Made by a program: the position numbers and the translations under genes
IMG/VR virus record: IMGVR_UViG_3300023119_000011
Coordinates: 40,859 to 104,858 of that record
Direction: 5' to 3' (one strand)
Origin: a virus
Length of the DNA stretch: 64,000 bases
Shown: positions 1 through 64,000 of the stretch, one piece after another
How the letters are laid out: each line of letters opens with the position of its first letter
Numbering within the stretch: the first letter of the stretch is position 1
Notes under the pieces: model-generated
Database searches by the model: none
What the model was told of the DNA's origin: nothing
What the model saw: only the letters and a program-made list of their open reading frames with translations

Positions 1-527
1 ATTGGACTTTCTTTTTACTTAATGATAAATTAAGAGCAAAAGGTTGGCCAATTGATCGAGTTCAATTATTGCAAAAACTAAAAACAGAATATAGTAAATT
101 TACTCTTACTTTAAGGCGAGATTTATCTCAAACATTTACACTAGGAGTATATGTTACCGGTAACACTAGTGGTGCAAGAGGAAAAATTATTCATAGAAAT
201 TTAGATAGTGGTCAAATTATAGTTGAATTAGATGATGAGACAGTTAAATTTTTACCAGACGAAGTAGTAACAATACTTCAACCTACAACAATTACTGAAC
301 AATTGTATGGTGCATCCGAAGAATATTTAGCAGCCAAATATTATAGAGATGGAAGTAAGACAAGAGTTGATTATGATCCAATTGTTGGTCCTGGTGCATT
401 ATTAGAAGAAGTAACGGTACTTGATCATTATAATGAACAAAACGAAGATTTGAGAAGAATTAAAGTATTGAAACCAGAATATTTGGAAAAACTAGCATCA
501 GCATATACACAAGCGGTACAATCATAA
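1..527 (+). CDS. 53: gp53-like baseplate wedge protein (5' end missing)
   Basis: The reading frame is open from base 3 to the stop at 525-527, so the gene begins before the window. The TTG at 69 is an internal codon, not the start. The first visible residues, WTFFLLNDK, correspond to the YWVLLMCND segment of T4 gp53, and the rest has the family's Tyr- and Asp-rich wedge sequence with a C-terminal motif near LRRIKVLKPEYLEKL. In T4, gp53 joins the wedges and lets them assemble around the hub. About 174 residues are visible, against 196 for all of T4 gp53, so little is missing. The stop abuts the ATG of the next gene, as in a translationally coupled late operon. Confidence 0.88.
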   Translation, partial: WTFFLLNDKLRAKGWPIDRVQLLQKLKTEYSKFTLTLRRDLSQTFTLGVYVTGNTSGARGKIIHRNLDSGQIIVELDDETVKFLPDEVVTILQPTTITEQLYGASEEYLAAKYYRDGSKTRVDYDPIVGPGALLEEVTVLDHYNEQNEDLRRIKVLKPEYLEKLASAYTQAVQS

Positions 528-1925
528 ATGCCTCAAGAAAATTCAAGACAACCGGCTCAGCCGTTCATATTTTCAAGAGCTGATCTTATATCAACGCGAA
601 CTGGTGTAGCTAATCGGTTTGTAAGTCATGATATAAGAGATGCGCTGGTTGATGTAATTATATATGAACAATTAAATAAACCATATACTACATGCATGAT
701 CACATACGTTGATAATGCTGATACGCTATCAAGTTTAGATATTCAAGGTGGAGAAATACTTCATTTAGAGGTTAAACCTTCAGTAGATCCTCAAGCACCT
801 GGAATAAAAAAAGATTATTATGTTATGAGTGTAACAAATTCTGTAAGGACAAGTGATCTTATGGAAACACAAACCTTACTTTGTGTTGATAAAAATTATT
901 TTGAATCTATTAGAAAAAATTGCAATGATGTACTTACTGGTACACCATTAGATATGATATTATCAATAGCGACGGATTATTTCAATGACTTAAATGTCTT
1001 ACACAATTTTAATGATTATCAAGAACTTCATAAAGTTATTGTACCCAATAAAACTCCTTTACAAGCTATGACATGGATCAATTCTATGAATATGACATCA
1101 GTTGGTCTACCATATTTCTTATACGCCACTATGGGAGACGATACTCTTCGTTATTTTAGTTTAGAAGATCTTATCACTCAAGATACGTTTAATGTTGATA
1201 AACCTTTAACATATGGTTTTCATACAACAATGGAAACAGTGCAAACCAATGATGTACTTCAAAATTCTTTTAGTATTCAGCAATATGATTATAAAAACAC
1301 TCACAAATTAAAAGATTTGATTGATGGAGGATTTACATCAGCTATTCATAGATATTATGATACAAATGTAAATAAACATTTTGTTACAGAGTTTTCTGCT
1401 GTAGATGCAATGGAACAACTTCATACAAATAACATATATTCAAAAGGTCAAACACGATATAATATTCCAGCTGGTCAACAATTTGAAGATGAAGGTTTTT
1501 TTGATAATTATCATAGAGTCTTTCAACATATAAGTAGTTCAAGACCATACACTGGTTATCTTTCATATCATCAAAAAGCAAATGAAGCAAATTATCATAA
1601 AGAAACAAATAGACGAGCTTACAGAAACTATTTGGTAAAAGAACCACTTAGTGTACAATTTGATGGTAAGTATCTTGGAGTTTTGCATGGCATTTTAAGA
1701 AAAGAATATCCATCTGCACCTCATTTAATAGGACAAAAAATAAGAATATTATTTAAAAGAACAGCTGAAAATCCTTCAAGAGATAACGCTGCACTTGATA
1801 TTAAAAAATCAGGTGATTATATAGTACATTCTGTAAAACACATCTTACAGCGAGAAAGATACGATATTCAAATGACTGGCGTAAAAATACAAAGTTATGA
1901 TGATGGAAGGACGGTGGCTAAATGA
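528..1925 (+). CDS. gp27-like baseplate hub protein
   Basis: This 465-residue protein has no signal peptide or membrane segment. It lies between gp53 and the gp5 homologue, where a hub protein that carries gp5 is expected. The N-terminal half is made of beta-strand-rich segments (VDVIIYEQLNKPYTTCMITY, then a GGEILHLEV segment) that resemble tail-tube-like hub domains. The middle, about residues 200-320, is helical and Tyr/His rich. T4 gp27 has 391 residues and forms a trimeric torus under the tail tube. Assignment to gp27 rests mainly on gene order and general fold pattern, because I see no diagnostic motif. The start directly follows the previous stop, and the stop overlaps the next ATG by four bases (ATGA). 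Confidence 0.6.
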   Translation: MPQENSRQPAQPFIFSRADLISTRTGVANRFVSHDIRDALVDVIIYEQLNKPYTTCMITYVDNADTLSSLDIQGGEILHLEVKPSVDPQAPGIKKDYYVMSVTNSVRTSDLMETQTLLCVDKNYFESIRKNCNDVLTGTPLDMILSIATDYFNDLNVLHNFNDYQELHKVIVPNKTPLQAMTWINSMNMTSVGLPYFLYATMGDDTLRYFSLEDLITQDTFNVDKPLTYGFHTTMETVQTNDVLQNSFSIQQYDYKNTHKLKDLIDGGFTSAIHRYYDTNVNKHFVTEFSAVDAMEQLHTNNIYSKGQTRYNIPAGQQFEDEGFFDNYHRVFQHISSSRPYTGYLSYHQKANEANYHKETNRRAYRNYLVKEPLSVQFDGKYLGVLHGILRKEYPSAPHLIGQKIRILFKRTAENPSRDNAALDIKKSGDYIVHSVKHILQRERYDIQMTGVKIQSYDDGRTVAK

Positions 1926-2941
1926 GCGCAAAGACTCACTTCTATGGTGATAACGTAAGATGGTTTATTGGCCAAGTTGCACGTAATACTTCACCTGATC
2001 CAACTCGAACTGGAAGAATAAAGGTTAGAATTTTTGGTATACACGATTCTTATGATATTCGTGAAGCTGATCTTCCGTGGGCTCAAGTGATATCGCCAAG
2101 TGTTTTTGGTGGTGGATCTGGGCTAACACCTGGAACTCGTATAGAAGCTCAGACTCTAGTGTTTGGATTTTTTCTTGATGGTGAGCATTCTCAACTTCCT
2201 CTCGTCATTGGTTCTATACCAACTCGTGAGTCTCTTGTAACTCCTCAATATCAATATGGAGATACTCAAAATAAAATAAACGAAACAACTGTATTTTCAG
2301 ATGCAGAAAATGAACAATTTTCATCATATGGATTTGATGAAAATGCTGAAGGAGGTATGGCAAATCCTGGACCAGATAATTATGATGTAACTCGAGGATC
2401 TGATGTCTTATTCGGCCAAGACAATTTAGAAAGAGCATGGTATTGGTTTAGAAGTGTAACTGGTGGAGATTATAGTGCTGAAGCAACTGCAGGTCTTCTT
2501 GGAAATTTTTGGATAGAGTCAGGTCCACCTGCTGGTGGATTGCCAGATGATATTAACCCAGACGCAAGGAATGACACAGATGAACAATCTTATGGAATTG
2601 CACAATGGAATCCTTTTAATGGTGGTAATAGAGCCTATGTTAATCCTAAGTCTCGATTAGCAAAATATTATGCATTTGTTGCTGATTTCGGTGGAGATAT
2701 GCAAGTAGAATGGTTGCTTCCTCAGCTCATGTTTGTAACTTATGAACTCGAACATGACCCAGTTCATGGTTGTAGCGCTGAATTACATGCTGCTACTACT
2801 CCAGAAGAAGCAGCTCGTATTGTAGAAGTTCATTACGAAAAACCAGAATTCTATGATAAACCTAATCATCCAAGATCGAGTAGCTTTGCTCGGCGTGCAG
2901 CGGCTAGAAACATTTATAAAAGATTCACAGGGACTGATTGA
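1922..2941 (+). CDS. 5: gp5-like baseplate hub: OB-fold plus tail lysozyme domain
   Basis: Residues 1-105 match the N-terminal OB-fold of T4 gp5: WFIGQVARN, TRTGRIKVRIFGIH, LPWAQVISP and a following GxxLTPGTRIEAQ segment. A linker follows. From about residue 168 there is a phage tail lysozyme-type domain with AGLLGNFWIESG, which contains the likely catalytic Glu, then NPDARND and YGIAQWN. In T4, gp5 carries the cell-puncturing needle and digests peptidoglycan during injection. Here the product is 339 residues, against 575 in T4, because the C-terminal beta-helix is absent and is encoded separately at 4938-6404. The lysozyme module also differs from the T4-lysozyme type of T4 gp5. The start overlaps the previous stop (ATGA). 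Confidence 0.88.
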   Translation: MSAKTHFYGDNVRWFIGQVARNTSPDPTRTGRIKVRIFGIHDSYDIREADLPWAQVISPSVFGGGSGLTPGTRIEAQTLVFGFFLDGEHSQLPLVIGSIPTRESLVTPQYQYGDTQNKINETTVFSDAENEQFSSYGFDENAEGGMANPGPDNYDVTRGSDVLFGQDNLERAWYWFRSVTGGDYSAEATAGLLGNFWIESGPPAGGLPDDINPDARNDTDEQSYGIAQWNPFNGGNRAYVNPKSRLAKYYAFVADFGGDMQVEWLLPQLMFVTYELEHDPVHGCSAELHAATTPEEAARIVEVHYEKPEFYDKPNHPRSSSFARRAAARNIYKRFTGTD

Positions 2942-4953
2942 TGCCAGAAATTAGAGCGTATAATACAAATATAGTTCAGCTTGATTTGAATACTTCGAGT
3001 ATTGTAAAGGTTCAAACTAAAACAAAAGCTGATAATAACTTTTTCGGAACCACGACACAATTTACACTTTCTGGTTCAGTTCTTGTATTACGAAAAAAAT
3101 ATGCAGAGATCGTAGTTGAATATACTGTAAGCGATCAGAAAAGAGAACTTGAGCAAAGACTTCCTACTACTGAACTCGAAAAAAAGCTGAATAATTTAGC
3201 AAATTCACCTGAAGCTCTTACACTAAAAAACAAAGCAAATGAGGTAGCAGCCAAACTGGTTGGCCAAGAAGGAGCGCTTGCAAAAGCACTCGGAGAAGAT
3301 CTCAATGGATTTAAAGCATTGGGCGAAGCATTCGAAGAAAATGTCAAAACAACTATGCAAGCGTTACCAGTTCTTTCTACTTCAAGTAGTCTTGGCGCAG
3401 CCAAGACTTCGCTCGAGAAGGCCAATTCGGATTTAATTACAGGTAAGTCTACAGGCAACGGAGCACCAAACTTTGTCGTAGCCCAAGGTTCTCCAAAGGC
3501 ATTGAATGAATTATTCCAAGGTGCAAATAAGATCTTCGAAGCAGCAAAGCCAGAATTGACTACACTTCTCAAGGAAGTATCAGCAGTCGCCGAAGAGATT
3601 GATGCAGATAAAGTATTGAATGATGTAGCAACCGAAGCATCGACTGAAATCAAAAAGACCGTAAAAGCTTTCATGAAAGACATTACACCGAACGAACCAT
3701 TCGTACAAGCAAAGGAAACTTCATTCGGAAATCTTCTTGCTACTGTAGTCGGAGCTGCTCGGTCTCTTGAACAAGCAGCATTTGATCTTCCTCTTCAAGG
3801 GCTAAAAGAAGATCTACCTGATCTCATAGATGAATTCAAACAGACTAATATATCAAAAAATGTTATCAACGGATTGTATTCAGATCCATCGACTAAGACT
3901 CCTCTGACAAACGTGATTCAAAAACTTGGAGGAGAGATAAACGAATTTGGTACTTCGAGACAAAAGTTCGATCTGGTTGATACTATCGAAGAATTTCAGT
4001 ACGACATCGCTACATGCAAAAGAGATATTACCGCATCAGTTATTCATTGGACTAAATCATTCTCTGATCAGTATCTTACTGCATATGATATTGACTTGAA
4101 TCATAAAAAATTGCAAATTGCAAAACTCGGAGATGAGGAAGTTGCAAATGCAAAAAACAAAAGTGGAATCATGTGGCATTATGTTATATTAAAAGATGGA
4201 TCACTACAGAGAGGTCGACCACTTGAACTTGAAACGATTCCAGAGTCACCTTGGCCTACAAGAACCATTCATATAGGGTTTGTAGCTGGATATACAATAC
4301 CATTTGGAGAACAATCTGCCACAATCTATCCATCATCAGAGTCTATTACATCTGCTCAATGGAATACATTTGACAAAATAGTAGAATCTCTTATACTACT
4401 TAAGCCAGGAATAGCAATCACTGGACATAATACAATCCATCGAGTGACCGCATGTCCAGGCTTCGATGTACAATCTTATGTAGAAAGAAAATACAACTAC
4501 TATACTCCATACACCTCAGAGTATCTCGATCGTGATGAACCATTTACTATAGAAGAACTCGCATCAGTGCCCGCTAAGAAAATTGCAAACGCGCAAAAGG
4601 GCTTCGAACCCTCTAGTGTCGTCGCTGATGTCTTAGCAAAGCGGAACACAAACACGGACAAAAAAACAGGTGAGACTAAGTTGCCTACGGAACAGGAAAT
4701 CACCGATGCTATTAGCGAGTTTAAAACCAAAGTGAAAGAACTCGATACTCAAGATATTCAACTTAAAATAAAAGAAGCTAAAGCTCAGCTCACAGAGCAG
4801 TTCAGTAATCCTCGCTCTGAGCTCAATACAGAGATTCAGAAGTTAGCGAACCAAAAGGATGAGATAGTATCCTCTTTAGAAAGCGCGCGGAAGACATTAG
4901 TGAACAGCGGATATGAGTATAGCTCAAAGGAGAACACATGGCTGAAAAAATAA
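2941..4953 (+). CDS. Baseplate hub-associated protein with amidase (PGRP/Amidase_2-like) domain
   Basis: The ATG at 2941 overlaps the previous stop (TGATG) and is preferred to the in-frame TTG three bases upstream. The 670-residue protein has an N-terminal beta-rich part (1-60), a long Ala/Glu/Lys-rich helical region (60-350), an N-acetylmuramoyl-L-alanine amidase-like domain (about 360-520) and a C-terminal Glu/Lys coiled region. Amidase motifs are VIHWT (H369), WHYVILKDGSLQRGRP, TGHNTIHR (H496) and ACPGFD (C505), which fits a His-His-Cys zinc site of the T7 lysozyme/PGRP type. It probably cleaves the peptide-glycan link during penetration. Placement between gp5 and the needle gene suggests a structural hub component rather than a free endolysin, but that is inference. 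Confidence 0.8.
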   Translation: MPEIRAYNTNIVQLDLNTSSIVKVQTKTKADNNFFGTTTQFTLSGSVLVLRKKYAEIVVEYTVSDQKRELEQRLPTTELEKKLNNLANSPEALTLKNKANEVAAKLVGQEGALAKALGEDLNGFKALGEAFEENVKTTMQALPVLSTSSSLGAAKTSLEKANSDLITGKSTGNGAPNFVVAQGSPKALNELFQGANKIFEAAKPELTTLLKEVSAVAEEIDADKVLNDVATEASTEIKKTVKAFMKDITPNEPFVQAKETSFGNLLATVVGAARSLEQAAFDLPLQGLKEDLPDLIDEFKQTNISKNVINGLYSDPSTKTPLTNVIQKLGGEINEFGTSRQKFDLVDTIEEFQYDIATCKRDITASVIHWTKSFSDQYLTAYDIDLNHKKLQIAKLGDEEVANAKNKSGIMWHYVILKDGSLQRGRPLELETIPESPWPTRTIHIGFVAGYTIPFGEQSATIYPSSESITSAQWNTFDKIVESLILLKPGIAITGHNTIHRVTACPGFDVQSYVERKYNYYTPYTSEYLDRDEPFTIEELASVPAKKIANAQKGFEPSSVVADVLAKRNTNTDKKTGETKLPTEQEITDAISEFKTKVKELDTQDIQLKIKEAKAQLTEQFSNPRSELNTEIQKLANQKDEIVSSLESARKTLVNSGYEYSSKENTWLKK

Positions 4954-6404
4954 TTGTAGATGATGAATATAATTACTATGGACCAACTCAACGAGAAGAA
5001 GCGACTCGCGGAAAAACAAATAATGCAGTACGTGCTGATAAAACTCATGAGTTCCCTAGACTCCCATATTCACACCAATCTTCGGTAAATAAAACATCGC
5101 GTGGTGGTAGGAAAAACTATGTCTATACCGGTGGTGGAGATAAAATAGTAGACTATGTAGACGCCATTCCAGCGTCGCGAAGATCGAGCTCACAGTATGG
5201 TAAGACGTCTGTACATGAGACTATATCTGGTCATACCATTGAATACGACGATACGCCTGGTTCAGAAAGAATCATGATATACCATAAGACAGGATCTGGT
5301 GTAGAACTTCTTGCCGACGGAACTTCTATCTATAGTAGTGTAGGTAATACAGTGCGCGTGGTACAGAAAGATGAGAAGGTTGTAGTAGAAGGAGACGCGC
5401 ACTTAAGTTATAATGGCAATTTAACATTAGACGTCTCTGGTGACTTTAATGTGAAGGTTGGTGGTAACTATAACGTTGAGGTGGGTGGAAATGAAGTAAG
5501 GAAGACTGATGGCTCGGTCGGTGTCACGATAGGGAAGAAGCACCAAAAGACTGTAAAAGGTAATGAAGTCTCTATGGTAGCGGGATCTATTACTGATCAG
5601 ACTCTCGGTCAACGGTATAGCGTAACAAAGGGCGTTTTTACGGTGCTAGCTGAAGGTGACTATATACAGGCCTGTAAAGGTACGTTATCTTTGACATCGG
5701 AAGATGAAGTTATTCTCTCAAGCCCAGACATGAATATAGCAGCGAATGATTTATCCGTTTTTGGTGCCACTGGAACGTTTGGTGGAGATACTATAACGGG
5801 ATATTTCCAGAATGTATTTTGTAAGAGTGGAAGTTTTACTGAGGGAGTAACAGCCCCTACATTCCATGGGGATTTAACTGGTAGGGCAGATGAAGCTATA
5901 GCTTCTGATACTGCGGTATATGCTTCTTATGGAGGTGGACCAGGTAGTGCGGAAAATTGGACTAATACAAATACTGCCACAGACCTTACCGAAACAGCGA
6001 GACCTACAAGTGCAATTTTATCAGACTATTTAGATAATAGTGATAGAGCATATATTAGAGTATCTATAGATCCAGGTGACTATATGAAAAAAGCTATTAA
6101 TAGAAGTGATTTTTACGGTGGTATTACTGATAAGGATCCTAATATATCTGAGGTACGGGCTTTATTAAAAGATCCAGATAATACAAATAATGATACATTT
6201 CTTGGTAATTTATTAGCAGCTGGAAAAATATCGAGTTTATATAGCAATGTAGTTCCTTTATATACAGGCAGGCAAGTAAATCCTGTAGATGCATTATTAA
6301 CTGGTAGTACAAATCTTGGACAAACTACTCGAGGTGGAAGTAAACAATTTACAATGGGTACAAATACTCGACTCGAAGATCAATTAAAGAAAAGAGGATT
6401 ATAA
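4938..6404 (+). CDS. Beta-helical needle/spike protein (gp5 C-terminal-like)
   Basis: The 488-residue product has a long run of short beta-strand repeats at about residues 100-290, for example LTLDVSGDFNVKVGGNYNVEV, TVKGNEVSMVAG and LSLTSEDEVILSSPDMNI. This alternating pattern is that of the gp5C/VgrG triple-stranded beta-helix. A fibre-like segment follows (GDTITGYFQNVFCKSGSFTEG, then TAPTFHGDLTGRADEA), and the C-terminal quarter contains NTRLEDQLKKRGL. It probably forms the membrane-piercing needle. In T4 this part is the C-terminal portion of gp5, released by proteolysis, whereas here it is a separate gene. The start overlaps the amidase gene by 16 bases. Confidence 0.82.
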   Translation: MAEKIIVDDEYNYYGPTQREEATRGKTNNAVRADKTHEFPRLPYSHQSSVNKTSRGGRKNYVYTGGGDKIVDYVDAIPASRRSSSQYGKTSVHETISGHTIEYDDTPGSERIMIYHKTGSGVELLADGTSIYSSVGNTVRVVQKDEKVVVEGDAHLSYNGNLTLDVSGDFNVKVGGNYNVEVGGNEVRKTDGSVGVTIGKKHQKTVKGNEVSMVAGSITDQTLGQRYSVTKGVFTVLAEGDYIQACKGTLSLTSEDEVILSSPDMNIAANDLSVFGATGTFGGDTITGYFQNVFCKSGSFTEGVTAPTFHGDLTGRADEAIASDTAVYASYGGGPGSAENWTNTNTATDLTETARPTSAILSDYLDNSDRAYIRVSIDPGDYMKKAINRSDFYGGITDKDPNISEVRALLKDPDNTNNDTFLGNLLAAGKISSLYSNVVPLYTGRQVNPVDALLTGSTNLGQTTRGGSKQFTMGTNTRLEDQLKKRGL

Positions 6405-6405
6405 T

Positions 6406-7068
6406 ATGGCAGGTGTACAATTTGTAGTAGATCAACAATATAATCCAGAATGGCAAGCTAATATTACGAGTGGTACAAAATTAGCTGCTGGAATAAGTAT
6501 GGCAAAATTTATATATGGAAGTAGTAATCCAAATGGTATAGATCATATTACCGAAAATGTATCTGATGAAAATAAATATAAACTTGCGAAACAATATATT
6601 ATGCAAGCGACAGCCCTTTTATCGTGCCGTATAAAACCCTTCTCTCGATATAGGGTTAAAGTGGCAGAGGGTTATTATAGAATAACAGATAAAAGTCGTG
6701 TATATGATGTAGATAGTATATTATATCTACGAAATAAAGGCCGGGCAGTAGTATATGAAATATATGGTGAAGATGGAAATGTCGATAATTTAAAAAGTTT
6801 TGATTTAGCTCTCCATTTTTCTACTCATAGATATGGCGGTGTTATGCCAGCCAAAACTATTTTATCTTATGACAATTATAATCCAAGCGGAAAACTCCAT
6901 TCTCAAGTTACTCTCATTATGCCCGAAATTCAAGATGGATGGAATGTAAGATATTCATTTACACCGAATCAAGTAGAAACAAAATATAATGGACATAATC
7001 TCACAACTGGTGAATTTGTAGAAGTACTTGAACAACCAAGTGATGGAACAGTTTTATATGGAACATGA
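6406..7068 (+). CDS. Conserved phage protein of unknown function beside gp25
   Basis: I do not recognise this 220-residue product. It has no signal peptide or membrane span. It contains a central segment with RVKVAEGYYRITDKSRVYDVDS, then YLRNKGRAVVYEIYGEDG, and a stretch FDLALHFSTHRYGG, followed by beta-rich sequence. It starts two bases after the needle gene and is the last gene before a late promoter, so it is probably co-transcribed with the hub genes and could be a hub, spike-tip or assembly protein. His residues around LHFSTHR could bind a metal, but no known peptidase motif is complete. Confidence 0.55.
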   Translation: MAGVQFVVDQQYNPEWQANITSGTKLAAGISMAKFIYGSSNPNGIDHITENVSDENKYKLAKQYIMQATALLSCRIKPFSRYRVKVAEGYYRITDKSRVYDVDSILYLRNKGRAVVYEIYGEDGNVDNLKSFDLALHFSTHRYGGVMPAKTILSYDNYNPSGKLHSQVTLIMPEIQDGWNVRYSFTPNQVETKYNGHNLTTGEFVEVLEQPSDGTVLYGT

Positions 7069-7079
7069 TCTCTTTGCGG

Positions 7080-7087
7080 TATAAATA
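7080..7087 (+). promoter_or_regulatory. T4-type late promoter (TATAAATA)
   Basis: An exact TATAAATA octamer lies 20 bases upstream of the gp25 start in the 39-base gap after the preceding stop. A purine-rich ribosome site (AAGAAAGGATAA) sits between it and the ATG. In T4 this octamer alone is the late promoter recognised through gp55. It would drive the gp25-gp6 wedge block. Confidence 0.75.
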
Positions 7088-7107
7088 GAAAGAAAGGATA
7101 ATTACAC

Positions 7108-7563
7108 ATGGCTGTGAGAGCTTTTGCTGCAGAAGATAACCCTACCGATGCTTCCTTTGTTGTTACACGGGAGAAAAAGTTTTCGGACGTTGATTTTGAT
7201 TTTCGGAATATCGAAAATGATAATAATGTTCGTACTGATCTTCGCAAAGTACAGGATCTTAATTCAGTAAAACAAGCTGTGAAAAATATCCTTTTAACAA
7301 ATCAAGGTGAAAAACCTTTTATGCCAGTATTTGGTAGTCAATTAAACTATCTTTTATTTGAATTAGATACAGAACTTGATGAAGATATAATTGAAGAAGA
7401 AATTGCGAATAGTTTAGAAATATATGAACCAAGAGCTATTTTAAGAAATGTTGAAATAGACATGAATGGTGAACAAAACAAATGCGATGTAACCGTAGAA
7501 TTTCAAGTAGTGAATACCGGTGAAATTGCACAAGTCACAGTAGATATTACGAGGATCAGATGA
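7108..7563 (+). CDS. 25: gp25 baseplate wedge subunit
   Basis: This 151-residue protein has the gp25/lysozyme-like wedge signature: DLRKVQDLNSVKQAVKNILLTNQGEKPFMP, then a FGSQLNYLLFE segment and a C-terminal EPRAILRNVEID strand. (The first motif is continuous over residues 44-73.) T4 gp25 has 132 residues. It sits at the inner end of the wedge and primes sheath polymerisation. Despite the historical name it is not expected to be an active lysozyme. It is preceded by a late promoter and overlaps gp6 by four bases (ATGA), the usual gp25-gp6 pairing. Confidence 0.94.
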   Translation: MAVRAFAAEDNPTDASFVVTREKKFSDVDFDFRNIENDNNVRTDLRKVQDLNSVKQAVKNILLTNQGEKPFMPVFGSQLNYLLFELDTELDEDIIEEEIANSLEIYEPRAILRNVEIDMNGEQNKCDVTVEFQVVNTGEIAQVTVDITRIR

Positions 7564-9401
7564 CCACATCAATAAAATCTTCCGATCTTGATTTTGCGAA
7601 TATTAAAGCAGAATTAAAAGATTATTTAAAACAAAAGTCTGAATTTACAGACTATAATTTTGAGGGATCTGCACTCAGTAACATTCTGGATGTATTAGCA
7701 TATAATACTCATCTAAATGGATTAATTGCTAATTTCTCTACAAATGAATCTTTTCTCAATACCGCACAATTGAGAAGCTCAGTGATTTCCTTAGCTACTG
7801 CACTTGGTTATGTTCCTCGGTCAGTTACAACTAGTCAAGCTATTGTAAATTTATCGATTAATATACTTGATGCGGTGAGACCATCTTCAGTATTTATGCC
7901 AAAGAATTTTCTTTTCAACACATCGGTAGAGGGAAGATCTTATACTTTCAGAACTCTTGAGAAAATCTCAGCAAATGATAATGGTAATGGATTTTATTCT
8001 TTTACACTCTCCGATGGATCTGATCTTGTATCTCTATACGAAGGCGTGCAAAAAACGAAAACATTCTATGTCGGTGAACTTGCTGATGAACAAGTATATG
8101 TCATTCCTGATAAAACAATTGATACCGCAACTGTGGAAGTAAAAGTATATCCAACTGCTGCTTCTCCAGATGAAGATGCTGAAGCTTATACACCAATTAA
8201 AGATGCGGTGCGAATCACAGCAGATAGTACTCATTATCAAATTCGCGAGGTCCCTAACGGGACCTATGAACTAGTATTTGGCGATGGCATCGTAACAGGT
8301 AAAAGACCTGTTAGCGGTAACAAAATTATAGTAACATACTTATCATCTATAGGTGCTCCAGCAAATAATGCTACAGTATTTACCGCAGCTTCTCAACTTT
8401 CGGTTTCTGGTTATGGTAACTACAATGTAAATGTAACAACTGTATCTGAATCGGCAGGAGGAGCTAAAAAAGAATCTATAGATTCAATTCGACAAAACGC
8501 TCCAATCGCTTTTTCTTCTCAACAAAGATTAGTTACAGCCGAAGACTATACAGCGCAGATTTTATCTCGCTATGGAAACGTTCTTGATGATGTTATTACA
8601 TGGGGTGGTGCTGATAATGATCCTCCTAAATATGGCGTAGTTTATGTAGGACTTAAATTTAAAGCATCTACAAGTGATGTTATTAAAGCTCAAACAAAAG
8701 ACGATATTGTAAATTTACTTACAACCAATTTAGGAATTATGTCTATTGGTACAGAGTTTACTGATCCAATAGATACATTTATTGAATTAAACTGTCAATT
8801 TAGATATGATCCAGACTTATCAGCTATTACACCTAGAGCAACACAAAATGCTATTGTTCAAGCTATGAAAGATCATTTTGTGGAAAACTTAAATAAGTTT
8901 GGTACAGTTTTTAGACGGTCAAAATTGCTTGCTGAGATTGATGACTTGGATGCCGCCATCTTAAATTCATCAATTACTGTAAAAGTTCAGCAAAGATTTT
9001 TACCAATAACTAATAAATCTTTAGGTTATAAATTAACATTTCCAATGCAAATAGCTGCGCCAGATGATGAATTTCATAGAGTTACTTCTGCTCGTTTTTC
9101 AATAGCAGGAATTAGTTGCTTTATTAGAAATAGACTTAAAACAAATATTTTAGAGATAGTATCAGTTGGTGGTGATATTATAAAAGATAATGTTGGTTAT
9201 TATGAAGAAGGTAGTGGTATAGTTCAATTAGAAGGATTTAATCCATCTACAATTGATGGTGGTGGAGAACTAAAAGTTTCAGTTGTTCCTGCCAATCAAA
9301 GTACTGTTGCACCATTACGTAATTATACTTTAAATTTTGATGAATCATTGAGTTCAGCAAGCGCTATCTTAGACTATCAAGAATTACAGGTAACTCTCTA
9401 A
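7560..9401 (+). CDS. 6: gp6 baseplate wedge subunit
   Basis: This 613-residue protein is close to the 660 of T4 gp6. The N-terminus has the typical gp6/baseplate J-like sequence with NFEGSALSNILDVLAYNTHL, NFSTNESFLNTAQLRSSV and ATALGYVPRS. In the middle, YELVFGDGIVTGKRP followed by KIIVTYLSS, and AEDYTAQILSRYGNVLDDV, are conserved core segments. gp6 dimers form the inner ring that holds the six wedges together. The start codon overlaps the gp25 stop, consistent with coupled translation at matched stoichiometry. Confidence 0.94.
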   Translation: MTTSIKSSDLDFANIKAELKDYLKQKSEFTDYNFEGSALSNILDVLAYNTHLNGLIANFSTNESFLNTAQLRSSVISLATALGYVPRSVTTSQAIVNLSINILDAVRPSSVFMPKNFLFNTSVEGRSYTFRTLEKISANDNGNGFYSFTLSDGSDLVSLYEGVQKTKTFYVGELADEQVYVIPDKTIDTATVEVKVYPTAASPDEDAEAYTPIKDAVRITADSTHYQIREVPNGTYELVFGDGIVTGKRPVSGNKIIVTYLSSIGAPANNATVFTAASQLSVSGYGNYNVNVTTVSESAGGAKKESIDSIRQNAPIAFSSQQRLVTAEDYTAQILSRYGNVLDDVITWGGADNDPPKYGVVYVGLKFKASTSDVIKAQTKDDIVNLLTTNLGIMSIGTEFTDPIDTFIELNCQFRYDPDLSAITPRATQNAIVQAMKDHFVENLNKFGTVFRRSKLLAEIDDLDAAILNSSITVKVQQRFLPITNKSLGYKLTFPMQIAAPDDEFHRVTSARFSIAGISCFIRNRLKTNILEIVSVGGDIIKDNVGYYEEGSGIVQLEGFNPSTIDGGGELKVSVVPANQSTVAPLRNYTLNFDESLSSASAILDYQELQVTL

Positions 9402-10421
9402 ATGCCTCATACGCTTAAAAATACTGGAAGAAAAGATGAACTCTTTTTCAATCGTAAAGTTGATGAAGCTTTACCTGAACATATAAAAGAGAATCATCCA
9501 AAAATTGTAAGCTTCTTAAATGAATATTATAATTTTTTAGATTCTGATGGTGCTAAAGCATTTCAATCTGATATTCATAATATTCTTTCATTTAGAGATG
9601 TAGAAGAAATACCAAATGATTTATTAAATTTATTGGTATATGAAATTGGATCTAAATTAGAAAATGTAGATAAATTTAATGATGAAAGATTTGCTTTAGG
9701 AAGACTTCCATATTTTTATAGAGATAAAGGAACATTAAAAGGTACTGAAGAATTTTTTAAATTATTTTTTGGAACTGAAGTTGAAGTTGAATATCCGAAG
9801 AAAGATATTTTTATTGTAGGTCAAGATGAAATTGGTCCTGATTATGAAAACTATATACAAAACTATGCAAGGTATCAAACATATTCTATTCTTTTAAAAA
9901 TTGGTTTATCAGTTTCTCAGTATAGATCTCTGTATAAAAAGTTTGCACATCCAGCTGGTTGGTATTTTGAAGGATTGGTTTCATTTGCAACTGAAGCTAA
10001 TTTAAATCTATTTGCACAAGAAGCTTTGCAAGATTCAATCTTTGTATCTTCAATTACTGAAGTTTATCAACCATTGTTCCACCAATCACGTTATACGGGT
10101 TCTGTATCAATTGGGCAGGATGATGTAAGTTATGCAGAATTTGGCGGTACTATAAAGGTAAGAGATGGCAGAATTACTAATCAACCAGATCAAAAAGATT
10201 CAAGTGAAGATCATTATATTATGACTATTATTGATAAATATCAGAATGTCACTGCTGAGGAATTGGCAAGACATTATGTGGTTGGAGAAATAGGTCATCC
10301 AAATTCAAGAACATTTGATGAAGACTCTTCAGCTGATCCAGTAATGAGCTTCGATAATGATAAAGAAACATTAGATGAAGATATGTTTACAAGATATGAC
10401 GAACAATATCACTATAGATGA
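9402..10421 (+). CDS. Conserved myovirus tail/baseplate protein
   Basis: This 339-residue protein contains a motif widespread in marine T4-like phages: HPKIVSFLNEYYNFLDSDG near residue 33, then LPYFYRDKGTLKGTEEFFKL and FFGTEVEVEYPKKDIF at about 100-135, and FAHPAGWYFEG near 185. These phages encode it beside gp6, where T4 has gp7. It may be the counterpart of the gp7 N-terminal region, but it is far shorter than T4 gp7 (1032 residues), so the gp7 link is inference. It starts directly at the gp6 stop. The C-terminus is acidic and ends DEQYHYR. Confidence 0.65.
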   Translation: MPHTLKNTGRKDELFFNRKVDEALPEHIKENHPKIVSFLNEYYNFLDSDGAKAFQSDIHNILSFRDVEEIPNDLLNLLVYEIGSKLENVDKFNDERFALGRLPYFYRDKGTLKGTEEFFKLFFGTEVEVEYPKKDIFIVGQDEIGPDYENYIQNYARYQTYSILLKIGLSVSQYRSLYKKFAHPAGWYFEGLVSFATEANLNLFAQEALQDSIFVSSITEVYQPLFHQSRYTGSVSIGQDDVSYAEFGGTIKVRDGRITNQPDQKDSSEDHYIMTIIDKYQNVTAEELARHYVVGEIGHPNSRTFDEDSSADPVMSFDNDKETLDEDMFTRYDEQYHYR

Positions 10422-10430
10422 TAATTTTTA

Positions 10431-10438
10431 TATAAATA
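10431..10438 (+). promoter_or_regulatory. T4-type late promoter (TATAAATA)
   Basis: An exact TATAAATA lies in the 41-base gap between two structural genes, 24 bases before the next ATG. An AAAGG ribosome site follows at 10452-10456. It probably adds late transcription of the gp9/10-type gene and gp8. Confidence 0.72.
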
Positions 10439-10462
10439 GAATTAAATTTTCAAAGGTTTAAC

Positions 10463-11506
10463 ATGGCAAAGCAAGCAATATCACTAGGCACTGTAGCCAA
10501 CGATGGAACAGGAGATACATTAAGATCTGCTGGTTCTAAAGTAAATGCTAATTTTGATGAGATTTATACACAATTTGGAGATGGTAATGCATTAACAACT
10601 GGTTTACAATTTTCATCTAATGGTATTATTTTTGAAGGTTCAGTACCAGATAATAATGAAACTACTCTTACTGTTGAAAATCCAACAGCCGATAGAATTG
10701 CAACGCTTCCTGATCATACAGGAGCTATATTAGTTGATAGCGCAATTCAAACTATTGCAAATAAAAGAATTGTTAGACCTGAAATAGATAGTGCTCAATT
10801 AAATGGTTTATTAATAAAAGATAGAGATTCTTCTCACGATTATAATATTATTTCTGGATCATTAACTTCAAATGTAAATGTTACTTTACCAAATATTAGT
10901 ACAGATGATCAATTTACATTTAATAATGCAACTCAGCAATTAAGTAATAAGACTTTATATAGACCTAGAGTTGAGCAAATGATTTCCGATAGTGTCGGTG
11001 AACCATTGCTTGAATTTTTAAGAGTAGGCACGGCTAGTCATATTAGATTTACAAATGCAGATAATCCAGTTATCGAAGCCCAAACTACTCTTACAAATGC
11101 TCATTTAAATATCGATGCGGCTGGAACTGGATCGGTGGAAATAAGTAAAGTGGCACATGCCACATTAGAAATTTCTACAGGTGGAGATACAGTAGGTGCA
11201 CCAGTAACTTCTGGTAACAATGCCAACTTCCAACCAAGCGGACATATACGAGGAGATAAAGCTACATCACTTTATATTCAACAACATAATGGAACAATAA
11301 ATGGTGAAACCAAAGTATATACTAATGGTGGATCAGGAAATATTGAAGTTGCGTTTCCAACCGCAAATAATTTTGCACAAGGTACTTCTCTCACCATTCA
11401 TCCAAATGGAGCAGCACAACTTATTTGGAGTGATGATAGATGGTTCATCATGGGTGGACTAGATAGTGACCATAATGGAAACAGATTATTGACTATTAAC
11501 GCATAG
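10463..11506 (+). CDS. gp9/gp10-type baseplate wedge or fibre-connector protein
   Basis: Residues 5-38 carry the signature shared by T4 gp9 and gp10 N-termini: ISLGTVANDGTGDTLRSAG followed by KVNANFDEIY and FGDG. In T4 gp10 the same region reads INIGNVVDDGTGDYLR with KINENFDELY. The remaining ~300 residues are beta-rich fibre sequence, including TIANKRIVRPEID and LSNKTLYRPRVE repeats, and end in a trimer-like C-terminus (SDDRWFIMGGLDSDHNGN). T4 gp9 has 288 residues and attaches long fibres, while gp10 has 602 and belongs to the wedge. The length here is nearer gp9. It sits behind its own late promoter and just before gp8. Confidence 0.72.
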   Translation: MAKQAISLGTVANDGTGDTLRSAGSKVNANFDEIYTQFGDGNALTTGLQFSSNGIIFEGSVPDNNETTLTVENPTADRIATLPDHTGAILVDSAIQTIANKRIVRPEIDSAQLNGLLIKDRDSSHDYNIISGSLTSNVNVTLPNISTDDQFTFNNATQQLSNKTLYRPRVEQMISDSVGEPLLEFLRVGTASHIRFTNADNPVIEAQTTLTNAHLNIDAAGTGSVEISKVAHATLEISTGGDTVGAPVTSGNNANFQPSGHIRGDKATSLYIQQHNGTINGETKVYTNGGSGNIEVAFPTANNFAQGTSLTIHPNGAAQLIWSDDRWFIMGGLDSDHNGNRLLTINA

Positions 11507-11515
11507 GATTAAAAA

Positions 11516-12973
11516 ATGCCAGCAGTATTAACAGATAAAATTAAAAGAAACATTTTGCAAGTAATGTACGATGAAGTGAATGACGTACTTGCAAATTACT
11601 TTATTTCTATTGGCCACGGTGAAGAATGGGTTACATCAGACGATACAGTTCCACCCAATACACCAATTAATTCTATTAAAGAAGAAAGAGATTTTAGACT
11701 AAGAGCGCAATCGGCAAAAAAAGTAGCAGATGTTTCTTTTGTAGTACCAAGATTTAATTGGACATCGGGTTCAATATATTCACAATATGATGATAATAGA
11801 AGTATTACGCCTGGTATTTCAGGTGCAGCAAATATATATCCGTATTATATTTTAACAGATGAAAATCAAGTTTATATTTGTTTGAAACAACCAAGAGATG
11901 CCAATGGTGTAGCTTTAAGATCTACAGTACAACCAACAGGAACTTCAAATAAACCAAAAAAAGAAACTGATGGATATGTATGGAAATTTTTATATGCTAT
12001 TGGTGGTGCAAAATCTTCAGCGTTTCTATCAGCAAACTTTATGCCTGTTGAATATGTTAAAACTGGACAAGCTGGATTAAACTCATTACAAGATCAACAA
12101 GCATTAATAAGAGATGCTGCTGTTCCAAAACAAGTTTTAGGTATTGAAATTATTGATCCTGGCGCAGGATATACTAGTGCTCCTACTGTTCAAATTATAG
12201 GAAATGGGGATAGTGTTGGTAGTAATCAATATACTCCTAAAGCTACAGCAACAGCAACAATTGATCCAAGTTCTGGTGGTTTCGTTACTAAAATTGAAAT
12301 TGATTCTAGTTCAAATATTGGTAGTGTTTCTGATAGTGTGTTAGAAGCTGGTCGTAATTATGATTATGCCGATGTAATTATTTCTGGTGGAGGTGCATCA
12401 AGAGATGCTACAGCTAGAGCAGTTCTTCATGGTAACGATTCAGGTGTAGGAGCAAATCCAGTATTTGATTTAAGATCTACATCACTAATGTTTAATGTTA
12501 AAATTGAAGGTGGAGAAGCTGGCGCAGATGGATTTAGAGATTTTATAGTTGATGATAGAGATTACCGTCAAGTTGGATTATTTAAAAATCTTAGAGATTT
12601 TGATGGAAATCTATATACAGAACTTAGTGGTAGAATGATGAAATCTTTTAGAGGTGTTAGAGCAGATGTCCAACAATTAAAAAATCTAACAGATCCAATT
12701 ATTACTCAGAGCACAGGATTTACTGCTATTGTTGCAGATGTTGATAGTGATACGTGTTATTATTATCAAACGGATTCGACTGGTTTTGTACCGATATCAA
12801 ATGTTCAAATTGAAAACAGTTCTCAGAATTTTAATAATATTAGTCCTACTCATCTAATTGATAGTTCAGACATTAATCCTTTTTCTGGAGATTTATTATA
12901 CGTAGAAAGTAGACCAGCAATTAAAAGACTTGATACTGAAACAAATGACATTAAAATCATCGTAAGTTTATAG
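11516..12973 (+). CDS. 8: gp8 baseplate wedge subunit
   Basis: The C-terminus SGDLLYVESRPAIKRLDTE aligns with T4 gp8 SGEMIYMENRPPIIMAMDQ, and the N-terminal part has VSFVVPRFNWTSG and ETDGYVWKFLYAI, matching T4 VIPRRDW and GDGYVWEYLFEI. At 485 residues it is longer than T4 gp8 (334). The extra length is a central beta-rich insertion at about 210-310 with GAGYTSAPTVQIIGNGD and a repeated GRNYDYADVIISGGGA-type strand, which looks like an added Ig-like or repeat domain. gp8 dimers lie on the wedge periphery. Confidence 0.9.
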   Translation: MPAVLTDKIKRNILQVMYDEVNDVLANYFISIGHGEEWVTSDDTVPPNTPINSIKEERDFRLRAQSAKKVADVSFVVPRFNWTSGSIYSQYDDNRSITPGISGAANIYPYYILTDENQVYICLKQPRDANGVALRSTVQPTGTSNKPKKETDGYVWKFLYAIGGAKSSAFLSANFMPVEYVKTGQAGLNSLQDQQALIRDAAVPKQVLGIEIIDPGAGYTSAPTVQIIGNGDSVGSNQYTPKATATATIDPSSGGFVTKIEIDSSSNIGSVSDSVLEAGRNYDYADVIISGGGASRDATARAVLHGNDSGVGANPVFDLRSTSLMFNVKIEGGEAGADGFRDFIVDDRDYRQVGLFKNLRDFDGNLYTELSGRMMKSFRGVRADVQQLKNLTDPIITQSTGFTAIVADVDSDTCYYYQTDSTGFVPISNVQIENSSQNFNNISPTHLIDSSDINPFSGDLLYVESRPAIKRLDTETNDIKIIVSL

Positions 12974-12981
12974 GATAGAAT

Positions 12982-15900
12982 ATGGCACAACTCGTAAATA
13001 AAAATACTTTTTCATCAACTTATCGAGATGATTTTGCTGATAGTGATGGATACTATCGAATTCTTTTTAATAGTGGAAAGAAACTTCAAGCTCGTGAATT
13101 AACACAAATGCAAACCATTATTCAAAAGCAAATTGAAAGAATGGGAAATAATTTATTTGCAGATAATAGTGTTATTAAACAAGCAGCAGCTCAAGTTGAT
13201 AATAATTACCAGTTTATTAGATTAAATACTACTAATGAACCAATTAGTGATCCTCAAAGTTTAGTTGGTGCAATATATACAGGAGTTACTTCTCAGGTTG
13301 TATTTAGAGTTGATGAGGTTGTAGAAGCTGGAGTTAATCCTGTAACTGATCCATTAACCTTATATGGAACATATACTTCAACAGAAAATTCATCGCTAGC
13401 AACTGATCAACAAGCAGTTGCTCAACCTAATGAAGTAATGCAAGGAACAAACTTACCAAATATTAGAGTCGAAAATTCTGCGCAATCTACAGGATTTGGT
13501 TCTAGATTTTTATCCGATGGAGGAATTTATTATTCCAAAGGATTCTTTATATTTGCAGATAAACAAGAAAAAATAATTTCTAAATATACAAATACTCCAA
13601 CGGTGGTAGTTGGTTTTAAAAGAATTGATGAAGTTGTAACAAGTGCAGATGATACTGCTTTATTTGATAATCAAGGGGCGTCACCTAATCTTACTGCTCC
13701 TGGTGCGGATAGATTTAGAATTAGATTAGAACTATCTCTTGAAAGTGAGATGGGCCCAACAGACACATTCATTAGAAAAGCAAAAGTTGTTAATGGAAAA
13801 ATCGTAGCAACTTCTCCAGTTGGAAATGAATATAACAAACCTAGAGAATTTGTAGCACAAAGAATAAAAGAAAATTCTGGAGACTATATTGTAAAACCAT
13901 TTAATTTAAGATACGCTGATGATTCAGATGATAATTTCTTACTAGCTCAAACTTCAAGTGGCGTTGCAGTAGTTAATGGTTATCGTGCTTCAGTGTATAC
14001 TTCTGATACTCCTCCAAGAGTACGTAAAGCAAGATCCACTGTTAATATTGCAGATCAATTCGTACCAATTTCATTTGGTAACTTTTTTGAATTAGATTCT
14101 GTTCCAGCACAAATGCCAGATATAACTAATTCAGTTGGATTTGAAAAACAAAATGTTAGAGATGGAGCAGATTATGGTGGAGCTACAATTGGAACATGCT
14201 TTGTAAGATTTATTCAAGAAGACGGAGCTGGATATAGGGCTTATATAACAAACTTAGTTCTTAATTCTGGATCTGGAATTGGCGACATAGGTAGTATTGG
14301 TACTGGTGCTAATGCATATTTTAATATTAATCAAAATTCAAGAGATAACGGACCATTTAATAATAGTGGAACTTTAAATAGTTTAATTTTTCCTCTTCCA
14401 AATAGAAGACCAGAAAATATTACGAATGCTGATATAACGGTTCAAAGGCAATTTAGATTTACACCAACTGGTTCTACATTTGATATTACAACTGATAATA
14501 GTACTGAAATATTTTTAAATGAAGGTGATTGGCTTATTACCGATTTAAATGGTGATATTCCTGGCGCAACAATTACATTACAAAACGTAGATAAGACAGC
14601 AAGAATTGGTGGGCTTTCAGCTGGAGTTTCTGTAGCTGTAACAGCATTTGTTAGAAAAAGTAATGAAACTTCTAGGTCTAAAACAAAAACTTCTGCTAAT
14701 AAAGTATTTAAAGTTATAACAGACGGTGTTACAAATCAGCAATTTATTAATTTACATAAACCAGATATTATTGAAGTTACTCATATTGAAGATCCAAATG
14801 ATAGTACACAGAGTTATTTAGGTAACTTTACCTTAGACGATGGTAGAAAAGATAATTTCTATGACAATGGTAGATTGTTTTTAACTGGAGCTCTTCCACC
14901 TAATGCAACCACTACTGGATTACGCATAAGATGGGATTATTTTCAACATGAACCAGGTAAAAGCTTTTTTAGTAAAAATTCATATGATGGTGAAGTTGAT
15001 TATAAAGACATTCCAACTCATACATTTCAAAATGGCGAGCAAATATTTTTAGCGGATGCTTTAGATTTTAGACCAACTGTTGATTCAGATGGTGATTTTG
15101 AAGTGGCTAATGGTGGATCTACAAACGAAATTCCCGATCCAGCCACTGTAATCGATTTAGATGTTTCTTATTATTTACCAAGAATTGATAAAGTTATAAT
15201 TGATCAAAATGGTAAGATTAGAGTTATTCCAGGTGCGTCCTCATTTGCACCAAGTCCTCCAGAAACACCTAAAGGTACTATGGAATTATTTAAAGTTAAA
15301 TATGATGCTAATACTCTCGACAATAATGATATAACTATTACTCGAATAGACCATAAAAGATATACTATGAGTCAAATTAATTTATTAGAAAAAAGACTTG
15401 GTCGATTAGAAGATGCAGTATCATTAAGTTTATTAGAAAATAAAGCAGCTGATATTGTTGAGTTTGATGCGAATGGAGATCCTAGATTAAAAAGTGGATT
15501 TATAGTTGATAACTTTACAAGTCATGCTTTAACTGATAAAAATAATTCAAATTTAAGATCATCTATGGATTTTTCTTCTGGATTACTATTTCCTCAAAAT
15601 ATCGAACGGGTTATTGATTTAGAATATGATTCAGATACTAATAATCCATCTCCTGCGCTAAATGTAGCATTAAGAGGAGGATTCATTGTACCTAGATATG
15701 ATACAGAATTATATATGGAAAATGAATACGCAAGTGATGCATTACAAGTAAATCCATTTCAAGTTAATAATTTCAATGGGACTATTCAGTTATCGCCATC
15801 TTCAGATAATTGGTATGAAACTCGTTTTCCTTTTGAGAAAGTAGTTAACTATCAAGGATCAGAAATTTTATCTGATGGTGCATATCAATGGAATAATCAT

Positions 15901-16962
15901 GAATGGAATTGGCTTGGAAAAGATTTAGAATCTCTTCAAACTGGTGATAAAACTAATACTACAGCATCTACTTCTGGAAGAACCACTACTACTTCTTGGA
16001 ATGTAGTGGAAAATATTTTTATTCAAGAAGACTTTGTTGAAAATAGATTAGTACGCACAGAATCAATTCCAAAAGTAAGAGCTAGACTAGTTAGGTTTAA
16101 AGCTACTGGATTAAGACCAAATGCTAAACACTATGCTTTCTTCGATAATGTTTCAGTGGATGCTTGGGTGAAAGAAGAAACATTTACAAGTACATGGCGT
16201 AATGATTTTGCTTATGATTCTGATTATGGTACAGAATACATTAATGCGACTGGACACCCTAGTGGAAGTCAACAATTAACTTCCGATGAGTTCGGAGTTA
16301 TTGAAGGATCATTCTTTATTCCAGCTACTTCAGCAATATCTTTCTTATGTGGAAATGTCAAGTTTGAATTAAAAGATGTAACTGGATCTGGAAATGAAAA
16401 CTATTTATCACGAGCAGTTACTAATTATACCGCTGAAGGCACATTAAAACTTTATGAAGAAGTATGGACATCTACAAGGTATATTGAAATTGAAGGTGAT
16501 CAATCTGTTTATACAGCCCCAGTAGTAACTAATAATTCTGGTGGAGGAGATGATGGATATAGTGGTGGTAATGATAATTTCAGTTCTCCGGGATTAGACG
16601 CATTTGGTGGACCAGGTCCAAATGTTGGAGATGCAAATTCATGTGGAGGTAATGACGTATGTGTAATTGCTACACATGCTACGCAAAATAATGTAGAAGG
16701 ATTTAGCTTAATGGATAAAGCTAAAGCTGAGATTTGGTGCGAAAAGAAATATCATGGAACATGGTATGGAGAAGCATTTAGACGCGGTTATAGGTACCTT
16801 GGAAATAGAGCGATTGAACGAGGTGAAGCGCATAAACATTATCAAGAGTTTAAAGACTTTGTAGCTTATGGTAGAGGTTTAAAGAAAGGGTTAAAACCTG
16901 CATTAAACTATTACTTTAGAACAGCGCAATTCTTTGCGATTGGTTTATTTACAAATGAATAG
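12982..16962 (+). CDS. Very large DUF4815-like tail/baseplate protein with C-terminal CVIATHA domain
   Basis: This 1326-residue protein begins in the manner of DUF4815 phage proteins: YYRILFNSGKKLQARELTQMQ near residue 23, followed by a TIIQKQIERMGNN segment. The body is beta-rich with a ring/fibre composition, including NGYRASVYTSDTPPRVRKAR and an EHEPGKSFF-like segment. The final ~110 residues are different: a Gly/Asp-rich linker, then CVIATHATQNN, WCEKKYHGTWYGEAFRRGYRY and a basic helical tail ending in FFAIGLFTNE. This resembles the small Cys-containing CFIAT-type C-terminal modules. It probably forms a peripheral baseplate or fibre-attachment structure. T4 has no clear equivalent. Confidence 0.68.
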   Translation: MAQLVNKNTFSSTYRDDFADSDGYYRILFNSGKKLQARELTQMQTIIQKQIERMGNNLFADNSVIKQAAAQVDNNYQFIRLNTTNEPISDPQSLVGAIYTGVTSQVVFRVDEVVEAGVNPVTDPLTLYGTYTSTENSSLATDQQAVAQPNEVMQGTNLPNIRVENSAQSTGFGSRFLSDGGIYYSKGFFIFADKQEKIISKYTNTPTVVVGFKRIDEVVTSADDTALFDNQGASPNLTAPGADRFRIRLELSLESEMGPTDTFIRKAKVVNGKIVATSPVGNEYNKPREFVAQRIKENSGDYIVKPFNLRYADDSDDNFLLAQTSSGVAVVNGYRASVYTSDTPPRVRKARSTVNIADQFVPISFGNFFELDSVPAQMPDITNSVGFEKQNVRDGADYGGATIGTCFVRFIQEDGAGYRAYITNLVLNSGSGIGDIGSIGTGANAYFNINQNSRDNGPFNNSGTLNSLIFPLPNRRPENITNADITVQRQFRFTPTGSTFDITTDNSTEIFLNEGDWLITDLNGDIPGATITLQNVDKTARIGGLSAGVSVAVTAFVRKSNETSRSKTKTSANKVFKVITDGVTNQQFINLHKPDIIEVTHIEDPNDSTQSYLGNFTLDDGRKDNFYDNGRLFLTGALPPNATTTGLRIRWDYFQHEPGKSFFSKNSYDGEVDYKDIPTHTFQNGEQIFLADALDFRPTVDSDGDFEVANGGSTNEIPDPATVIDLDVSYYLPRIDKVIIDQNGKIRVIPGASSFAPSPPETPKGTMELFKVKYDANTLDNNDITITRIDHKRYTMSQINLLEKRLGRLEDAVSLSLLENKAADIVEFDANGDPRLKSGFIVDNFTSHALTDKNNSNLRSSMDFSSGLLFPQNIERVIDLEYDSDTNNPSPALNVALRGGFIVPRYDTELYMENEYASDALQVNPFQVNNFNGTIQLSPSSDNWYETRFPFEKVVNYQGSEILSDGAYQWNNHEWNWLGKDLESLQTGDKTNTTASTSGRTTTTSWNVVENIFIQEDFVENRLVRTESIPKVRARLVRFKATGLRPNAKHYAFFDNVSVDAWVKEETFTSTWRNDFAYDSDYGTEYINATGHPSGSQQLTSDEFGVIEGSFFIPATSAISFLCGNVKFELKDVTGSGNENYLSRAVTNYTAEGTLKLYEEVWTSTRYIEIEGDQSVYTAPVVTNNSGGGDDGYSGGNDNFSSPGLDAFGGPGPNVGDANSCGGNDVCVIATHATQNNVEGFSLMDKAKAEIWCEKKYHGTWYGEAFRRGYRYLGNRAIERGEAHKHYQEFKDFVAYGRGLKKGLKPALNYYFRTAQFFAIGLFTNE

Positions 16963-16970
16963 GAGCAAAA

Positions 16971-18620
16971 ATGCCTGAAGTAAGTAGACAAAATACGAGC
17001 AGAATAGCTCAATCATTTTATGTAGATAAAAATAGTGGCATATTTATTACTGATATTGGATTATTTTTCAAGTCTGCACCTGACACAACGGGTCAACCGG
17101 TATATGTAACCATTAGAGCTCTTGAAGGTGGGGTTCCTCATGGATACGTATATATTGCTAAAGCTGAGCAAAGTTATTCAAATATAAGTGCTTCTATTCC
17201 TAATCCTAATGCCACGAATGAAATAAAATTTACATTTGCGCATCCAGTTTATTTAGAGCCTTTTAAATATTATGCCTTTACAGTTGAAACTGGAAGTTCT
17301 GAATATGAATTATACTATGCAGAAATTTATGACCATGTTCTTAATTCTACTGAAAAATTGGTTGATAAAAATCCAGTAAGTGGATCTATTTTTTATTCTC
17401 AAAATGGTGTGACTTGGTCTGAAAATCAAAACCAAGATTTAAAATTCAAAATATATAAAGCTAATTGGGCAGCTTATTGGTCAGGGACACGAGCAAATGT
17501 ATCTCTTCAAAATAAAGCCATATCTCAAGAAATTCTTCCTAATAACCCAATAACTACTGACGGTGCTACTACTGATATTATCATATCGCATAAACATCAT
17601 GGATTCCAAGAAGGTGATAAGGTAAATATTTCTGGAGTAACATCAAATTCTGGATATATTGGAGGAATTCATATTAATAATATTAATGGACTTAGAACAA
17701 TAAAATCCGGATCAGGCAACGTTGCTTCTCGTGATTGGCAAGGATATATTTTAGAAACTGGAAGTGGTACTGCAAACACAACTTTGACAAATGAAATTGG
17801 GGGCGGGGCTAATGTTAAGGCTGATAGAAATTTTTTATATAGTACATTTGTTCCAAGTGTTAGTGTTTTAAAAACTCATAATACTGCCAGTTTTTATGGC
17901 GTAAAAACTATGGCTGCAGGAAAAAATCCATATAATTCTGAAGCTGGTGCATACGTAAGAGACACTGCATACTCTCAAGTTATGCCAAATAAAACTATGT
18001 TTATGTTTAATAATCCAGGATTAATTGCTAGCACTGAAATGGAAGGTGATAATCCTGGTACTTCAATTCCAAATAATAAATCTTTTGATTTGAGAATAAC
18101 ACTTTCTTCTGAAGATCCAGCTAATGTTATGCCTTTTGTTGATTTAGAAAGAGCTAGCATTGCTACAATGTATGCAGCAGTTGATAATCCAAGTTTAACT
18201 GTTAATAGTAGCAGTGGTCAAAATATGGTAATAAATCCGATTGCTGAAACTTTACCAGAAGGTGGAACAACATTAGCTAAACACATTACTAAAATATTTC
18301 CACTTGAATCAAGCGCTATAGGACTTAGAGTAGCAGTTGCCGGAAACGTATTATCTGGTGGAAGTTTTGATCTTTATTATAGAGTTGCTGAACTTGATAC
18401 AAATATATCTACTCAAGCATGGGTATTGATTGCACCATCAAATAATCCAACAACTTCTGAAAAAAGAGGAGTGTTTAAAGATTATGAATATTTGATTGGT
18501 GGTCAATCTGGGTTTACTACACCATTTCAACAGTTTCAATTTAAAATTACAATGAAAGCAAATAATGCAATTAAAGCGCCTATTTTAAGGGAGTTCAGAG
18601 CAATAGCACTGAGTACATAA
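16971..18620 (+). CDS. Tail/baseplate structural protein, partner of the DUF4815-like protein
   Basis: This 549-residue protein starts with RIAQSFYVDKNSGIFITDIG and LFFKSAPDTTGQPVYVTIRA, the pattern that in single-chain DUF4815 proteins forms a later domain (AQTF-x-V, G-x-FLT, D-x-FF). It therefore looks like the continuation of the preceding protein encoded as a separate gene. The rest is a beta-sandwich-rich body with DLKFKIYKANW at about 155 and a C-terminal FQFKITMKANN before the end. Eight bases separate it from the upstream gene, and an AGGAGCAAAA ribosome site overlaps that stop. Confidence 0.65.
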   Translation: MPEVSRQNTSRIAQSFYVDKNSGIFITDIGLFFKSAPDTTGQPVYVTIRALEGGVPHGYVYIAKAEQSYSNISASIPNPNATNEIKFTFAHPVYLEPFKYYAFTVETGSSEYELYYAEIYDHVLNSTEKLVDKNPVSGSIFYSQNGVTWSENQNQDLKFKIYKANWAAYWSGTRANVSLQNKAISQEILPNNPITTDGATTDIIISHKHHGFQEGDKVNISGVTSNSGYIGGIHINNINGLRTIKSGSGNVASRDWQGYILETGSGTANTTLTNEIGGGANVKADRNFLYSTFVPSVSVLKTHNTASFYGVKTMAAGKNPYNSEAGAYVRDTAYSQVMPNKTMFMFNNPGLIASTEMEGDNPGTSIPNNKSFDLRITLSSEDPANVMPFVDLERASIATMYAAVDNPSLTVNSSSGQNMVINPIAETLPEGGTTLAKHITKIFPLESSAIGLRVAVAGNVLSGGSFDLYYRVAELDTNISTQAWVLIAPSNNPTTSEKRGVFKDYEYLIGGQSGFTTPFQQFQFKITMKANNAIKAPILREFRAIALST

Positions 18621-18623
18621 TTT

Positions 18624-18836
18624 ATGATTGACAATAAAAGACAAGTAGCTGGCAGGCCTGGTCTAGTAAAAAATGAAAATACCGGTGTGTTTAACTATAT
18701 AAATAGCAATGAAACAATTGAAAACATTCGAAAAGCAAAACAGAAAAAACTTGATCAGGAAAAAGATATTGAAAGCTTAAAAGAAGAAGTAACGGAGATA
18801 AAAGATATGCTCCAAAAAATTATGCAAAAACTATAG
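18624..18836 (+). CDS. Small coiled-coil phage protein
   Basis: This 70-residue, highly charged protein has an N-terminal NKRQVAGRPGLVKNENTG segment and a C-terminal amphipathic helix from about residue 35 (Lys/Glu/Leu heptads, ending EIKDMLQKIMQKL). It starts three bases after the upstream stop and precedes the fibre gene. Similar small proteins ending in a short coiled coil sit at this place in other marine T4-like phages. I cannot assign a function, but a chaperone or connector role for the fibre is possible. The 5' half contains a TATAAATA octamer (18698-18705). Confidence 0.6.
   Translation: MIDNKRQVAGRPGLVKNENTGVFNYINSNETIENIRKAKQKKLDQEKDIESLKEEVTEIKDMLQKIMQKL
18698..18705 (+). promoter_or_regulatory. 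Possible intragenic late promoter (TATAAATA)
   Basis: An exact TATAAATA lies within the small coiled-coil gene, 144 bases before the fibre gene. Its distance from the next start is longer than for the intergenic copies, and the octamer can arise by chance in AT-rich coding DNA (it encodes part of the NYINSN segment). It is listed as a candidate only. Confidence 0.3.
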
Positions 18837-18848
18837 GTAAGAAAAAAG

Positions 18849-21800
18849 ATGGCAAAAGTCTATGTAAATCTACAAAATACCATTGGTACATGGGTCGCTA
18901 ATCACAACGATGTTGTGAATAAAATTGGTGATCTAGCACTATTAGGGACACTTGAAGATAGTAGCTTAGTTATGGCTACTAATGAAATACATGACTCTTT
19001 AAATGCTACCATAACTCTCCTTGGTTTATATAATCCTGCGGGTTTATCAACAGTAGCTGACTCAGTAGTAGGAGCAGTAAATGAACTTGATTCTGATATT
19101 GGCAACAGAGCTGATTTAGTTACCTTAAATAGAAATACAATTGTAGCTGCAATTAATGAATTGCATGATTCTATGGGCACTGCTGCCCTTGGTACATTGG
19201 CAACCGATATAAAAGGTGCAATTAATGAACTTCATGATTCAGTAGATCAACTTAATACATTCGTAGATCCAGACACAGCACTTAACACAACAGCATCTAC
19301 TGTATCTGGTGCAATTAACGAACATGAAACTGATATTGGTAATATGACCTTTACAGGTCTAAGTGCAACTAATATCTCTGCAGCGATTAGAGAATTAAGA
19401 ACTGAACTGGGCGACCACACTTCTCTTACTACTACAGCAACTAATAATGTGGTTGCAGCTATTAATGAAATTAATTCAGAACTTTATAATACACCAGATG
19501 GAAGTGGATCTAACTTTAATACGACTGCTACAACCATCGAAGGAGCAATTAACGAATTTGAAGCAGCACTTAGAAATTCTACTGGCGGTGGTGTTAATAA
19601 CTATACGCTATCGACATTAAAGCAAACTATTGTTGAAGCAATTAATGAACTTCATGATTCACTAGGCACTGACGCTCTTAATACATTATCAACTAATATT
19701 AAAAGTGCAATTAATGAACTTCATGATTCACTGGGCACTGACTCTCTTAATACATTATCAACTAATATTAAAAGTGCAATTAATGAACTTCATGATTCAC
19801 AATCAGCAATTAAAACTTTATTAGGTGGTACTACTACTTTAAGAACCACTGCAACCTCGGTTGTTGGTGGTGTAAACGAAGTTGACTCACAAATGTCATT
19901 CGTTTTACAAGCATTAGGACTTGGTGATCCTAATACAGCATTTGGTACTTATACGCCAGGTACAGATACATATGCTGGTAATCTTGGTCAACTTGACGCT
20001 AATCTTGGTGATAAATCATCTATTAGACACGCTATAAATGATTTACAAAGTTCTATTGATACCATTGAAGGTAATGAACAAACAACGAATACAACAATTG
20101 GTTCTTTAGCCAATTTAGATAATGAAATACAAAGATCAAGTATTGTTGGTGCTATTAACTCTTTAAGAGATTCTGTTCTTGCAATTTATGATTCTCTTAC
20201 GGTTGATAATTTAACATTCAATGATAATATTATTAGATCTAATTCTACCAACGGACAAATTGATTTAAGACATGGTGGACCTGGTGTTGCATCTGAGTTT
20301 ACATATTTAACAATTAAAAGATTTGCTGATAGCGATACACTTATTACTACTGATGCTGGTGGTTCAGGTATACTTCTTGCCGATTCTGCAGTTACCATTC
20401 AAGGTAATTTAAGAGTACAAGGTACGACTACTTATGTCAATACCGAAACAGTTGAGATTGATGACAACATTATATTATTGAATGCTAACGTAGCATCAAA
20501 TGTTGCTGGAACTGAAAATGCTGGACTCGAAGTTAATCGTGGAAATTTAGCGAATGCATTTATAAGATGGAATGAAACTAATGACAAGTGGGAAGCCACT
20601 ATGGCAAATGATGGTTCTGTTGAAACCATCTTAACCACATCTGATAAGAGCGGTATTAGTGGAGCTAATATTAATGATGATGCTGTCTCTAATGCTAAAC
20701 TTGCAAACATGGGTGCAAACACTGTTAAGGTTAGAGATGCTAATAGTGCTGGTGATCCATCGGATAAAGCGGTTGGAATTGCTCAAATCTTAATTGGTAC
20801 ACCAACAGGATTTACTTCGGATTCACTTTCAGGTGATGTCAGTATGACAAGTGCTGGCGCGGTAACTATTGTCGATGATGCAGTTACATATGCTAAAATC
20901 CAAAATGTATCGGCGACAAATAGAATTTTAGGTAGAGATACTGCAGGTGCTGGAGTTATAGAAGAAATTACTCCAACTAATGTAAGAACAATGCTTAATG
21001 TTGAGGATGGCGCAAATGCTTATAGCCATCCTAATCACTCAGGCGATGTTACTTCAACCGGTGATGGTGCTACTACCATTGCAAATGATGCAGTTACATA
21101 TGCTAAGATGCAAAATGTTGTAACAGCCAATAGAGTTCTTGGTTCTACTTCAGCGGATGGTGTGGTTAGTGAAGTTCAAGTATCTACTAATATGATTGCC
21201 GATTCCGCAGTTACATACGCTAAAATGCAGAATGTTTTAACAGCTAATAGACTCCTTGGATCTACATCAGCAAATAGTAACGTTAGTGAAGTTCAAGTAG
21301 CCACTGGTATGATTGCAAATGATGCTGTGACTTATGCTAAAATCCAAAATGTTGCGACAGCTAATAGAGTTCTTGGCTCTTCTTCGGCAGGGGGTGTAGT
21401 ATCTGAAGTTCAAGTTTCTAATGCCATGTTAGCTGGTTCAATTGCTAATAATAAATTAGCTAACAGCGCTATTACTATTGCTGGAGTATCAACTTCATTA
21501 GGTGGATCAATTTTAGATTCACTTGGCGAAGTTCCAGGGATACATACCGGAGGAGGAAGTGCAGATCAAGATAGTACACAATCTATTTTCATTGGTCATC
21601 AAAATCCAATAAGTGGAGTTCTTGGTACATCTTCAGTAGGTATTGGTTGGCATGCAGGACAGTCACTTACTAATGCTTCGAATTATGCTACTTCAGTAGG
21701 ACACGGATCTGGTAAAAATAATAATGGTGATTATAATAGTTCTTTTGGCGCAAATGCAATGGGTGCTGGATCAGCTACATCAGGAAATTATAATACATCA

Positions 21801-22319
21801 CTAGGTTATCAGGCAGGTTATGAGATAAGTAGTGGCACAAATAATGTGAATGCTGGTGCATTTGCTGGCGCGGAAATCCAAACTGGTGGTGGTAACGTTG
21901 CACTTGGTTATGGGGCAGGTCCTGCAAATGGAGGTTCTGGTGTTTCTGATAATATTTACATCGGACATTTGGCAGGAAGTACGGGAACGACTGGTGATAA
22001 CAATATTATTATTGGTAAAAATGCTCAGAAATCTGCTGCTACTGTAAGTAATGAAATTACGCTCGGTGATACGGCAATTACAAGATTTAGAATACCTGGG
22101 CTTGATCTCGATACTAATAGTGCAACTGGTGGCCAAGCACTTAGATGGAATGCTACTAATGGAGGATTTGAATGGTATACTCCATCAAGTGGAGTAACTG
22201 CTGGAGATTATATAACTAACAGTAGTGGTACATTTAATGTAAATGCAGGAGATACATTACTTATTAAAAATTCTGGAGGTACCACACTAAAAACAATTGT
22301 GAGTTTGGGTAGTGTATAA
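18849..22319 (+). CDS. Repeat-rich tail fibre protein with YadA-like head region
   Basis: This 1156-residue fibre has four kinds of sequence. Residues 1-430 are repeats built on AINELHDSLGT / TLSTNIKS, with the INEL unit recurring about every 20-40 residues. Residues ~470-610 hold common fibre modules (ETVEIDDNIILLNANVA, LEVNRGNLANAFIRWNE). Residues ~670-860 hold four copies of a ~39-residue repeat (NDAVTYAKMQNV, TANRVLGSTSA, VVSEVQVS). Residues ~900-1080 are a trimeric-autotransporter-like head (SVGHGSG, YNTSLGYQAG, NVALGYGAG, NIYIGHLAG). It probably forms a long trimeric fibre for host contact. The tandem DNA repeats inside would allow length change by recombination. Confidence 0.82.
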   Translation: MAKVYVNLQNTIGTWVANHNDVVNKIGDLALLGTLEDSSLVMATNEIHDSLNATITLLGLYNPAGLSTVADSVVGAVNELDSDIGNRADLVTLNRNTIVAAINELHDSMGTAALGTLATDIKGAINELHDSVDQLNTFVDPDTALNTTASTVSGAINEHETDIGNMTFTGLSATNISAAIRELRTELGDHTSLTTTATNNVVAAINEINSELYNTPDGSGSNFNTTATTIEGAINEFEAALRNSTGGGVNNYTLSTLKQTIVEAINELHDSLGTDALNTLSTNIKSAINELHDSLGTDSLNTLSTNIKSAINELHDSQSAIKTLLGGTTTLRTTATSVVGGVNEVDSQMSFVLQALGLGDPNTAFGTYTPGTDTYAGNLGQLDANLGDKSSIRHAINDLQSSIDTIEGNEQTTNTTIGSLANLDNEIQRSSIVGAINSLRDSVLAIYDSLTVDNLTFNDNIIRSNSTNGQIDLRHGGPGVASEFTYLTIKRFADSDTLITTDAGGSGILLADSAVTIQGNLRVQGTTTYVNTETVEIDDNIILLNANVASNVAGTENAGLEVNRGNLANAFIRWNETNDKWEATMANDGSVETILTTSDKSGISGANINDDAVSNAKLANMGANTVKVRDANSAGDPSDKAVGIAQILIGTPTGFTSDSLSGDVSMTSAGAVTIVDDAVTYAKIQNVSATNRILGRDTAGAGVIEEITPTNVRTMLNVEDGANAYSHPNHSGDVTSTGDGATTIANDAVTYAKMQNVVTANRVLGSTSADGVVSEVQVSTNMIADSAVTYAKMQNVLTANRLLGSTSANSNVSEVQVATGMIANDAVTYAKIQNVATANRVLGSSSAGGVVSEVQVSNAMLAGSIANNKLANSAITIAGVSTSLGGSILDSLGEVPGIHTGGGSADQDSTQSIFIGHQNPISGVLGTSSVGIGWHAGQSLTNASNYATSVGHGSGKNNNGDYNSSFGANAMGAGSATSGNYNTSLGYQAGYEISSGTNNVNAGAFAGAEIQTGGGNVALGYGAGPANGGSGVSDNIYIGHLAGSTGTTGDNNIIIGKNAQKSAATVSNEITLGDTAITRFRIPGLDLDTNSATGGQALRWNATNGGFEWYTPSSGVTAGDYITNSSGTFNVNAGDTLLIKNSGGTTLKTIVSLGSV
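19638..19800 (+). repeat. 69-bp tandem repeat inside the fibre gene
   Basis: Copies begin at 19638, 19707 and 19776 (each at GCAATTAATGAACTTCATGA), an exact 69-base period over about 2.35 units. The copies differ at only a few bases (for example CTAGGC/CTGGGC and GACGCT/GACTCT). They encode the 23-residue INELHDSLGTD unit. The near-identity implies recent duplication. Confidence 0.9.
20877..21430 (+). repeat. Four imperfect ~117-bp repeats inside the fibre gene
   Basis: The segment encoding DAVTYAKxQNV-(x)-TANRxLGxxSA-(x)-VSEVQV recurs four times, at roughly 20877, 21087, 21204 and 21321, with a 60-90 base divergent insert (SHPNHSGDVTS region) between the first and second copies. It is a typical fibre-shaft duplication. 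Confidence 0.75.
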
Positions 22320-22359
22320 AACGTAATATATAATACCATATAATGGAGATGATAGTAAT

Positions 22360-23439
22360 ATGGCTGTAGTAACACCACTTAAAGTTTTAAACGGCGGAGA
22401 TCTCAAGCAAATGAGTACTGCCGAAATAACTTATATTAAAGATAGATGTAGATATTTGTATGGTACAGACCCAACTGTAACATTATCAGTTGTAACTACT
22501 GGTGCAACCAATCATATTGATGTTGAAGGTACGAATCAATATATGATTGATGATAGATGGCAAACTGGTACCTCTGCAACAAATGCAACTACTTATCCCG
22601 CCGAAGCTACAACAGGCGAACCAACAATTATTACACCAATTCAATATGATTATATTGATGAAACACGTACAGCTGCAAGTCAACCCTCTGACATTAATTC
22701 TGTAAGGTTTCCACTTTATTATGATGGAAATGGAGATCTTAGATCTATGTCTCAAACAGATATGTTAGATACATTTATTTTGCCAGCAATTGATACTATA
22801 ACGGCATCTGTGGGTCAGCCTGGAACATATAGAGTGCATACTGCAACAACGTTAGCTGGTTATACTGCTGTTGCAACAGATGCAATTTTTACTGATACTC
22901 GCGCAGATCAAAGTGCATATAATGTTACAGATACCCCTACAGCTCCAACAGGTGCAGCAGCAACAATTGGAGCTTCTGGTACTACACAAGATATTTCTGA
23001 AATAGTAAGTAACTATTATTTGTTACAAGCAAATAATATAAGTGAGCCAAGTATTACATTAGCATCAGATGATTTAAATTATGGTGGTACTGAAGAACTT
23101 GCGCTTGCTTATATAGTAGCAGGACCTAATGATATTAGGGAGTATACTTTAGCTCAGCTAGATGATATATTAAAAAGTTACATGAAATATGCTGCGTCTG
23201 CTCATACTGGGTCAAGAATTCGTTATAGATTAGCATATGATGCGGATGGCGCTGGAGCAGGAACGGCTACTTATACAGGTACAACGCTAGGAAGTGTAAT
23301 TGCTAATACTAGGATCACATCAGTATCAGGTGATTTAAAAAGAAGGTTTGTGAATGCTAATGATTATCGTTCACAAGAATTTCCCGTTGGAACTGCAACG
23401 GCTCAACAATATTGGACTTTAAAGATGGATCAATACTAA
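22360..23439 (+). CDS. Conserved virion structural protein of unknown role
   Basis: This 359-residue protein starts MAVVTPLKVLNGGDLKQMST and has a central low-complexity Thr/Ala/Tyr-rich portion (TDTPTAPTGAAATIGASGTTQD). No signal peptide or membrane span is seen. A motif FVNANDYRSQEFPVGTATAQ lies near the C-terminus. A GGAG ribosome site at 22344-22347 precedes the ATG. It lies between a fibre gene and a small conserved gene, so a tail-fibre or baseplate-associated role is likely, but I do not recognise the family. The stop overlaps the next ATG (TAATG). Confidence 0.6.
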   Translation: MAVVTPLKVLNGGDLKQMSTAEITYIKDRCRYLYGTDPTVTLSVVTTGATNHIDVEGTNQYMIDDRWQTGTSATNATTYPAEATTGEPTIITPIQYDYIDETRTAASQPSDINSVRFPLYYDGNGDLRSMSQTDMLDTFILPAIDTITASVGQPGTYRVHTATTLAGYTAVATDAIFTDTRADQSAYNVTDTPTAPTGAAATIGASGTTQDISEIVSNYYLLQANNISEPSITLASDDLNYGGTEELALAYIVAGPNDIREYTLAQLDDILKSYMKYAASAHTGSRIRYRLAYDADGAGAGTATYTGTTLGSVIANTRITSVSGDLKRRFVNANDYRSQEFPVGTATAQQYWTLKMDQY

Positions 23440-23927
23440 TGTTTACAAAAGAAAACGTAATTAACGCAAGATATTCTAATAACAGAGATTTAGTGTTAGT
23501 AGAATGGGTTGACGAAAATGATATTCGTCGAATTTATAATTTATTTGAAGATAATAATGATCCAGCATGGAAATCTCTTAGAGAAGCTGGCTGGACTAAA
23601 AAGAAAATTGATGAAGCAAGCGAAAAGTATAAAGTCGATTTTTCAAAAAACTTCGAAGATTTAGCTAGAAATATTTTTAGAAAAAATGATGAAGCTGAGT
23701 ATAGAAATCTTTTAGAAGATTTATTTAATGATAATGTAGAAGATGGTCGTGATACTCAGCATTTATTCACTTTAAAATTATTTTTATTTGAATTAAGCGA
23801 AGTTAAAAGAAGCACTAATAGAGAAGCTAAAGTGGCTTTACGTAAAGCGAAAAGTTCAAGGGAAGCTTTGTTTATAGCTATTGATATTGTAAAAGAAACT
23901 CCCCCAGTTGAGGCGGAAGAATCTTAG
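23439..23927 (+). CDS. Conserved small phage protein, acidic and helical
   Basis: The ATG at 23439 overlaps the previous stop and is preferred to an in-frame TTG at 23412. The 162-residue product begins MFTKENVINARYSNNRDLVL and is rich in Lys, Glu and Asp with predicted long helices. It lacks membrane segments. Related proteins starting MFTKE(N/Q)V occur near structural genes of marine T4-like phages, with no known function. Its last 50 bases overlap, tail to tail, the end of the first minus-strand gene, so the two transcripts converge here without an obvious terminator. Confidence 0.6.
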   Translation: MFTKENVINARYSNNRDLVLVEWVDENDIRRIYNLFEDNNDPAWKSLREAGWTKKKIDEASEKYKVDFSKNFEDLARNIFRKNDEAEYRNLLEDLFNDNVEDGRDTQHLFTLKLFLFELSEVKRSTNREAKVALRKAKSSREALFIAIDIVKETPPVEAEES

Positions 23928-24474
23928 GATTCAACATAGTTTCATACGATTGATTAAATAAGTAAACGTTATAATCAATTACATTTATTTTTTCTTTTTG
24001 TTCTATAAATTCATAAGAACAATACTTATCACTTCGTAAATATTGATTGAATGTTCCAGCAAATTTTTCATAAATAAATTGATCTATTCCTCTTGAATAT
24101 TCAATCATAAAATAATTTGGATCTTTCTCAAATCCTTTATAGATGTGAGAGTAATCGCCAGACCATGACATTATACTACTATTAAGTGGTGTGTGAAATG
24201 GCTTTCTCCACCATGCATGGCATAAAGTAAAATTTTTTCTTACAAGATTATTACAGTCTCCTGTAATAATTATGTCTAAGTCAAAATATATATTTTGGCC
24301 ATCTCTATATCTATCGAACATAAGAAGCTTATTAAAAACTCCTTCATATTCATCATCTCTTATTACCACAAATTCTTCATATTGTAAACCAGAAAAATTA
24401 TCAATCATATGTTTTAAATTATCAACATACCATTCACTAAATTTATTTCCAGTGTTTACACAAATAATTCTCAT
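23878..24474 (-). CDS. Glycosyltransferase-like protein (GT-A type), cassette gene 14
   Basis: The start at 24474 is chosen because its ATG overlaps the upstream stop (ATGA). An earlier in-frame ATG at 24495 lies well inside the upstream gene. The 198-residue product starts with a Rossmann-like strand MRIICVNTGNKFSEWYV and has NIYFDLDIIITGD with a DxD motif at D65/D67, typical of metal-binding GT-A enzymes. Later residues (WWRKPFHTPLNSSIMSW, GIDQFIYEKF) resemble acceptor-site segments of GT8-like enzymes. It probably transfers a nucleotide sugar. It is the last gene of the minus-strand unit and converges on the plus-strand gene ending at 23927. Confidence 0.62.
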   Translation of the reverse strand: MRIICVNTGNKFSEWYVDNLKHMIDNFSGLQYEEFVVIRDDEYEGVFNKLLMFDRYRDGQNIYFDLDIIITGDCNNLVRKNFTLCHAWWRKPFHTPLNSSIMSWSGDYSHIYKGFEKDPNYFMIEYSRGIDQFIYEKFAGTFNQYLRSDKYCSYEFIEQKEKINVIDYNVYLFNQSYETMLNPKILPPQLGEFLLQYQ

Positions 24475-25142
24475 GTCCAATGCTTTCTTATCCAAGATGT
24501 ATTAGATTTATGTATATAATTGTTATTAGTAAAATGCACAATTTTTATATCTTTATCAATTTCTTCATCCATAATCATAAATTCTTTATTATATAATTTA
24601 CAATATTCTAATTGCATTTGATAATTTAAAGCATCATCATTGTAGTATCGTACCATCCAATTATCTGGTAGAGTTACTATGTTTTCTACATTATCAAAAA
24701 CAAAATTTTGTTCGCCGTGTCCTTTAATATTTACAGTGCCATTATTATAATAATATGATTCCCAATACTCTTTATTTTTTGACCATTTATCAGTTAGATC
24801 AGTAAACGCATTTCCTTTAAATTTATAAAAGCCACCATTTATCGGTAGTGTACTTACTGTACTTGAATATGTTAATAATTCATTATCTTTAATTGGATAT
24901 GATAACATGTCGTCAATATTGTTAACAATAACTTGATCTATATCCATAACTATAACATCATCGAGTGTTTCAGTAAATGTTGGATCAAAAAATTCTAATT
25001 TGTGCCAATGTGATTTTCTTTTTGGTTTATAACAAAAAAATTCAAAATCAATAGTCGTATTTTTAGATATTCCTCTTTCAAGTTTTTCAACATAATCATA
25101 AGAATATTTTCCTTCATAATATAAACAAAATATTTTTAACAT
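24471..25142 (-). CDS. Glycosyltransferase-like protein (GT-A type), cassette gene 13
   Basis: This 223-residue protein starts MLKIFCLYYEGKYSYDYVEK and has a strand with DxD, DDVIVMDIDQVIVNNID (D67, D69), followed by PINGGFYKFKGNAF and a C-terminal HFTNNNYIHKSNTSW in which a His could complete the metal site. This is the usual order of GT8-like GT-A transferases. It shares the overall layout of the following gene, so the two may be divergent paralogues acting on successive positions of one glycan. It overlaps the upstream gene by seven bases. Confidence 0.65.
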   Translation of the reverse strand: MLKIFCLYYEGKYSYDYVEKLERGISKNTTIDFEFFCYKPKRKSHWHKLEFFDPTFTETLDDVIVMDIDQVIVNNIDDMLSYPIKDNELLTYSSTVSTLPINGGFYKFKGNAFTDLTDKWSKNKEYWESYYYNNGTVNIKGHGEQNFVFDNVENIVTLPDNWMVRYYNDDALNYQMQLEYCKLYNKEFMIMDEEIDKDIKIVHFTNNNYIHKSNTSWIRKHWT

Positions 25143-25864
25143 TTTCCTATAACCATAAACCTTTTATAACCATTAGGCATATCAAGTGATCCTTTATATA
25201 TTTTTTGTTTAATTCCTGATTTTTCTAATAATTCATCTTCATTTTCAACACAATTAATATGATCATTTACATGAAACATATTATTACTTTGTAAAGCAAA
25301 TATTGTATTTTCTCTATAATTTTTATTTTCTAATATTTTAGGTAAGCTAGGCATATGTTCAGAAGAAGTATTAATAACTACATGTGTTTTATCGTCATCC
25401 ATAATTGGATCGAGTATGTTTTGACAATAATGATTTCCTGCAATATTATAAATTGACATAAAATTTTCAAAAAACTTTTTCGTTTTAGGATCTATATCAA
25501 TGTTATCAATTGATTCGATTTGATCTGAATTTTGTTTTAGCATTATAGATAATGGAGATCCAAACCAACCTCCTAATAGTTGAACTCTTATTTTCTCATT
25601 TAATTCAAAAAATGTTGGAATAACTAAAGATAATTTTTCAACTAACCATGTTTTAGATTCAATTTGGCTTGGGCCCATACTATCAAGAAAATGAACAATA
25701 TCCATTTCTTTTTCGTATGCTATAGTCCATAACATTTGTAATAGATGTTTATTAATTTTATCTTCTAATAATGGTTTAGTAACTTTTAAATATGAATATG
25801 GATCAAGCTTTTCTTCGTTAAAAGCTTTCCATAACACATTCCATATTTCTTTTTCTATAATCAT
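25136..25864 (-). CDS. Class I SAM-dependent methyltransferase-like protein, cassette gene 12
   Basis: In this 242-residue protein the N-terminal ~85 residues are helical. The Rossmann core begins at about residue 90: VQLLGGWFGSPLSIMLKQN (a glycine-rich loop like motif I), SIDNIDIDPKTKKFF (acidic residue expected to bind the SAM ribose), and HVVINTSSEHMPSLP (motif IV-like). This pattern suggests a SAM-dependent methyltransferase, but the substrate cannot be read from the sequence. Its place beside a carbamoyltransferase and glycosyltransferases suggests a sugar or nucleotide O- or N-methylation step. It overlaps the upstream stop by four bases. Confidence 0.6.
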   Translation of the reverse strand: MIIEKEIWNVLWKAFNEEKLDPYSYLKVTKPLLEDKINKHLLQMLWTIAYEKEMDIVHFLDSMGPSQIESKTWLVEKLSLVIPTFFELNEKIRVQLLGGWFGSPLSIMLKQNSDQIESIDNIDIDPKTKKFFENFMSIYNIAGNHYCQNILDPIMDDDKTHVVINTSSEHMPSLPKILENKNYRENTIFALQSNNMFHVNDHINCVENEDELLEKSGIKQKIYKGSLDMPNGYKRFMVIGKC

Positions 25865-27354
25865 TTTCTTATAATATAATCATTAATTACTAATAGATCC
25901 ATTCCTGTTTTATTAAAAGTGGCAATTGCTTCTTCTGGTGTTTCTACAATTGGTTCTTGACAATTAAAGCTTGTATTTAATAACATAGGCATTGCAGTTG
26001 CATAAAAAAAATCAGTGATTAACTTATAAAATTTAGGATTATCACTTTCATTTACTGTTTGTATTCTTGCAGTATTATCTATGTGAGTTACACCCGGAAT
26101 TTTATCTTTATGTTTAACTTTTACAATTCTACTCATATATGGACTTGGTTTATGTGTATCAAAAAAATATTCATACCACTCTTCTAAGACTGCTGGTGCG
26201 AATGGCCTAAAATCTTCACGTAATTTTATAGTATTATTAATTACAAATTTAATATCATGCCTTCTTGGATCTGCTAATATACTTCTATTTCCTAAAGCTC
26301 TATTTCCACTTTCTGATTCATCTTGAAACCAACCAACAATTGCACCATCTGCAATTGCTTGTGCTATTTCTTTGTAATTAACTTTTTCTTTACCTTTAAA
26401 ATTATATTTTTTTCCAGCATATGTTTTTGGAGTATGAATGTTATTATTTAACATATAATCAGCATGCATATATGTCCCTAATGCCTGTCCTTCATCTCCA
26501 GCTGCAGGCGGTACATGCACGTTTTCGTATTTTTCAAAAAACATTTCATTCACATATCCATTATAAGCAACTCCTCCTGCAATACATAAATTTGTTGATG
26601 ATTGCAGAGGATATACGTGTTCTCTTATAATATCTTCTGTAAAGACTTGTAATGTATGTGCAATTGAATCTGGTGGAACATTTTGTGAATCTACCATACG
26701 TATAAAATCATCTTTATCAATTCGGTTTTGATGTAATTCTTCTAACATAAGATAGATAGAATCTTTTAAAGCGCCGTAAGCAGAAAGACCCATTACTTTT
26801 CCTGCACCTAAAAATCCGAAACCTAAATATTGAGAGATAAAATTCCAAAGTTCACCAATATTTATTTTGCTAGATAAATCTATAATTTTTTGATTTTTAT
26901 CAATAAAAATACAATTAAAATTATATCCTCTTCCGTCAATTGCTAATATATCTGATTCTTCAAATCCAGAAGTTAAATAAGCATATGCAGCATGTGATTG
27001 ATGATGATCAATATAATATGTGTTATTAATCATTTTATAATCCCATAGATTAGTGGGTTTAAAATCAAGATATTCTTTAGAAATTTTATATGGTGTTATT
27101 TGATTAACACCACCAATAGTAGTTGTGAAAGCAAACACTTCATGGTTTTCAGGTTTATAATATTCTTCATAGAATTTTATACCAGCTTCGTTAGAATGTT
27201 TTTGTGGTATAAACACACCATTAAATGGATATACGTTTTCATCTAACTTAGGTAGATTATGTTTTAATCTACTATATCTTTCTATTTGATTATGAAATAA
27301 ACCATCATATGTATTATGATCATGAGGACTAAATGATGCACTAAAGATTTTCAT
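25861..27354 (-). CDS. NodU/CmcH-type carbamoyltransferase, cassette gene 11
   Basis: In this 497-residue protein the N-terminal Kae1-like domain (1-320) holds FSPHDHNT, the metal-binding DHHQSHAA (D116, H117, H118, H121), LAIDGRGYN, GFGFLGAGKVMGLSAYG and CIAGGVAYNGYVNE. The C-terminal YrdC-like domain has FQDESESGNRALGNRSIL, ADPR, FRPFAPAVL, MLLNTSFNCQEPIVETPEEAI and a final DLLVINDYII. These are all hallmarks of O-carbamoyltransferases such as NodU and TobZ, which make carbamoyl-AMP from carbamoyl phosphate and move it to a hydroxyl, usually on a sugar. Full length for the family is about 500-570. The substrate is probably the product of neighbouring genes. Confidence 0.9.
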   Translation of the reverse strand: MKIFSASFSPHDHNTYDGLFHNQIERYSRLKHNLPKLDENVYPFNGVFIPQKHSNEAGIKFYEEYYKPENHEVFAFTTTIGGVNQITPYKISKEYLDFKPTNLWDYKMINNTYYIDHHQSHAAYAYLTSGFEESDILAIDGRGYNFNCIFIDKNQKIIDLSSKINIGELWNFISQYLGFGFLGAGKVMGLSAYGALKDSIYLMLEELHQNRIDKDDFIRMVDSQNVPPDSIAHTLQVFTEDIIREHVYPLQSSTNLCIAGGVAYNGYVNEMFFEKYENVHVPPAAGDEGQALGTYMHADYMLNNNIHTPKTYAGKKYNFKGKEKVNYKEIAQAIADGAIVGWFQDESESGNRALGNRSILADPRRHDIKFVINNTIKLREDFRPFAPAVLEEWYEYFFDTHKPSPYMSRIVKVKHKDKIPGVTHIDNTARIQTVNESDNPKFYKLITDFFYATAMPMLLNTSFNCQEPIVETPEEAIATFNKTGMDLLVINDYIIRK

Positions 27355-28354
27355 AAATATAATCCGCTATTTTTATATGAGTTTCATTATTTGGATGACT
27401 ATCTCCACCAATAGTATCACTATTAGAATTTATCCAAGTTTTTTTTCTACTAGCATAGTTAGTAAATCTTTGTTGAATATTATTTTCTATTTCTGTCTGT
27501 ATAAATTCTAAACCATATTTTTCGCATTTTAACTTAAGTGTTTCTGGTGGATCGCTAAATGTAATATCATTTTTATTCCATGTTATATTATTAGGTTTAT
27601 CAATTGGCCAATTTATAAAATTTTTAATTTTATCATAATACATATTGTTAGGTAAATACTCAATTAATTCTTTTTTTGATTTGTAAGGCCAATTATGTGC
27701 ATGTAAATTTTTTACAATTGTAAAATTTGTGCGTTTATCACCAGACCTTTCACGGAATGGAATCATTGTTTTAAAGTTTTCATTTTCTTGAAAATCTCCA
27801 TTCATCAAATTAAGCTTATCTTGGCTTGTAACTCTCCACCAATTCCAATATAAATTCATCCCTTGAATTTGTACATATGGTATATTATAATTTTCACATA
27901 AGATTTGAAACATGTAAAAATAGCGTAAAGAATTATGAATCCAATCTTCGTAATTTCCAGGCGACCAATTGTTGTTACCATGCTTATACGCAGATTTTTT
28001 CATTTTTTCTGGTAAATCATTTTTATATTCTGGATTAATCAAATGAGGTTCAGTTTCTTGAGCTTCATAATCACGCCTATTTGATTCAGTCCACATATGT
28101 ATAACTAAACCAATATCTTTATGATCTATATAATTTAATAAATCAAGAGTACGATTATAAATTCCGTTATTTCCAGAACCACCAATCGCTAGATTAATTA
28201 ATTTCATATTTAATTTTTTGGCTAAATGAACAGGCCAAGGAGTGTAATTTATACTTTTTAAAAAATTGTGTTTTGATGATCGATCTTCTAAATTAGTATT
28301 GCGGCCATATGTATATGCAGAAAAACTACATCCATTGACAATTAAGTATTTCAT
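27341..28354 (-). CDS. SGNH/GDSL-type hydrolase or acyltransferase-like protein, cassette gene 10
   Basis: This 337-residue protein starts MKYLIVNGCSFSAYTYG, where S10 sits at the position of the block-I nucleophile of SGNH enzymes. IGGSGNNGIYNRTLDLL follows with the Gly and Asn expected for oxyanion-hole blocks, and GGDSHPNNETH near the C-terminus supplies the D318/H320 pair. No signal peptide is visible, so it would act in the cytoplasm. SGNH folds either remove or add acyl groups on sugars. Here, next to glycosyltransferases, O-acetylation or deacetylation of a glycan is a reasonable guess. It overlaps the upstream gene by four bases and the downstream gene by 14. Confidence 0.6.
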   Translation of the reverse strand: MKYLIVNGCSFSAYTYGRNTNLEDRSSKHNFLKSINYTPWPVHLAKKLNMKLINLAIGGSGNNGIYNRTLDLLNYIDHKDIGLVIHMWTESNRRDYEAQETEPHLINPEYKNDLPEKMKKSAYKHGNNNWSPGNYEDWIHNSLRYFYMFQILCENYNIPYVQIQGMNLYWNWWRVTSQDKLNLMNGDFQENENFKTMIPFRERSGDKRTNFTIVKNLHAHNWPYKSKKELIEYLPNNMYYDKIKNFINWPIDKPNNITWNKNDITFSDPPETLKLKCEKYGLEFIQTEIENNIQQRFTNYASRKKTWINSNSDTIGGDSHPNNETHIKIADYIYENL

Positions 28355-29169
28355 TTCATAACTGCTCCAGCTGCTACAATATCTAAAATATCTTCTGGAA
28401 ATCTTTTTTCAATAAACTCTGTACATTTTTTACAGTATTCTTCAAATTCAAATAATTCATAATTCATCATTTTTTCAATATTTTCTGGTGTAATATCAAA
28501 TTGTCTAGATCCATTAATTACTTTTTTACTACAATGTCTTAATTTTTTTATTTCAAAATCAATTACCGGAACCTTTGGAAATGCAGCGCACATTCTTCTA
28601 TCAAACTCAGGCGCCTGATCTGTTTCAGTCCAATCAGGAGATCTTGAATTAAATTCTTTAAACTGTGTATTTTCATGATCTAATATACTTAAATCAAAAT
28701 TTTCTCTGTATTTAAAATAATTTGGTGTCATAATTACTACGTTATAATTATTCAAATTATTTTTTTCAAAAAATTCAAAGTTGCCAAGTTTTTCAATTTT
28801 ATCTTCGTGGAAATCTAAAACTAAATGTTCCATATAATATATAGTTGGATCTTCTAAAACTTCAGAATATCTTTTACGTACAAATGAATTAGAAAGAATT
28901 GATACAACAAATGTATCATACTCTTTTATCATATTAATGACTTCTGTTAAATTTTTAACTAGGCCTGGTTCACCGCCCAATATATTAAAAATTATTTTAT
29001 GCCCTTTAAAACATTCAAGTGTATGTCGTAAAAAATCCATATCAACATGAAGATTTCTCATTTCCAAAGTCCATGCTGTACAATAATGACATGACTTATT
29101 ACAAGATTTTGTTAAATAAAAATCAACTCCTTTATATCCATCTTCAAGTAATTCACGTCTAGTTTTCAT
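28351..29169 (-). CDS. Radical SAM protein, cassette gene 9
   Basis: This 272-residue protein has the radical SAM signature CNKSCHYC at C23, C27 and C30, preceded by VDFYLTKS, and the SAM-binding GGEPGL segment after IIFNILGG. C-terminal cysteines occur in RRMCAAFPK, LRHCSKKV and EEYCKKC and may hold an auxiliary cluster or bind zinc. The fold length fits a compact radical SAM core with a short C-terminal extension. Substrate unknown. It overlaps the upstream SPASM-like gene by four bases (ATGA), so it may act with that gene's product. Confidence 0.82.
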   Translation of the reverse strand: MKTRRELLEDGYKGVDFYLTKSCNKSCHYCTAWTLEMRNLHVDMDFLRHTLECFKGHKIIFNILGGEPGLVKNLTEVINMIKEYDTFVVSILSNSFVRKRYSEVLEDPTIYYMEHLVLDFHEDKIEKLGNFEFFEKNNLNNYNVVIMTPNYFKYRENFDLSILDHENTQFKEFNSRSPDWTETDQAPEFDRRMCAAFPKVPVIDFEIKKLRHCSKKVINGSRQFDITPENIEKMMNYELFEFEEYCKKCTEFIEKRFPEDILDIVAAGAVMK

Positions 29170-29531
29170 GTTGATTTAACATATCCTTTTGTTTGCTCAG
29201 ACTCTAAAAATATTTCTTTTTTATGTTGAGGCGAATTTCTTTTTCTACATACTAAATGGCATAATGGAAATCCTTTTCCTTTGCTTAAATTATTACGAAA
29301 TTCAATCCATTCTTCTGTTAAAAAGATTTCTTCTACAGAATCATAATCTTCTAATCTACTAGCTAACAATAGTTGCTGATATTCAAAATTCTGTCTATTT
29401 ACTTGAGTATCAAGCCAACAACACGGAATAACTTCCATTCTGTTTGTTAAGGCAAAAGCTTCTTGTCGCCTATCAAAACATTTAGGATCTAATTCACTAT
29501 TTTCATCTATATCTGGAATTTCTCTACCCAT
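29166..29531 (-). CDS. Stand-alone SPASM-like Fe-S domain, cassette gene 8
   Basis: This 121-residue protein has five cysteines in a SPASM-like arrangement: DPKCFD (C18), IPCCWLD (C37, C38) and FPLCHLVC (C91, C95), with the usual N-terminal tract ELDPKCF and ALTNRMEVIP. Such domains normally form the C-terminus of a radical SAM enzyme and hold an auxiliary [4Fe-4S] cluster. The preceding gene encodes a radical SAM core that ends exactly where this domain would begin, and the two frames overlap by eight bases. Either the enzyme works as two chains, or a one-base indel or frameshift split one gene. The ATG start lies within the overlap. Confidence 0.75.
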   Translation of the reverse strand: MGREIPDIDENSELDPKCFDRRQEAFALTNRMEVIPCCWLDTQVNRQNFEYQQLLLASRLEDYDSVEEIFLTEEWIEFRNNLSKGKGFPLCHLVCRKRNSPQHKKEIFLESEQTKGYVKST

Positions 29532-30195
29532 CGTGTAAACTCAAGCTATGTTCTTTAGATGGTCTATATGGATCATGTTCACCCAGCCATCTTGATGAAT
29601 TAACTAACATAAATTGTACTCCCGCTTCTTTTGCCATACTATGTGCTTCTTCAATTGTATGTTCATTATAGTTAAATACAATATATTGCCAAACAGGCAA
29701 TTGTTCTAAATGATTTTTTGCTTCTTTACAAATTTCAAAAAGTTTTTCACCATCTTGATTTATTCTATACTTATGAGAATCTTTTGGTAAACCATCTATT
29801 CCAAACCACCAACGAGCTCTAGGGTTTGCTTGAAATGCTTTAATATACCATTCCATTTTCTTATAACCAGTTGCGTGATGTACAGATGTAGATTTTGGTG
29901 TTTCAGTATTATAAAAAGAATGAATATGACTTAAAAAGTCTATAAATTTTGGATGATGAACTGGATCTGAAACTTGTCCGCAAAAGTTTATATGAGTAAA
30001 GTGATCAACTATTTTTTTAAATTCATCAAAAGGTAAATCTTTTCCAGGAACTTTAAGTCCTTTATGAACAAAGGCAGATTGTCTTTGACACCTTGGACAT
30101 TCTAAAGGGCACCTATGAGTAATATCAACATTAATATGCCTTCTTTTAAGCATACGTAATCCATTGTTTATAATATCGTTTGAATTGTTGAACAT
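29524..30195 (-). CDS. Radical SAM core protein, cassette gene 7
   Basis: This 223-residue protein has the signature RCPLECPRCQ with C29, C33 and C36. The strand HINVDITH precedes it and FGIDGLPKDSHKYR near residue 145 matches the later barrel strand common to SPASM-type radical SAM enzymes. The expected C-terminal auxiliary-cluster domain is missing from this chain and is supplied by the next, overlapping frame (29166-29531). The last residues are EHSLSLHDG before the stop. It overlaps the upstream aminotransferase by 28 bases. Related radical SAM/SPASM enzymes modify peptides or sugars, but the substrate here is unknown. Confidence 0.82.
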   Translation of the reverse strand: MFNNSNDIINNGLRMLKRRHINVDITHRCPLECPRCQRQSAFVHKGLKVPGKDLPFDEFKKIVDHFTHINFCGQVSDPVHHPKFIDFLSHIHSFYNTETPKSTSVHHATGYKKMEWYIKAFQANPRARWWFGIDGLPKDSHKYRINQDGEKLFEICKEAKNHLEQLPVWQYIVFNYNEHTIEEAHSMAKEAGVQFMLVNSSRWLGEHDPYRPSKEHSLSLHDG

Positions 30196-31253
30196 ATATT
30201 TTTCACTTCACTTTCTGTTAACCATGGATTTATTGGCAATGATAAAACTGTATTAGATGCTATTTCAGCATTTTTTCCTTTACTTTTTCTATATTTTATG
30301 TTATTGTATAAAGAATTTTTAGATAGAGGTTTATCGTAGTGAATTTGTAATCTAATATCAAATTCACGTAATGCTTGTATTACCCAATCTCTTGTTTCTT
30401 GATCTTCGAACCTTATAACATATTTGTGATAATTATGATCTAAATTTGGATCATAAGCCTTGTCCATAATAATTGGTAAACTATTTAATTCATTATTATA
30501 TATTTTAGCAATTTCTTGTCTTTTATCTTGCCACGATCTCCAATGTGATAATCTAAAAGATATAATTTCAGTATTAAGTCTATATGGTTTAGAATTATAT
30601 CCAACAAATTCGAAATCAGAAATTTTTCCATGACGGCGAAGACCTTTAACATATTCAGCTTTACTTTCTTCATCAGTCATAAAAATGCCGCCGCCATTAA
30701 TTCCAGCAATAACTTTATTAGAATTAAAACTATAAGAGCTACAATTTCCTATAGTTCCAGCTTTTCTACCATTTAAACTAGATCCTAATGATTGAGCAGA
30801 ATCTTCAATAAAAACAATATTCTTTTCTTTACAGAATTTTTCTATTTCTGCAGTATCAGTCATATTGCCAAATAGATGAGTATAGATTAAAGCTTTAACT
30901 TTAGGGCTATACATTTTTTGAATTTCTTTTAATGTTATATGATATGAATTCAAATCAATATCACAAAACACAGGAGTTGCGCCAACCATGGAAATGCAAG
31001 AAGATGAAGAAATCCACGAAAAATTACTTACTAAAACTTCATCACCTGGTCCAACATTGTGTGCTAATAACGAAAATTTTAATGCATCAGTAGCAGATGC
31101 AACTGCAACACAATATTTTCTACCATTAAAACTTGATATATCATTTTCTAATTTTTCTATACCAGTTTCATAATTTTCATTCATATTGTCATTAAATATT
31201 TTCATATAATGACTAAAATTTGTTACAAATTCTTTATGCCAATTGTCGTACAT
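30168..31253 (-). CDS. DegT/DnrJ/EryC1-type PLP aminotransferase, cassette gene 6
   Basis: This 361-residue protein is close to the usual ~370. N-terminal ASATDALKFSLLA and GPGDEVLVSNFSWISS are family motifs. D151 and Q154 in EDSAQSLGS contact the cofactor ring, and K180 in FNSNKVIAG is the Schiff-base lysine. A GGG-IFMTD segment follows, and PYRLNTEIISF replaces the usual YNYRM-x-E motif. These enzymes aminate keto-sugars (or make AHBA). In this setting it most likely makes an amino-deoxy sugar nucleotide. It overlaps both neighbours (20 and 28 bases), consistent with one operon. Confidence 0.9.
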   Translation of the reverse strand: MYDNWHKEFVTNFSHYMKIFNDNMNENYETGIEKLENDISSFNGRKYCVAVASATDALKFSLLAHNVGPGDEVLVSNFSWISSSSCISMVGATPVFCDIDLNSYHITLKEIQKMYSPKVKALIYTHLFGNMTDTAEIEKFCKEKNIVFIEDSAQSLGSSLNGRKAGTIGNCSSYSFNSNKVIAGINGGGIFMTDEESKAEYVKGLRRHGKISDFEFVGYNSKPYRLNTEIISFRLSHWRSWQDKRQEIAKIYNNELNSLPIIMDKAYDPNLDHNYHKYVIRFEDQETRDWVIQALREFDIRLQIHYDKPLSKNSLYNNIKYRKSKGKNAEIASNTVLSLPINPWLTESEVKNICSTIQTIL

Positions 31254-32097
31254 TATCGTATGCTTTCAAAATAGGATTAAGGTTTTGTTTTTGAAAATCT
31301 CTATTCCAATAAACGTATCCTCCATCGTGTAAAGTTTTATCTCTTTCATATATCATATTTATGTTGTAATATCTACATTCCTGTATAATTCTTGGAGCAG
31401 GATCAAATTGTTCTTTACAATAAACATATGTATTAAATGTTCCTAATAAATTTTTTACTGGAGCCCATAAATTATTTAAGCTTTTATCAACATAAAAATC
31501 ATCATATGCTACTATTCCATAATTATCGTAATTATTAATAAGTTTTTGAGCAGTTATATAATAATCTTTATTTGTTCCAAGGAAAAGATTATCTACTAAT
31601 ATATTTTCAACTGGATCTTGATAAATTTCGAAATTAATTATTTTTTCAAATTGTTCTCCAACTCCTTTTAAATATACTTCGTGATCACATAAATCATATG
31701 TTGATTTAACGTTAAAATATTTTAATGCTTCAGTGTATCCATTTACATTTTGTTCTGAATACACTGATATTATTATATCAAATAATAAGTGCAATGTAAA
31801 CCGTTGATTTTCATTATATTCATTTATATTTTCGTATGGAATAGAAAGCATATTTCTACCCAATATAAGAGTCACATCTCCTGCATTAGGAATATAATCA
31901 TTAATATGAATATATTTAACGTAAATATATTTCTCTTTGAGAGAATTAATATAATCCTCTTCTTTAAAATTTCCTCTAGTAATAATAATTAAATTTGTTT
32001 CTATACCGGCTTCATTTAAAGCACAGCAATATTCATAACTATAATATAGTAATCCATCACATGGTTTACTAGTACATACAATATTTAAACAACCCAC
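31234..32097 (-). CDS. GT-B-type glycosyltransferase-like protein, cassette gene 5
   Basis: This 287-residue protein starts at a GTG that overlaps the upstream gene by 13 bases. It opens with MGCLNIVCTSKPCDGLLYYSYEY, like the first Rossmann strand and loop of GT-B enzymes. Its C-terminal half has NTYVYCKEQFDPAPRIIQE, where the Pro-Arg-x3-Glu segment resembles the donor-binding helix, and then an INMIYERD strand. No DxD motif is required in this class. I rate glycosyltransferase as likely but not certain. It would act late in the cassette's pathway, after the sugar is activated. Confidence 0.55.
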   Translation of the reverse strand: MGCLNIVCTSKPCDGLLYYSYEYCCALNEAGIETNLIIITRGNFKEEDYINSLKEKYIYVKYIHINDYIPNAGDVTLILGRNMLSIPYENINEYNENQRFTLHLLFDIIISVYSEQNVNGYTEALKYFNVKSTYDLCDHEVYLKGVGEQFEKIINFEIYQDPVENILVDNLFLGTNKDYYITAQKLINNYDNYGIVAYDDFYVDKSLNNLWAPVKNLLGTFNTYVYCKEQFDPAPRIIQECRYYNINMIYERDKTLHDGGYVYWNRDFQKQNLNPILKAYDNVRQLA

Positions 32098-32702
32098 TTA
32101 ATAATCTCATCAACATCAGGTTTTTCATGCGCTTCAAGAATTGGAGGAGCAGCTTTATATCCTAATTGCATACTAAATAATACGGGCTGTTTTTGTAAAA
32201 ATTTAAATTCTTCGTCCCATCTTTTATCTTGTAATTGGTCTGGAAAGCATAATAAGTAAGAAACATTAATATCTTTTTCTATGCATAAACCAGTAAGTAG
32301 TTTACAAAACATTCCAATTTCTATAGCTGTTTCCATTTTTTGTTGAGGTCCAGCAAAATTATTTGGATCGCATGTTTTATATAATTCCGCGTTTTTTCTC
32401 ATAGCCTTTGCAATAGATGCGGGTGGGTATACTAATCTTGGAGTAAACATTAACACATATGGGGCTTTTGCATTTGTATTATTAAATGAATTTGTATGTG
32501 TAGTCATATCATAAAAAGTTTCTTTAAGCTGTTTTTGTTTTGGACCTAAAACATAAACACTATATGGCATTAGCCTTTGTTTTGAAGCAACCAACTTATA
32601 TGCTGTTTCAAGTAAAATTTGCACATCAGTTTCAGATGGATATATATCTTGTTGATATATTCTTATCTGTTGTCTTTTTGAATATACTTTTTCTATTGTC
32701 AT
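32085..32702 (-). CDS. Nitroreductase-like flavoprotein, cassette gene 4
   Basis: This 205-residue protein has an N-terminus (SKRQQIRIYQQDIYPSETD) that follows the R-S-x-R-x-(F/Y) start of the nitroreductase family, with QLLETAYKLVASKQRLMPY and APYVLMFTPR after it. METAIEIGMFCKLLTGLCIE is the core helix and VLFSMQLGYKAA the typical C-terminal strand. These enzymes use FMN and NAD(P)H and act on many substrates, including nitro compounds, flavins and peptide azolines. The N-terminal motif is imperfect (Ser-Lys-Arg-Gln-Gln), so activity is uncertain. It overlaps the upstream PP-loop gene by four bases, suggesting linked function. Confidence 0.68.
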   Translation of the reverse strand: MTIEKVYSKRQQIRIYQQDIYPSETDVQILLETAYKLVASKQRLMPYSVYVLGPKQKQLKETFYDMTTHTNSFNNTNAKAPYVLMFTPRLVYPPASIAKAMRKNAELYKTCDPNNFAGPQQKMETAIEIGMFCKLLTGLCIEKDINVSYLLCFPDQLQDKRWDEEFKFLQKQPVLFSMQLGYKAAPPILEAHEKPDVDEIIKWVV

Positions 32703-33433
32703 TTAAACGCCCATTCTTTTTCTTTACACCAAAAACATTTTCCACATGGTTTTGAAAAATAATTTGTTTCTTCTTCTGAACCTACACACGAACTTGTTAA
32801 AGGATATAATGTATCCATAAGTTCATGTTCTTTATAAACATTCGCTACAAACTTCTTATCGATATTTATATAAGGTTGATATATTGTTTTAAACCATGGC
32901 ATTTGATTTCTAGTATCTCTACGCCTTTCAGCTAATTCATAAAAATTATTTTTTCTTTGTTCTTCTATTGGAGGATTACAAGTCATTCCTGTAATCATTA
33001 AGGCATTATTCCATTTTTTTCTAAGTTCGTTTTCAAAATGCCTTTTCATTAATATTTTTGTGAGTCCAGATATAGAACTAGCTCTTTCAACTTTTTTTCC
33101 ATCAATAATAACTTTTTCTTCTTCCCATTTTTCTTTAGCAAGATTTCTCCATTCTTTATCATTAATGTCAAATTCAAAAACTTCATGCTCTAATATTTTT
33201 TGCTTTGGAAATTTTTCTTTCATAAATTGAATAATATCTTTAGCACATAAGTAATCAAATGGGGCCGTTTTGTCCCAACCGGTATACGGAATAATTTCAA
33301 TTTCCGGAAAATTATTACAGATTAAATAAAACAATGATGCCGAATCTAAACCTCCCGATAAAGCAAGTAATACTTGACTTGGAATTTTTTTATCAAATAA
33401 GTCTATTTCTTGGTTTCCATAAGATAATTTCAT
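32699..33433 (-). CDS. QueC-like PP-loop ATPase, cassette gene 3
   Basis: This 244-residue protein has a PP-loop, LLALSGGLDSASL, with SGGLDS at residues 26-31 near the N-terminus. The C-terminus has four cysteines (C216, C230, C233, C236 in SSCVGS and PCGKCFWCKEKEWAF) in the spacing of the QueC zinc site, which is Cys-x13-Cys-x2-Cys-x2-Cys here. QueC itself makes preQ0 from CDG. The central part, about 100-190, is unlike typical QueC and contains ERASSISGLTKI and TGMTCNPP. It may instead be an adenylating amidotransferase or a related nitrile- or amide-forming enzyme. It is coupled to the radical SAM gene upstream and the nitroreductase-like gene downstream. Confidence 0.78.
   Translation of the reverse strand: MKLSYGNQEIDLFDKKIPSQVLLALSGGLDSASLFYLICNNFPEIEIIPYTGWDKTAPFDYLCAKDIIQFMKEKFPKQKILEHEVFEFDINDKEWRNLAKEKWEEEKVIIDGKKVERASSISGLTKILMKRHFENELRKKWNNALMITGMTCNPPIEEQRKNNFYELAERRRDTRNQMPWFKTIYQPYINIDKKFVANVYKEHELMDTLYPLTSSCVGSEEETNYFSKPCGKCFWCKEKEWAFK
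32863..32870 (-). promoter_or_regulatory. Possible internal minus-strand late promoter (TATAAATA)
   Basis: The complement reads TATAAATA within the PP-loop gene, 161 bases upstream of the nitroreductase-like start. It could boost the downstream part of the cassette, but it is inside coding sequence that is very AT-rich, so chance occurrence is realistic. Confidence 0.25.
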
Positions 33434-34641
33434 GCTAGCTCCGGATATATTTCAAATAAGTTTGTTTTATATAGTTCGTCAGTTTTACGAATGTATTGAA
33501 TAGCTTTATTATATTCATCTTCGTTTCTATCTAATAATAAACTATTATAAACTATTTCGTTATTAATGTACATAGGCATCAATTTATTTTTTATTTTATC
33601 AGGTAAATTTTTTGGATGAAGTTCTTTTGGATCATCTACTACATATAATCTTTGGTCCAAATTGTTTTCATTACACCATTTTTCTAATTCTTTAAATCTT
33701 AAAATACTTAAAAGTGATACAGTTGAAAATACTTGCATATGTACATTTTCATATTCTTTTAACAAATTATAATTGTACATAATATCTTTCCAAAAAGATC
33801 TCCTTCTAATATAATCGTTATATTTTCCAAACCCATCTAAAGAAATATTGATTTGTAGAAACTCAAAATGTTTTATATAATCTAAAATGCTTTTATTTCC
33901 TGATCCTAATATTGTAAGATTAGAATTCATTTCTAATATTATATCTTCTCCACCCCAATCTGATTCTATTACTTTATCTAAATATTCAAATTGTTTTTTA
34001 AGAAGAAATGGCTCTCCTCCTTGTAATACAATTATTCTTGTGTATGGAATAATCTTTTCTATATTATCCAAAAATCTATTTTGATTTTCTCCTCCTTTAA
34101 AAGGTTGCGGTTTTTCAAATGATACTAATTCATAATAATTATTTTCTCTTGAAGTTTTTTCTCGTACAGATGAATTAAATGGATGACACATGTAACAATC
34201 TAAATTACAAGTAGTTCCAAATTGTCTAAATTGGAGTATTAAACCATTTTGTCGTAAAGATGGTTTACCATTTCTATAAAAATCATTGGTGATTTTAATA
34301 ACTTCATCAATATCATTTATTTTGTTAGATAATTGTATTCTTTCAGAGTTGCCGTGGGTTTTTTCTTGTTCAATACATCTTTGACATTGATGCTCTAATA
34401 TTTTTTTATCTTTATCATCACCCAAACCAAGCGCAGCTCTCCGACAACTTTGATATACATTTCCAAAATACCAATCAAGGGGATCCGTGTTTGATACTGT
34501 TTCTTTATTTGATCCTCCAACACAGCAAACGGTATATTCTCCAGTTGTGTTTGTGTAAATATGATCAAATAATCTTGGACACCACCATGTTTGTTTTCTT
34601 AGATAATCTAAACTGCGTTCATTTTTAAGATCATTATTCAT
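33430..34641 (-). CDS. Radical SAM protein with N-terminal twitch-like Cys cluster, cassette gene 2
   Basis: In this 403-residue protein the N-terminal ~100 residues hold five Cys in WWCPRLF, YTVCCVGG and EHQCQRCIEQE, an auxiliary-cluster (twitch/SPASM-like) pattern placed before the core rather than after it. The core has CNLDCYMC (C145, C149, C152), the SAM-binding VLQGGEPFLLK and a later INISLDGFGKYNDYIRR. It is clearly paralogous to the gene just upstream, with the same domain order and the same C-terminal (LFEIYPEL) ending. Substrate unknown. The start overlaps the upstream stop by four bases, so a heterodimer or sequential action is plausible. Confidence 0.85.
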   Translation of the reverse strand: MNNDLKNERSLDYLRKQTWWCPRLFDHIYTNTTGEYTVCCVGGSNKETVSNTDPLDWYFGNVYQSCRRAALGLGDDKDKKILEHQCQRCIEQEKTHGNSERIQLSNKINDIDEVIKITNDFYRNGKPSLRQNGLILQFRQFGTTCNLDCYMCHPFNSSVREKTSRENNYYELVSFEKPQPFKGGENQNRFLDNIEKIIPYTRIIVLQGGEPFLLKKQFEYLDKVIESDWGGEDIILEMNSNLTILGSGNKSILDYIKHFEFLQINISLDGFGKYNDYIRRRSFWKDIMYNYNLLKEYENVHMQVFSTVSLLSILRFKELEKWCNENNLDQRLYVVDDPKELHPKNLPDKIKNKLMPMYINNEIVYNSLLLDRNEDEYNKAIQYIRKTDELYKTNLFEIYPELA

Positions 34642-36032
34642 TCATAATATTCTTTCAATTCTGGAAATACATCGAATAAATGCATTTCCCATTTGGTTCC
34701 AATATATGCTTTATCTTGTTTTAGCAAATAATTAAATGTATCTTGAATACTTATATCTGGTTCTGGGTCTTTAGATAGTGCTGCTTGAATATCTGGCCAA
34801 TCTTTATATTTTGGTAATAAATTTTCTTTTATTTTATCTGGTAAATTATTAACACGTAAATGTTTTGGTCTTTCAATCATTGCCCAGTTTATTTGATGAA
34901 TCTTATCATTTCCCTTACAATAATCAATAACTTCATAAAAACGAAGTACACTTAAAAAAGAAACTAAACCGTTAAAATCAACATCAATATTAGGATACTT
35001 ATTACACATATCGATATTATTTTCTAACTCATTCCAATTAGTTCTTCTTCTCATATATTCTATAGATTTTCCGATTCCATCAACTGAACCTACCATAGCA
35101 ATATTTTTAAAATGAGGGACATAATTAAAAAAATTATGTTTACCAGCAACCATTGTAGTAAAATTAGTTTGATATTTTATTCTAATATCTTTAGAATCTC
35201 CAGTCTCAACTAAAGCATCTAATAACTCATATTGTTTTTTCATAATTAATGGTTCACCACCAATAATTTTTATGCTTCTTATATAAGGTGCTAATTCTAC
35301 AACCTGTTCAACTATTCCCTTTGTTCTATCTTTACTTACATTTTCGTATATAGCTTTTTTTCTATCGAGAGATCCCCAAATTTTTTCATCCCATACACCC
35401 TTTTTAGCCATATCCATGCGCATTGATGAATTAGCATGAATACACATATGGCAATCTAAATTACATTCTGATCCAAAAACTTTTAGTTGAATTTCAAATA
35501 CTCTATCTTCAAAATCAAATATTCCACTTGCTTTAAACATATCTGCAGATTTTTCTATTCCATCCCAATGTTCCCAGTCATTAGTATGCATTTTCATACA
35601 GTTTGTTCTACGTGATCTTCCATATCTTTTTTCATCATCAACACACCTTTTACATATTTTATTTACTGCTTCAAAATTAGAGTTTGGATCAAGCATTTCT
35701 TCACGAATACTATTCATGTATTCGCTTTCTTCCATCCATTCTCTTAATGAAACATCTTCAACTTTTACACCAGAATCCGCACCAAAGCAACATGCTTTAT
35801 AGTTGCCATTAATTTCTGAATATACTTGAGTAAAGGGAATAGAACAAAACCATATTTTTTTGTTCTTAGTCAGATTTAATATAGAATTTGGATCTTTTTC
35901 TTTATTTTTACCAGTTGGGGAAAGTTTGGCAAACCAAGCTGAAGTATCATATTCTCCGGGTTTTGTTTTATCGCCTGGACCACCACGCAATAAATTATTC
36001 TTCAAAACTTCTTTTTTCACATATATCTCCAT
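34638..36032 (-). CDS. Radical SAM protein with N-terminal twitch-like Cys cluster, cassette gene 1
   Basis: In this 464-residue protein the N-terminus has WFCSIPFTQVYSEING, YKACCFGADSG and ICKRCVDDEKRYG, a cysteine cluster ahead of the core. The core has CNLDCHMC (C190, C194, C197), IIGGEPLIMKKQYEL and VGSVDGIGKSIEYMRRR. It is paralogous to cassette gene 2, with a C-terminus of HLFDVFPELKEYYE. The ATG at 36032 leaves almost no leader below the late promoter. A GTG at 36020 has GGAG six bases before it and may be the true start (460 residues). It is the first gene of the minus-strand unit. Confidence 0.85.
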   Translation of the reverse strand: MEIYVKKEVLKNNLLRGGPGDKTKPGEYDTSAWFAKLSPTGKNKEKDPNSILNLTKNKKIWFCSIPFTQVYSEINGNYKACCFGADSGVKVEDVSLREWMEESEYMNSIREEMLDPNSNFEAVNKICKRCVDDEKRYGRSRRTNCMKMHTNDWEHWDGIEKSADMFKASGIFDFEDRVFEIQLKVFGSECNLDCHMCIHANSSMRMDMAKKGVWDEKIWGSLDRKKAIYENVSKDRTKGIVEQVVELAPYIRSIKIIGGEPLIMKKQYELLDALVETGDSKDIRIKYQTNFTTMVAGKHNFFNYVPHFKNIAMVGSVDGIGKSIEYMRRRTNWNELENNIDMCNKYPNIDVDFNGLVSFLSVLRFYEVIDYCKGNDKIHQINWAMIERPKHLRVNNLPDKIKENLLPKYKDWPDIQAALSKDPEPDISIQDTFNYLLKQDKAYIGTKWEMHLFDVFPELKEYYE

Positions 36033-36047
36033 AGTAATTACTTTTTT

Positions 36048-36055
36048 TATTTATA
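36048..36055 (-). promoter_or_regulatory. Minus-strand T4-type late promoter for the biosynthetic cassette
   Basis: The plus strand reads TATTTATA, so the minus strand carries an exact TATAAATA 15 bases upstream of the first cassette gene's ATG. It is the only such octamer in front of the 14-gene unit and implies late expression together with the virion genes. It is separated by 21 bases from the plus-strand copy facing the other way. Confidence 0.75.
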
Positions 36056-36076
36056 TCATTTACAAAGCGATTTTTT

Positions 36077-36084
36077 TATAAATA
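36077..36084 (+). promoter_or_regulatory. T4-type late promoter (TATAAATA)
   Basis: An exact TATAAATA lies in the 103-base divergent gap, 51 bases before the ATG of the small beta-sandwich gene. A GAGG ribosome site lies at 36127-36130. It starts the long fibre gene array, back to back with the minus-strand promoter at 36048-36055. Confidence 0.78.
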
Positions 36085-36135
36085 AAGGTAAAGCGGCAGG
36101 GTAGTAATACCGACAAAGAAACAAACGAGGATTTC

Positions 36136-36510
36136 ATGGCCCAATACGAAGAATTTACGATCGACCAAGGCACAGATGTGGCCATTGAAATTCATTTAGT
36201 TGATGAACAAGGTAATGCTAAAGATCTTACCAACCACACAGTTAAAGCCCAATTAAGAAAAAATTATTCATCAGCAACCGCAACTGATTTTAATTCTATT
36301 ATTGCAACTCCACCTACTGATGGTATTGCAACCCTTTCATTAACAAATACAGAAACACAAGCTTTAGATAAAGGTAGATACGTTTATGACGTTGAACTTT
36401 CTTTCTTAGATAGTGATAATCAACCAGTAATTGAAAGAATCCTTGAAGGTAGAGTTCAAGTTACTCCTGGTGTAACAACGCTTGATCATAGTGGCGGAGG
36501 AGTTAACTAA
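36136..36510 (+). CDS. Small BppU-N-like beta-sandwich fibre-attachment protein
   Basis: This 124-residue protein begins with the FTIDQGTDVAIEIHLVDEQG pattern followed by KDLTNHTVKAQLRKNYSS. It continues with DGIATLSLTNTETQALDKGRY and VYDVELS, which match the N-terminal domain of phage baseplate proteins of the BppU type found in many tailed phages. It may form the base to which the following giant fibre attaches, since the two genes overlap by one base (TAATG). It ends in a Gly-rich tail and has no membrane segment. Confidence 0.65.
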   Translation: MAQYEEFTIDQGTDVAIEIHLVDEQGNAKDLTNHTVKAQLRKNYSSATATDFNSIIATPPTDGIATLSLTNTETQALDKGRYVYDVELSFLDSDNQPVIERILEGRVQVTPGVTTLDHSGGGVN

Positions 36511-39500
36511 TGGCAACTTTTGTAAAAAAGGTATTAGTTGGAACACCAGTAAGAAGAGTTACAGCTGGTTCATTTGATATTAGTAACATCGGTGGTGTTA
36601 ATATTTCAGGCGATGCTGGAACTGGTTATAACGTTGGTGAAGGTGTACATAATGATATTTTGGTTTATGACTCATCAGCATCTGAATATCGTAATCTTAA
36701 TACGTTAAGACAATTAAAAATAGATCATTTTACAATTGATAGTAATAAAATTAGTGTTGATTTTAATGATCCAACTATTTTAGATGAAATGTACATCTCT
36801 GCTCCAGATGGTGTATTTATTGACGGAAGATTAGAAGTTGATCGTATTAATCAAAGACAACTTGCTGTTTTTGATGATAGTTCACTTACAACTAAATTTT
36901 ATGTAGATCAAGAAATTGATAAGGTAAAAGAAGTTACCTTTACAATGGATGATGGATTTACTGACTCTGTTCAAATATATGATGGTGAAACTATCACTAT
37001 GGCCGGTGGACGAGGACTATCTACTCGTGGTGTAAAAGTTGGCAATGTTCTTACTATTACAACTGACCTTGATTCTACAGGCGCAGATTCTGGAACATTT
37101 GGTTCTTCTATTCGTATTCCAATTCTTACAACCAATTCTCGTGGTCAAATTACAACAATTTCAGATGTAGCGGTTGCTTCACTTGATTCGATTAATTATG
37201 ATTCTTCAAATGGGTCTGGTGTACTTAGTATTAATACATCAGATGGTGGACTATATCAAACAACCATTAATTTAAATCCATTTACAACAACTGATCTTGA
37301 AGAAGGTACAGAAATACCTCCTACTGCATCTTTCACATATTCAGTTACTGCATCTGGCAATTTTTTCTATAGTGTAACTGGCACTGATAGAAATGGATCT
37401 ATAAGTGGCGGTGATCCAGCTCTTACAGTTAGAGTTGGTGATACACTAACATTTAATAACTCCGTTTGGGAAGATCATCCATTATTAATTAAAACAGTTG
37501 CTGGAACAGGAATTAATGATTTAGCTTCTGGAGTAACAGGTCAAGGTACGGCAACCGTAACTTGGACGCCTGATACAGCTGGAACATATTACTATCAATG
37601 CCGTGTCCATGAAGATATGGTTGGAGTCATTACAGTATTAGCCCGACAAGAAGCAGCGCAATACTATTCAAGAGCGAGATTTGATTCTGCATTAGGCGAT
37701 GGCACTTCTATTGCAACAATTCGTGGTTATGTAAGTGGATCTGGTGACCTTCAATACGATTCTGCAACAGGTGTATTCTCAGTTGACGTTCAACAAGTTT
37801 ATGGTAGAGATGATTTTGACTCTGACCTAGACGATGCTATGAATAGCAATTCGAATTTGCATTGGTATCCAGATAGCAACTTCTTTGATCTTACACCAAT
37901 TAATGATTCAACAGCTGGCACATATGGTTCACCAACACAAATGCCAGTATTTACTGTTGATAGCTATGGTCGTATTGATAGCATCGGTGAAGTTTTAGTT
38001 GCTTCAGTAGATAGTACACGTTGGATCTCAAGTACAAATACTTATAGAATTAGTACTGGTGACGGTCAAGTATTTAATACTATTATCGATAGCTTTAATA
38101 GTAACGTTTTAATACAAGACGATATATCATTAAACTTTGGTGCAGGTAATGATCTTGTAATTAAACATAATACAACTGCTAACTTAGATGAAATTACTGC
38201 TACAATTCCATTAGTAATTAGTTCAAGTGACTCAATTTCTATTGATGCCACAAGCGGCAATATTCATATTGGCGGAGATCTTTTACCATCAGTTGATTCT
38301 ACATATGATCTTGGTTCACCAACTAAAAAATGGAAAGATCTATATTTATCTGGTCAAACAATTAATCTTGGAACAGTAAAATTAGAAGATAGCCAGGGAT
38401 CACTTTCTATTAAAACTGCAAGTGGTTTAGCTGGAGATTTAAGTCTTAAATATTTAAGAGCTGACTCTGCATATATTAGTCAGTTAAATGTTGATAGCAT
38501 TAGTATTTCTCAGTTGAATCTATCTAATGCTGATATGGATAGCCTATACGTTGATAATTTTAATGCTGTTATCGGCGATATCGATAATGCTACATTAGGT
38601 CAAGTTACTATCGACAGCGCTTATATTACACAGCTAAACGTAAGTCAACTAGATGTTGATAGCATTAATATTGTTGATGGTAAAGCTTATTTTGATAGTG
38701 CTTATATTACACAGTTAAATGTAGCAACAGCAGACATTGATACTTTTACATCAGCTAATGCTATTTTAGATAGTGCTTATATTGGTCAGCTTAATGTAAG
38801 TCAAGCAGATGCGGATAGTTTACATGTTGATCAATTAAATGTTGGCACAGCAGATATTGATAATGCTATATTGGGTCAAGTTACTATTGATTCAGCACAT
38901 GCTACGCAATTAGACGTTTCGAATGCTCATATTGATGCTGCTACCGTTGATTCTGCAAGAATTGAAAACTTAAGCGTAGACATTTTAAATGCCGATTCAG
39001 TATCGGCAGACTTTATAAGATTTGATCGAGTTCTTTGGGATGATAATACTAAACCTACAACTGATGAAGGTACAGTATACTATAATTCTGGACCTGATGC
39101 TCTTGTTTATAAACCTGCCACTGCTTCTCCAATTAAAATTGGTCAAGACGCAGTAACACGAGTTTATAACAACACTGGCGCTATGATTCCTCGTGGTTCT
39201 CCAGTTTATGTTACTGGTGCGACTAACGACTTCCCAACAATTGCGAAAGCACAAGCAAACGATATCACTACTATTGATGCTACTATTGGTGTTCTAAAAG
39301 ACAGTATTAATACAAATTCTTTTGGTCTCGTACTAAATAGAGGTTTACTTGGAAGATTAGACACTTCGTCATATAGTGTTGGTGATTTACTATTTGTATC
39401 TGCAGATAGCGCTGGTAAGTTTACTACAACTGCTCCAACATATCCAAACTTTGCATATGAAGTTGGTAGAGTTCTAGTTGTAGACTCAGCGGGTGGAGCT

Positions 39501-42113
39501 AATGTTGGTGGTTGTGTACAAATTGCACAACAAAAAGAATTTTTCGAACAATTAAGAGTTACTGGTTCTGGCCGGATAGATCAAAACTTTACAATTGGTG
39601 GTAACCTTACTGTTATTGGTTCACAAATCCAAACTACAACTCAAAGTTTGGCGGTTGACGATACAGTTATTGAAGTAGGTGCGGGTGATACTATTGGCGC
39701 AGCTGGAACAAGTTTCGGTGGTACTGGACAGAATGATGGTGTATTCATTGGTCATTATACCGGTGATAGTGTTATTAATTATCATGTAAGAATTGATTCT
39801 GCGGGTGGATCAGGAGATACAATTGAATGGTCTTACGATAGCCAATATGGAGTATTACAAACATTCGATTCTGCAGGTGGTACTGGACCTACTAAATTTG
39901 TATTATCAGCAGGTTCTTTAGTAGCTGCATTAAGTGATGGTATAAGTATTAAGTTTACTGCTGCTACGGGTCATGATTTAAACGATAGTTGGGCTGGAGA
40001 AGCTTCACCAATTAATGTTCAAATTGGTCTTGTTGGTAATTATAATCCAGATGATGATTCACATGCATATTCAGGTTTAATTAGAGATCCAGCAGATAAT
40101 AGATGGAAATTCTTCCAACAATATTTACCAGATCCACAAGCAAATGTTAATTTTGCCGATCCTTCATTAGAATTTGCTCCAGTTCAAGTTGGAACATTAT
40201 ATGCAAGTACAGTAGATGCTAATTTAACTGGTAATGTTACTGGTACAGTATCTGATATTTCTAATCATACAACTACACAACTTGCTGAAGGTACAAATCT
40301 ATACTTTACTGATGCAAGAGTAAAAGCTGCAATTGCTGATTCAGCTGTAGCTGTAAGATTTGATGCTGATTCTGGCCAAATTAAACAATTTATTTCAGAC
40401 TCTGCCTATATTGGTCAACTCAATGTAAGTCAATTAGATGTCGATAGCTTATACGCAGATCAAATCAATATTAGTCAAGCCGATGTTGATTCACTTTATG
40501 TCGATCAATTAAACGTAAGTCAAGCCGATGTTGATTCACTTTATGTCGATCAATTAAATGTAAGTCAATTAGACGTTGATAGCATTAATATTGTTGATGG
40601 TAAAGCTTATTTTGATAGTGCTTATATTGGCCAATTAAACGTAACAATTGCTGATATAGACACATTAACTTCGGCCGATGCTATATTAGATAGTGCTTAT
40701 ATTGGCCAACTTAATGTTGCAACTGGAGATATCGACACCCTTACATCAGCTAATGCTTCACTTGATTCTGCTTATGTTGGACAATTAAATGTCATAACTG
40801 GTGATATTGATAATGCTACATTAGGCCAAGTAACGATTGATTCTGCTTATATCACTCAAATAAACGTTTCACAAGGTGATATTGATAGTTTACATGCTTC
40901 TCAATTAAATGTTGATAGTGCTTATATTACACAATTAAATGTAAGTCAAGCGCATATCGATAGTTTATATGCAGATAATATTAACTTAGCATTAGTTGAT
41001 ATTGATACCTTTACTGCTGATTCAGCTATTATTACCAACATATCAGGTACTAGTGCAAACTTTACTACAATTGAAAGATCAGGTGCAACAGATTATAATG
41101 GAGTCTGGGGTTCAGCTTCATTAGTACCAATAATTACACTTAATTCATCCGGTTTTGTTGATAGTATTGGAACAACTTCTGTTGCTGGTGTAACAGCATT
41201 TGCATGGGATTCAGCAACTTCAACAGCTACAATTAGTACAGCAGATGGTGGATCGTTTACGTCGGTTATTAATGGTTTTGGTAGTATTACAAGTGATCTT
41301 ATACCATCACTTGATTCAACATATGATCTAGGTTCTGTAAGTAATAAATGGAAAGACTTATATCTTTCTGGATCTACTATTACCCTTGGCAATGTAAAAT
41401 TACAAGATAGCGCCGGTGGCTTAAAAGTTATGCACACATCAGGTGCTATGACACAAGTTAAAGCTGGTCATCTTAAAGCAGATTCAGCCGCAGTTGATCT
41501 ATTAGGTGTATTAAACGATTCAAATGGTCATTATCGTATATCACATAATACGGTAATGCGTTCATATGAAAATAGAGATTCAAATAACCTAATATCTGGA
41601 ATTACTCAAGATTCAAATAATCAAGGGCTTGTAAATATTTACGTAAGAACTGGATTTAAAACTGGAGCACATAGATATTGGAAGCAAGGATCTTCTAAAG
41701 GCTACTTTATAGCCTATGATTCAGACGATTTGTACACAGCGAAAGAAATCCAAGCACCACATTTAGATTTATTACCAGGCGTTACATATCGATTCCACCA
41801 TAATGACTCATCTATGTCAACGCACGATATTAGATTTTATTGGGATGATGCAAAATCTGGATTAGTTTCAGATAGTGCAGCAGATATAATTTATGCTGGA
41901 GTTGCTGGTAATATAGATGTTGGTAATTCATATGCACAAATTAAAGTAAAACAAGATGGTCCTAGATCATTAGCATATCAATGTATTAATCATCCATATA
42001 TGGGTAATAGTTTAAATACAAATACAACAGGTGGATCAAGAATTCTTGGAACATCAACAGGTATTAAAGTTGATGGTGATATTGATGGAATTATTGATGG
42101 TGGAACATATTAG
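36510..42113 (+). CDS. Giant tail fibre with Asp-Ser-Ala-Tyr/QLNVS repeats and two cupredoxin-like domains
   Basis: This protein has 1867 residues. The N-terminal third includes a cupredoxin-like domain (about 270-378) with H323 and YYYQCRVHEDM (C364, H367, M370). Residues ~650-830 and ~1290-1500 are long arrays of short units (AYITQLNVSQLDVDSLYVDQ), typical of a fibre shaft. Residues 840-1200 hold a module common to phage fibres (GAMIPRGSPVYVTGATNDF, GLLGRLDTSSYSVGD). The C-terminus has a second copper-site pattern with H1772 in MSTHDIRF and AYQCINHPYMG (C1825, H1828, M1831). Two STYDLGSxxxKWKDLYLSG segments (around 597 and 1604) mark repeated shaft boundaries. It likely contacts the host. 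Confidence 0.82.
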   Translation: MATFVKKVLVGTPVRRVTAGSFDISNIGGVNISGDAGTGYNVGEGVHNDILVYDSSASEYRNLNTLRQLKIDHFTIDSNKISVDFNDPTILDEMYISAPDGVFIDGRLEVDRINQRQLAVFDDSSLTTKFYVDQEIDKVKEVTFTMDDGFTDSVQIYDGETITMAGGRGLSTRGVKVGNVLTITTDLDSTGADSGTFGSSIRIPILTTNSRGQITTISDVAVASLDSINYDSSNGSGVLSINTSDGGLYQTTINLNPFTTTDLEEGTEIPPTASFTYSVTASGNFFYSVTGTDRNGSISGGDPALTVRVGDTLTFNNSVWEDHPLLIKTVAGTGINDLASGVTGQGTATVTWTPDTAGTYYYQCRVHEDMVGVITVLARQEAAQYYSRARFDSALGDGTSIATIRGYVSGSGDLQYDSATGVFSVDVQQVYGRDDFDSDLDDAMNSNSNLHWYPDSNFFDLTPINDSTAGTYGSPTQMPVFTVDSYGRIDSIGEVLVASVDSTRWISSTNTYRISTGDGQVFNTIIDSFNSNVLIQDDISLNFGAGNDLVIKHNTTANLDEITATIPLVISSSDSISIDATSGNIHIGGDLLPSVDSTYDLGSPTKKWKDLYLSGQTINLGTVKLEDSQGSLSIKTASGLAGDLSLKYLRADSAYISQLNVDSISISQLNLSNADMDSLYVDNFNAVIGDIDNATLGQVTIDSAYITQLNVSQLDVDSINIVDGKAYFDSAYITQLNVATADIDTFTSANAILDSAYIGQLNVSQADADSLHVDQLNVGTADIDNAILGQVTIDSAHATQLDVSNAHIDAATVDSARIENLSVDILNADSVSADFIRFDRVLWDDNTKPTTDEGTVYYNSGPDALVYKPATASPIKIGQDAVTRVYNNTGAMIPRGSPVYVTGATNDFPTIAKAQANDITTIDATIGVLKDSINTNSFGLVLNRGLLGRLDTSSYSVGDLLFVSADSAGKFTTTAPTYPNFAYEVGRVLVVDSAGGANVGGCVQIAQQKEFFEQLRVTGSGRIDQNFTIGGNLTVIGSQIQTTTQSLAVDDTVIEVGAGDTIGAAGTSFGGTGQNDGVFIGHYTGDSVINYHVRIDSAGGSGDTIEWSYDSQYGVLQTFDSAGGTGPTKFVLSAGSLVAALSDGISIKFTAATGHDLNDSWAGEASPINVQIGLVGNYNPDDDSHAYSGLIRDPADNRWKFFQQYLPDPQANVNFADPSLEFAPVQVGTLYASTVDANLTGNVTGTVSDISNHTTTQLAEGTNLYFTDARVKAAIADSAVAVRFDADSGQIKQFISDSAYIGQLNVSQLDVDSLYADQINISQADVDSLYVDQLNVSQADVDSLYVDQLNVSQLDVDSINIVDGKAYFDSAYIGQLNVTIADIDTLTSADAILDSAYIGQLNVATGDIDTLTSANASLDSAYVGQLNVITGDIDNATLGQVTIDSAYITQINVSQGDIDSLHASQLNVDSAYITQLNVSQAHIDSLYADNINLALVDIDTFTADSAIITNISGTSANFTTIERSGATDYNGVWGSASLVPIITLNSSGFVDSIGTTSVAGVTAFAWDSATSTATISTADGGSFTSVINGFGSITSDLIPSLDSTYDLGSVSNKWKDLYLSGSTITLGNVKLQDSAGGLKVMHTSGAMTQVKAGHLKADSAAVDLLGVLNDSNGHYRISHNTVMRSYENRDSNNLISGITQDSNNQGLVNIYVRTGFKTGAHRYWKQGSSKGYFIAYDSDDLYTAKEIQAPHLDLLPGVTYRFHHNDSSMSTHDIRFYWDDAKSGLVSDSAADIIYAGVAGNIDVGNSYAQIKVKQDGPRSLAYQCINHPYMGNSLNTNTTGGSRILGTSTGIKVDGDIDGIIDGGTY
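40473..40562 (+). repeat. 45-bp tandem duplication inside the giant fibre gene
   Basis: Two adjacent 45-base copies (40473-40517 and 40518-40562) differ at a single position (AAACGTA against AAATGTA). Each encodes the 15-residue SQADVDSLYVDQLNV unit. A wider, more diverged array of the same unit surrounds them. Confidence 0.88.
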
Positions 42114-42116
42114 GAG

Positions 42117-42124
42117 TATAAATA
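42117..42124 (+). promoter_or_regulatory. T4-type late promoter (TATAAATA)
   Basis: An exact TATAAATA lies immediately after the giant fibre stop (TAG at 42111-42113) and 51 bases before the next ATG, in a 61-base gap. It probably gives a separate late transcript for the downstream fibre genes. Confidence 0.72.
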
Positions 42125-42128
42125 GAGT

Positions 42129-42156
42129 AAAGCAAGATTTTTATCTGTAATGCTTT
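42129..42156 (+). promoter_or_regulatory. Leader hairpin downstream of the late promoter
   Basis: AAAGCA and AGAT pair with ATCT and TGCTTT across a TTTT loop, with an unpaired GTAA bulge. It lies in the short leader between the TATAAATA and the next start. It lacks a terminal U-run, so a stabilising or processing role is likelier than termination, but it may have no function. Confidence 0.35.
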
Positions 42157-42174
42157 CCTTATTAGGATATAGAA

Positions 42175-43413
42175 ATGGCTACTATTAGACTTAAAAAATC
42201 TTCCGTTACTGGGAAGGAACCAACCGCATCAGATCTTGAGTATGGTGAATTAGCATTAAACTATGCTGATGGAGTTTTGTATTATAAAAATACAAGTAAT
42301 GTTGTTGCTAATATTTCTGGCGGTGGTGCCACTGCAGATAGTGATGCTCCAGCTGGAGCAAATTTAAGATCAGGTGATCTTTGGTGGGATGCTATTAATG
42401 GCCGTTTAAAAATTTATTATGATGATGGCGATCCAGCTGCAGCAAGTCCACTTACTGTAACTCTTACAGTTAATTCTACATATACTACAAATTTAAATTA
42501 TTCATTTGATACAGGTTGGACTGATCGCAATGGTCTGAAGTCATACACAAATGGCGCAACAGAATCTTTAGATCCTGCAATTAATATTCAGCAAGGTGAT
42601 ACTATTACCATTAATAATGGTGAATCAGTAAATCATCCACTTTTCTTTGTAACTCAATTAGATCCAATTTCAAACAATTATAATTCAAGTTATAATGTTG
42701 AACTTCCTGCAAGTAATTATGGTGGAGGTTCAGGTTCTGTTTCTTATCAATTCAATTCTCCAGGAACATATTACTATATCTGTGGTGTTCATGCTGATAT
42801 GTTTGGAGTTATTACTGTTGTTTCAAGTGCTACAGCTTCAAAACAATGGGTTGATGCATCTCCTCAAGGTAGAGGTTATACTGGTTCAGCCGGTGCAATT
42901 AACTATTCAGAAACTGCTCCATCTTCTCCAGCGGGTGGTCAAATTTGGTATGATACTAAAACTGGTAAATCATATATGTACTATATCGTTTCAGGTTATG
43001 GTCATTGGGTTTTATTTAGTGATCCAACAATTGCTGATGGTAATGAAGGGTTTACAGGATCACAAGGTTATACAGGATCACGTGGTACAATTTCTCCAAG
43101 AAGTTTAATATTCCTAGCACCGCAACCAAACGATGAACAAACATTATTATTTACAAATAGCGCTTTAGTAGTATCTGAAATAAGAGGAGTGATCAGGGCA
43201 GGAACAGACGTTGATATAGACGTAAAATATGCAACTTCGCGAAATCAAACAGGCACAACTATTGCGAGCGGTACAATAGCAAATAATAGTACTGGTGCTA
43301 CTCTTACAGTTTCTAATGCTAATATTCCAGCAAATAGTTATGTTTGGTGTGAAATAACAACAGTAACCGGAATTGTAGATGAATTCCATCTTAACGTATT
43401 ATTTAGTGAGTAA
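42175..43413 (+). CDS. Tail fibre protein with cupredoxin-like and short collagen-like segments
   Basis: This 412-residue protein has an N-terminus, TIRLKKSSVTGKEPTASDLE then YGELALNYADGVLYYKN, which is the common fibre-head start of marine phages. Residues ~95-220 form a cupredoxin-like domain with NHPLFF (H154) and YYYICGVHADMFG (C203, H206, M209). A short Gly-x-y stretch (GFTGSQGYTGSRG) follows at about 300, then a beta-sandwich C-terminal domain ending FHLNVLFSE. The SAPSSPAGGQIWYDTKTGKSY-like segment is a frequent fibre linker. It follows its own late promoter. Confidence 0.78.
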   Translation: MATIRLKKSSVTGKEPTASDLEYGELALNYADGVLYYKNTSNVVANISGGGATADSDAPAGANLRSGDLWWDAINGRLKIYYDDGDPAAASPLTVTLTVNSTYTTNLNYSFDTGWTDRNGLKSYTNGATESLDPAINIQQGDTITINNGESVNHPLFFVTQLDPISNNYNSSYNVELPASNYGGGSGSVSYQFNSPGTYYYICGVHADMFGVITVVSSATASKQWVDASPQGRGYTGSAGAINYSETAPSSPAGGQIWYDTKTGKSYMYYIVSGYGHWVLFSDPTIADGNEGFTGSQGYTGSRGTISPRSLIFLAPQPNDEQTLLFTNSALVVSEIRGVIRAGTDVDIDVKYATSRNQTGTTIASGTIANNSTGATLTVSNANIPANSYVWCEITTVTGIVDEFHLNVLFSE

Positions 43414-43416
43414 CAT

Positions 43417-44382
43417 ATGTCAACATTAATATTTCCAAACACTCCAGCACATTTAGATACTTACGTTGATCCTAATCAAGCTACGTGGCAATATGATAGC
43501 GATGGACCGTATTGGAATGTAATTACATCGACTGTTCGTAAAGCTTTTAGTGGTGTAAAATTAGAAAATACCTCTGCATTTAATTTAACAAGTGGTCTTG
43601 AAATTATCGAATTTGATACTTTTCAATTTAATGTTGATAACTATTATCAAGGTACTCCCGGAAGAGTAGTTGTTCCAACAACTGGTTTTTATAGAATTCA
43701 AGTCAGTTTATTTACAGGTACAGAAGGATCAGGATCTTCTTATACAATTAACATTAAAAAGAACGGAACAAATCTAGAAACAACTTCTTTAGGACCTAAT
43801 CAAAATACACAATATGACCAAACATTATCACTTAATGCTGGTGATTATATAGAAATTTTTGGACAAGAATCGACTGGTACTGGAACTTTACTTGCAGAAT
43901 CAAATTTTGTAGTTTATAGAGTTGGATTTGCGCCCGGAACTGGAATTAGTAATCATGTAGCATTTAGTGGAGTAAGAGCAATCTTAAACGCTTCTGCAAA
44001 TACCACAAGCGTATCAACTGCTACAATTTGGAATGATATTGATTTTAATGCTAATGCGAATGTTCTTGGTGATTTATATTGGTATAATACCCAACCAGAA
44101 AGACTTGCTATTAGAGCAAATGGTTTTTATAAAGCAAGAGCTTTTATTGAAACAAGTTCAGCTGGTTCTCAAGATTCTTATACTATTACATTACGAAGAA
44201 CTCGTGGTGTAACAACGACAGATTTAACATCAATAACTATGAGCGCTAATGATTTTATTGAATTAGATGAAATTTTTCAATTCAATGAAGATGATTATGT
44301 AGAATTAATGATTTCAAATAGTGATAACACAGGCGCAATACTTTCAACATCATATTTAGAACTCGTCAGAGAAGGAGTATAA
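43417..44382 (+). CDS. Fibre protein with two C1q/TNF-like jelly-roll domains
   Basis: This 321-residue protein begins MSTLIFPNTPAHLDTYVDPN, a start shared with the collagen-like fibre at 50060. Two similar domains follow. Domain 1 is at ~47-168: AFSGVKLENTSAFNLTSG, FDTFQFNVDNYY, PTTGFYRIQVSLF and YTINIKKNG. Domain 2 is at ~188-318: AFSGVRAILNASANTTS, FNANANVLGDLYWY, ANGFYKARAFIE and YTITLRRTRG. Both follow the C1q strand pattern, which trimerises and often binds ligands. It is a likely receptor-binding or cap protein. Confidence 0.72.
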   Translation: MSTLIFPNTPAHLDTYVDPNQATWQYDSDGPYWNVITSTVRKAFSGVKLENTSAFNLTSGLEIIEFDTFQFNVDNYYQGTPGRVVVPTTGFYRIQVSLFTGTEGSGSSYTINIKKNGTNLETTSLGPNQNTQYDQTLSLNAGDYIEIFGQESTGTGTLLAESNFVVYRVGFAPGTGISNHVAFSGVRAILNASANTTSVSTATIWNDIDFNANANVLGDLYWYNTQPERLAIRANGFYKARAFIETSSAGSQDSYTITLRRTRGVTTTDLTSITMSANDFIELDEIFQFNEDDYVELMISNSDNTGAILSTSYLELVREGV

Positions 44383-44383
44383 A

Positions 44384-44752
44384 ATGGCATTTGTCAAATC
44401 AACCTCGACACTTTCTGCTGATGCCGTTACAGTACCAAATATTTCTGGTGGTGATAATGGTAAAGTAGTTAGGATTTCAGGAGCTAATACCGCAGTTAAC
44501 GCTGCAAATACTGATACATCAACTCAATTACAAACCGTATTGATTAAAATTGGTGGTGAGTATTATGCAGCTGGTGTGGTATCAGGGTTTAGTGGTTTAA
44601 CACCTGGGTCTCCTTATTATTTAGGAACAACTGGAGATTTAGTGGCTTCTCCACCAACTCCTACAACTTCTACAAGGGCATTGTTTATTGGCTTTGCTAT
44701 AAATACTACAGATATTGTTTTACGACCAGGAACACCAATTTCAGGAACTTAA
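44384..44752 (+). CDS. Small conserved fibre-associated protein
   Basis: This 122-residue, low-charge, beta-rich protein has the phage motif GFSGLTPGSPYYLGTTGDL, then RALFIGFAINTTDIVLRPG. The same motif occurs at the C-termini of many phage fibre and structural proteins, where it makes a compact beta-fold. Here it is a free-standing gene between two fibre genes. It starts two bases after the previous gene. It may cap or trimerise a fibre, but that is inference. The end carries a TATAAATA octamer (44698-44705) that could serve the next gene. Confidence 0.6.
   Translation: MAFVKSTSTLSADAVTVPNISGGDNGKVVRISGANTAVNAANTDTSTQLQTVLIKIGGEYYAAGVVSGFSGLTPGSPYYLGTTGDLVASPPTPTTSTRALFIGFAINTTDIVLRPGTPISGT
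44698..44705 (+). promoter_or_regulatory. Possible late promoter inside the end of a small fibre gene
   Basis: An exact TATAAATA lies 51 bases before the ATG at 44756, the same spacing as the two intergenic copies at 36077 and 42117. That matching distance makes function more likely, though it overlaps coding sequence. Confidence 0.5.
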
Positions 44753-44755
44753 TTT

Positions 44756-47700
44756 ATGGCAATTGCTAATTTAACAAGAGAAGTAACATTAGGTGATTCA
44801 GATTTTCTGGGTGTGCCAGCTATGCATCATATTTCTGATGCTGGTTATTGGTATTATTATCATCCAGCAGATTATGATTCAAATAATGTTCTTGCTGGCA
44901 ATTCAATTGTAAGTTATGAATGGGATGCAATATTGCCAGTTGTTGCTGCTGATAGACTTTCAGGAACAACTAATAATGTTGAATTAGATGGAACAATTGC
45001 ATTTATTGATGATTCTACGAATGGCGTATACGATGCTAATACACAAGTTCGTTATCACGGTGGATGTATACAAGACATTGGTCCAGGCTTAAACGATATT
45101 ACAAACCAAACTGAAAATGATGCTTATATGTTTGCTCATATTGGCACCTTTGGTGATGATGGAACTACTGCGGCTGGTACATTACAAGATGATGCTTTTT
45201 ATTGGGATAGACTTTATCAAGCAAGCGCGGGAGGTGATTGGGCATTCTATCAATATCACAAACACCTTCCTTCAAACTATTCAAAATATGATGATGGACG
45301 AATCGTATTCGGTTCAGATGGTTATATTCGACCATCAGACAAACAATTTGGATACTTAATTAATATCCTTGCAAAACAAGGTTCAAGCTCATATTCAGTT
45401 CCTCTTGCTCGTATTCATACTCCTTCAGTTGGTGGTGCTCATAACTCTCACAATGATGTAACTTTACCGAATACTGCTGGAATTAACTATTTGCCTGGTG
45501 GTATTTTAAAAGGTGGTTCCAATAGATTCCATGCTTTTTATATGAGCAAAACTACCAATGGCTGGAATTTATTTTCACGTACTTATACATCATCATCTGG
45601 TTCATTTACGCCTGAAGTAAACTATGGCGATCAAACTGAAATAGCTGATGCAGTATTTAATCCTTATCCAGGGGGTAATCAGGATGCTGAAGGTACACAA
45701 AGTTCATACGCGTTTAGAGCTTCAGCGGGACATGTGTTCGGCTCAAAAATATATGTTCCAGTTGTAACTGAAGCTGCAGCAAGACCTAATTTAACAGCAG
45801 AAGTAACAGATATTGTTGGTGGTGGTGTTATTTATGCGGTAACAGTAGGCAGAGATAGAGAAGGTTCTCATGCAGAAAGAAATCAACCGACGATTTATAT
45901 GAAAGTTGGGGATACTCTTACGTTTGAAAACTCTCAATATCTTGCTCACCCAATGTATATACGTAATACCACTAATATTTCACCTACTCCTACTTCTCAT
46001 AACGTAGCAGGTGCGTCTGGTGGAGGTTCAAGTGGATCCACACTTACATTTACTCCTCAAACTGCAGAAACAGTATATTATATTTGTTCACTTCATGCTA
46101 ATATGTATGGTGAAATTGTTATTACCGAAAGAGATGGTACATTCGATCAACAAATTTGGTCATTTACTGATGCTAATACTATTTCACCTGGTACACTTAA
46201 TAAAATTGATTTACCATTCCAATTTCAAGGACAACCATATAAACCAGATTGTTATATTTCAAGTGTAGGTACAAATCTTTATATTGCGGCATCAAGTGGA
46301 TTACAAGGTGGGGCACAATTATTTAGTTGTAATTTATCAACCCTTGATTCTGAAGGTCAATTAGCGTTTGAAGGTAATATTGTTACTAATGATTCAGACG
46401 ATTATTTGCGTATGCATGGATTTAAATATAATGCTTCTACTACAAAATTTTTCACTTTATTATCTGGTGTTAATGGCGCTGTAGGTAATTATGATGGAAA
46501 AGGTTTATATAGTTTTGACTTAGCAGGTGGTGCATTTGATGGTTATTCTCATATGTCATATGATACAACAAGTGGGACATATACTACAAGGCAAGCATTG
46601 CAGGCTGGGCATTTAATATATAATCATGCAACAGCACAAATTGAATATAGTACAGGCACTGAACCAGAAGGTATTGCTACTGGCACTTCAATTCTACAAT
46701 TTGCAACCGCGTCTCCTTCATTTTACAATAAAAAAGAAATTAATACTGGTAAATCAGAAGAATATTATTTCCAAGGGATTTATCTTGAAGATGGCCGTAA
46801 AGCTCTTGTTGGTAGACTTGAAGCACATCCTGAAACTACAGGTGCAGAAAATACTGGTGATTTATTACTTACTATTGTTGACAATGAAAATAATTCAGTA
46901 AGTTATACTTGGGGTGGAACTGGTGATAATTTCTTTACTGGTATTATTGAAGATAAAGAAAATGGAAAATTAGTTTTATCTGGTTATTCAAAAGGAGAAC
47001 TTGCTCCTAAAGGTGATCAATGGGTACATGGTTGGGGTAGAAATATTCATCAATCAAATGACTCAGCAAGTATGAAATTATTTGATATTGCAAGAGAAGA
47101 TTCAGCTAATGGTGTTTTCTATGCGGTAGGACACGATTATATTAATAATGCTCCACTCGTTGAAGCCTGGAATAAAAATTATGATCATTATAAAGATTTG
47201 AAAATGGATTTTGGTCCAGATTCTTCTCAATTAGATAATATTGATATATTAAGTAATGAAAAAGGTATTGTTTCTGGATATACACTTAATGCAGCAAATA
47301 AAAGAACAGGATTAATTAGTAAAATTGATCTTAAAACAAATACAGTGGATTGGGTAAAAGGTTTATATCAAGGTACAAATGTTCATAAAATAACAGATCA
47401 TTGTACAGTTGATAGAAATGGAACAGAATATACTGTAGGGTTTATTGAAAATAATAGTTATACAGATGATTCTGATTTTACGTTTAATCATGGTTTATTA
47501 TTTTTAATGGATGGAAATGGTAACGTTACTGTTTCAAAATCCACTGAAGCATTGCCTGGTGCGCCTCATACACCTAATTTACATATCGAAAGAATTCAGC
47601 CAGGTAAAGTTGGCACTGGTGATTTTTTCTTCTGTGGTTCTGAAACCCGTGGAACAAGTAGAGCTCCAATGTGGGGTTATGGCAATGTGTTTACTTCTGA

Positions 47701-50059
47701 TTTGATTCATTTTAATACACGAAGATTAGACACAACTGGCGCTAGCATTTCTGGTAGTACTACTGCAAATTGGCAACAGAAAGAATCAGTATTTAATGAT
47801 ATTGGGGTATTGAAATACTATGATGATAGTAACAAGTATGATATTGTTGTCGTAGGTCAAACTGAAGATCTTACTTTGACTGACGGTGATTCGAATGGTA
47901 AAGGCGGATATGGTCTACCATTAATTGAAAAACACACCATTTATGTAGATTCTGCGCAATCTGGAATTACTACGCATAATACTACGTTACGTTGGGCAAA
48001 AACATATCAATCAAAGTATGGTAAATTAAATTCATTCCATTCTTTAGTTATTGAAGACTCTGATAAAAGAGATTGGTGGTGGAATGAAGAGAATTTCTTT
48101 CATAACGGACAAGTAAGATTTATTGTTGCTGCTAGCGGTCATGACTTAGATAGCAATGCTTCACATCCAGATTATACTAATGATATTCTAATGAGAAGAG
48201 ATACACTCTTTGCTATGATTAATGATAGTGATGGTAGCCTTATCTGGGGAAATACTCTTGGTCATATGGGTAATGACGATATTAATAAATCAATGGTGTG
48301 GGATGCTCATAATAGAAATTTTGTAACAGTTGGTTCATCTACATCTCACTCTGTCGGTGAAGATGGTATTCTATTTAGATTATGGAAAGATGGATTTGGG
48401 ACTGGTGTTTATCACACTGATCAATCAACATCAAATGCGTATTATTATGATTCATCATACATTTATCCAACAGATTTTATTTTTGCTGGAGAATATGATA
48501 GTAATACATTCCCAAATACTTCATTATCAACAGTACAAGTTTCGGTTGGATTATCGGCTTCACTATCAAATAATAGTGCTAATACTGTTCATACTGAATA
48601 TAATGGTTCATATGGTGCCAATGGCTTGTTTACTGGATTCTTAGGAATTGTTGATCAGAAAGATTTACAAGATTTTAAAAACACTGATCAATATATTCGT
48701 GAATCACAAGAAGGAAAAATTGTACATAGAGTTTCAGATGATTTCTTCAAAATCCATCAAGTGTCTACTGTTGGTGATGCTACTGCTGATGATGGAAATG
48801 TTTTTGCTTATGATGTGATTAAATCAAGAGATCTAGAATATTATTATTTAGGTGGTCAAGTTTCTGGTAATATTGCAAGAACCAATGATGGTTTATCGGG
48901 TGTTTATGACTATACATTATTTCAATGGGATATTGCATCTGAGCAATTTAGGTTCTGGCAAAATGGCACAGCGCAAGATGAAGAAATCTATGCGATTACA
49001 GAATTAACTGGTACTGCATTATTGGTAACTGATCCTCCTGCTGCTGGCCAAGGTAGAACAACAGGTCAAGTAGTATGGACTCCAACTACAGCAGGAACAT
49101 ATTATTATCAATGTGGTATTCACAACATTATGGGTGGACAGTTGATTGTAACAGATGTTCAAGCCGGGACAAATACTTATGATATTGATGTATCAAATAA
49201 TGGTGCAATTGCTTATAGAATGACTGGTTCAGATAGAAATGGTACAATTAACTCATCTACTGATAATCCAACTATTACTATCGATACAGGTGATACCGTA
49301 AGATTTAATGTTGATGCATCTGGTCATCCATTCTATATTCAGACTGCAGCTGGTACTGGTGGTTCTAAAAATGGTCATATCGCATTTTGCGGTAGAACAA
49401 CCGGACAATTAGGTACTGATATTGGTTCACCTGACTCTGATACCCCATTATTTGGTGGCTATGATTTATTCCTTGGTATTTTTGATCCAAATGCTTGGGT
49501 TGCTGAATATTATAACCAAGGATCTGGTTTTAATGATAAAGCAATGAATGTTCATGATTTACATCCAAAAATTCCTAACACATTGGCATTGTCATATACA
49601 TCATTTGGTTCTGTAAATGGTTCACCAACGTTTGGATCTGAAGATATTGGCGTAATTACATTTAATTACGATACTGATAGTTGGAGTCAAGGGTTTCAAA
49701 TTGGTTCAGAAACATCTGAAGAAATAGATCAAAACGGAAAACCAAGTACATTACTTCCAGACGGAAGATTAGCTATAGTTTGTAATACGGCTGGTACTTT
49801 TGCAGATGATACCATTACGTATGGTTCTAAAGATATGGGTCTTGCAATATTTAATTTTGATAGCGATGGTTTAGGAGGTTATTTAGGTTGGTCTAAATAT
49901 CAAATTGGATCAGGATCTGCTGATTTTTCATATAGTATTGATAATAATGGTTCTACATTTTTAATTACTGGATATTCAGAAGCTACTTGGGATAAATCGG
50001 TATCAGGAGTATTTGTTGAATTTGATCCAGAAAGAAATTTACTAGGGAAGAGTGCATAA
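44756..50059 (+). CDS. Giant propeller-like fibre/adhesin with normal and permuted cupredoxin-like domains
   Basis: This protein has 1767 residues. Most of it is repeated beta-sheet sequence of propeller type, each unit with a hairpin such as NGKLVLSGYSKGE, GIVSGYTLNA, DFFFCGSETRG or STFLITGYSEAT. Residues ~345-455 hold a cupredoxin-like domain with H398 (YLAHPMYI) and YYICSLHANMYG (C444, H447, M450). Residues ~1419-1538 hold a second one whose halves are reversed: YYYQCGIHNIMGG (C1453, H1456, M1459) comes first, then GDTVRFN and SGHPFYI (H1524). It probably lies on the virion surface as a host or glycan contact, but no enzyme motif is seen. Confidence 0.75.
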   Translation: MAIANLTREVTLGDSDFLGVPAMHHISDAGYWYYYHPADYDSNNVLAGNSIVSYEWDAILPVVAADRLSGTTNNVELDGTIAFIDDSTNGVYDANTQVRYHGGCIQDIGPGLNDITNQTENDAYMFAHIGTFGDDGTTAAGTLQDDAFYWDRLYQASAGGDWAFYQYHKHLPSNYSKYDDGRIVFGSDGYIRPSDKQFGYLINILAKQGSSSYSVPLARIHTPSVGGAHNSHNDVTLPNTAGINYLPGGILKGGSNRFHAFYMSKTTNGWNLFSRTYTSSSGSFTPEVNYGDQTEIADAVFNPYPGGNQDAEGTQSSYAFRASAGHVFGSKIYVPVVTEAAARPNLTAEVTDIVGGGVIYAVTVGRDREGSHAERNQPTIYMKVGDTLTFENSQYLAHPMYIRNTTNISPTPTSHNVAGASGGGSSGSTLTFTPQTAETVYYICSLHANMYGEIVITERDGTFDQQIWSFTDANTISPGTLNKIDLPFQFQGQPYKPDCYISSVGTNLYIAASSGLQGGAQLFSCNLSTLDSEGQLAFEGNIVTNDSDDYLRMHGFKYNASTTKFFTLLSGVNGAVGNYDGKGLYSFDLAGGAFDGYSHMSYDTTSGTYTTRQALQAGHLIYNHATAQIEYSTGTEPEGIATGTSILQFATASPSFYNKKEINTGKSEEYYFQGIYLEDGRKALVGRLEAHPETTGAENTGDLLLTIVDNENNSVSYTWGGTGDNFFTGIIEDKENGKLVLSGYSKGELAPKGDQWVHGWGRNIHQSNDSASMKLFDIAREDSANGVFYAVGHDYINNAPLVEAWNKNYDHYKDLKMDFGPDSSQLDNIDILSNEKGIVSGYTLNAANKRTGLISKIDLKTNTVDWVKGLYQGTNVHKITDHCTVDRNGTEYTVGFIENNSYTDDSDFTFNHGLLFLMDGNGNVTVSKSTEALPGAPHTPNLHIERIQPGKVGTGDFFFCGSETRGTSRAPMWGYGNVFTSDLIHFNTRRLDTTGASISGSTTANWQQKESVFNDIGVLKYYDDSNKYDIVVVGQTEDLTLTDGDSNGKGGYGLPLIEKHTIYVDSAQSGITTHNTTLRWAKTYQSKYGKLNSFHSLVIEDSDKRDWWWNEENFFHNGQVRFIVAASGHDLDSNASHPDYTNDILMRRDTLFAMINDSDGSLIWGNTLGHMGNDDINKSMVWDAHNRNFVTVGSSTSHSVGEDGILFRLWKDGFGTGVYHTDQSTSNAYYYDSSYIYPTDFIFAGEYDSNTFPNTSLSTVQVSVGLSASLSNNSANTVHTEYNGSYGANGLFTGFLGIVDQKDLQDFKNTDQYIRESQEGKIVHRVSDDFFKIHQVSTVGDATADDGNVFAYDVIKSRDLEYYYLGGQVSGNIARTNDGLSGVYDYTLFQWDIASEQFRFWQNGTAQDEEIYAITELTGTALLVTDPPAAGQGRTTGQVVWTPTTAGTYYYQCGIHNIMGGQLIVTDVQAGTNTYDIDVSNNGAIAYRMTGSDRNGTINSSTDNPTITIDTGDTVRFNVDASGHPFYIQTAAGTGGSKNGHIAFCGRTTGQLGTDIGSPDSDTPLFGGYDLFLGIFDPNAWVAEYYNQGSGFNDKAMNVHDLHPKIPNTLALSYTSFGSVNGSPTFGSEDIGVITFNYDTDSWSQGFQIGSETSEEIDQNGKPSTLLPDGRLAIVCNTAGTFADDTITYGSKDMGLAIFNFDSDGLGGYLGWSKYQIGSGSADFSYSIDNNGSTFLITGYSEATWDKSVSGVFVEFDPERNLLGKSA

Positions 50060-52108
50060 ATGGCTATACTTAATTTTCCAATAAATCCAAGTCATAATGA
50101 TACTTATTCTGCAAATGGAATAGATTATTCTTATGATAGCACTTCTACTTCTTGGACAGTTCAGCCAAATTTAGGTTATACTGGATCACAGGGTTTTACG
50201 GGATCTAAAGGAGCTGGATTTACAGGATCTAGAGGTTTAATAGGTTACTCTGGATCGCGGGGTTTTGACGGTTCACGAGGTTATACTGGTTCGGTTGGAT
50301 ATACAGGTTCCTCAAACGTACAAGGTATACGTTATGTTTATGATACAGGAACAACCGTTAATACTGCTTTAAGTGGCGAATTTAGATTTGATAATGCAAC
50401 CATTGGATCTGCAACACAGATTGGAATTAATGCTTTTGATGCAGACGGTAATGATCTTACAAGTTATTTTTCTACACTTGACAACTATGGATCCAGCTTA
50501 ATAAGAGGTACATTATTATTTAAACCTGCCGATTTAACATCTGGCGAATTTATGGCCTTTGAAGTTACTTCAACATTTACAAATAATTCTGGTGTTCTTG
50601 TTGCAAGTGTTAGTTCAGCTGGTGGTGGATTAACATTATCTGATGCTGATGAACTTATAATTACGTTTATTCCTGCTGTTCAAGGTGAAATTGGTTATAC
50701 GGGATCAAGAGGTGATCCAGGATTTACAGGATCAGTTGGTTTTGTTGGATCGCAAGGTGTTAAAGGTGACCCAGGTTTTGTTGGATCGCAAGGTGATTTT
50801 GGTTATACCGGTTCAAGAGGTAATTCAGGTGTTAACGGAACTGGCGGTGGATTCTTTGTAATTGAAGCTGAAAGAAGTTCAGGAGCAACTAATGGCGCCT
50901 ATTTTGCTTTTGGTAATGGCGCGAGCCCAACTCAAGGCGTAAGAGTTCCAATTGATTGTAACTTAGAATATTTAACAATTTCAACTGAAAGTCTTAACAC
51001 CTGTACTGTAACACTATACATTAATGGCACAGCATCTACTGCAACAGTATCATTAGCAGGTCAAGGGAGTAATACAGCACTAATTAATCCTGGGTTATCT
51101 ATTTCATCCGGTGATAGAATAGCATTTAACGTGACTTCGGGAAGTACTAATAGTACCACAGTTGTATCAGCATGGTTTGCTCATGATGGTGTAAAGGGTT
51201 ATACAGGATCAGTTGGTTTCGTTGGATCTCAAGGTGTTAAAGGTGATCCAGGATTTACAGGTTCACAGGGTTATACAGGTTCTCGAGGTGTTATTGGTTA
51301 TACAGGATCTCAAGGTGTTATTGGATACACTGGTTCGCAAGGTCCTATTGGGTACACTGGATCTCGCGGTTACACAGGATCAAGAGGATTTACAGGATCT
51401 AGAGGTGCCGATGGTACATCTATAGCAATTCAAGGTACAGTTGCAACAACAGGTAACCTACCATCATCTGGTAATACTGCCGGTGATGCTTATATTGTAC
51501 AAGCAGATGATCACCTTTATGTTTGGGATGGAGCGACTTGGACAGATGCTGGCCAGTTTGTTGGTTATACTGGATCTCAAGGTGTGATTGGTTATACTGG
51601 ATCAAGATCTACAGTAATTGGTTATACGGGATCAAGAGGTTACACTGGTTCTCGTGGTCCTATTGGTTACACTGGTTCGCAGGGTGTTATTGGTTATACA
51701 GGTTCTCAAGGTGTAATTGGATACACTGGATCTCGCGGTGTTACTGGTTACACAGGTTCACAGGGTTATACAGGTTCGCAAGGACCGATCGGATATACTG
51801 GTTCGCAAGGTCCTATTGGTTACACTGGTTCACAGGGTCCTATTGGGTACACTGGATCTCGCGGAGCTACTGGTTACACAGGATCTTTTGGTTTACAAGG
51901 TTACACAGGTTCTCAAGGAGCACTGGGTTATACTGGATCTCGCGGAGCACTGGGTTATACTGGATCTCGAGGAGCACTGGGTTATACTGGATCGCGTGGA
52001 GCAACTGGATTTACAGGATCTGGAGGTAGCACTGGATACACCGGATCACAAGGTGCATCCGGTGGTGGTACTGGTCTTGCAATTGCAATGGCAATGATAT
52101 TTGGGTGA
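50060..52108 (+). CDS. Collagen-like tail fibre
   Basis: This 682-residue protein has an N-terminus (MAILNFPINPSHNDTYSANG) resembling the C1q-type fibre start upstream. The rest alternates globular beta domains (about 88-210, 272-378 and 455-500) with Gly-x-y tracts dominated by GYTGSQG, GYTGSRG and GPIGYTGS. The longest tract covers roughly residues 500-670. The sequence keeps Gly at every third place, as in collagen triple helices, with Tyr-Thr and Ser-Gln/Arg in the other positions instead of Pro. It probably forms a long thin trimeric shaft. It ends with the hydrophobic tail LAIAMAMIFG. The repeats are prone to length change. Confidence 0.85.
   Translation: MAILNFPINPSHNDTYSANGIDYSYDSTSTSWTVQPNLGYTGSQGFTGSKGAGFTGSRGLIGYSGSRGFDGSRGYTGSVGYTGSSNVQGIRYVYDTGTTVNTALSGEFRFDNATIGSATQIGINAFDADGNDLTSYFSTLDNYGSSLIRGTLLFKPADLTSGEFMAFEVTSTFTNNSGVLVASVSSAGGGLTLSDADELIITFIPAVQGEIGYTGSRGDPGFTGSVGFVGSQGVKGDPGFVGSQGDFGYTGSRGNSGVNGTGGGFFVIEAERSSGATNGAYFAFGNGASPTQGVRVPIDCNLEYLTISTESLNTCTVTLYINGTASTATVSLAGQGSNTALINPGLSISSGDRIAFNVTSGSTNSTTVVSAWFAHDGVKGYTGSVGFVGSQGVKGDPGFTGSQGYTGSRGVIGYTGSQGVIGYTGSQGPIGYTGSRGYTGSRGFTGSRGADGTSIAIQGTVATTGNLPSSGNTAGDAYIVQADDHLYVWDGATWTDAGQFVGYTGSQGVIGYTGSRSTVIGYTGSRGYTGSRGPIGYTGSQGVIGYTGSQGVIGYTGSRGVTGYTGSQGYTGSQGPIGYTGSQGPIGYTGSQGPIGYTGSRGATGYTGSFGLQGYTGSQGALGYTGSRGALGYTGSRGALGYTGSRGATGFTGSGGSTGYTGSQGASGGGTGLAIAMAMIFG
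51190..52060 (+). repeat. Degenerate 18-bp coding repeats (collagen-like tracts)
   Basis: The DNA repeats GGTTATACTGGATCTCAAGG-like units in multiples of nine and eighteen bases, with synonymous changes between copies, in two blocks (about 51190-51415 and 51560-52060). These are coding repeats for Gly-x-y triplets and are not a CRISPR array, since spacers are absent. Confidence 0.85.
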
Positions 52109-52111
52109 TTT

Positions 52112-52480
52112 ATGGGAGAATGTAATTTAGTAAATGTAGCTACTGTAGTAGGTAAAAGTAGATCATTCAACCTGGGCTCAGGCGGAAGTGCCTCTTTATT
52201 GCATAATGTATCTACTGGAAATGAAACATGGCTTGTAAAAAGCTTAATTTTAGGAAATGTTTCATCAAATGGCACAGATATTAAAGCACGTGTGTCTGTA
52301 AATATAACAGGAACTGATCATTATATTCTCTATGATACATGGGTTCCTTATGGAACATCATTAGTTGTTTTAGATGAATTATTGCCTATATATTTACAAT
52401 ATCAAGATTATATAACTGTAACGGGTCAGGAAGGAGCTGGTCTTAATGCGTATTATAAATACGAAACACTTAGGGAGTAA
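52112..52480 (+). CDS. Small fibre-accessory protein, paralogue A
   Basis: This 122-residue beta-rich protein starts MGECNLVNVATVVGKSRSFN, with WLVKSLILGNVSSNGTD and YDTWVPYGTSLVVLDELLPI. It aligns along its length with the next gene product: NLVNVATVVGK with NIVNVAQIYGN, LILGNVSSNGTD with IMISNVDGANDT, and YILYDTWVPYGTSLVVL with YLAYDVDCIAKTTLIVL. It is likely an oligomeric cap or adaptor in the fibre array. Function unknown. It begins three bases after the collagen-like gene. Confidence 0.6.
   Translation: MGECNLVNVATVVGKSRSFNLGSGGSASLLHNVSTGNETWLVKSLILGNVSSNGTDIKARVSVNITGTDHYILYDTWVPYGTSLVVLDELLPIYLQYQDYITVTGQEGAGLNAYYKYETLRE
52454..52461 (+). promoter_or_regulatory. Possible late promoter near the end of paralogue A
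   Basis: An exact TATAAATA lies 30 bases before the ATG at 52484, inside the last codons of the preceding gene. The distance to the start is similar to confirmed-looking copies, but the site is coding (YYKYE), so it is tentative. Confidence 0.42.
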
Positions 52481-52483
52481 AAA

Positions 52484-52846
52484 ATGGCAGCACCAAATAT
52501 AGTAAACGTTGCTCAAATTTATGGTAATACTGTGAGTGGTGCAGTTGGTACTTCACTTTCAGCGGTATTAACAAACGCATCAGGTTCCAACTATGTTTAT
52601 AAAGTAAACTGTATTATGATTTCAAATGTTGATGGAGCAAATGATACAACTGTACGAGTAGCGTTTAATAATAACGGTACAAATCACTATTTAGCATATG
52701 ATGTGGATTGTATTGCTAAAACAACATTAATTGTTTTATCTAAAGATACTGCTGTGTATCTTGAAGAAAACGATAGTATTCGAGTTTCAGCAACTACAGC
52801 ATCAGATGCACAATATGTGATTTCATATGAAAGAATTATTGACTAG
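52484..52846 (+). CDS. Small fibre-accessory protein, paralogue B
   Basis: This 120-residue protein (MAAPNIVNVAQIYGNTVSGA) is a beta-rich tandem paralogue of the preceding gene, with the same succession of strands and the shared NHYLAYDVD motif. Two copies in a row suggest a hetero-oligomer or gene duplication with divergence. There is no membrane segment or catalytic motif. A GGGAG ribosome site at 52472-52476 precedes it. Confidence 0.6.
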   Translation: MAAPNIVNVAQIYGNTVSGAVGTSLSAVLTNASGSNYVYKVNCIMISNVDGANDTTVRVAFNNNGTNHYLAYDVDCIAKTTLIVLSKDTAVYLEENDSIRVSATTASDAQYVISYERIID

Positions 52847-52857
52847 GAATTAGTTAA

Positions 52858-53988
52858 ATGGGTAGAAAACACCAAAATGGTGGAGTTGTTGGCCAAAAGC
52901 GCATTTATTATGATGGCATGAACACTGGTGTTCATGACATGCAAACTGTTTATGATTCTTTTAGTGGTAGTCCTACTAATAGAGAAGGTTATAATAGAGG
53001 CTTAGGTACGATTGATATAGATTACCGCATTTCTGTTGGAAATGTATTTGATATGACTCTTATCCCAAACTCTAGTGATAGTTATACATTGTCACAATTA
53101 GGAACTGGAACAACTGGTTCTTGGACAGCTACCGATAGATATTATCAAAGCGATTGGCTTCGAATATTAGTTAATGGTCAAGGAAGAGGTTGTTTAGGTA
53201 CAGGTGCTAATGGTTTATCAAGTACAAATTTTCAGTTAATGGCAAATACCACTGGTAATGGTACTTTTTCATATACTACTTATGCTGATGCGTTTCAGCC
53301 AGGTACACCACATGAAACCGGATTTTTTTGGGCAAGAACAGCAGCAACTGGAGGTACATTATATAGTATAGGAGGATCTAATAACACAACTGCAATTGGT
53401 GGTACTGCTTCAAATGGAACCGTTTATAGTTGGAGAAGATCATCTTCTGATCCAGATGTAAATGATACACGAGTAATTTTATTGGGTAATACTACGGCTG
53501 GTCATGTTGTCTTTCAATATAAAATATATAATGGTGCTTCCGGTACACAAACAAGTGGAAAGGTTGTAAGAATGCTTCATCAATATACTAACACAACCGG
53601 CGCAACTAAATATGTTTCATTTCAAAGAGGTGGTGATGTTGACTTTAACGCTTATACCACAAGTAATACAAGAGTCGATGGCACCAAAACATATTCTTCT
53701 GGAACAAGCAATGGCCAAACTTTAGCAGTGTATTTACCGCCTACTCCTAATACAATTGCTATTAATCCTACTCCTACGGCTAGAAATACATTAATTTCTA
53801 ATTCTTTTACAGCATATAATCCTGAAGGCATAGCAATAAATTCTGGTGGTCGTGCTAATGGTAGTGCGGATACATCAATTTATATGGCGGCTGATTGGGA
53901 TGCAGTATCTGCAGGTTCTACAGTGTACGCGTGTGCATATTATGTATATGGAACAAGCGTAACAGATATGAATAATCAAATTCTATGA
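52858..53988 (+). CDS. Fibre-array structural protein of unknown fold
   Basis: This 376-residue protein opens MGRKHQNGGVVGQKRIYYDG. The body is rich in Gly, Thr and Ser, with motifs such as DYRISVGNVFDMTLIPNSSD, SDWLRILVNGQGRGCLGTG and VSFQRGGDVDFNAYTTS. It looks like a beta-sandwich surface protein, with few lysines in the centre and no catalytic pattern. It sits between the paralogue pair and the Gly-rich gene, so a fibre-tip or linker role is possible. I do not recognise the family. Confidence 0.55.
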   Translation: MGRKHQNGGVVGQKRIYYDGMNTGVHDMQTVYDSFSGSPTNREGYNRGLGTIDIDYRISVGNVFDMTLIPNSSDSYTLSQLGTGTTGSWTATDRYYQSDWLRILVNGQGRGCLGTGANGLSSTNFQLMANTTGNGTFSYTTYADAFQPGTPHETGFFWARTAATGGTLYSIGGSNNTTAIGGTASNGTVYSWRRSSSDPDVNDTRVILLGNTTAGHVVFQYKIYNGASGTQTSGKVVRMLHQYTNTTGATKYVSFQRGGDVDFNAYTTSNTRVDGTKTYSSGTSNGQTLAVYLPPTPNTIAINPTPTARNTLISNSFTAYNPEGIAINSGGRANGSADTSIYMAADWDAVSAGSTVYACAYYVYGTSVTDMNNQIL

Positions 53989-53996
53989 GGTAATAG

Positions 53997-55067
53997 ATGT
54001 CACACGGTAAATCTAAATGGGGAAATTATATTGGTGCTCCTAAAGTGATAGATAGTGCCTTATCCAATGTAGGGGTGTCGGCATTTGGAGACCTACCAAG
54101 ACAAAATAAAGCTGATGGGGGCATTGCTGGTGTGCATAAATTACATTACATACATGAGTACGGCGAAGCAGATGATGCGGAGGGAGGATATTCAACTACT
54201 CTATCTGGTCAAGTTGTATACACTTTACAAAATTCTACAGCAAACACTGCTTTTACTTGGACTGTTCCAACTGGTGTAACATCAGTGTCTGCCGTGTGTA
54301 TAGGAGGCGGTGGTGGTGGCGGAGGAAATAATGGTAGTTCTGGACCTGGTGCCTCAGCTGGTGGTGGCGCACAATTATCTTATTCTAGCGCGTTTACTGT
54401 TACTGCAGGAGAAAATTTAACCTTAACTATTGGAGGCGGAGGTCAAGGAGGGACTCGATCAGCAAACCCTAATGCCGGTAATGCGACTAACATTAAACGA
54501 GGTGCTACCGTTTTATTACAAGCTAATGGAGGAGGCGCCGGATTGACCAATGTTACTTCGGGCTCTGGAGGAACAGGTGGAAATGGAGGTACTGGAACAG
54601 AATATACTGGTGGAGGAAATGGTGGCAGTGGCGGAAGTGCAAGAAATAATGGTGGAGGCGCTGGAGGCGGAGGAGCTGGAGGTTACAGCGGAAATGGTGG
54701 TAATGAATTGGGGACTGGTGTAGGTGGTGGAGGAGCCGGTGGACAAGCAAATAATGGAAGTGCATCACGAAATGCTCAACAAAGTGGAGGTGGTACAGGA
54801 TTATACGGCGAAGGAACTAGTGGGAGCGGAAGTTCAGAACTAACAAAAAATGGTTCTGTGCTAGGTCCTAGTAGTGGAGTTGGTTCACAAACTATAGCAA
54901 CTGCTTCTGGTTATTCAACATTTGGAGTGGCTGGTACATTTGGTGGAGGAGGTGGAGCTATAGAAGACGATACTGCTTCATATGGTCATTCAGGCGGAAG
55001 TGGTGGAATTAGAATCATTTGGGGCGGAGGTAGATCATACCCTTCAACAAATACAGCAGATGCATAG
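53997..55067 (+). CDS. Glycine-rich fibre tip/adhesin-like protein
   Basis: In this 356-residue protein residues 1-105 are a head domain (MSHGKSKWGNYIGAPKVID) leading to TFTWTVPTGVTSVSAVCIGG-type sequence, the start of the Gly-rich domain seen in many phage adhesins. Residues 105-345 are extremely Gly-rich (GGGGGGGG, GGGAGGGGAGGY, GGSGGIRIIWGGG), a composition reminiscent of polyglycine-II sandwiches in phage gp38-type adhesins. It likely forms a receptor-binding tip. Codon use in the Gly tract is rich in GGA and GGT, matching the AT-rich genome. The next gene is 9 bases downstream. Confidence 0.7.
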   Translation: MSHGKSKWGNYIGAPKVIDSALSNVGVSAFGDLPRQNKADGGIAGVHKLHYIHEYGEADDAEGGYSTTLSGQVVYTLQNSTANTAFTWTVPTGVTSVSAVCIGGGGGGGGNNGSSGPGASAGGGAQLSYSSAFTVTAGENLTLTIGGGGQGGTRSANPNAGNATNIKRGATVLLQANGGGAGLTNVTSGSGGTGGNGGTGTEYTGGGNGGSGGSARNNGGGAGGGGAGGYSGNGGNELGTGVGGGGAGGQANNGSASRNAQQSGGGTGLYGEGTSGSGSSELTKNGSVLGPSSGVGSQTIATASGYSTFGVAGTFGGGGGAIEDDTASYGHSGGSGGIRIIWGGGRSYPSTNTADA

Positions 55068-55076
55068 GAATAACAA

Positions 55077-55220
55077 ATGGCAGAAATAATTTGTACAAAG
55101 TGTAATCATCCTTGTCATTGCAAAGATGACGAAAATGAAGTTTGGTGTACTGATGGTGTTTTACAAGAAGATGGACACCATGAAGTTTGTAATTGTAAAG
55201 ACTGTACACACGAAGATTAA
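55077..55220 (+). CDS. 47-residue cysteine-rich small protein
   Basis: The ATG at 55077 has an AGGAA ribosome site overlapping the upstream stop, and the frame ends with TAA at 55218-55220. The product has eight cysteines (C6, C9, C13, C15, C24, C38, C40, C43), several His and many Asp/Glu. The ICTKCNHPCHCKDD start and CNCKDCTHED end look like paired metal-binding knuckles. It could bind zinc or copper, possibly serving as a small regulator or metallochaperone beside the copper-site fibre genes. That link is speculative. Its good ribosome site and tight spacing support coding. Confidence 0.6.
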   Translation: MAEIICTKCNHPCHCKDDENEVWCTDGVLQEDGHHEVCNCKDCTHED

Positions 55221-55231
55221 TATATAACTAT

Positions 55232-58200
55232 ATGATGAAAATTGCTATTATTGACCTTTTAGGTCTGACTTATGATGGAACTACATTAGAAAAACGTGGG
55301 TTAGGCGGATCTGAATCAGCTGTAATTCTTATGTCAAAAGAATTGGCGGCTTTAGGATTTAGTGTGACCGTTTACAACAATTGTATTGATTCTGAAGCGC
55401 AGCCAGGAATTTATAATGATGTAAAATTTATTGATCATAGCCAGTTTACAAAACCCACTCAACCTCTTCCATTTGATGTAGAATATGATATAATAATATC
55501 ATCTAGATCAGTTTATCCTTTCTTTTCAAATAACAAATATGGAGAGCTTTGCAGTAAAGCAAAATATAAAGTCGTGTGGATGCACGATACATTTTGTGAA
55601 GGTGATGAACATATAGAATCTATGCTCAATCAAGGAATAATTGATGAGCTATTTACTTTATCAGATTTTCATACAAATTATATTTTAAACTGCGAGCATG
55701 GTGTTAAAAGAAATTTTGAAGTTTTAAAAAATAAAATTTTTCAGACTCGAAACGGTGCAGTAAAATATATTGATGAAGTAGACTTAAGCCAAAAAGATAA
55801 AAGTCATTTTGTCTATAATGCTTCAGTAACAAAGGGGCTTAATCCTTTACTACAAGATATTTGGCCAGAAGTAAAACGCCAAATTCCAAGTGCGCATCTC
55901 ACTGTTATTGGTGGATTTTATAGATTTAGAGAAGGCGCTGAGCCTGATGCACAAGAAAAAGATCATCGTAAATATGTAGAAACATATCCAAAAGAATTAG
56001 ATGTAACTTTTACTGGTGTTATACCACAAAAAGAGATAGCAGAAATATTATCTAATGCGGGGTTTATGTTGTATCCAACTGAATTTCCAGAAACATTTGG
56101 TATTTCAGCATTAGAATCTTTATTATATAAAACTCCTCTTATTACTTCTCGTTTTGGTGCTCTTGAAGAAACAGCACTCGATCTGGCATGCTATAAACAA
56201 AACTATGCCAACTGCCCCAATGGTTTATTTCCTAGAATTGACAGAAATGAGCAAGCTAAATCATTTATTGATATGACAATACAAGCATATCACAACGATT
56301 ATTTGTTACAACAAAAACAAAATTATTGCGATGTTATTGATGACATTTATGGATGGGATACAGTTGCCTTACAATGGCAACAACATTTTTATCGTAAATT
56401 AAAAAAATATTTGCCCGTAAATCAATACAGAAAAGTATCATATATTAATGATAAAGTAAAAAGAATTTATGGAAGAAGATTTGAAAATCCCATAGAAAGA
56501 TCTGAATATAGAACTACGCACCCAGAAAAAAGAATTGTAATAATTTCACCATTTCGAAATGCCGATGATTATATTGTTGATCATTGTTTATCAGTTGACC
56601 AACAAGATTATGATAATTATTTGCATATTGTTATTGATGATAATTCAGATAATGAAATTGAATTACCTTCTAATTCTAAAAGAATGATTATAAGAAATGA
56701 TGAGAGATGCGGATGTATAGCTAATCAATTAAATTATATGCAACATGCAACAGAAGATGATATTATCATTCTTTTAGATGGTGATGATTTTTTAATTAAT
56801 AATCCAACAATTTTTAAATACTATAATCAACTTTATCATGAAGGAATTGAATTTACATATGGTTCTATGTGGAGTTTAGCCGATAATATTCCTCTTATTG
56901 CTCAAGACTATCCAAACAAAGTAAAGAAAGATAAATCTTATAGAAAGCATTTATTTAATTGGAAAATTCCATATACTCACTTGCGAACCTTCCTTGGAAA
57001 ATATGCTTATAAATTAAATCCTAGTAATTATAAAATTCCTGGTAAAGGTTTTATGAAGAGTGGGGCTGATAATCCATTATTTTATGAATTAATAGAAATG
57101 GTGGCACCAGAAAAAATTAAAGCAGTAAAAGAAATTATGGTTCTTTATAATGACATTAATCCATTAAATGATTATAAAGTAAATCCTATTGAACAAAATC
57201 AAAACGCATATTCGTCATATAAATCTAAGGATGAAAATAAAATGAAACAAATTCTAATTGCAATTCCTACAAATGCAGGTATTGAACCTGAAACATTTAA
57301 ATCGATTTATAATCTTGAAATGCCAGAAGGTGTAAAGACTCATTTTGAATTTTTCTATGGGTATCAAGTTGATCAAATTAGAAATTTAATTGCTGAATGG
57401 GGTAAAAATTATGACTATACATTTTGGGTTGACAGCGATATAATTTTACCAAAAGATGCTTTAATTAAATTATATGAATCAGATAAAGATATCATTTCTG
57501 GTGTGTATATGCAAAGAAAACACGATAAACAAATTTTAGAACTTTATAATGAAGGTGGAAACATTCCGCACAATGAATTAGAACATGGTTTAATGGAAGT
57601 AAAAGGATGTGGCTTTGGTTGTGTTCTAATAAAAGGCCATGTGCTTAATGAAATGGAATATCCGCATTTTAAATATAAGTCTGCTTTGAATCATGATCAT
57701 ACATATTCTGAAGATGTTTATTTTTGTGATAGAGCAAGAGAAAAAGGATTTAAAATTTGGGCAGACACAACTTTAATTTGTGAACATAAAGGTCATCATC
57801 TTTTTGTACCACAAATATCATATAAAGTTAATACTGTGTCGAAAGAAGTGAATCAGCATTTAATTGAAAGATCAAAGGAAGATGTAATGCTTCCATTTGT
57901 TAAAACATATTTAAATGATATGAAAATTAGATGGGATTTTCAACCTAAAGTAGTTTATGATATTGGTGCAAGTTGTTTACACTGGACAAACACGGCAAAA
58001 CAAATTTGGCATGATACAAAGTTTATTGCCTTTGATGCTCTTGAAGAATATAAAGATGTATATGATTATTATGGTGTTGATTATGCTATCGCTTTATTAA
58101 GTAAAGAAAAAGAAATACGAACTTTCCATACAAATATAGAACATCCTGCTGGTGGAAGCATGTATATTGAAAAAGATCATAAACAATTATATCATGATCA

Positions 58201-58504
58201 TCGACAAATGGGAGCAATGTCATTAGATGAATTAGTAAAACTAAATGATTTTCCTATGCCAGATATGATTAAAATAGATGTACAAGGTGCAGAAAAAGAA
58301 GTTTTACAAGGAGCGATAGAAACATTAAAAAGTGTTAAACATTTGATTATAGAAGTACAATCAGAAGAGTACAACGAAGGCGCTCCATTAAAAGAAGAAA
58401 CGTTTGATTATCTTGATGAAATTGGTTTTAGATTCGTAGAAGAAATTGTTAATTATGGCCCTGATGCAGATTATCATTTTATAAGAAAGAATTTATATAA
58501 ATAG
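55232..58504 (+). CDS. Four-domain fusion: GT4 + two GT2-like + FkbM methyltransferase
   Basis: This protein has 1090 residues. Residues 1-390: GT-B glycosyltransferase with LGGSESAVI (24-32) and PETFGISALES near 287, as in GT4. Residues ~425-600: GT2-like with VIISPFRNADDYI and LLDGDDFL (D516-D519). Residues ~670-890: GT2-like with FWVDSDIILP (D734, D736), CGFGCVLIK and SEDVYFCDRA. Residues ~905-1090: FkbM-type methyltransferase with VYDIGAS (908-914) and MIKIDVQGAE (D1016). No membrane segment is seen. It probably builds and caps a short glycan on a fibre or surface. It starts 11 bases after the Cys-rich gene and is on the plus strand, unlike the cassette. Confidence 0.85.
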   Translation: MMKIAIIDLLGLTYDGTTLEKRGLGGSESAVILMSKELAALGFSVTVYNNCIDSEAQPGIYNDVKFIDHSQFTKPTQPLPFDVEYDIIISSRSVYPFFSNNKYGELCSKAKYKVVWMHDTFCEGDEHIESMLNQGIIDELFTLSDFHTNYILNCEHGVKRNFEVLKNKIFQTRNGAVKYIDEVDLSQKDKSHFVYNASVTKGLNPLLQDIWPEVKRQIPSAHLTVIGGFYRFREGAEPDAQEKDHRKYVETYPKELDVTFTGVIPQKEIAEILSNAGFMLYPTEFPETFGISALESLLYKTPLITSRFGALEETALDLACYKQNYANCPNGLFPRIDRNEQAKSFIDMTIQAYHNDYLLQQKQNYCDVIDDIYGWDTVALQWQQHFYRKLKKYLPVNQYRKVSYINDKVKRIYGRRFENPIERSEYRTTHPEKRIVIISPFRNADDYIVDHCLSVDQQDYDNYLHIVIDDNSDNEIELPSNSKRMIIRNDERCGCIANQLNYMQHATEDDIIILLDGDDFLINNPTIFKYYNQLYHEGIEFTYGSMWSLADNIPLIAQDYPNKVKKDKSYRKHLFNWKIPYTHLRTFLGKYAYKLNPSNYKIPGKGFMKSGADNPLFYELIEMVAPEKIKAVKEIMVLYNDINPLNDYKVNPIEQNQNAYSSYKSKDENKMKQILIAIPTNAGIEPETFKSIYNLEMPEGVKTHFEFFYGYQVDQIRNLIAEWGKNYDYTFWVDSDIILPKDALIKLYESDKDIISGVYMQRKHDKQILELYNEGGNIPHNELEHGLMEVKGCGFGCVLIKGHVLNEMEYPHFKYKSALNHDHTYSEDVYFCDRAREKGFKIWADTTLICEHKGHHLFVPQISYKVNTVSKEVNQHLIERSKEDVMLPFVKTYLNDMKIRWDFQPKVVYDIGASCLHWTNTAKQIWHDTKFIAFDALEEYKDVYDYYGVDYAIALLSKEKEIRTFHTNIEHPAGGSMYIEKDHKQLYHDHRQMGAMSLDELVKLNDFPMPDMIKIDVQGAEKEVLQGAIETLKSVKHLIIEVQSEEYNEGAPLKEETFDYLDEIGFRFVEEIVNYGPDADYHFIRKNLYK
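58496..58503 (+). promoter_or_regulatory. T4-type late promoter (TATAAATA)
   Basis: An exact TATAAATA overlaps the last codons and stop of the glycosyltransferase fusion, 39 bases before the gp13 ATG. A GGAG ribosome site follows at 58525-58528. It would start the neck-tail-terminase block. Confidence 0.72.
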
Positions 58505-58534
58505 TCATAGATTAATCAAAATGTGGAGATCTCT

Positions 58535-59290
58535 ATGGCTAATCCAACAACAAGAGAAGAACTCATAGAATATTGTAAAAGACGATTGGGTGATCCAGTT
58601 ATTGAGATCAACGTCGATGATGATCAAGTAGAAGATCGTGTTGACGAAGCGTTACAATACTATCAAGAGTTTCATTCTGATGCTACAGTAAAAACATATT
58701 TGAAACATCAAGTTACTTCAGCAGATGTTTCAAATGGTTATATTCCTATATCATCAGATATTATTTACGTATCAAGATTATTTCCAATATCAAGTTCATT
58801 TAGTTATTCTCACAATTTTTTTGATATTAAATACCAAATGATGTTAAATGATATTGCAGATTTACAGAATTTTGCTGGAGATCTTGCTTATTATGAACAA
58901 ATGCAACAATACCTTTCTATATTAGATATGACTTTAAATGGTACACCACAAGTAACATTTCAAAGACATGCAAATAGACTCCATATACATGGTGATTTTA
59001 CAGATGAAGATATTAAAGTTGATGATTATGTAGTTGCTGAAGTTTTTCAAATTGTAGATCCAAATACACATACTTCTGTATATAATGATATGTGGTTAAA
59101 AGAATATACTACTGCCCTTATTAAAGAACAGTGGGGTCAAAATCTAATTAAGTTTGAAGGAATGCAGTTACCAGGCGGCGTAACTTTAAATGGTAGACAA
59201 TTATATGAAGATGCTAAAACTGAAATTGAACAATTAAGAGAGAAAATTAGATTAGAACAAGAACTACCAGCAGATTTTTTTGTAGGTTAA
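58535..59290 (+). CDS. 13: gp13 neck protein
   Basis: The ATG at 58535 is preferred to a GTG at 58523 because GGAG (58525-58528) lies six bases before it, whereas the GTG overlaps that site. The 251-residue product begins MANPTTREELIEYCKRRLGD, continues with NVDDDQVEDRVDEALQYYQ, and carries LIKEQWGQNLIKFEGMQLPG near the C-terminus, all typical of gp13 in marine T4-like phages (T4 gp13 has 309). gp13 and gp14 form the neck that closes the filled head and joins it to the tail. It is followed one base later by gp14. Confidence 0.92.
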   Translation: MANPTTREELIEYCKRRLGDPVIEINVDDDQVEDRVDEALQYYQEFHSDATVKTYLKHQVTSADVSNGYIPISSDIIYVSRLFPISSSFSYSHNFFDIKYQMMLNDIADLQNFAGDLAYYEQMQQYLSILDMTLNGTPQVTFQRHANRLHIHGDFTDEDIKVDDYVVAEVFQIVDPNTHTSVYNDMWLKEYTTALIKEQWGQNLIKFEGMQLPGGVTLNGRQLYEDAKTEIEQLREKIRLEQELPADFFVG

Positions 59291-59291
59291 T

Positions 59292-60173
59292 ATGCGCAAT
59301 TTTTATTTCTCAGACAAAGTAAGATCAGAACAAAATCTCTATGAAGATATAATTATAGAGTCATTAAAAATGTATGGGCAAGATGTATATTACTTACCCA
59401 GAGATACTGTCGGCGAAATTAAAGAATTGGGTGATGAAGTTCCAGCAAGATTTAATTCTTCCCATAAAATAGAAATGTATATTGAAAATACTGAAGGATT
59501 TGATGGTGAAGGAGATTTGTTTACAAGATTTGGAGTTGAAATACGTGATGAAGCAACGTTTGTTGTTTCTAGGCGTAGATGGACACAACAAGTAAAACAA
59601 TTTGATAGTGAAGTAACGGCCATAAGACCATTGGAAGGCGATTTAATTTATATTCCAATGACGAAAAAATTATTTGAAATAACACACGTTGAGCATGAAC
59701 AACCATTTTATCAATTAAGCAATTTACCTGTTTATAAATTAAGAGCTCACTTATATGATTATAATGATGAAGATCTTGATACAGGTATTGATGAGATAGA
59801 TAGTATTGAAAGAGATTATGCTTATACAACCAATATAACAGTTGATGCTGTTAATAGATCAATTGTTTTTGCAATAGGTGATACTATTAGACAAAATACT
59901 TCTACAGGAATTCAAATAGACGGTGAAATAGCATCATGGAATAGTGTAACTGGAATATTATCATTAATCCATGTATCAACAAGTGATGGAAAATATCACC
60001 AATATACTCCTGGTGAAGCGATATATCAAGAAGAAAGTTTAACATTTAATATTACTTCAGTTGGAGAAGATATTAAACAAACTGCAACTGAGCAAAATGA
60101 TTTATTTAGTACAGATAATTTAAGTTTCTTAGATTTTAGTGAAGACAACCCATTTGGAGATCCTGATGACTGA
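59292..60173 (+). CDS. 14: gp14 neck protein
   Basis: The 293-residue product begins MRNFYFSDKVRSEQNLYEDI and has LKMYGQDVYYLPRD and FGVEIRDEATFVVSRRRW, the gp14 neck-protein pattern. PLEGDLIYIPMTKKLFEITH follows. T4 gp14 has 256 residues. The C-terminal extension, FSTDNLSFLDFSEDNPFGDP, is typical of marine versions. It acts with gp13 in neck assembly. Its end overlaps the next small gene by eight bases. Confidence 0.92.
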   Translation: MRNFYFSDKVRSEQNLYEDIIIESLKMYGQDVYYLPRDTVGEIKELGDEVPARFNSSHKIEMYIENTEGFDGEGDLFTRFGVEIRDEATFVVSRRRWTQQVKQFDSEVTAIRPLEGDLIYIPMTKKLFEITHVEHEQPFYQLSNLPVYKLRAHLYDYNDEDLDTGIDEIDSIERDYAYTTNITVDAVNRSIVFAIGDTIRQNTSTGIQIDGEIASWNSVTGILSLIHVSTSDGKYHQYTPGEAIYQEESLTFNITSVGEDIKQTATEQNDLFSTDNLSFLDFSEDNPFGDPDD

Positions 60174-60429
60174 TGATATTTTTGATTTTGGATTTACAGC
60201 TGTTGATGAAGAAGAATTACAAGCTGTACAAAAAACACAACAAGTAGCCGAAGATGCTAAACAAGCATCTGCGAGCTATCAAGATAAATTAGATAGATTA
60301 TACAATGCTATTGTTCCTCTTTTGAACAATCTAAAAAAGAATCCAGAGAAAGAGTATATTCTTTGGCCTGATAGATTAGCAAAAGTGGAAGCGTTTGAAA
60401 CACATCTACAAAAAATATATAAAGGTTAA
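60166..60429 (+). CDS. Small conserved neck/tail-region protein
   Basis: The ATG at 60166, inside the end of gp14, gives an 87-residue acidic protein starting MTDDIFDFGFTAVDEEEL, a form conserved at this locus in marine T4-like phages. A longer frame from 60139 would overlap gp14 more. It has a helical centre (QVAEDAKQASASYQDKLDRL) and ends LAKVEAFETHLQKIYKG. No function is known, but its place between gp14 and gp15 suggests a neck or tail-terminator assembly role. Confidence 0.65.
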   Translation: MTDDIFDFGFTAVDEEELQAVQKTQQVAEDAKQASASYQDKLDRLYNAIVPLLNNLKKNPEKEYILWPDRLAKVEAFETHLQKIYKG

Positions 60430-60431
60430 TC

Positions 60432-61220
60432 ATGTTTGGACAACATTTTTATCACGAAAAAATCCGTAAATGTGTATCAATATTTGGTTCACTATTTAAT
60501 AATATTTATGTTGTCCGTAAGTCAGGAGGAGGAACTAGTTCAAGCCAAATAAAAGTTCCTTTATCTTATGCACCAAAAAATAAGTATTTAGAAAGAATTA
60601 GAGAAGTACCAGATTTAGTTAATGATTCAAAAGTAGCTATAAAGCTTCCTCGTATGTCATTTGAGATAGTTACATTTGCTTATGATAATGCCAGACAATT
60701 AACTAAAATAAGTAATTTTAATACAGTTGGTACTTCTGCACAAAATAGAAATCAATTTTATTCGCCCGTTCCTTATAGTATAAATTTTCAATTAAATATT
60801 TATGCTAAAAATCAAGATGATGCTTTACAAATAGTTGAACAAATATTGCCAACATTTAATCCTCAATATACTTTAACTATAAAACCATTTATTGACACGT
60901 ATTCATCATTTAAAGAAGATATTCCGGTTATTATTCAAGGTTTATCATTTTCAGATGATTTTGATGGACCTCAAGAATCTAGAAGAACAATTGTATATAC
61001 ATTAGATTTTGAAATGAAGGTCAATTTCTATGGACCAATTGCACCTAAAAGTGTTATTAGACAAGCCGATGCAAAAATATTTGATATTAATGCTGGATAT
61101 AGGGATAGCGATAATTATGTAGAAACATTAAGAGTGGTGCCAGATCCAATTACTACAATTGGTTTAGCTGATAGCGATTTTGGTTTTACCACAATTTATT
61201 TGGATAGTAATGATGTATGA
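60432..61220 (+). CDS. 15: gp15 tail sheath stabiliser / tail completion protein
   Basis: In this 262-residue product, MFGQHFYHEKIRKCVSIFGS matches T4 gp15 MFGYFYNSSFRRYATLMGD. IKVPLSYAPKNKYL, SFEIVTFAYDNARQLTK, IVEQILPTFNPQYTL and RRTIVYTLDFEMKVNFYGP correspond to conserved gp15 segments (T4 IVEQILPYFQPHF). T4 gp15 has 272 residues. It caps the tail tube and sheath and allows joining to the head. Its end overlaps the nuclease gene. Confidence 0.94.
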   Translation: MFGQHFYHEKIRKCVSIFGSLFNNIYVVRKSGGGTSSSQIKVPLSYAPKNKYLERIREVPDLVNDSKVAIKLPRMSFEIVTFAYDNARQLTKISNFNTVGTSAQNRNQFYSPVPYSINFQLNIYAKNQDDALQIVEQILPTFNPQYTLTIKPFIDTYSSFKEDIPVIIQGLSFSDDFDGPQESRRTIVYTLDFEMKVNFYGPIAPKSVIRQADAKIFDINAGYRDSDNYVETLRVVPDPITTIGLADSDFGFTTIYLDSNDV

Positions 61221-61629
61221 ATATAGATGTAAACTTAGAAAAGTAATTGATGGTGATACAGTAGATGTTGATATTGATTTAGGATTTGGTGTATGGCTAA
61301 AAGATGAAAGAGTAAGATTGTCGGGAATTGATACTCCTGAATCAAGAACAAGTGATAAAGTAGAAAAGAAATATGGATTAGCAGCGAAACATTATGTTGA
61401 AAGATTTACTGATGACGAATGGCTAATTCTTAAAACGAAAGAGTATGATGCTAAAGGTAAATTCGGTCGAATACTTGGAGAAATTTGGAGAACAAGCAGT
61501 TTTGCAGATAAATCTTTAAATGATTACCTTATTGAGAAACATCATGCGGTGTATTATTATGGTCAAGCGAAACATATGGTGGAGGCCGAACATCTCAAAA
61601 ATAGAGAGTTGGTAAGATTAGATGAATAA
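61213..61629 (+). CDS. Staphylococcal-nuclease-like (thermonuclease) protein
   Basis: The ATG at 61213 (or 61210) overlaps the gp15 end. A longer frame from 61180 lacks conserved residues. The 138-residue product is a single SNase domain: KVIDGDTVDVDIDLGFGV (D13 and D15 for the metal), RVRLSGIDTPESR (R35, D40, E43) and KFGRILGEIW (R86). These match the Arg-Glu-Arg active-site set of SNase, numbering included, so an active Ca-dependent nuclease is expected. No signal peptide is visible, so it acts inside the cell. Set between gp15 and the terminase genes, it may degrade host DNA or trim packaged DNA, but its role is not established. Confidence 0.85.
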   Translation: MYEYRCKLRKVIDGDTVDVDIDLGFGVWLKDERVRLSGIDTPESRTSDKVEKKYGLAAKHYVERFTDDEWLILKTKEYDAKGKFGRILGEIWRTSSFADKSLNDYLIEKHHAVYYYGQAKHMVEAEHLKNRELVRLDE

Positions 61630-61975
61630 GAAAATAAATGATGATTACGATTATTCTCGTGAAACATACTATGAGCTTTTGGAAAAAGGTAAACAATCTT
61701 TAGATCTTATGATTGAAGTTGCTAGAGAATCTGAACATCCAAGAGCATTTGAAGTTTTATCTAATATGGTAAAAAATCTAGCTGATGTTAATGATAAATT
61801 GATGGATTTAAATAAGAAAAATAAAGAAATAACAAAAGAAGAACAAGAAAAAGTTAAACAAATAACTAATAATAATGTATTTTTGGGATCTACTGCTGAA
61901 CTTCAAAAATTATTACAAAATGAAAGAAAAATTATAGATGCTGAACCCGCACGAAAGTTACCTAGGGAATCCTAA
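61622..61975 (+). CDS. 16: gp16 terminase small subunit
   Basis: This 117-residue protein starts MNKKINDDYDYSRETYYELL and has EKGKQSLDLMIEVARESEHP and RAFEVLSNMVKNLADVNDKL, the conserved helical pattern of T4-like small terminases in marine phages (T4 gp16 has 164). The C-terminus has NNNVFLGSTAELQKLL. It recognises DNA and regulates gp17. It overlaps gp17 by 38 bases and the nuclease by eight, as is common for this pair. Confidence 0.9.
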   Translation: MNKKINDDYDYSRETYYELLEKGKQSLDLMIEVARESEHPRAFEVLSNMVKNLADVNDKLMDLNKKNKEITKEEQEKVKQITNNNVFLGSTAELQKLLQNERKIIDAEPARKLPRES

Positions 61976-63533
61976 TGTAAAACGCGATGGCGTTGTTCAG
62001 GACTGGAGCGAAGAGCAAGTTAAAGAATATGCTCGCTGTATGAACGATCCAGTTTATTTTGCACAAGAGTATTGTAAAGTTATTTCGCTTGATAAAGGAT
62101 TAGTTCCATTTAAACTATATCCTTATCAGCAACAAATGTTTAAACAATTTCAGGAGAATAGGTTTAATGTCGTTCTCGCATGTCGTCAATCTGGTAAATC
62201 AATATCTGCCTGCGCGTACCTCTTATGGTTTGCATTATTCAATAGTGAAAAAACTGTTGCAATTTTGGCCAATAAGGGAGCCGTTGCTAGAGAAATGTTA
62301 TCACGCGTTACTCTTATGCTTGAAAATATTCCTTTCTTTTTACAACCTGGATCAAAAGCGGTTAATAAAGGTAGTCTTGAGTTTAGTAATAATTCAAGGA
62401 TTCTTGCTGCTGCTACTTCTGGCTCTTCTATCAGGGGTCTTTCTGTTAACCTTCTTTACTTAGATGAATTTGCATTTGTGGAGAGAGCTAATGAATTCTA
62501 CACCTCGACATACCCAGTTGTCTCCTCAGGAGAAGATACGAAAATTATCGTCACGTCGACTGCGAATGGTATTGGCAATACATTTTATAAGATATGGGAG
62601 GGAGCGACACAAGGAGTTAACGAATTTACTCCGTTCAGAGTTGATTGGTGGGACGTTCCAGGAAGAGATGACGCCTGGAAAGAACAAACCATCAATAATA
62701 CATCGCAGTTACAATTCGATCAAGAATTTGGCAATACATTTTTTGGAACGGGTGATACGCTCATTAATGCAGAAACGTTAATGAGTCTTAGGGCTAGAAA
62801 CCCAAGAAGAACGATGGAAGGTGGAAAATTATTAATATACGAAGAACCAATTAAAAAACATGAATATATTATTACAGTTGACGTATCGAAGGGAAGAGGA
62901 CAGGATTATTCTACGTTTAATTTACTCGATATTAGCACTCGCCCATTTCAACAGGTGGCTGTGTATCGCAATAACACTATATCTCCTTTACTCTTCCCTA
63001 ATATTATATATAAGTACGCAAATTCTTATAATAAAGCATATGTAGTTATTGAATCAAATGATCAAGGTTCTCTTGTAACAAATGGCCTTTATCATGATTT
63101 AGAGTATGAAAATATGCATGTTGAATCAGCTGTAAAGGCTAATGCATTAGGCATAGAAATTACAAGAAAAACAAAAAGATTGGGATGTTCAGCAATCAAA
63201 GATTTGCTAGAAACTAAAAAATTAGAAGTAGTGGATGAACAAACTATTTTAGAAATATCTACATTTGAAGCCAGAGGTCAATCATTTGAAGCTGCTAATG
63301 GTAATCATGATGATTTAATGATGAATTTAGTTTTATTTGGCTATTTTGTTTCTGGTAATTATTTTCAAGATATGACAGATATTAATTTAAAACAATTATT
63401 ATTTGATCAAAGAATGAAAGAAATTGAAGAAGATGTGGTTCCATTTGGGTTTGTAGATGATGGTTCAGAATATATTCAAGTAATAGAACAGCCTGATAAT
63501 GATTGGGCTATAGAATATGACCCTAATTTTTAA
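61938..63533 (+). CDS. 17: gp17 terminase large subunit
   Basis: This 531-residue packaging ATPase and nuclease has Walker A CRQSGKS (82-88), Walker B LLYLDEFAF (D176, E177) and a C-motif region IIVTSTANG. The nuclease domain has VDVSKGRGQD (D315), IESNDQGS (E372, D375) and NHDDLMM (D458, D459), the acidic set of the RNase H-like fold. T4 gp17 has 610 residues. It packages DNA into the prohead and cuts it. The C-terminus ends DDGSEYIQVIEQPDND, like cyanophage gp17. It starts within gp16. Confidence 0.96.
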   Translation: MLNPHESYLGNPNVKRDGVVQDWSEEQVKEYARCMNDPVYFAQEYCKVISLDKGLVPFKLYPYQQQMFKQFQENRFNVVLACRQSGKSISACAYLLWFALFNSEKTVAILANKGAVAREMLSRVTLMLENIPFFLQPGSKAVNKGSLEFSNNSRILAAATSGSSIRGLSVNLLYLDEFAFVERANEFYTSTYPVVSSGEDTKIIVTSTANGIGNTFYKIWEGATQGVNEFTPFRVDWWDVPGRDDAWKEQTINNTSQLQFDQEFGNTFFGTGDTLINAETLMSLRARNPRRTMEGGKLLIYEEPIKKHEYIITVDVSKGRGQDYSTFNLLDISTRPFQQVAVYRNNTISPLLFPNIIYKYANSYNKAYVVIESNDQGSLVTNGLYHDLEYENMHVESAVKANALGIEITRKTKRLGCSAIKDLLETKKLEVVDEQTILEISTFEARGQSFEAANGNHDDLMMNLVLFGYFVSGNYFQDMTDINLKQLLFDQRMKEIEEDVVPFGFVDDGSEYIQVIEQPDNDWAIEYDPNF

Positions 63534-63537
63534 AACA

Positions 63538-63545
63538 TATAAATA
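63538..63545 (+). promoter_or_regulatory. T4-type late promoter (TATAAATA)
   Basis: An exact TATAAATA lies 5 bases after the gp17 stop and 69 bases before the gp18 ATG. A GAGAGGAAAAA ribosome site (63593-63603) sits just before the start. It is the expected late promoter for the sheath and following tail genes. Confidence 0.78.
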
Positions 63546-63606
63546 AAGTTAATTGAAGATAACCGTATTATGTTAGCATATAATTTATAACCGAGAGGAA
63601 AAATCA

Positions 63607-64000
63607 ATGGCACTATTCACACCATCAGAAAGTCCTGCGGTTGTCGTCAAAGAAATTGATTTGACTGGTGGCGTTCCTAACGTTCAGTCAACTACTGGCG
63701 CAATTGTAGGTAACTTTAGATGGGGACCTGTTGAAGAAAGAACAAAAATCGCTAATGAAACAGAATTAGTAGATACGTTCGCTTCACCAGACTCGTCTAA
63801 TACGATTGATTTCCACAATGCTTCTTATTTCCTGCGATATTCAAGCAGTATGCAAGTAGTAAGGGCCATTGATGGATCAGCGGCAAACGCCTTCTCAACC
63901 ACGAGGGCAACAGATACAACCGGTCAAGAAGTTCTTGATTCAGACCAATGGTCTGGAGGAGTTGGAGGTTCTTTAACACAAGGATCCAACGGCGACAGAT
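63607..64000 (+). CDS. 18: gp18 tail sheath protein (3' end missing)
   Basis: The frame opens at ATG 63607 behind a strong GAGAGG site and runs past the window end with no stop, about 131 residues seen. MALFTPSESPAVVVKEIDLT, then STTGAIVGNFRWGPVEERTK and a TELVDTFASPDSS segment, align with T4 gp18 (STGTAALAGKFQWGP and NEVDLVNTFGQP). YFLRYSSSMQVVRAIDGSA follows as in T4 NFLQYGNDLRVVRAVD. It forms the contractile sheath. Expected full length is 650-800 residues. Confidence 0.95.
   Translation, partial: MALFTPSESPAVVVKEIDLTGGVPNVQSTTGAIVGNFRWGPVEERTKIANETELVDTFASPDSSNTIDFHNASYFLRYSSSMQVVRAIDGSAANAFSTTRATDTTGQEVLDSDQWSGGVGGSLTQGSNGDR

Follow-up and report, generated by a model that had tools for sequence, protein, structure and literature searches.

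Genomic context of the cupredoxin domains

The window, a stretch of 64,000 nucleotides analysed as a whole, covers bases 40859-104858 of the 104,858-base IMG/VR virus record IMGVR_UViG_3300023119_000011. The source virus is a marine T4-like myovirus, and the window carries genes for the baseplate wedge and hub, the tail sheath stabiliser gp15 and the terminase. Its tail fibre cluster codes for several large proteins. The gene under study encodes a 1767-residue virion or tail-region protein and has tail fibre and baseplate genes as its neighbours. This protein contains two cupredoxin domains, one in normal order, with H398, C444, H447 and M450 as ligands, and one with its two halves in reversed order (Table 1).

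Two other proteins of the window, of 412 and 1867 residues, carry a normal-order cupredoxin as well. The 412-residue protein also matched the Pfam Copper-bind model with E=2.8e-5, which is above the cut-off. In the 1867-residue protein we noted a weak second cupredoxin match (16 bits) at residues about 1737-1832, with a C-x2-H-x2-M motif. Positions 50060-52108 of the window encode a 682-residue protein that resembles tail fibres and contains a long collagen-like GYTGSQG repeat. A block of minus-strand genes (about 23878-36032) lies within the structural cluster and includes a carbamoyltransferase and a radical SAM protein; it is perhaps a surface-sugar or modification cassette.

Table 1. Position of the cupredoxin domains, their parts and the surrounding host strands in the window
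Feature	Position	Strand	Basis and remarks
1867-residue protein with normal-order cupredoxin at residues about 275-376	36510..42113	+	HMM 120 bits
412-residue protein with normal-order cupredoxin at residues about 100-216	42175..43413	+	HMM 106 bits
Host gene, 1767-residue virion/tail-region protein, propeller-like	44756..50059	+	ORF; one normal-order and one permuted cupredoxin
Normal-order cupredoxin of the 1767-residue protein, residues 353-458	45812..46129	+	HMM positions 12-108, 107 bits
Host strand preceding the insert, residues 1405-1418, TAQDEEIYAITELT	48968..49009	+	Strand in both models
Predicted circularly permuted cupredoxin, residues 1419-1540	49010..49375	+	From the first base of residue 1419 to the last base of residue 1540; HMM, AlphaFold2, PDB profile match, Foldseek
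C-half (beta6-beta8 and Cys-x2-His-x2-Met loop), comes first	49022..49153	+	HMM positions 65-109, 43 bits, E=5e-12
Ligand loop C1453-x2-H1456-x2-M1459	49112..49132	+	Invariant across relatives; amicyanin spacing
N-half (beta1-beta4 and first His), comes second	49181..49375	+	HMM positions 2-66, 53 bits, E=3e-15
His1524, remaining ligand	49325..49327	+	HP invariant across relatives
Host strand following the insert, residues 1541-1555, HIAFCGRTTGQLGTD	49376..49420	+	Strand in both models; conserved in 10 relatives

The two halves of the second cupredoxin are swapped

A profile HMM of 109 positions was trained on normal-order copies only and searched against 1523 ORFs. In the 1767-residue protein, residues 1424-1467 matched model positions 65-109, and residues 1477-1541, which follow them, matched positions 2-66 (both residue ranges are in stop-to-stop ORF numbering, one above the protein numbering). 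The two half-matches are complementary and add up to a single cupredoxin domain with its order reversed. An earlier note on this DNA had placed the Cys-His-Met half before the His half, opposite to the other copies. The HMM bears this out, with significant matches to both halves, and the three other clear cupredoxins of the window are all in normal order. Since its halves are reversed, we classed the domain as a permuted variant and not as a canonical cupredoxin.

When the profile of the insert, flanks included, was compared with the PDB, it matched auracyanin A in two stretches in swapped order (E=3.7e-4) and amicyanin over its last 27 residues. The Pfam cupredoxin models gave no match to the permuted copy. 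A second-round HMM (std1) reported a full normal-order copy at residues 1352-1467 (positions 2-109). We rejected this candidate because the model was contaminated. The full-length match came from the training sequence of a relative whose propeller strands had wrongly been fitted to the N-half, and once this sequence was removed the match was reduced to the C-half.

The predicted structure is a single domain with permuted strand order

Structure prediction had been proposed in the earlier note as a check. From ten sequences, AlphaFold2 returned one confident domain (pLDDT 81.5, pTM 0.73, core blocks 84-96), and the order of its strands is the one expected for a permuted barrel. We searched this model with Foldseek against predicted viral structures (BFVD). 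The sole significant match was an S-CAM1 'putative proximal tail fiber protein' (E=1.2e-7, 96 columns), which itself carries a permuted cupredoxin. Several normal-order phage cupredoxins aligned over just 50-58 columns, at 0.8-2.9 Å. A long match to a permuted domain together with half-length matches to normal-order domains is the pattern that circular permutation gives.

Against the PDB, the Foldseek search of the isolated domain gave no significant sequential match, and hence no full match to a solved cupredoxin. This is expected, since Foldseek aligns sequentially and the domain is permuted. The HMM, the reversed match to auracyanin A, the AlphaFold2 model and the Foldseek column lengths all support circular permutation. 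We consider it very probable that the insert is a circularly permuted cupredoxin placed in a loop of the tail-region protein.

The insertion site in the host protein and its conservation

In the host strand preceding the insert, DEEIYA and EL are invariant in 10 relatives. The best PDB matches of host residues 568-1767 in Foldseek were mostly beta-propeller folds, with low TM-scores and a model pLDDT of 60, and on this model the host protein looks like a beta-propeller. The propeller-like host agrees with the earlier note, which had also proposed that removal of the insert rejoins the flanks into a hairpin resembling others of the same protein. This second part is marginal. Scored with a model built from the other hairpins, the flanks joined without the insert gave 4.5 bits, a value that about 1% of shuffles attained, while the strand after the insert alone scored 5.5 bits, so the joined flanks score no better. 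A control with random joins included real hairpins and was therefore not informative.

The earlier note had also called for a comparison with relatives lacking the insert. Our flank searches found no propeller relative without it in the collections searched, and the insert was present in all 21 spanning loci. Therefore, the particular insertion event in the propeller was not seen directly. Three observations support the placement of the domain in a loop: the strands that flank it in both models, the propeller matches, and the filled and empty site in a sister protease described below.

All of the IMG/VR contigs that span the site (21/21, representing 11 distinct sequences and found by searches with the insert and both flanks) keep the arrangement and all four ligands, H1524, C1453, H1456 and M1459. 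Identity of the insert among them falls to 45%. In four pairs with unsaturated dS, dN/dS of the insert was 0.11-0.22 and synonymous changes predominated, which indicates that the insert is under purifying selection. Since order and ligands are kept throughout and synonymous changes dominate, the arrangement is neither a product of chance nor an assembly join.

Proposed mechanism, function and alternative explanations

The best overall explanation, and in our view a probable one, is a permuted barrel with a copper site, inserted in a loop and exposed as an accessory domain. The sequence shows that a short linker (about VQAG) connects the original N and C termini and that the new termini lie in the loop that runs from beta4 to the strand before beta6. 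Sequence and model suggest that the two halves make up one barrel and that H1524, C1453, H1456 and M1459 would come together in it as a type 1 copper site with a short amicyanin-type loop.

Close termini are a main geometric requirement for inserted domains (PMC13114784). Here, the old ends and the new ends are both probably close together, since the linker is short and no long linkers lead to the host strands. With the new ends adjacent, the domain could replace the turn of a propeller hairpin and leave the hairpin undisturbed. The most likely reason why the permutation was selected, or tolerated, is that a permuted domain can be inserted into loops. Cupredoxins have their metal site at one end, here presumably the end away from the host protein, so the domain would be suspended from the tail protein with its metal site facing outward.

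We regard type 1 copper binding by the permuted domain as likely from its ligands. Some normal-order phage copies have lost theirs, which means that ligand retention is not automatic. Since the permuted copies keep the ligands that some normal-order phage copies elsewhere lost, metal binding is probably used. The least certain step is the role of the domain. It may be an exposed accessory domain in host-surface adsorption, possibly loaded with copper after release, and not an electron carrier; this adsorption role is conceivable but rather doubtful. A part in host entry has been suggested for the iron of phage tail fibres (PMC11705849), and copper on the tail would be a new variant of this idea. 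More broadly, conserved copper ligands on phage tail-region proteins widen the question of trace metals in virions, so far put for iron (PMC11705849). For a domain on a tail protein, host-surface contact and metal-dependent stiffening would be the likeliest roles.

The competing explanation that survives best is a purely structural spacer or decoration, with a metal site that is incidental or stays empty. The cytoplasm, in which tail proteins are put together, holds little free copper, and Ig-like decoration domains exist without any metal. However, the H, C, H and M ligands are invariant in all permuted copies of the propeller-insert family, and this, set against their loss from some normal-order copies elsewhere, makes a metal-free spacer unlikely, although it deserves to be weighed seriously.

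The single barrel itself could also be questioned. The halves might be remnants of two normal domains left after tandem duplication and truncation, as the frequent cupredoxin arrays and nested copies of these phages could suggest, and permutation by duplication and subsequent deletion has been described in the literature (PMC2395249). Remnants of this kind are quite improbable here: the halves complement each other (65-109 and 2-66), none of the four ligands is missing from any of the 11 distinct sequences, dN/dS is 0.11-0.22, and AlphaFold2 folds the pair into one confident domain. We find it very improbable that the halves are completed by neighbouring chains through a domain swap in an oligomeric tail protein. 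Many tail fibre proteins form trimers and the linker between the halves is short, as a swap might favour, but a short linker is also what an intramolecular permutant needs, and the single-chain model is confident. An assembly artefact or chimeric contig, conceivable for a window that comes from a metagenome, has a negligible probability and is already refuted by the 21 independent contigs with their 11 distinct sequences and by analogous permuted domains in the genomes of several cultured S-CAM1 isolates, which settles the misassembly check raised in the earlier note.

Relation to known cupredoxins

The predicted permuted barrel with its loop insertion can be placed next to several known systems. 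Both of its halves match the cupredoxins of the plastocyanin/azurin family (PF00127, Copper-bind), with amicyanin and auracyanin A as the nearest solved members, and the four type 1 ligands are present. The C-x2-H-x2-M spacing is the same as in amicyanin. Compared with the solved cupredoxins, the permuted copy has its halves reversed and is inserted inside another domain.

Close sequence relatives with the same ligand pattern are found in the normal-order cupredoxins of marine phage tail proteins and proteases (P-SSM2, P-HM2, S-H9-1, ACG-2014; PHROGs 9158 and 677), but these have the standard strand order, unlike the permuted domain. Among the closest cellular relatives that we found are cupredoxins from MAGs of marine Bacteroidetes (L139-L142), mostly short and apparently secreted. 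By sequence they belong to the same subfamily (34-62% in the best segment) but they are free-standing and in normal order, and all matches in bacterial genomes were in normal order. Natural circular permutation that keeps the fold and a conserved motif site is known from the imelysin-like protein PIBO (PMC3143127), which differs in its unrelated all-helical fold and in having no insertion. We found no naturally permuted type 1 copper domain in the literature searched, nor as a significant fold match in the PDB, and our literature searches on cupredoxins in phage tails returned nothing.

Permuted cupredoxins recur in related phages

The S-CAM1 protein matched by Foldseek is a protease (AOV57849) that resembles subtilases, from a Synechococcus phage in culture, and it also carries a permuted cupredoxin in a loop. 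It resembles the copy in the 1767-residue protein in its swapped halves, its loop insertion and its kept ligands. It differs in the subtilase host, in the use of two loops and in the cut point, which lies between beta6 and beta7 and not after beta4. The C-half of this copy is short and scores just 12-15 bits, yet it has the C-x2-H-x2-M motif. In four related contigs (L129, L130, L131 and L133), a second permuted cupredoxin lies in another loop of the protease. It is cleanly absent from other, closely related protease genes (L121, L132 and L134-L136), where a few residues, AGGS or similar, stand in its place. Proteases with and without it align throughout the remainder of the protein, which gives a direct comparison of filled and empty sites. 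Both permuted protease copies share about the same cut point.

A third context was found in a subtilase/Ig-type phage protein (L054-L058, L061-L063, L066-L069 and L076; for example the L054 ORF at 3393-9626). Here a C-half is followed by beta1, a complete normal cupredoxin and beta2-beta4. The order of these segments indicates a permuted cupredoxin whose beta1-beta2 loop accommodates a normal one. P-HM2 and similar relatives have no such block beside the conserved downstream segment, in a region where the alignment is rough.

Overall we counted 46 permuted pairs in 42 distinct ORFs against 248 normal-order domains, a tally that depends on how the loci were fetched. Among 143 full domains in the 80 loci retrieved with a normal-order query none was permuted, and the ranking of that search favours normal order. 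Swapped-half loop insertion that recurs in related viruses appears to be undescribed so far for the cupredoxin family. Close relatives whose loops are filled or empty, a protein with both normal and permuted copies, and two cut points together make a natural experiment on why domains permute.

In a tree of 101 domains, the permuted copies fell into three separate clades (support 84, 100 and 100), and the copies of the two S-CAM1-type protease loops grouped together. A single origin of the permuted copies was not rejected (AU p=0.17). The differing cut points argue for at least two permutation events or a re-cut. We tentatively suggest, as a possibility somewhat short of even, that permuted, loop-insertable cupredoxins are a recurrent mobile module of marine phages, which arose through two or more permutations, moved between the loops of virion proteins and tethers type 1 copper sites to the surface of the virus.

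These phages commonly have cupredoxins in arrays or nested in one another. In nine loci (L223, L229, L235, L236, L244, L246, L247, L078 and L084) a cupredoxin is apparently split at the beta3-beta4 loop by one or two whole cupredoxins, so that profile positions 1-46 are followed by full copies and then by positions 47-108; these domains are nested and not permuted. In L060 and L083 (ORF residues about 300-490), the second and third of the tandem cupredoxins are without the Cys, His and Met ligands, while the first keeps them.
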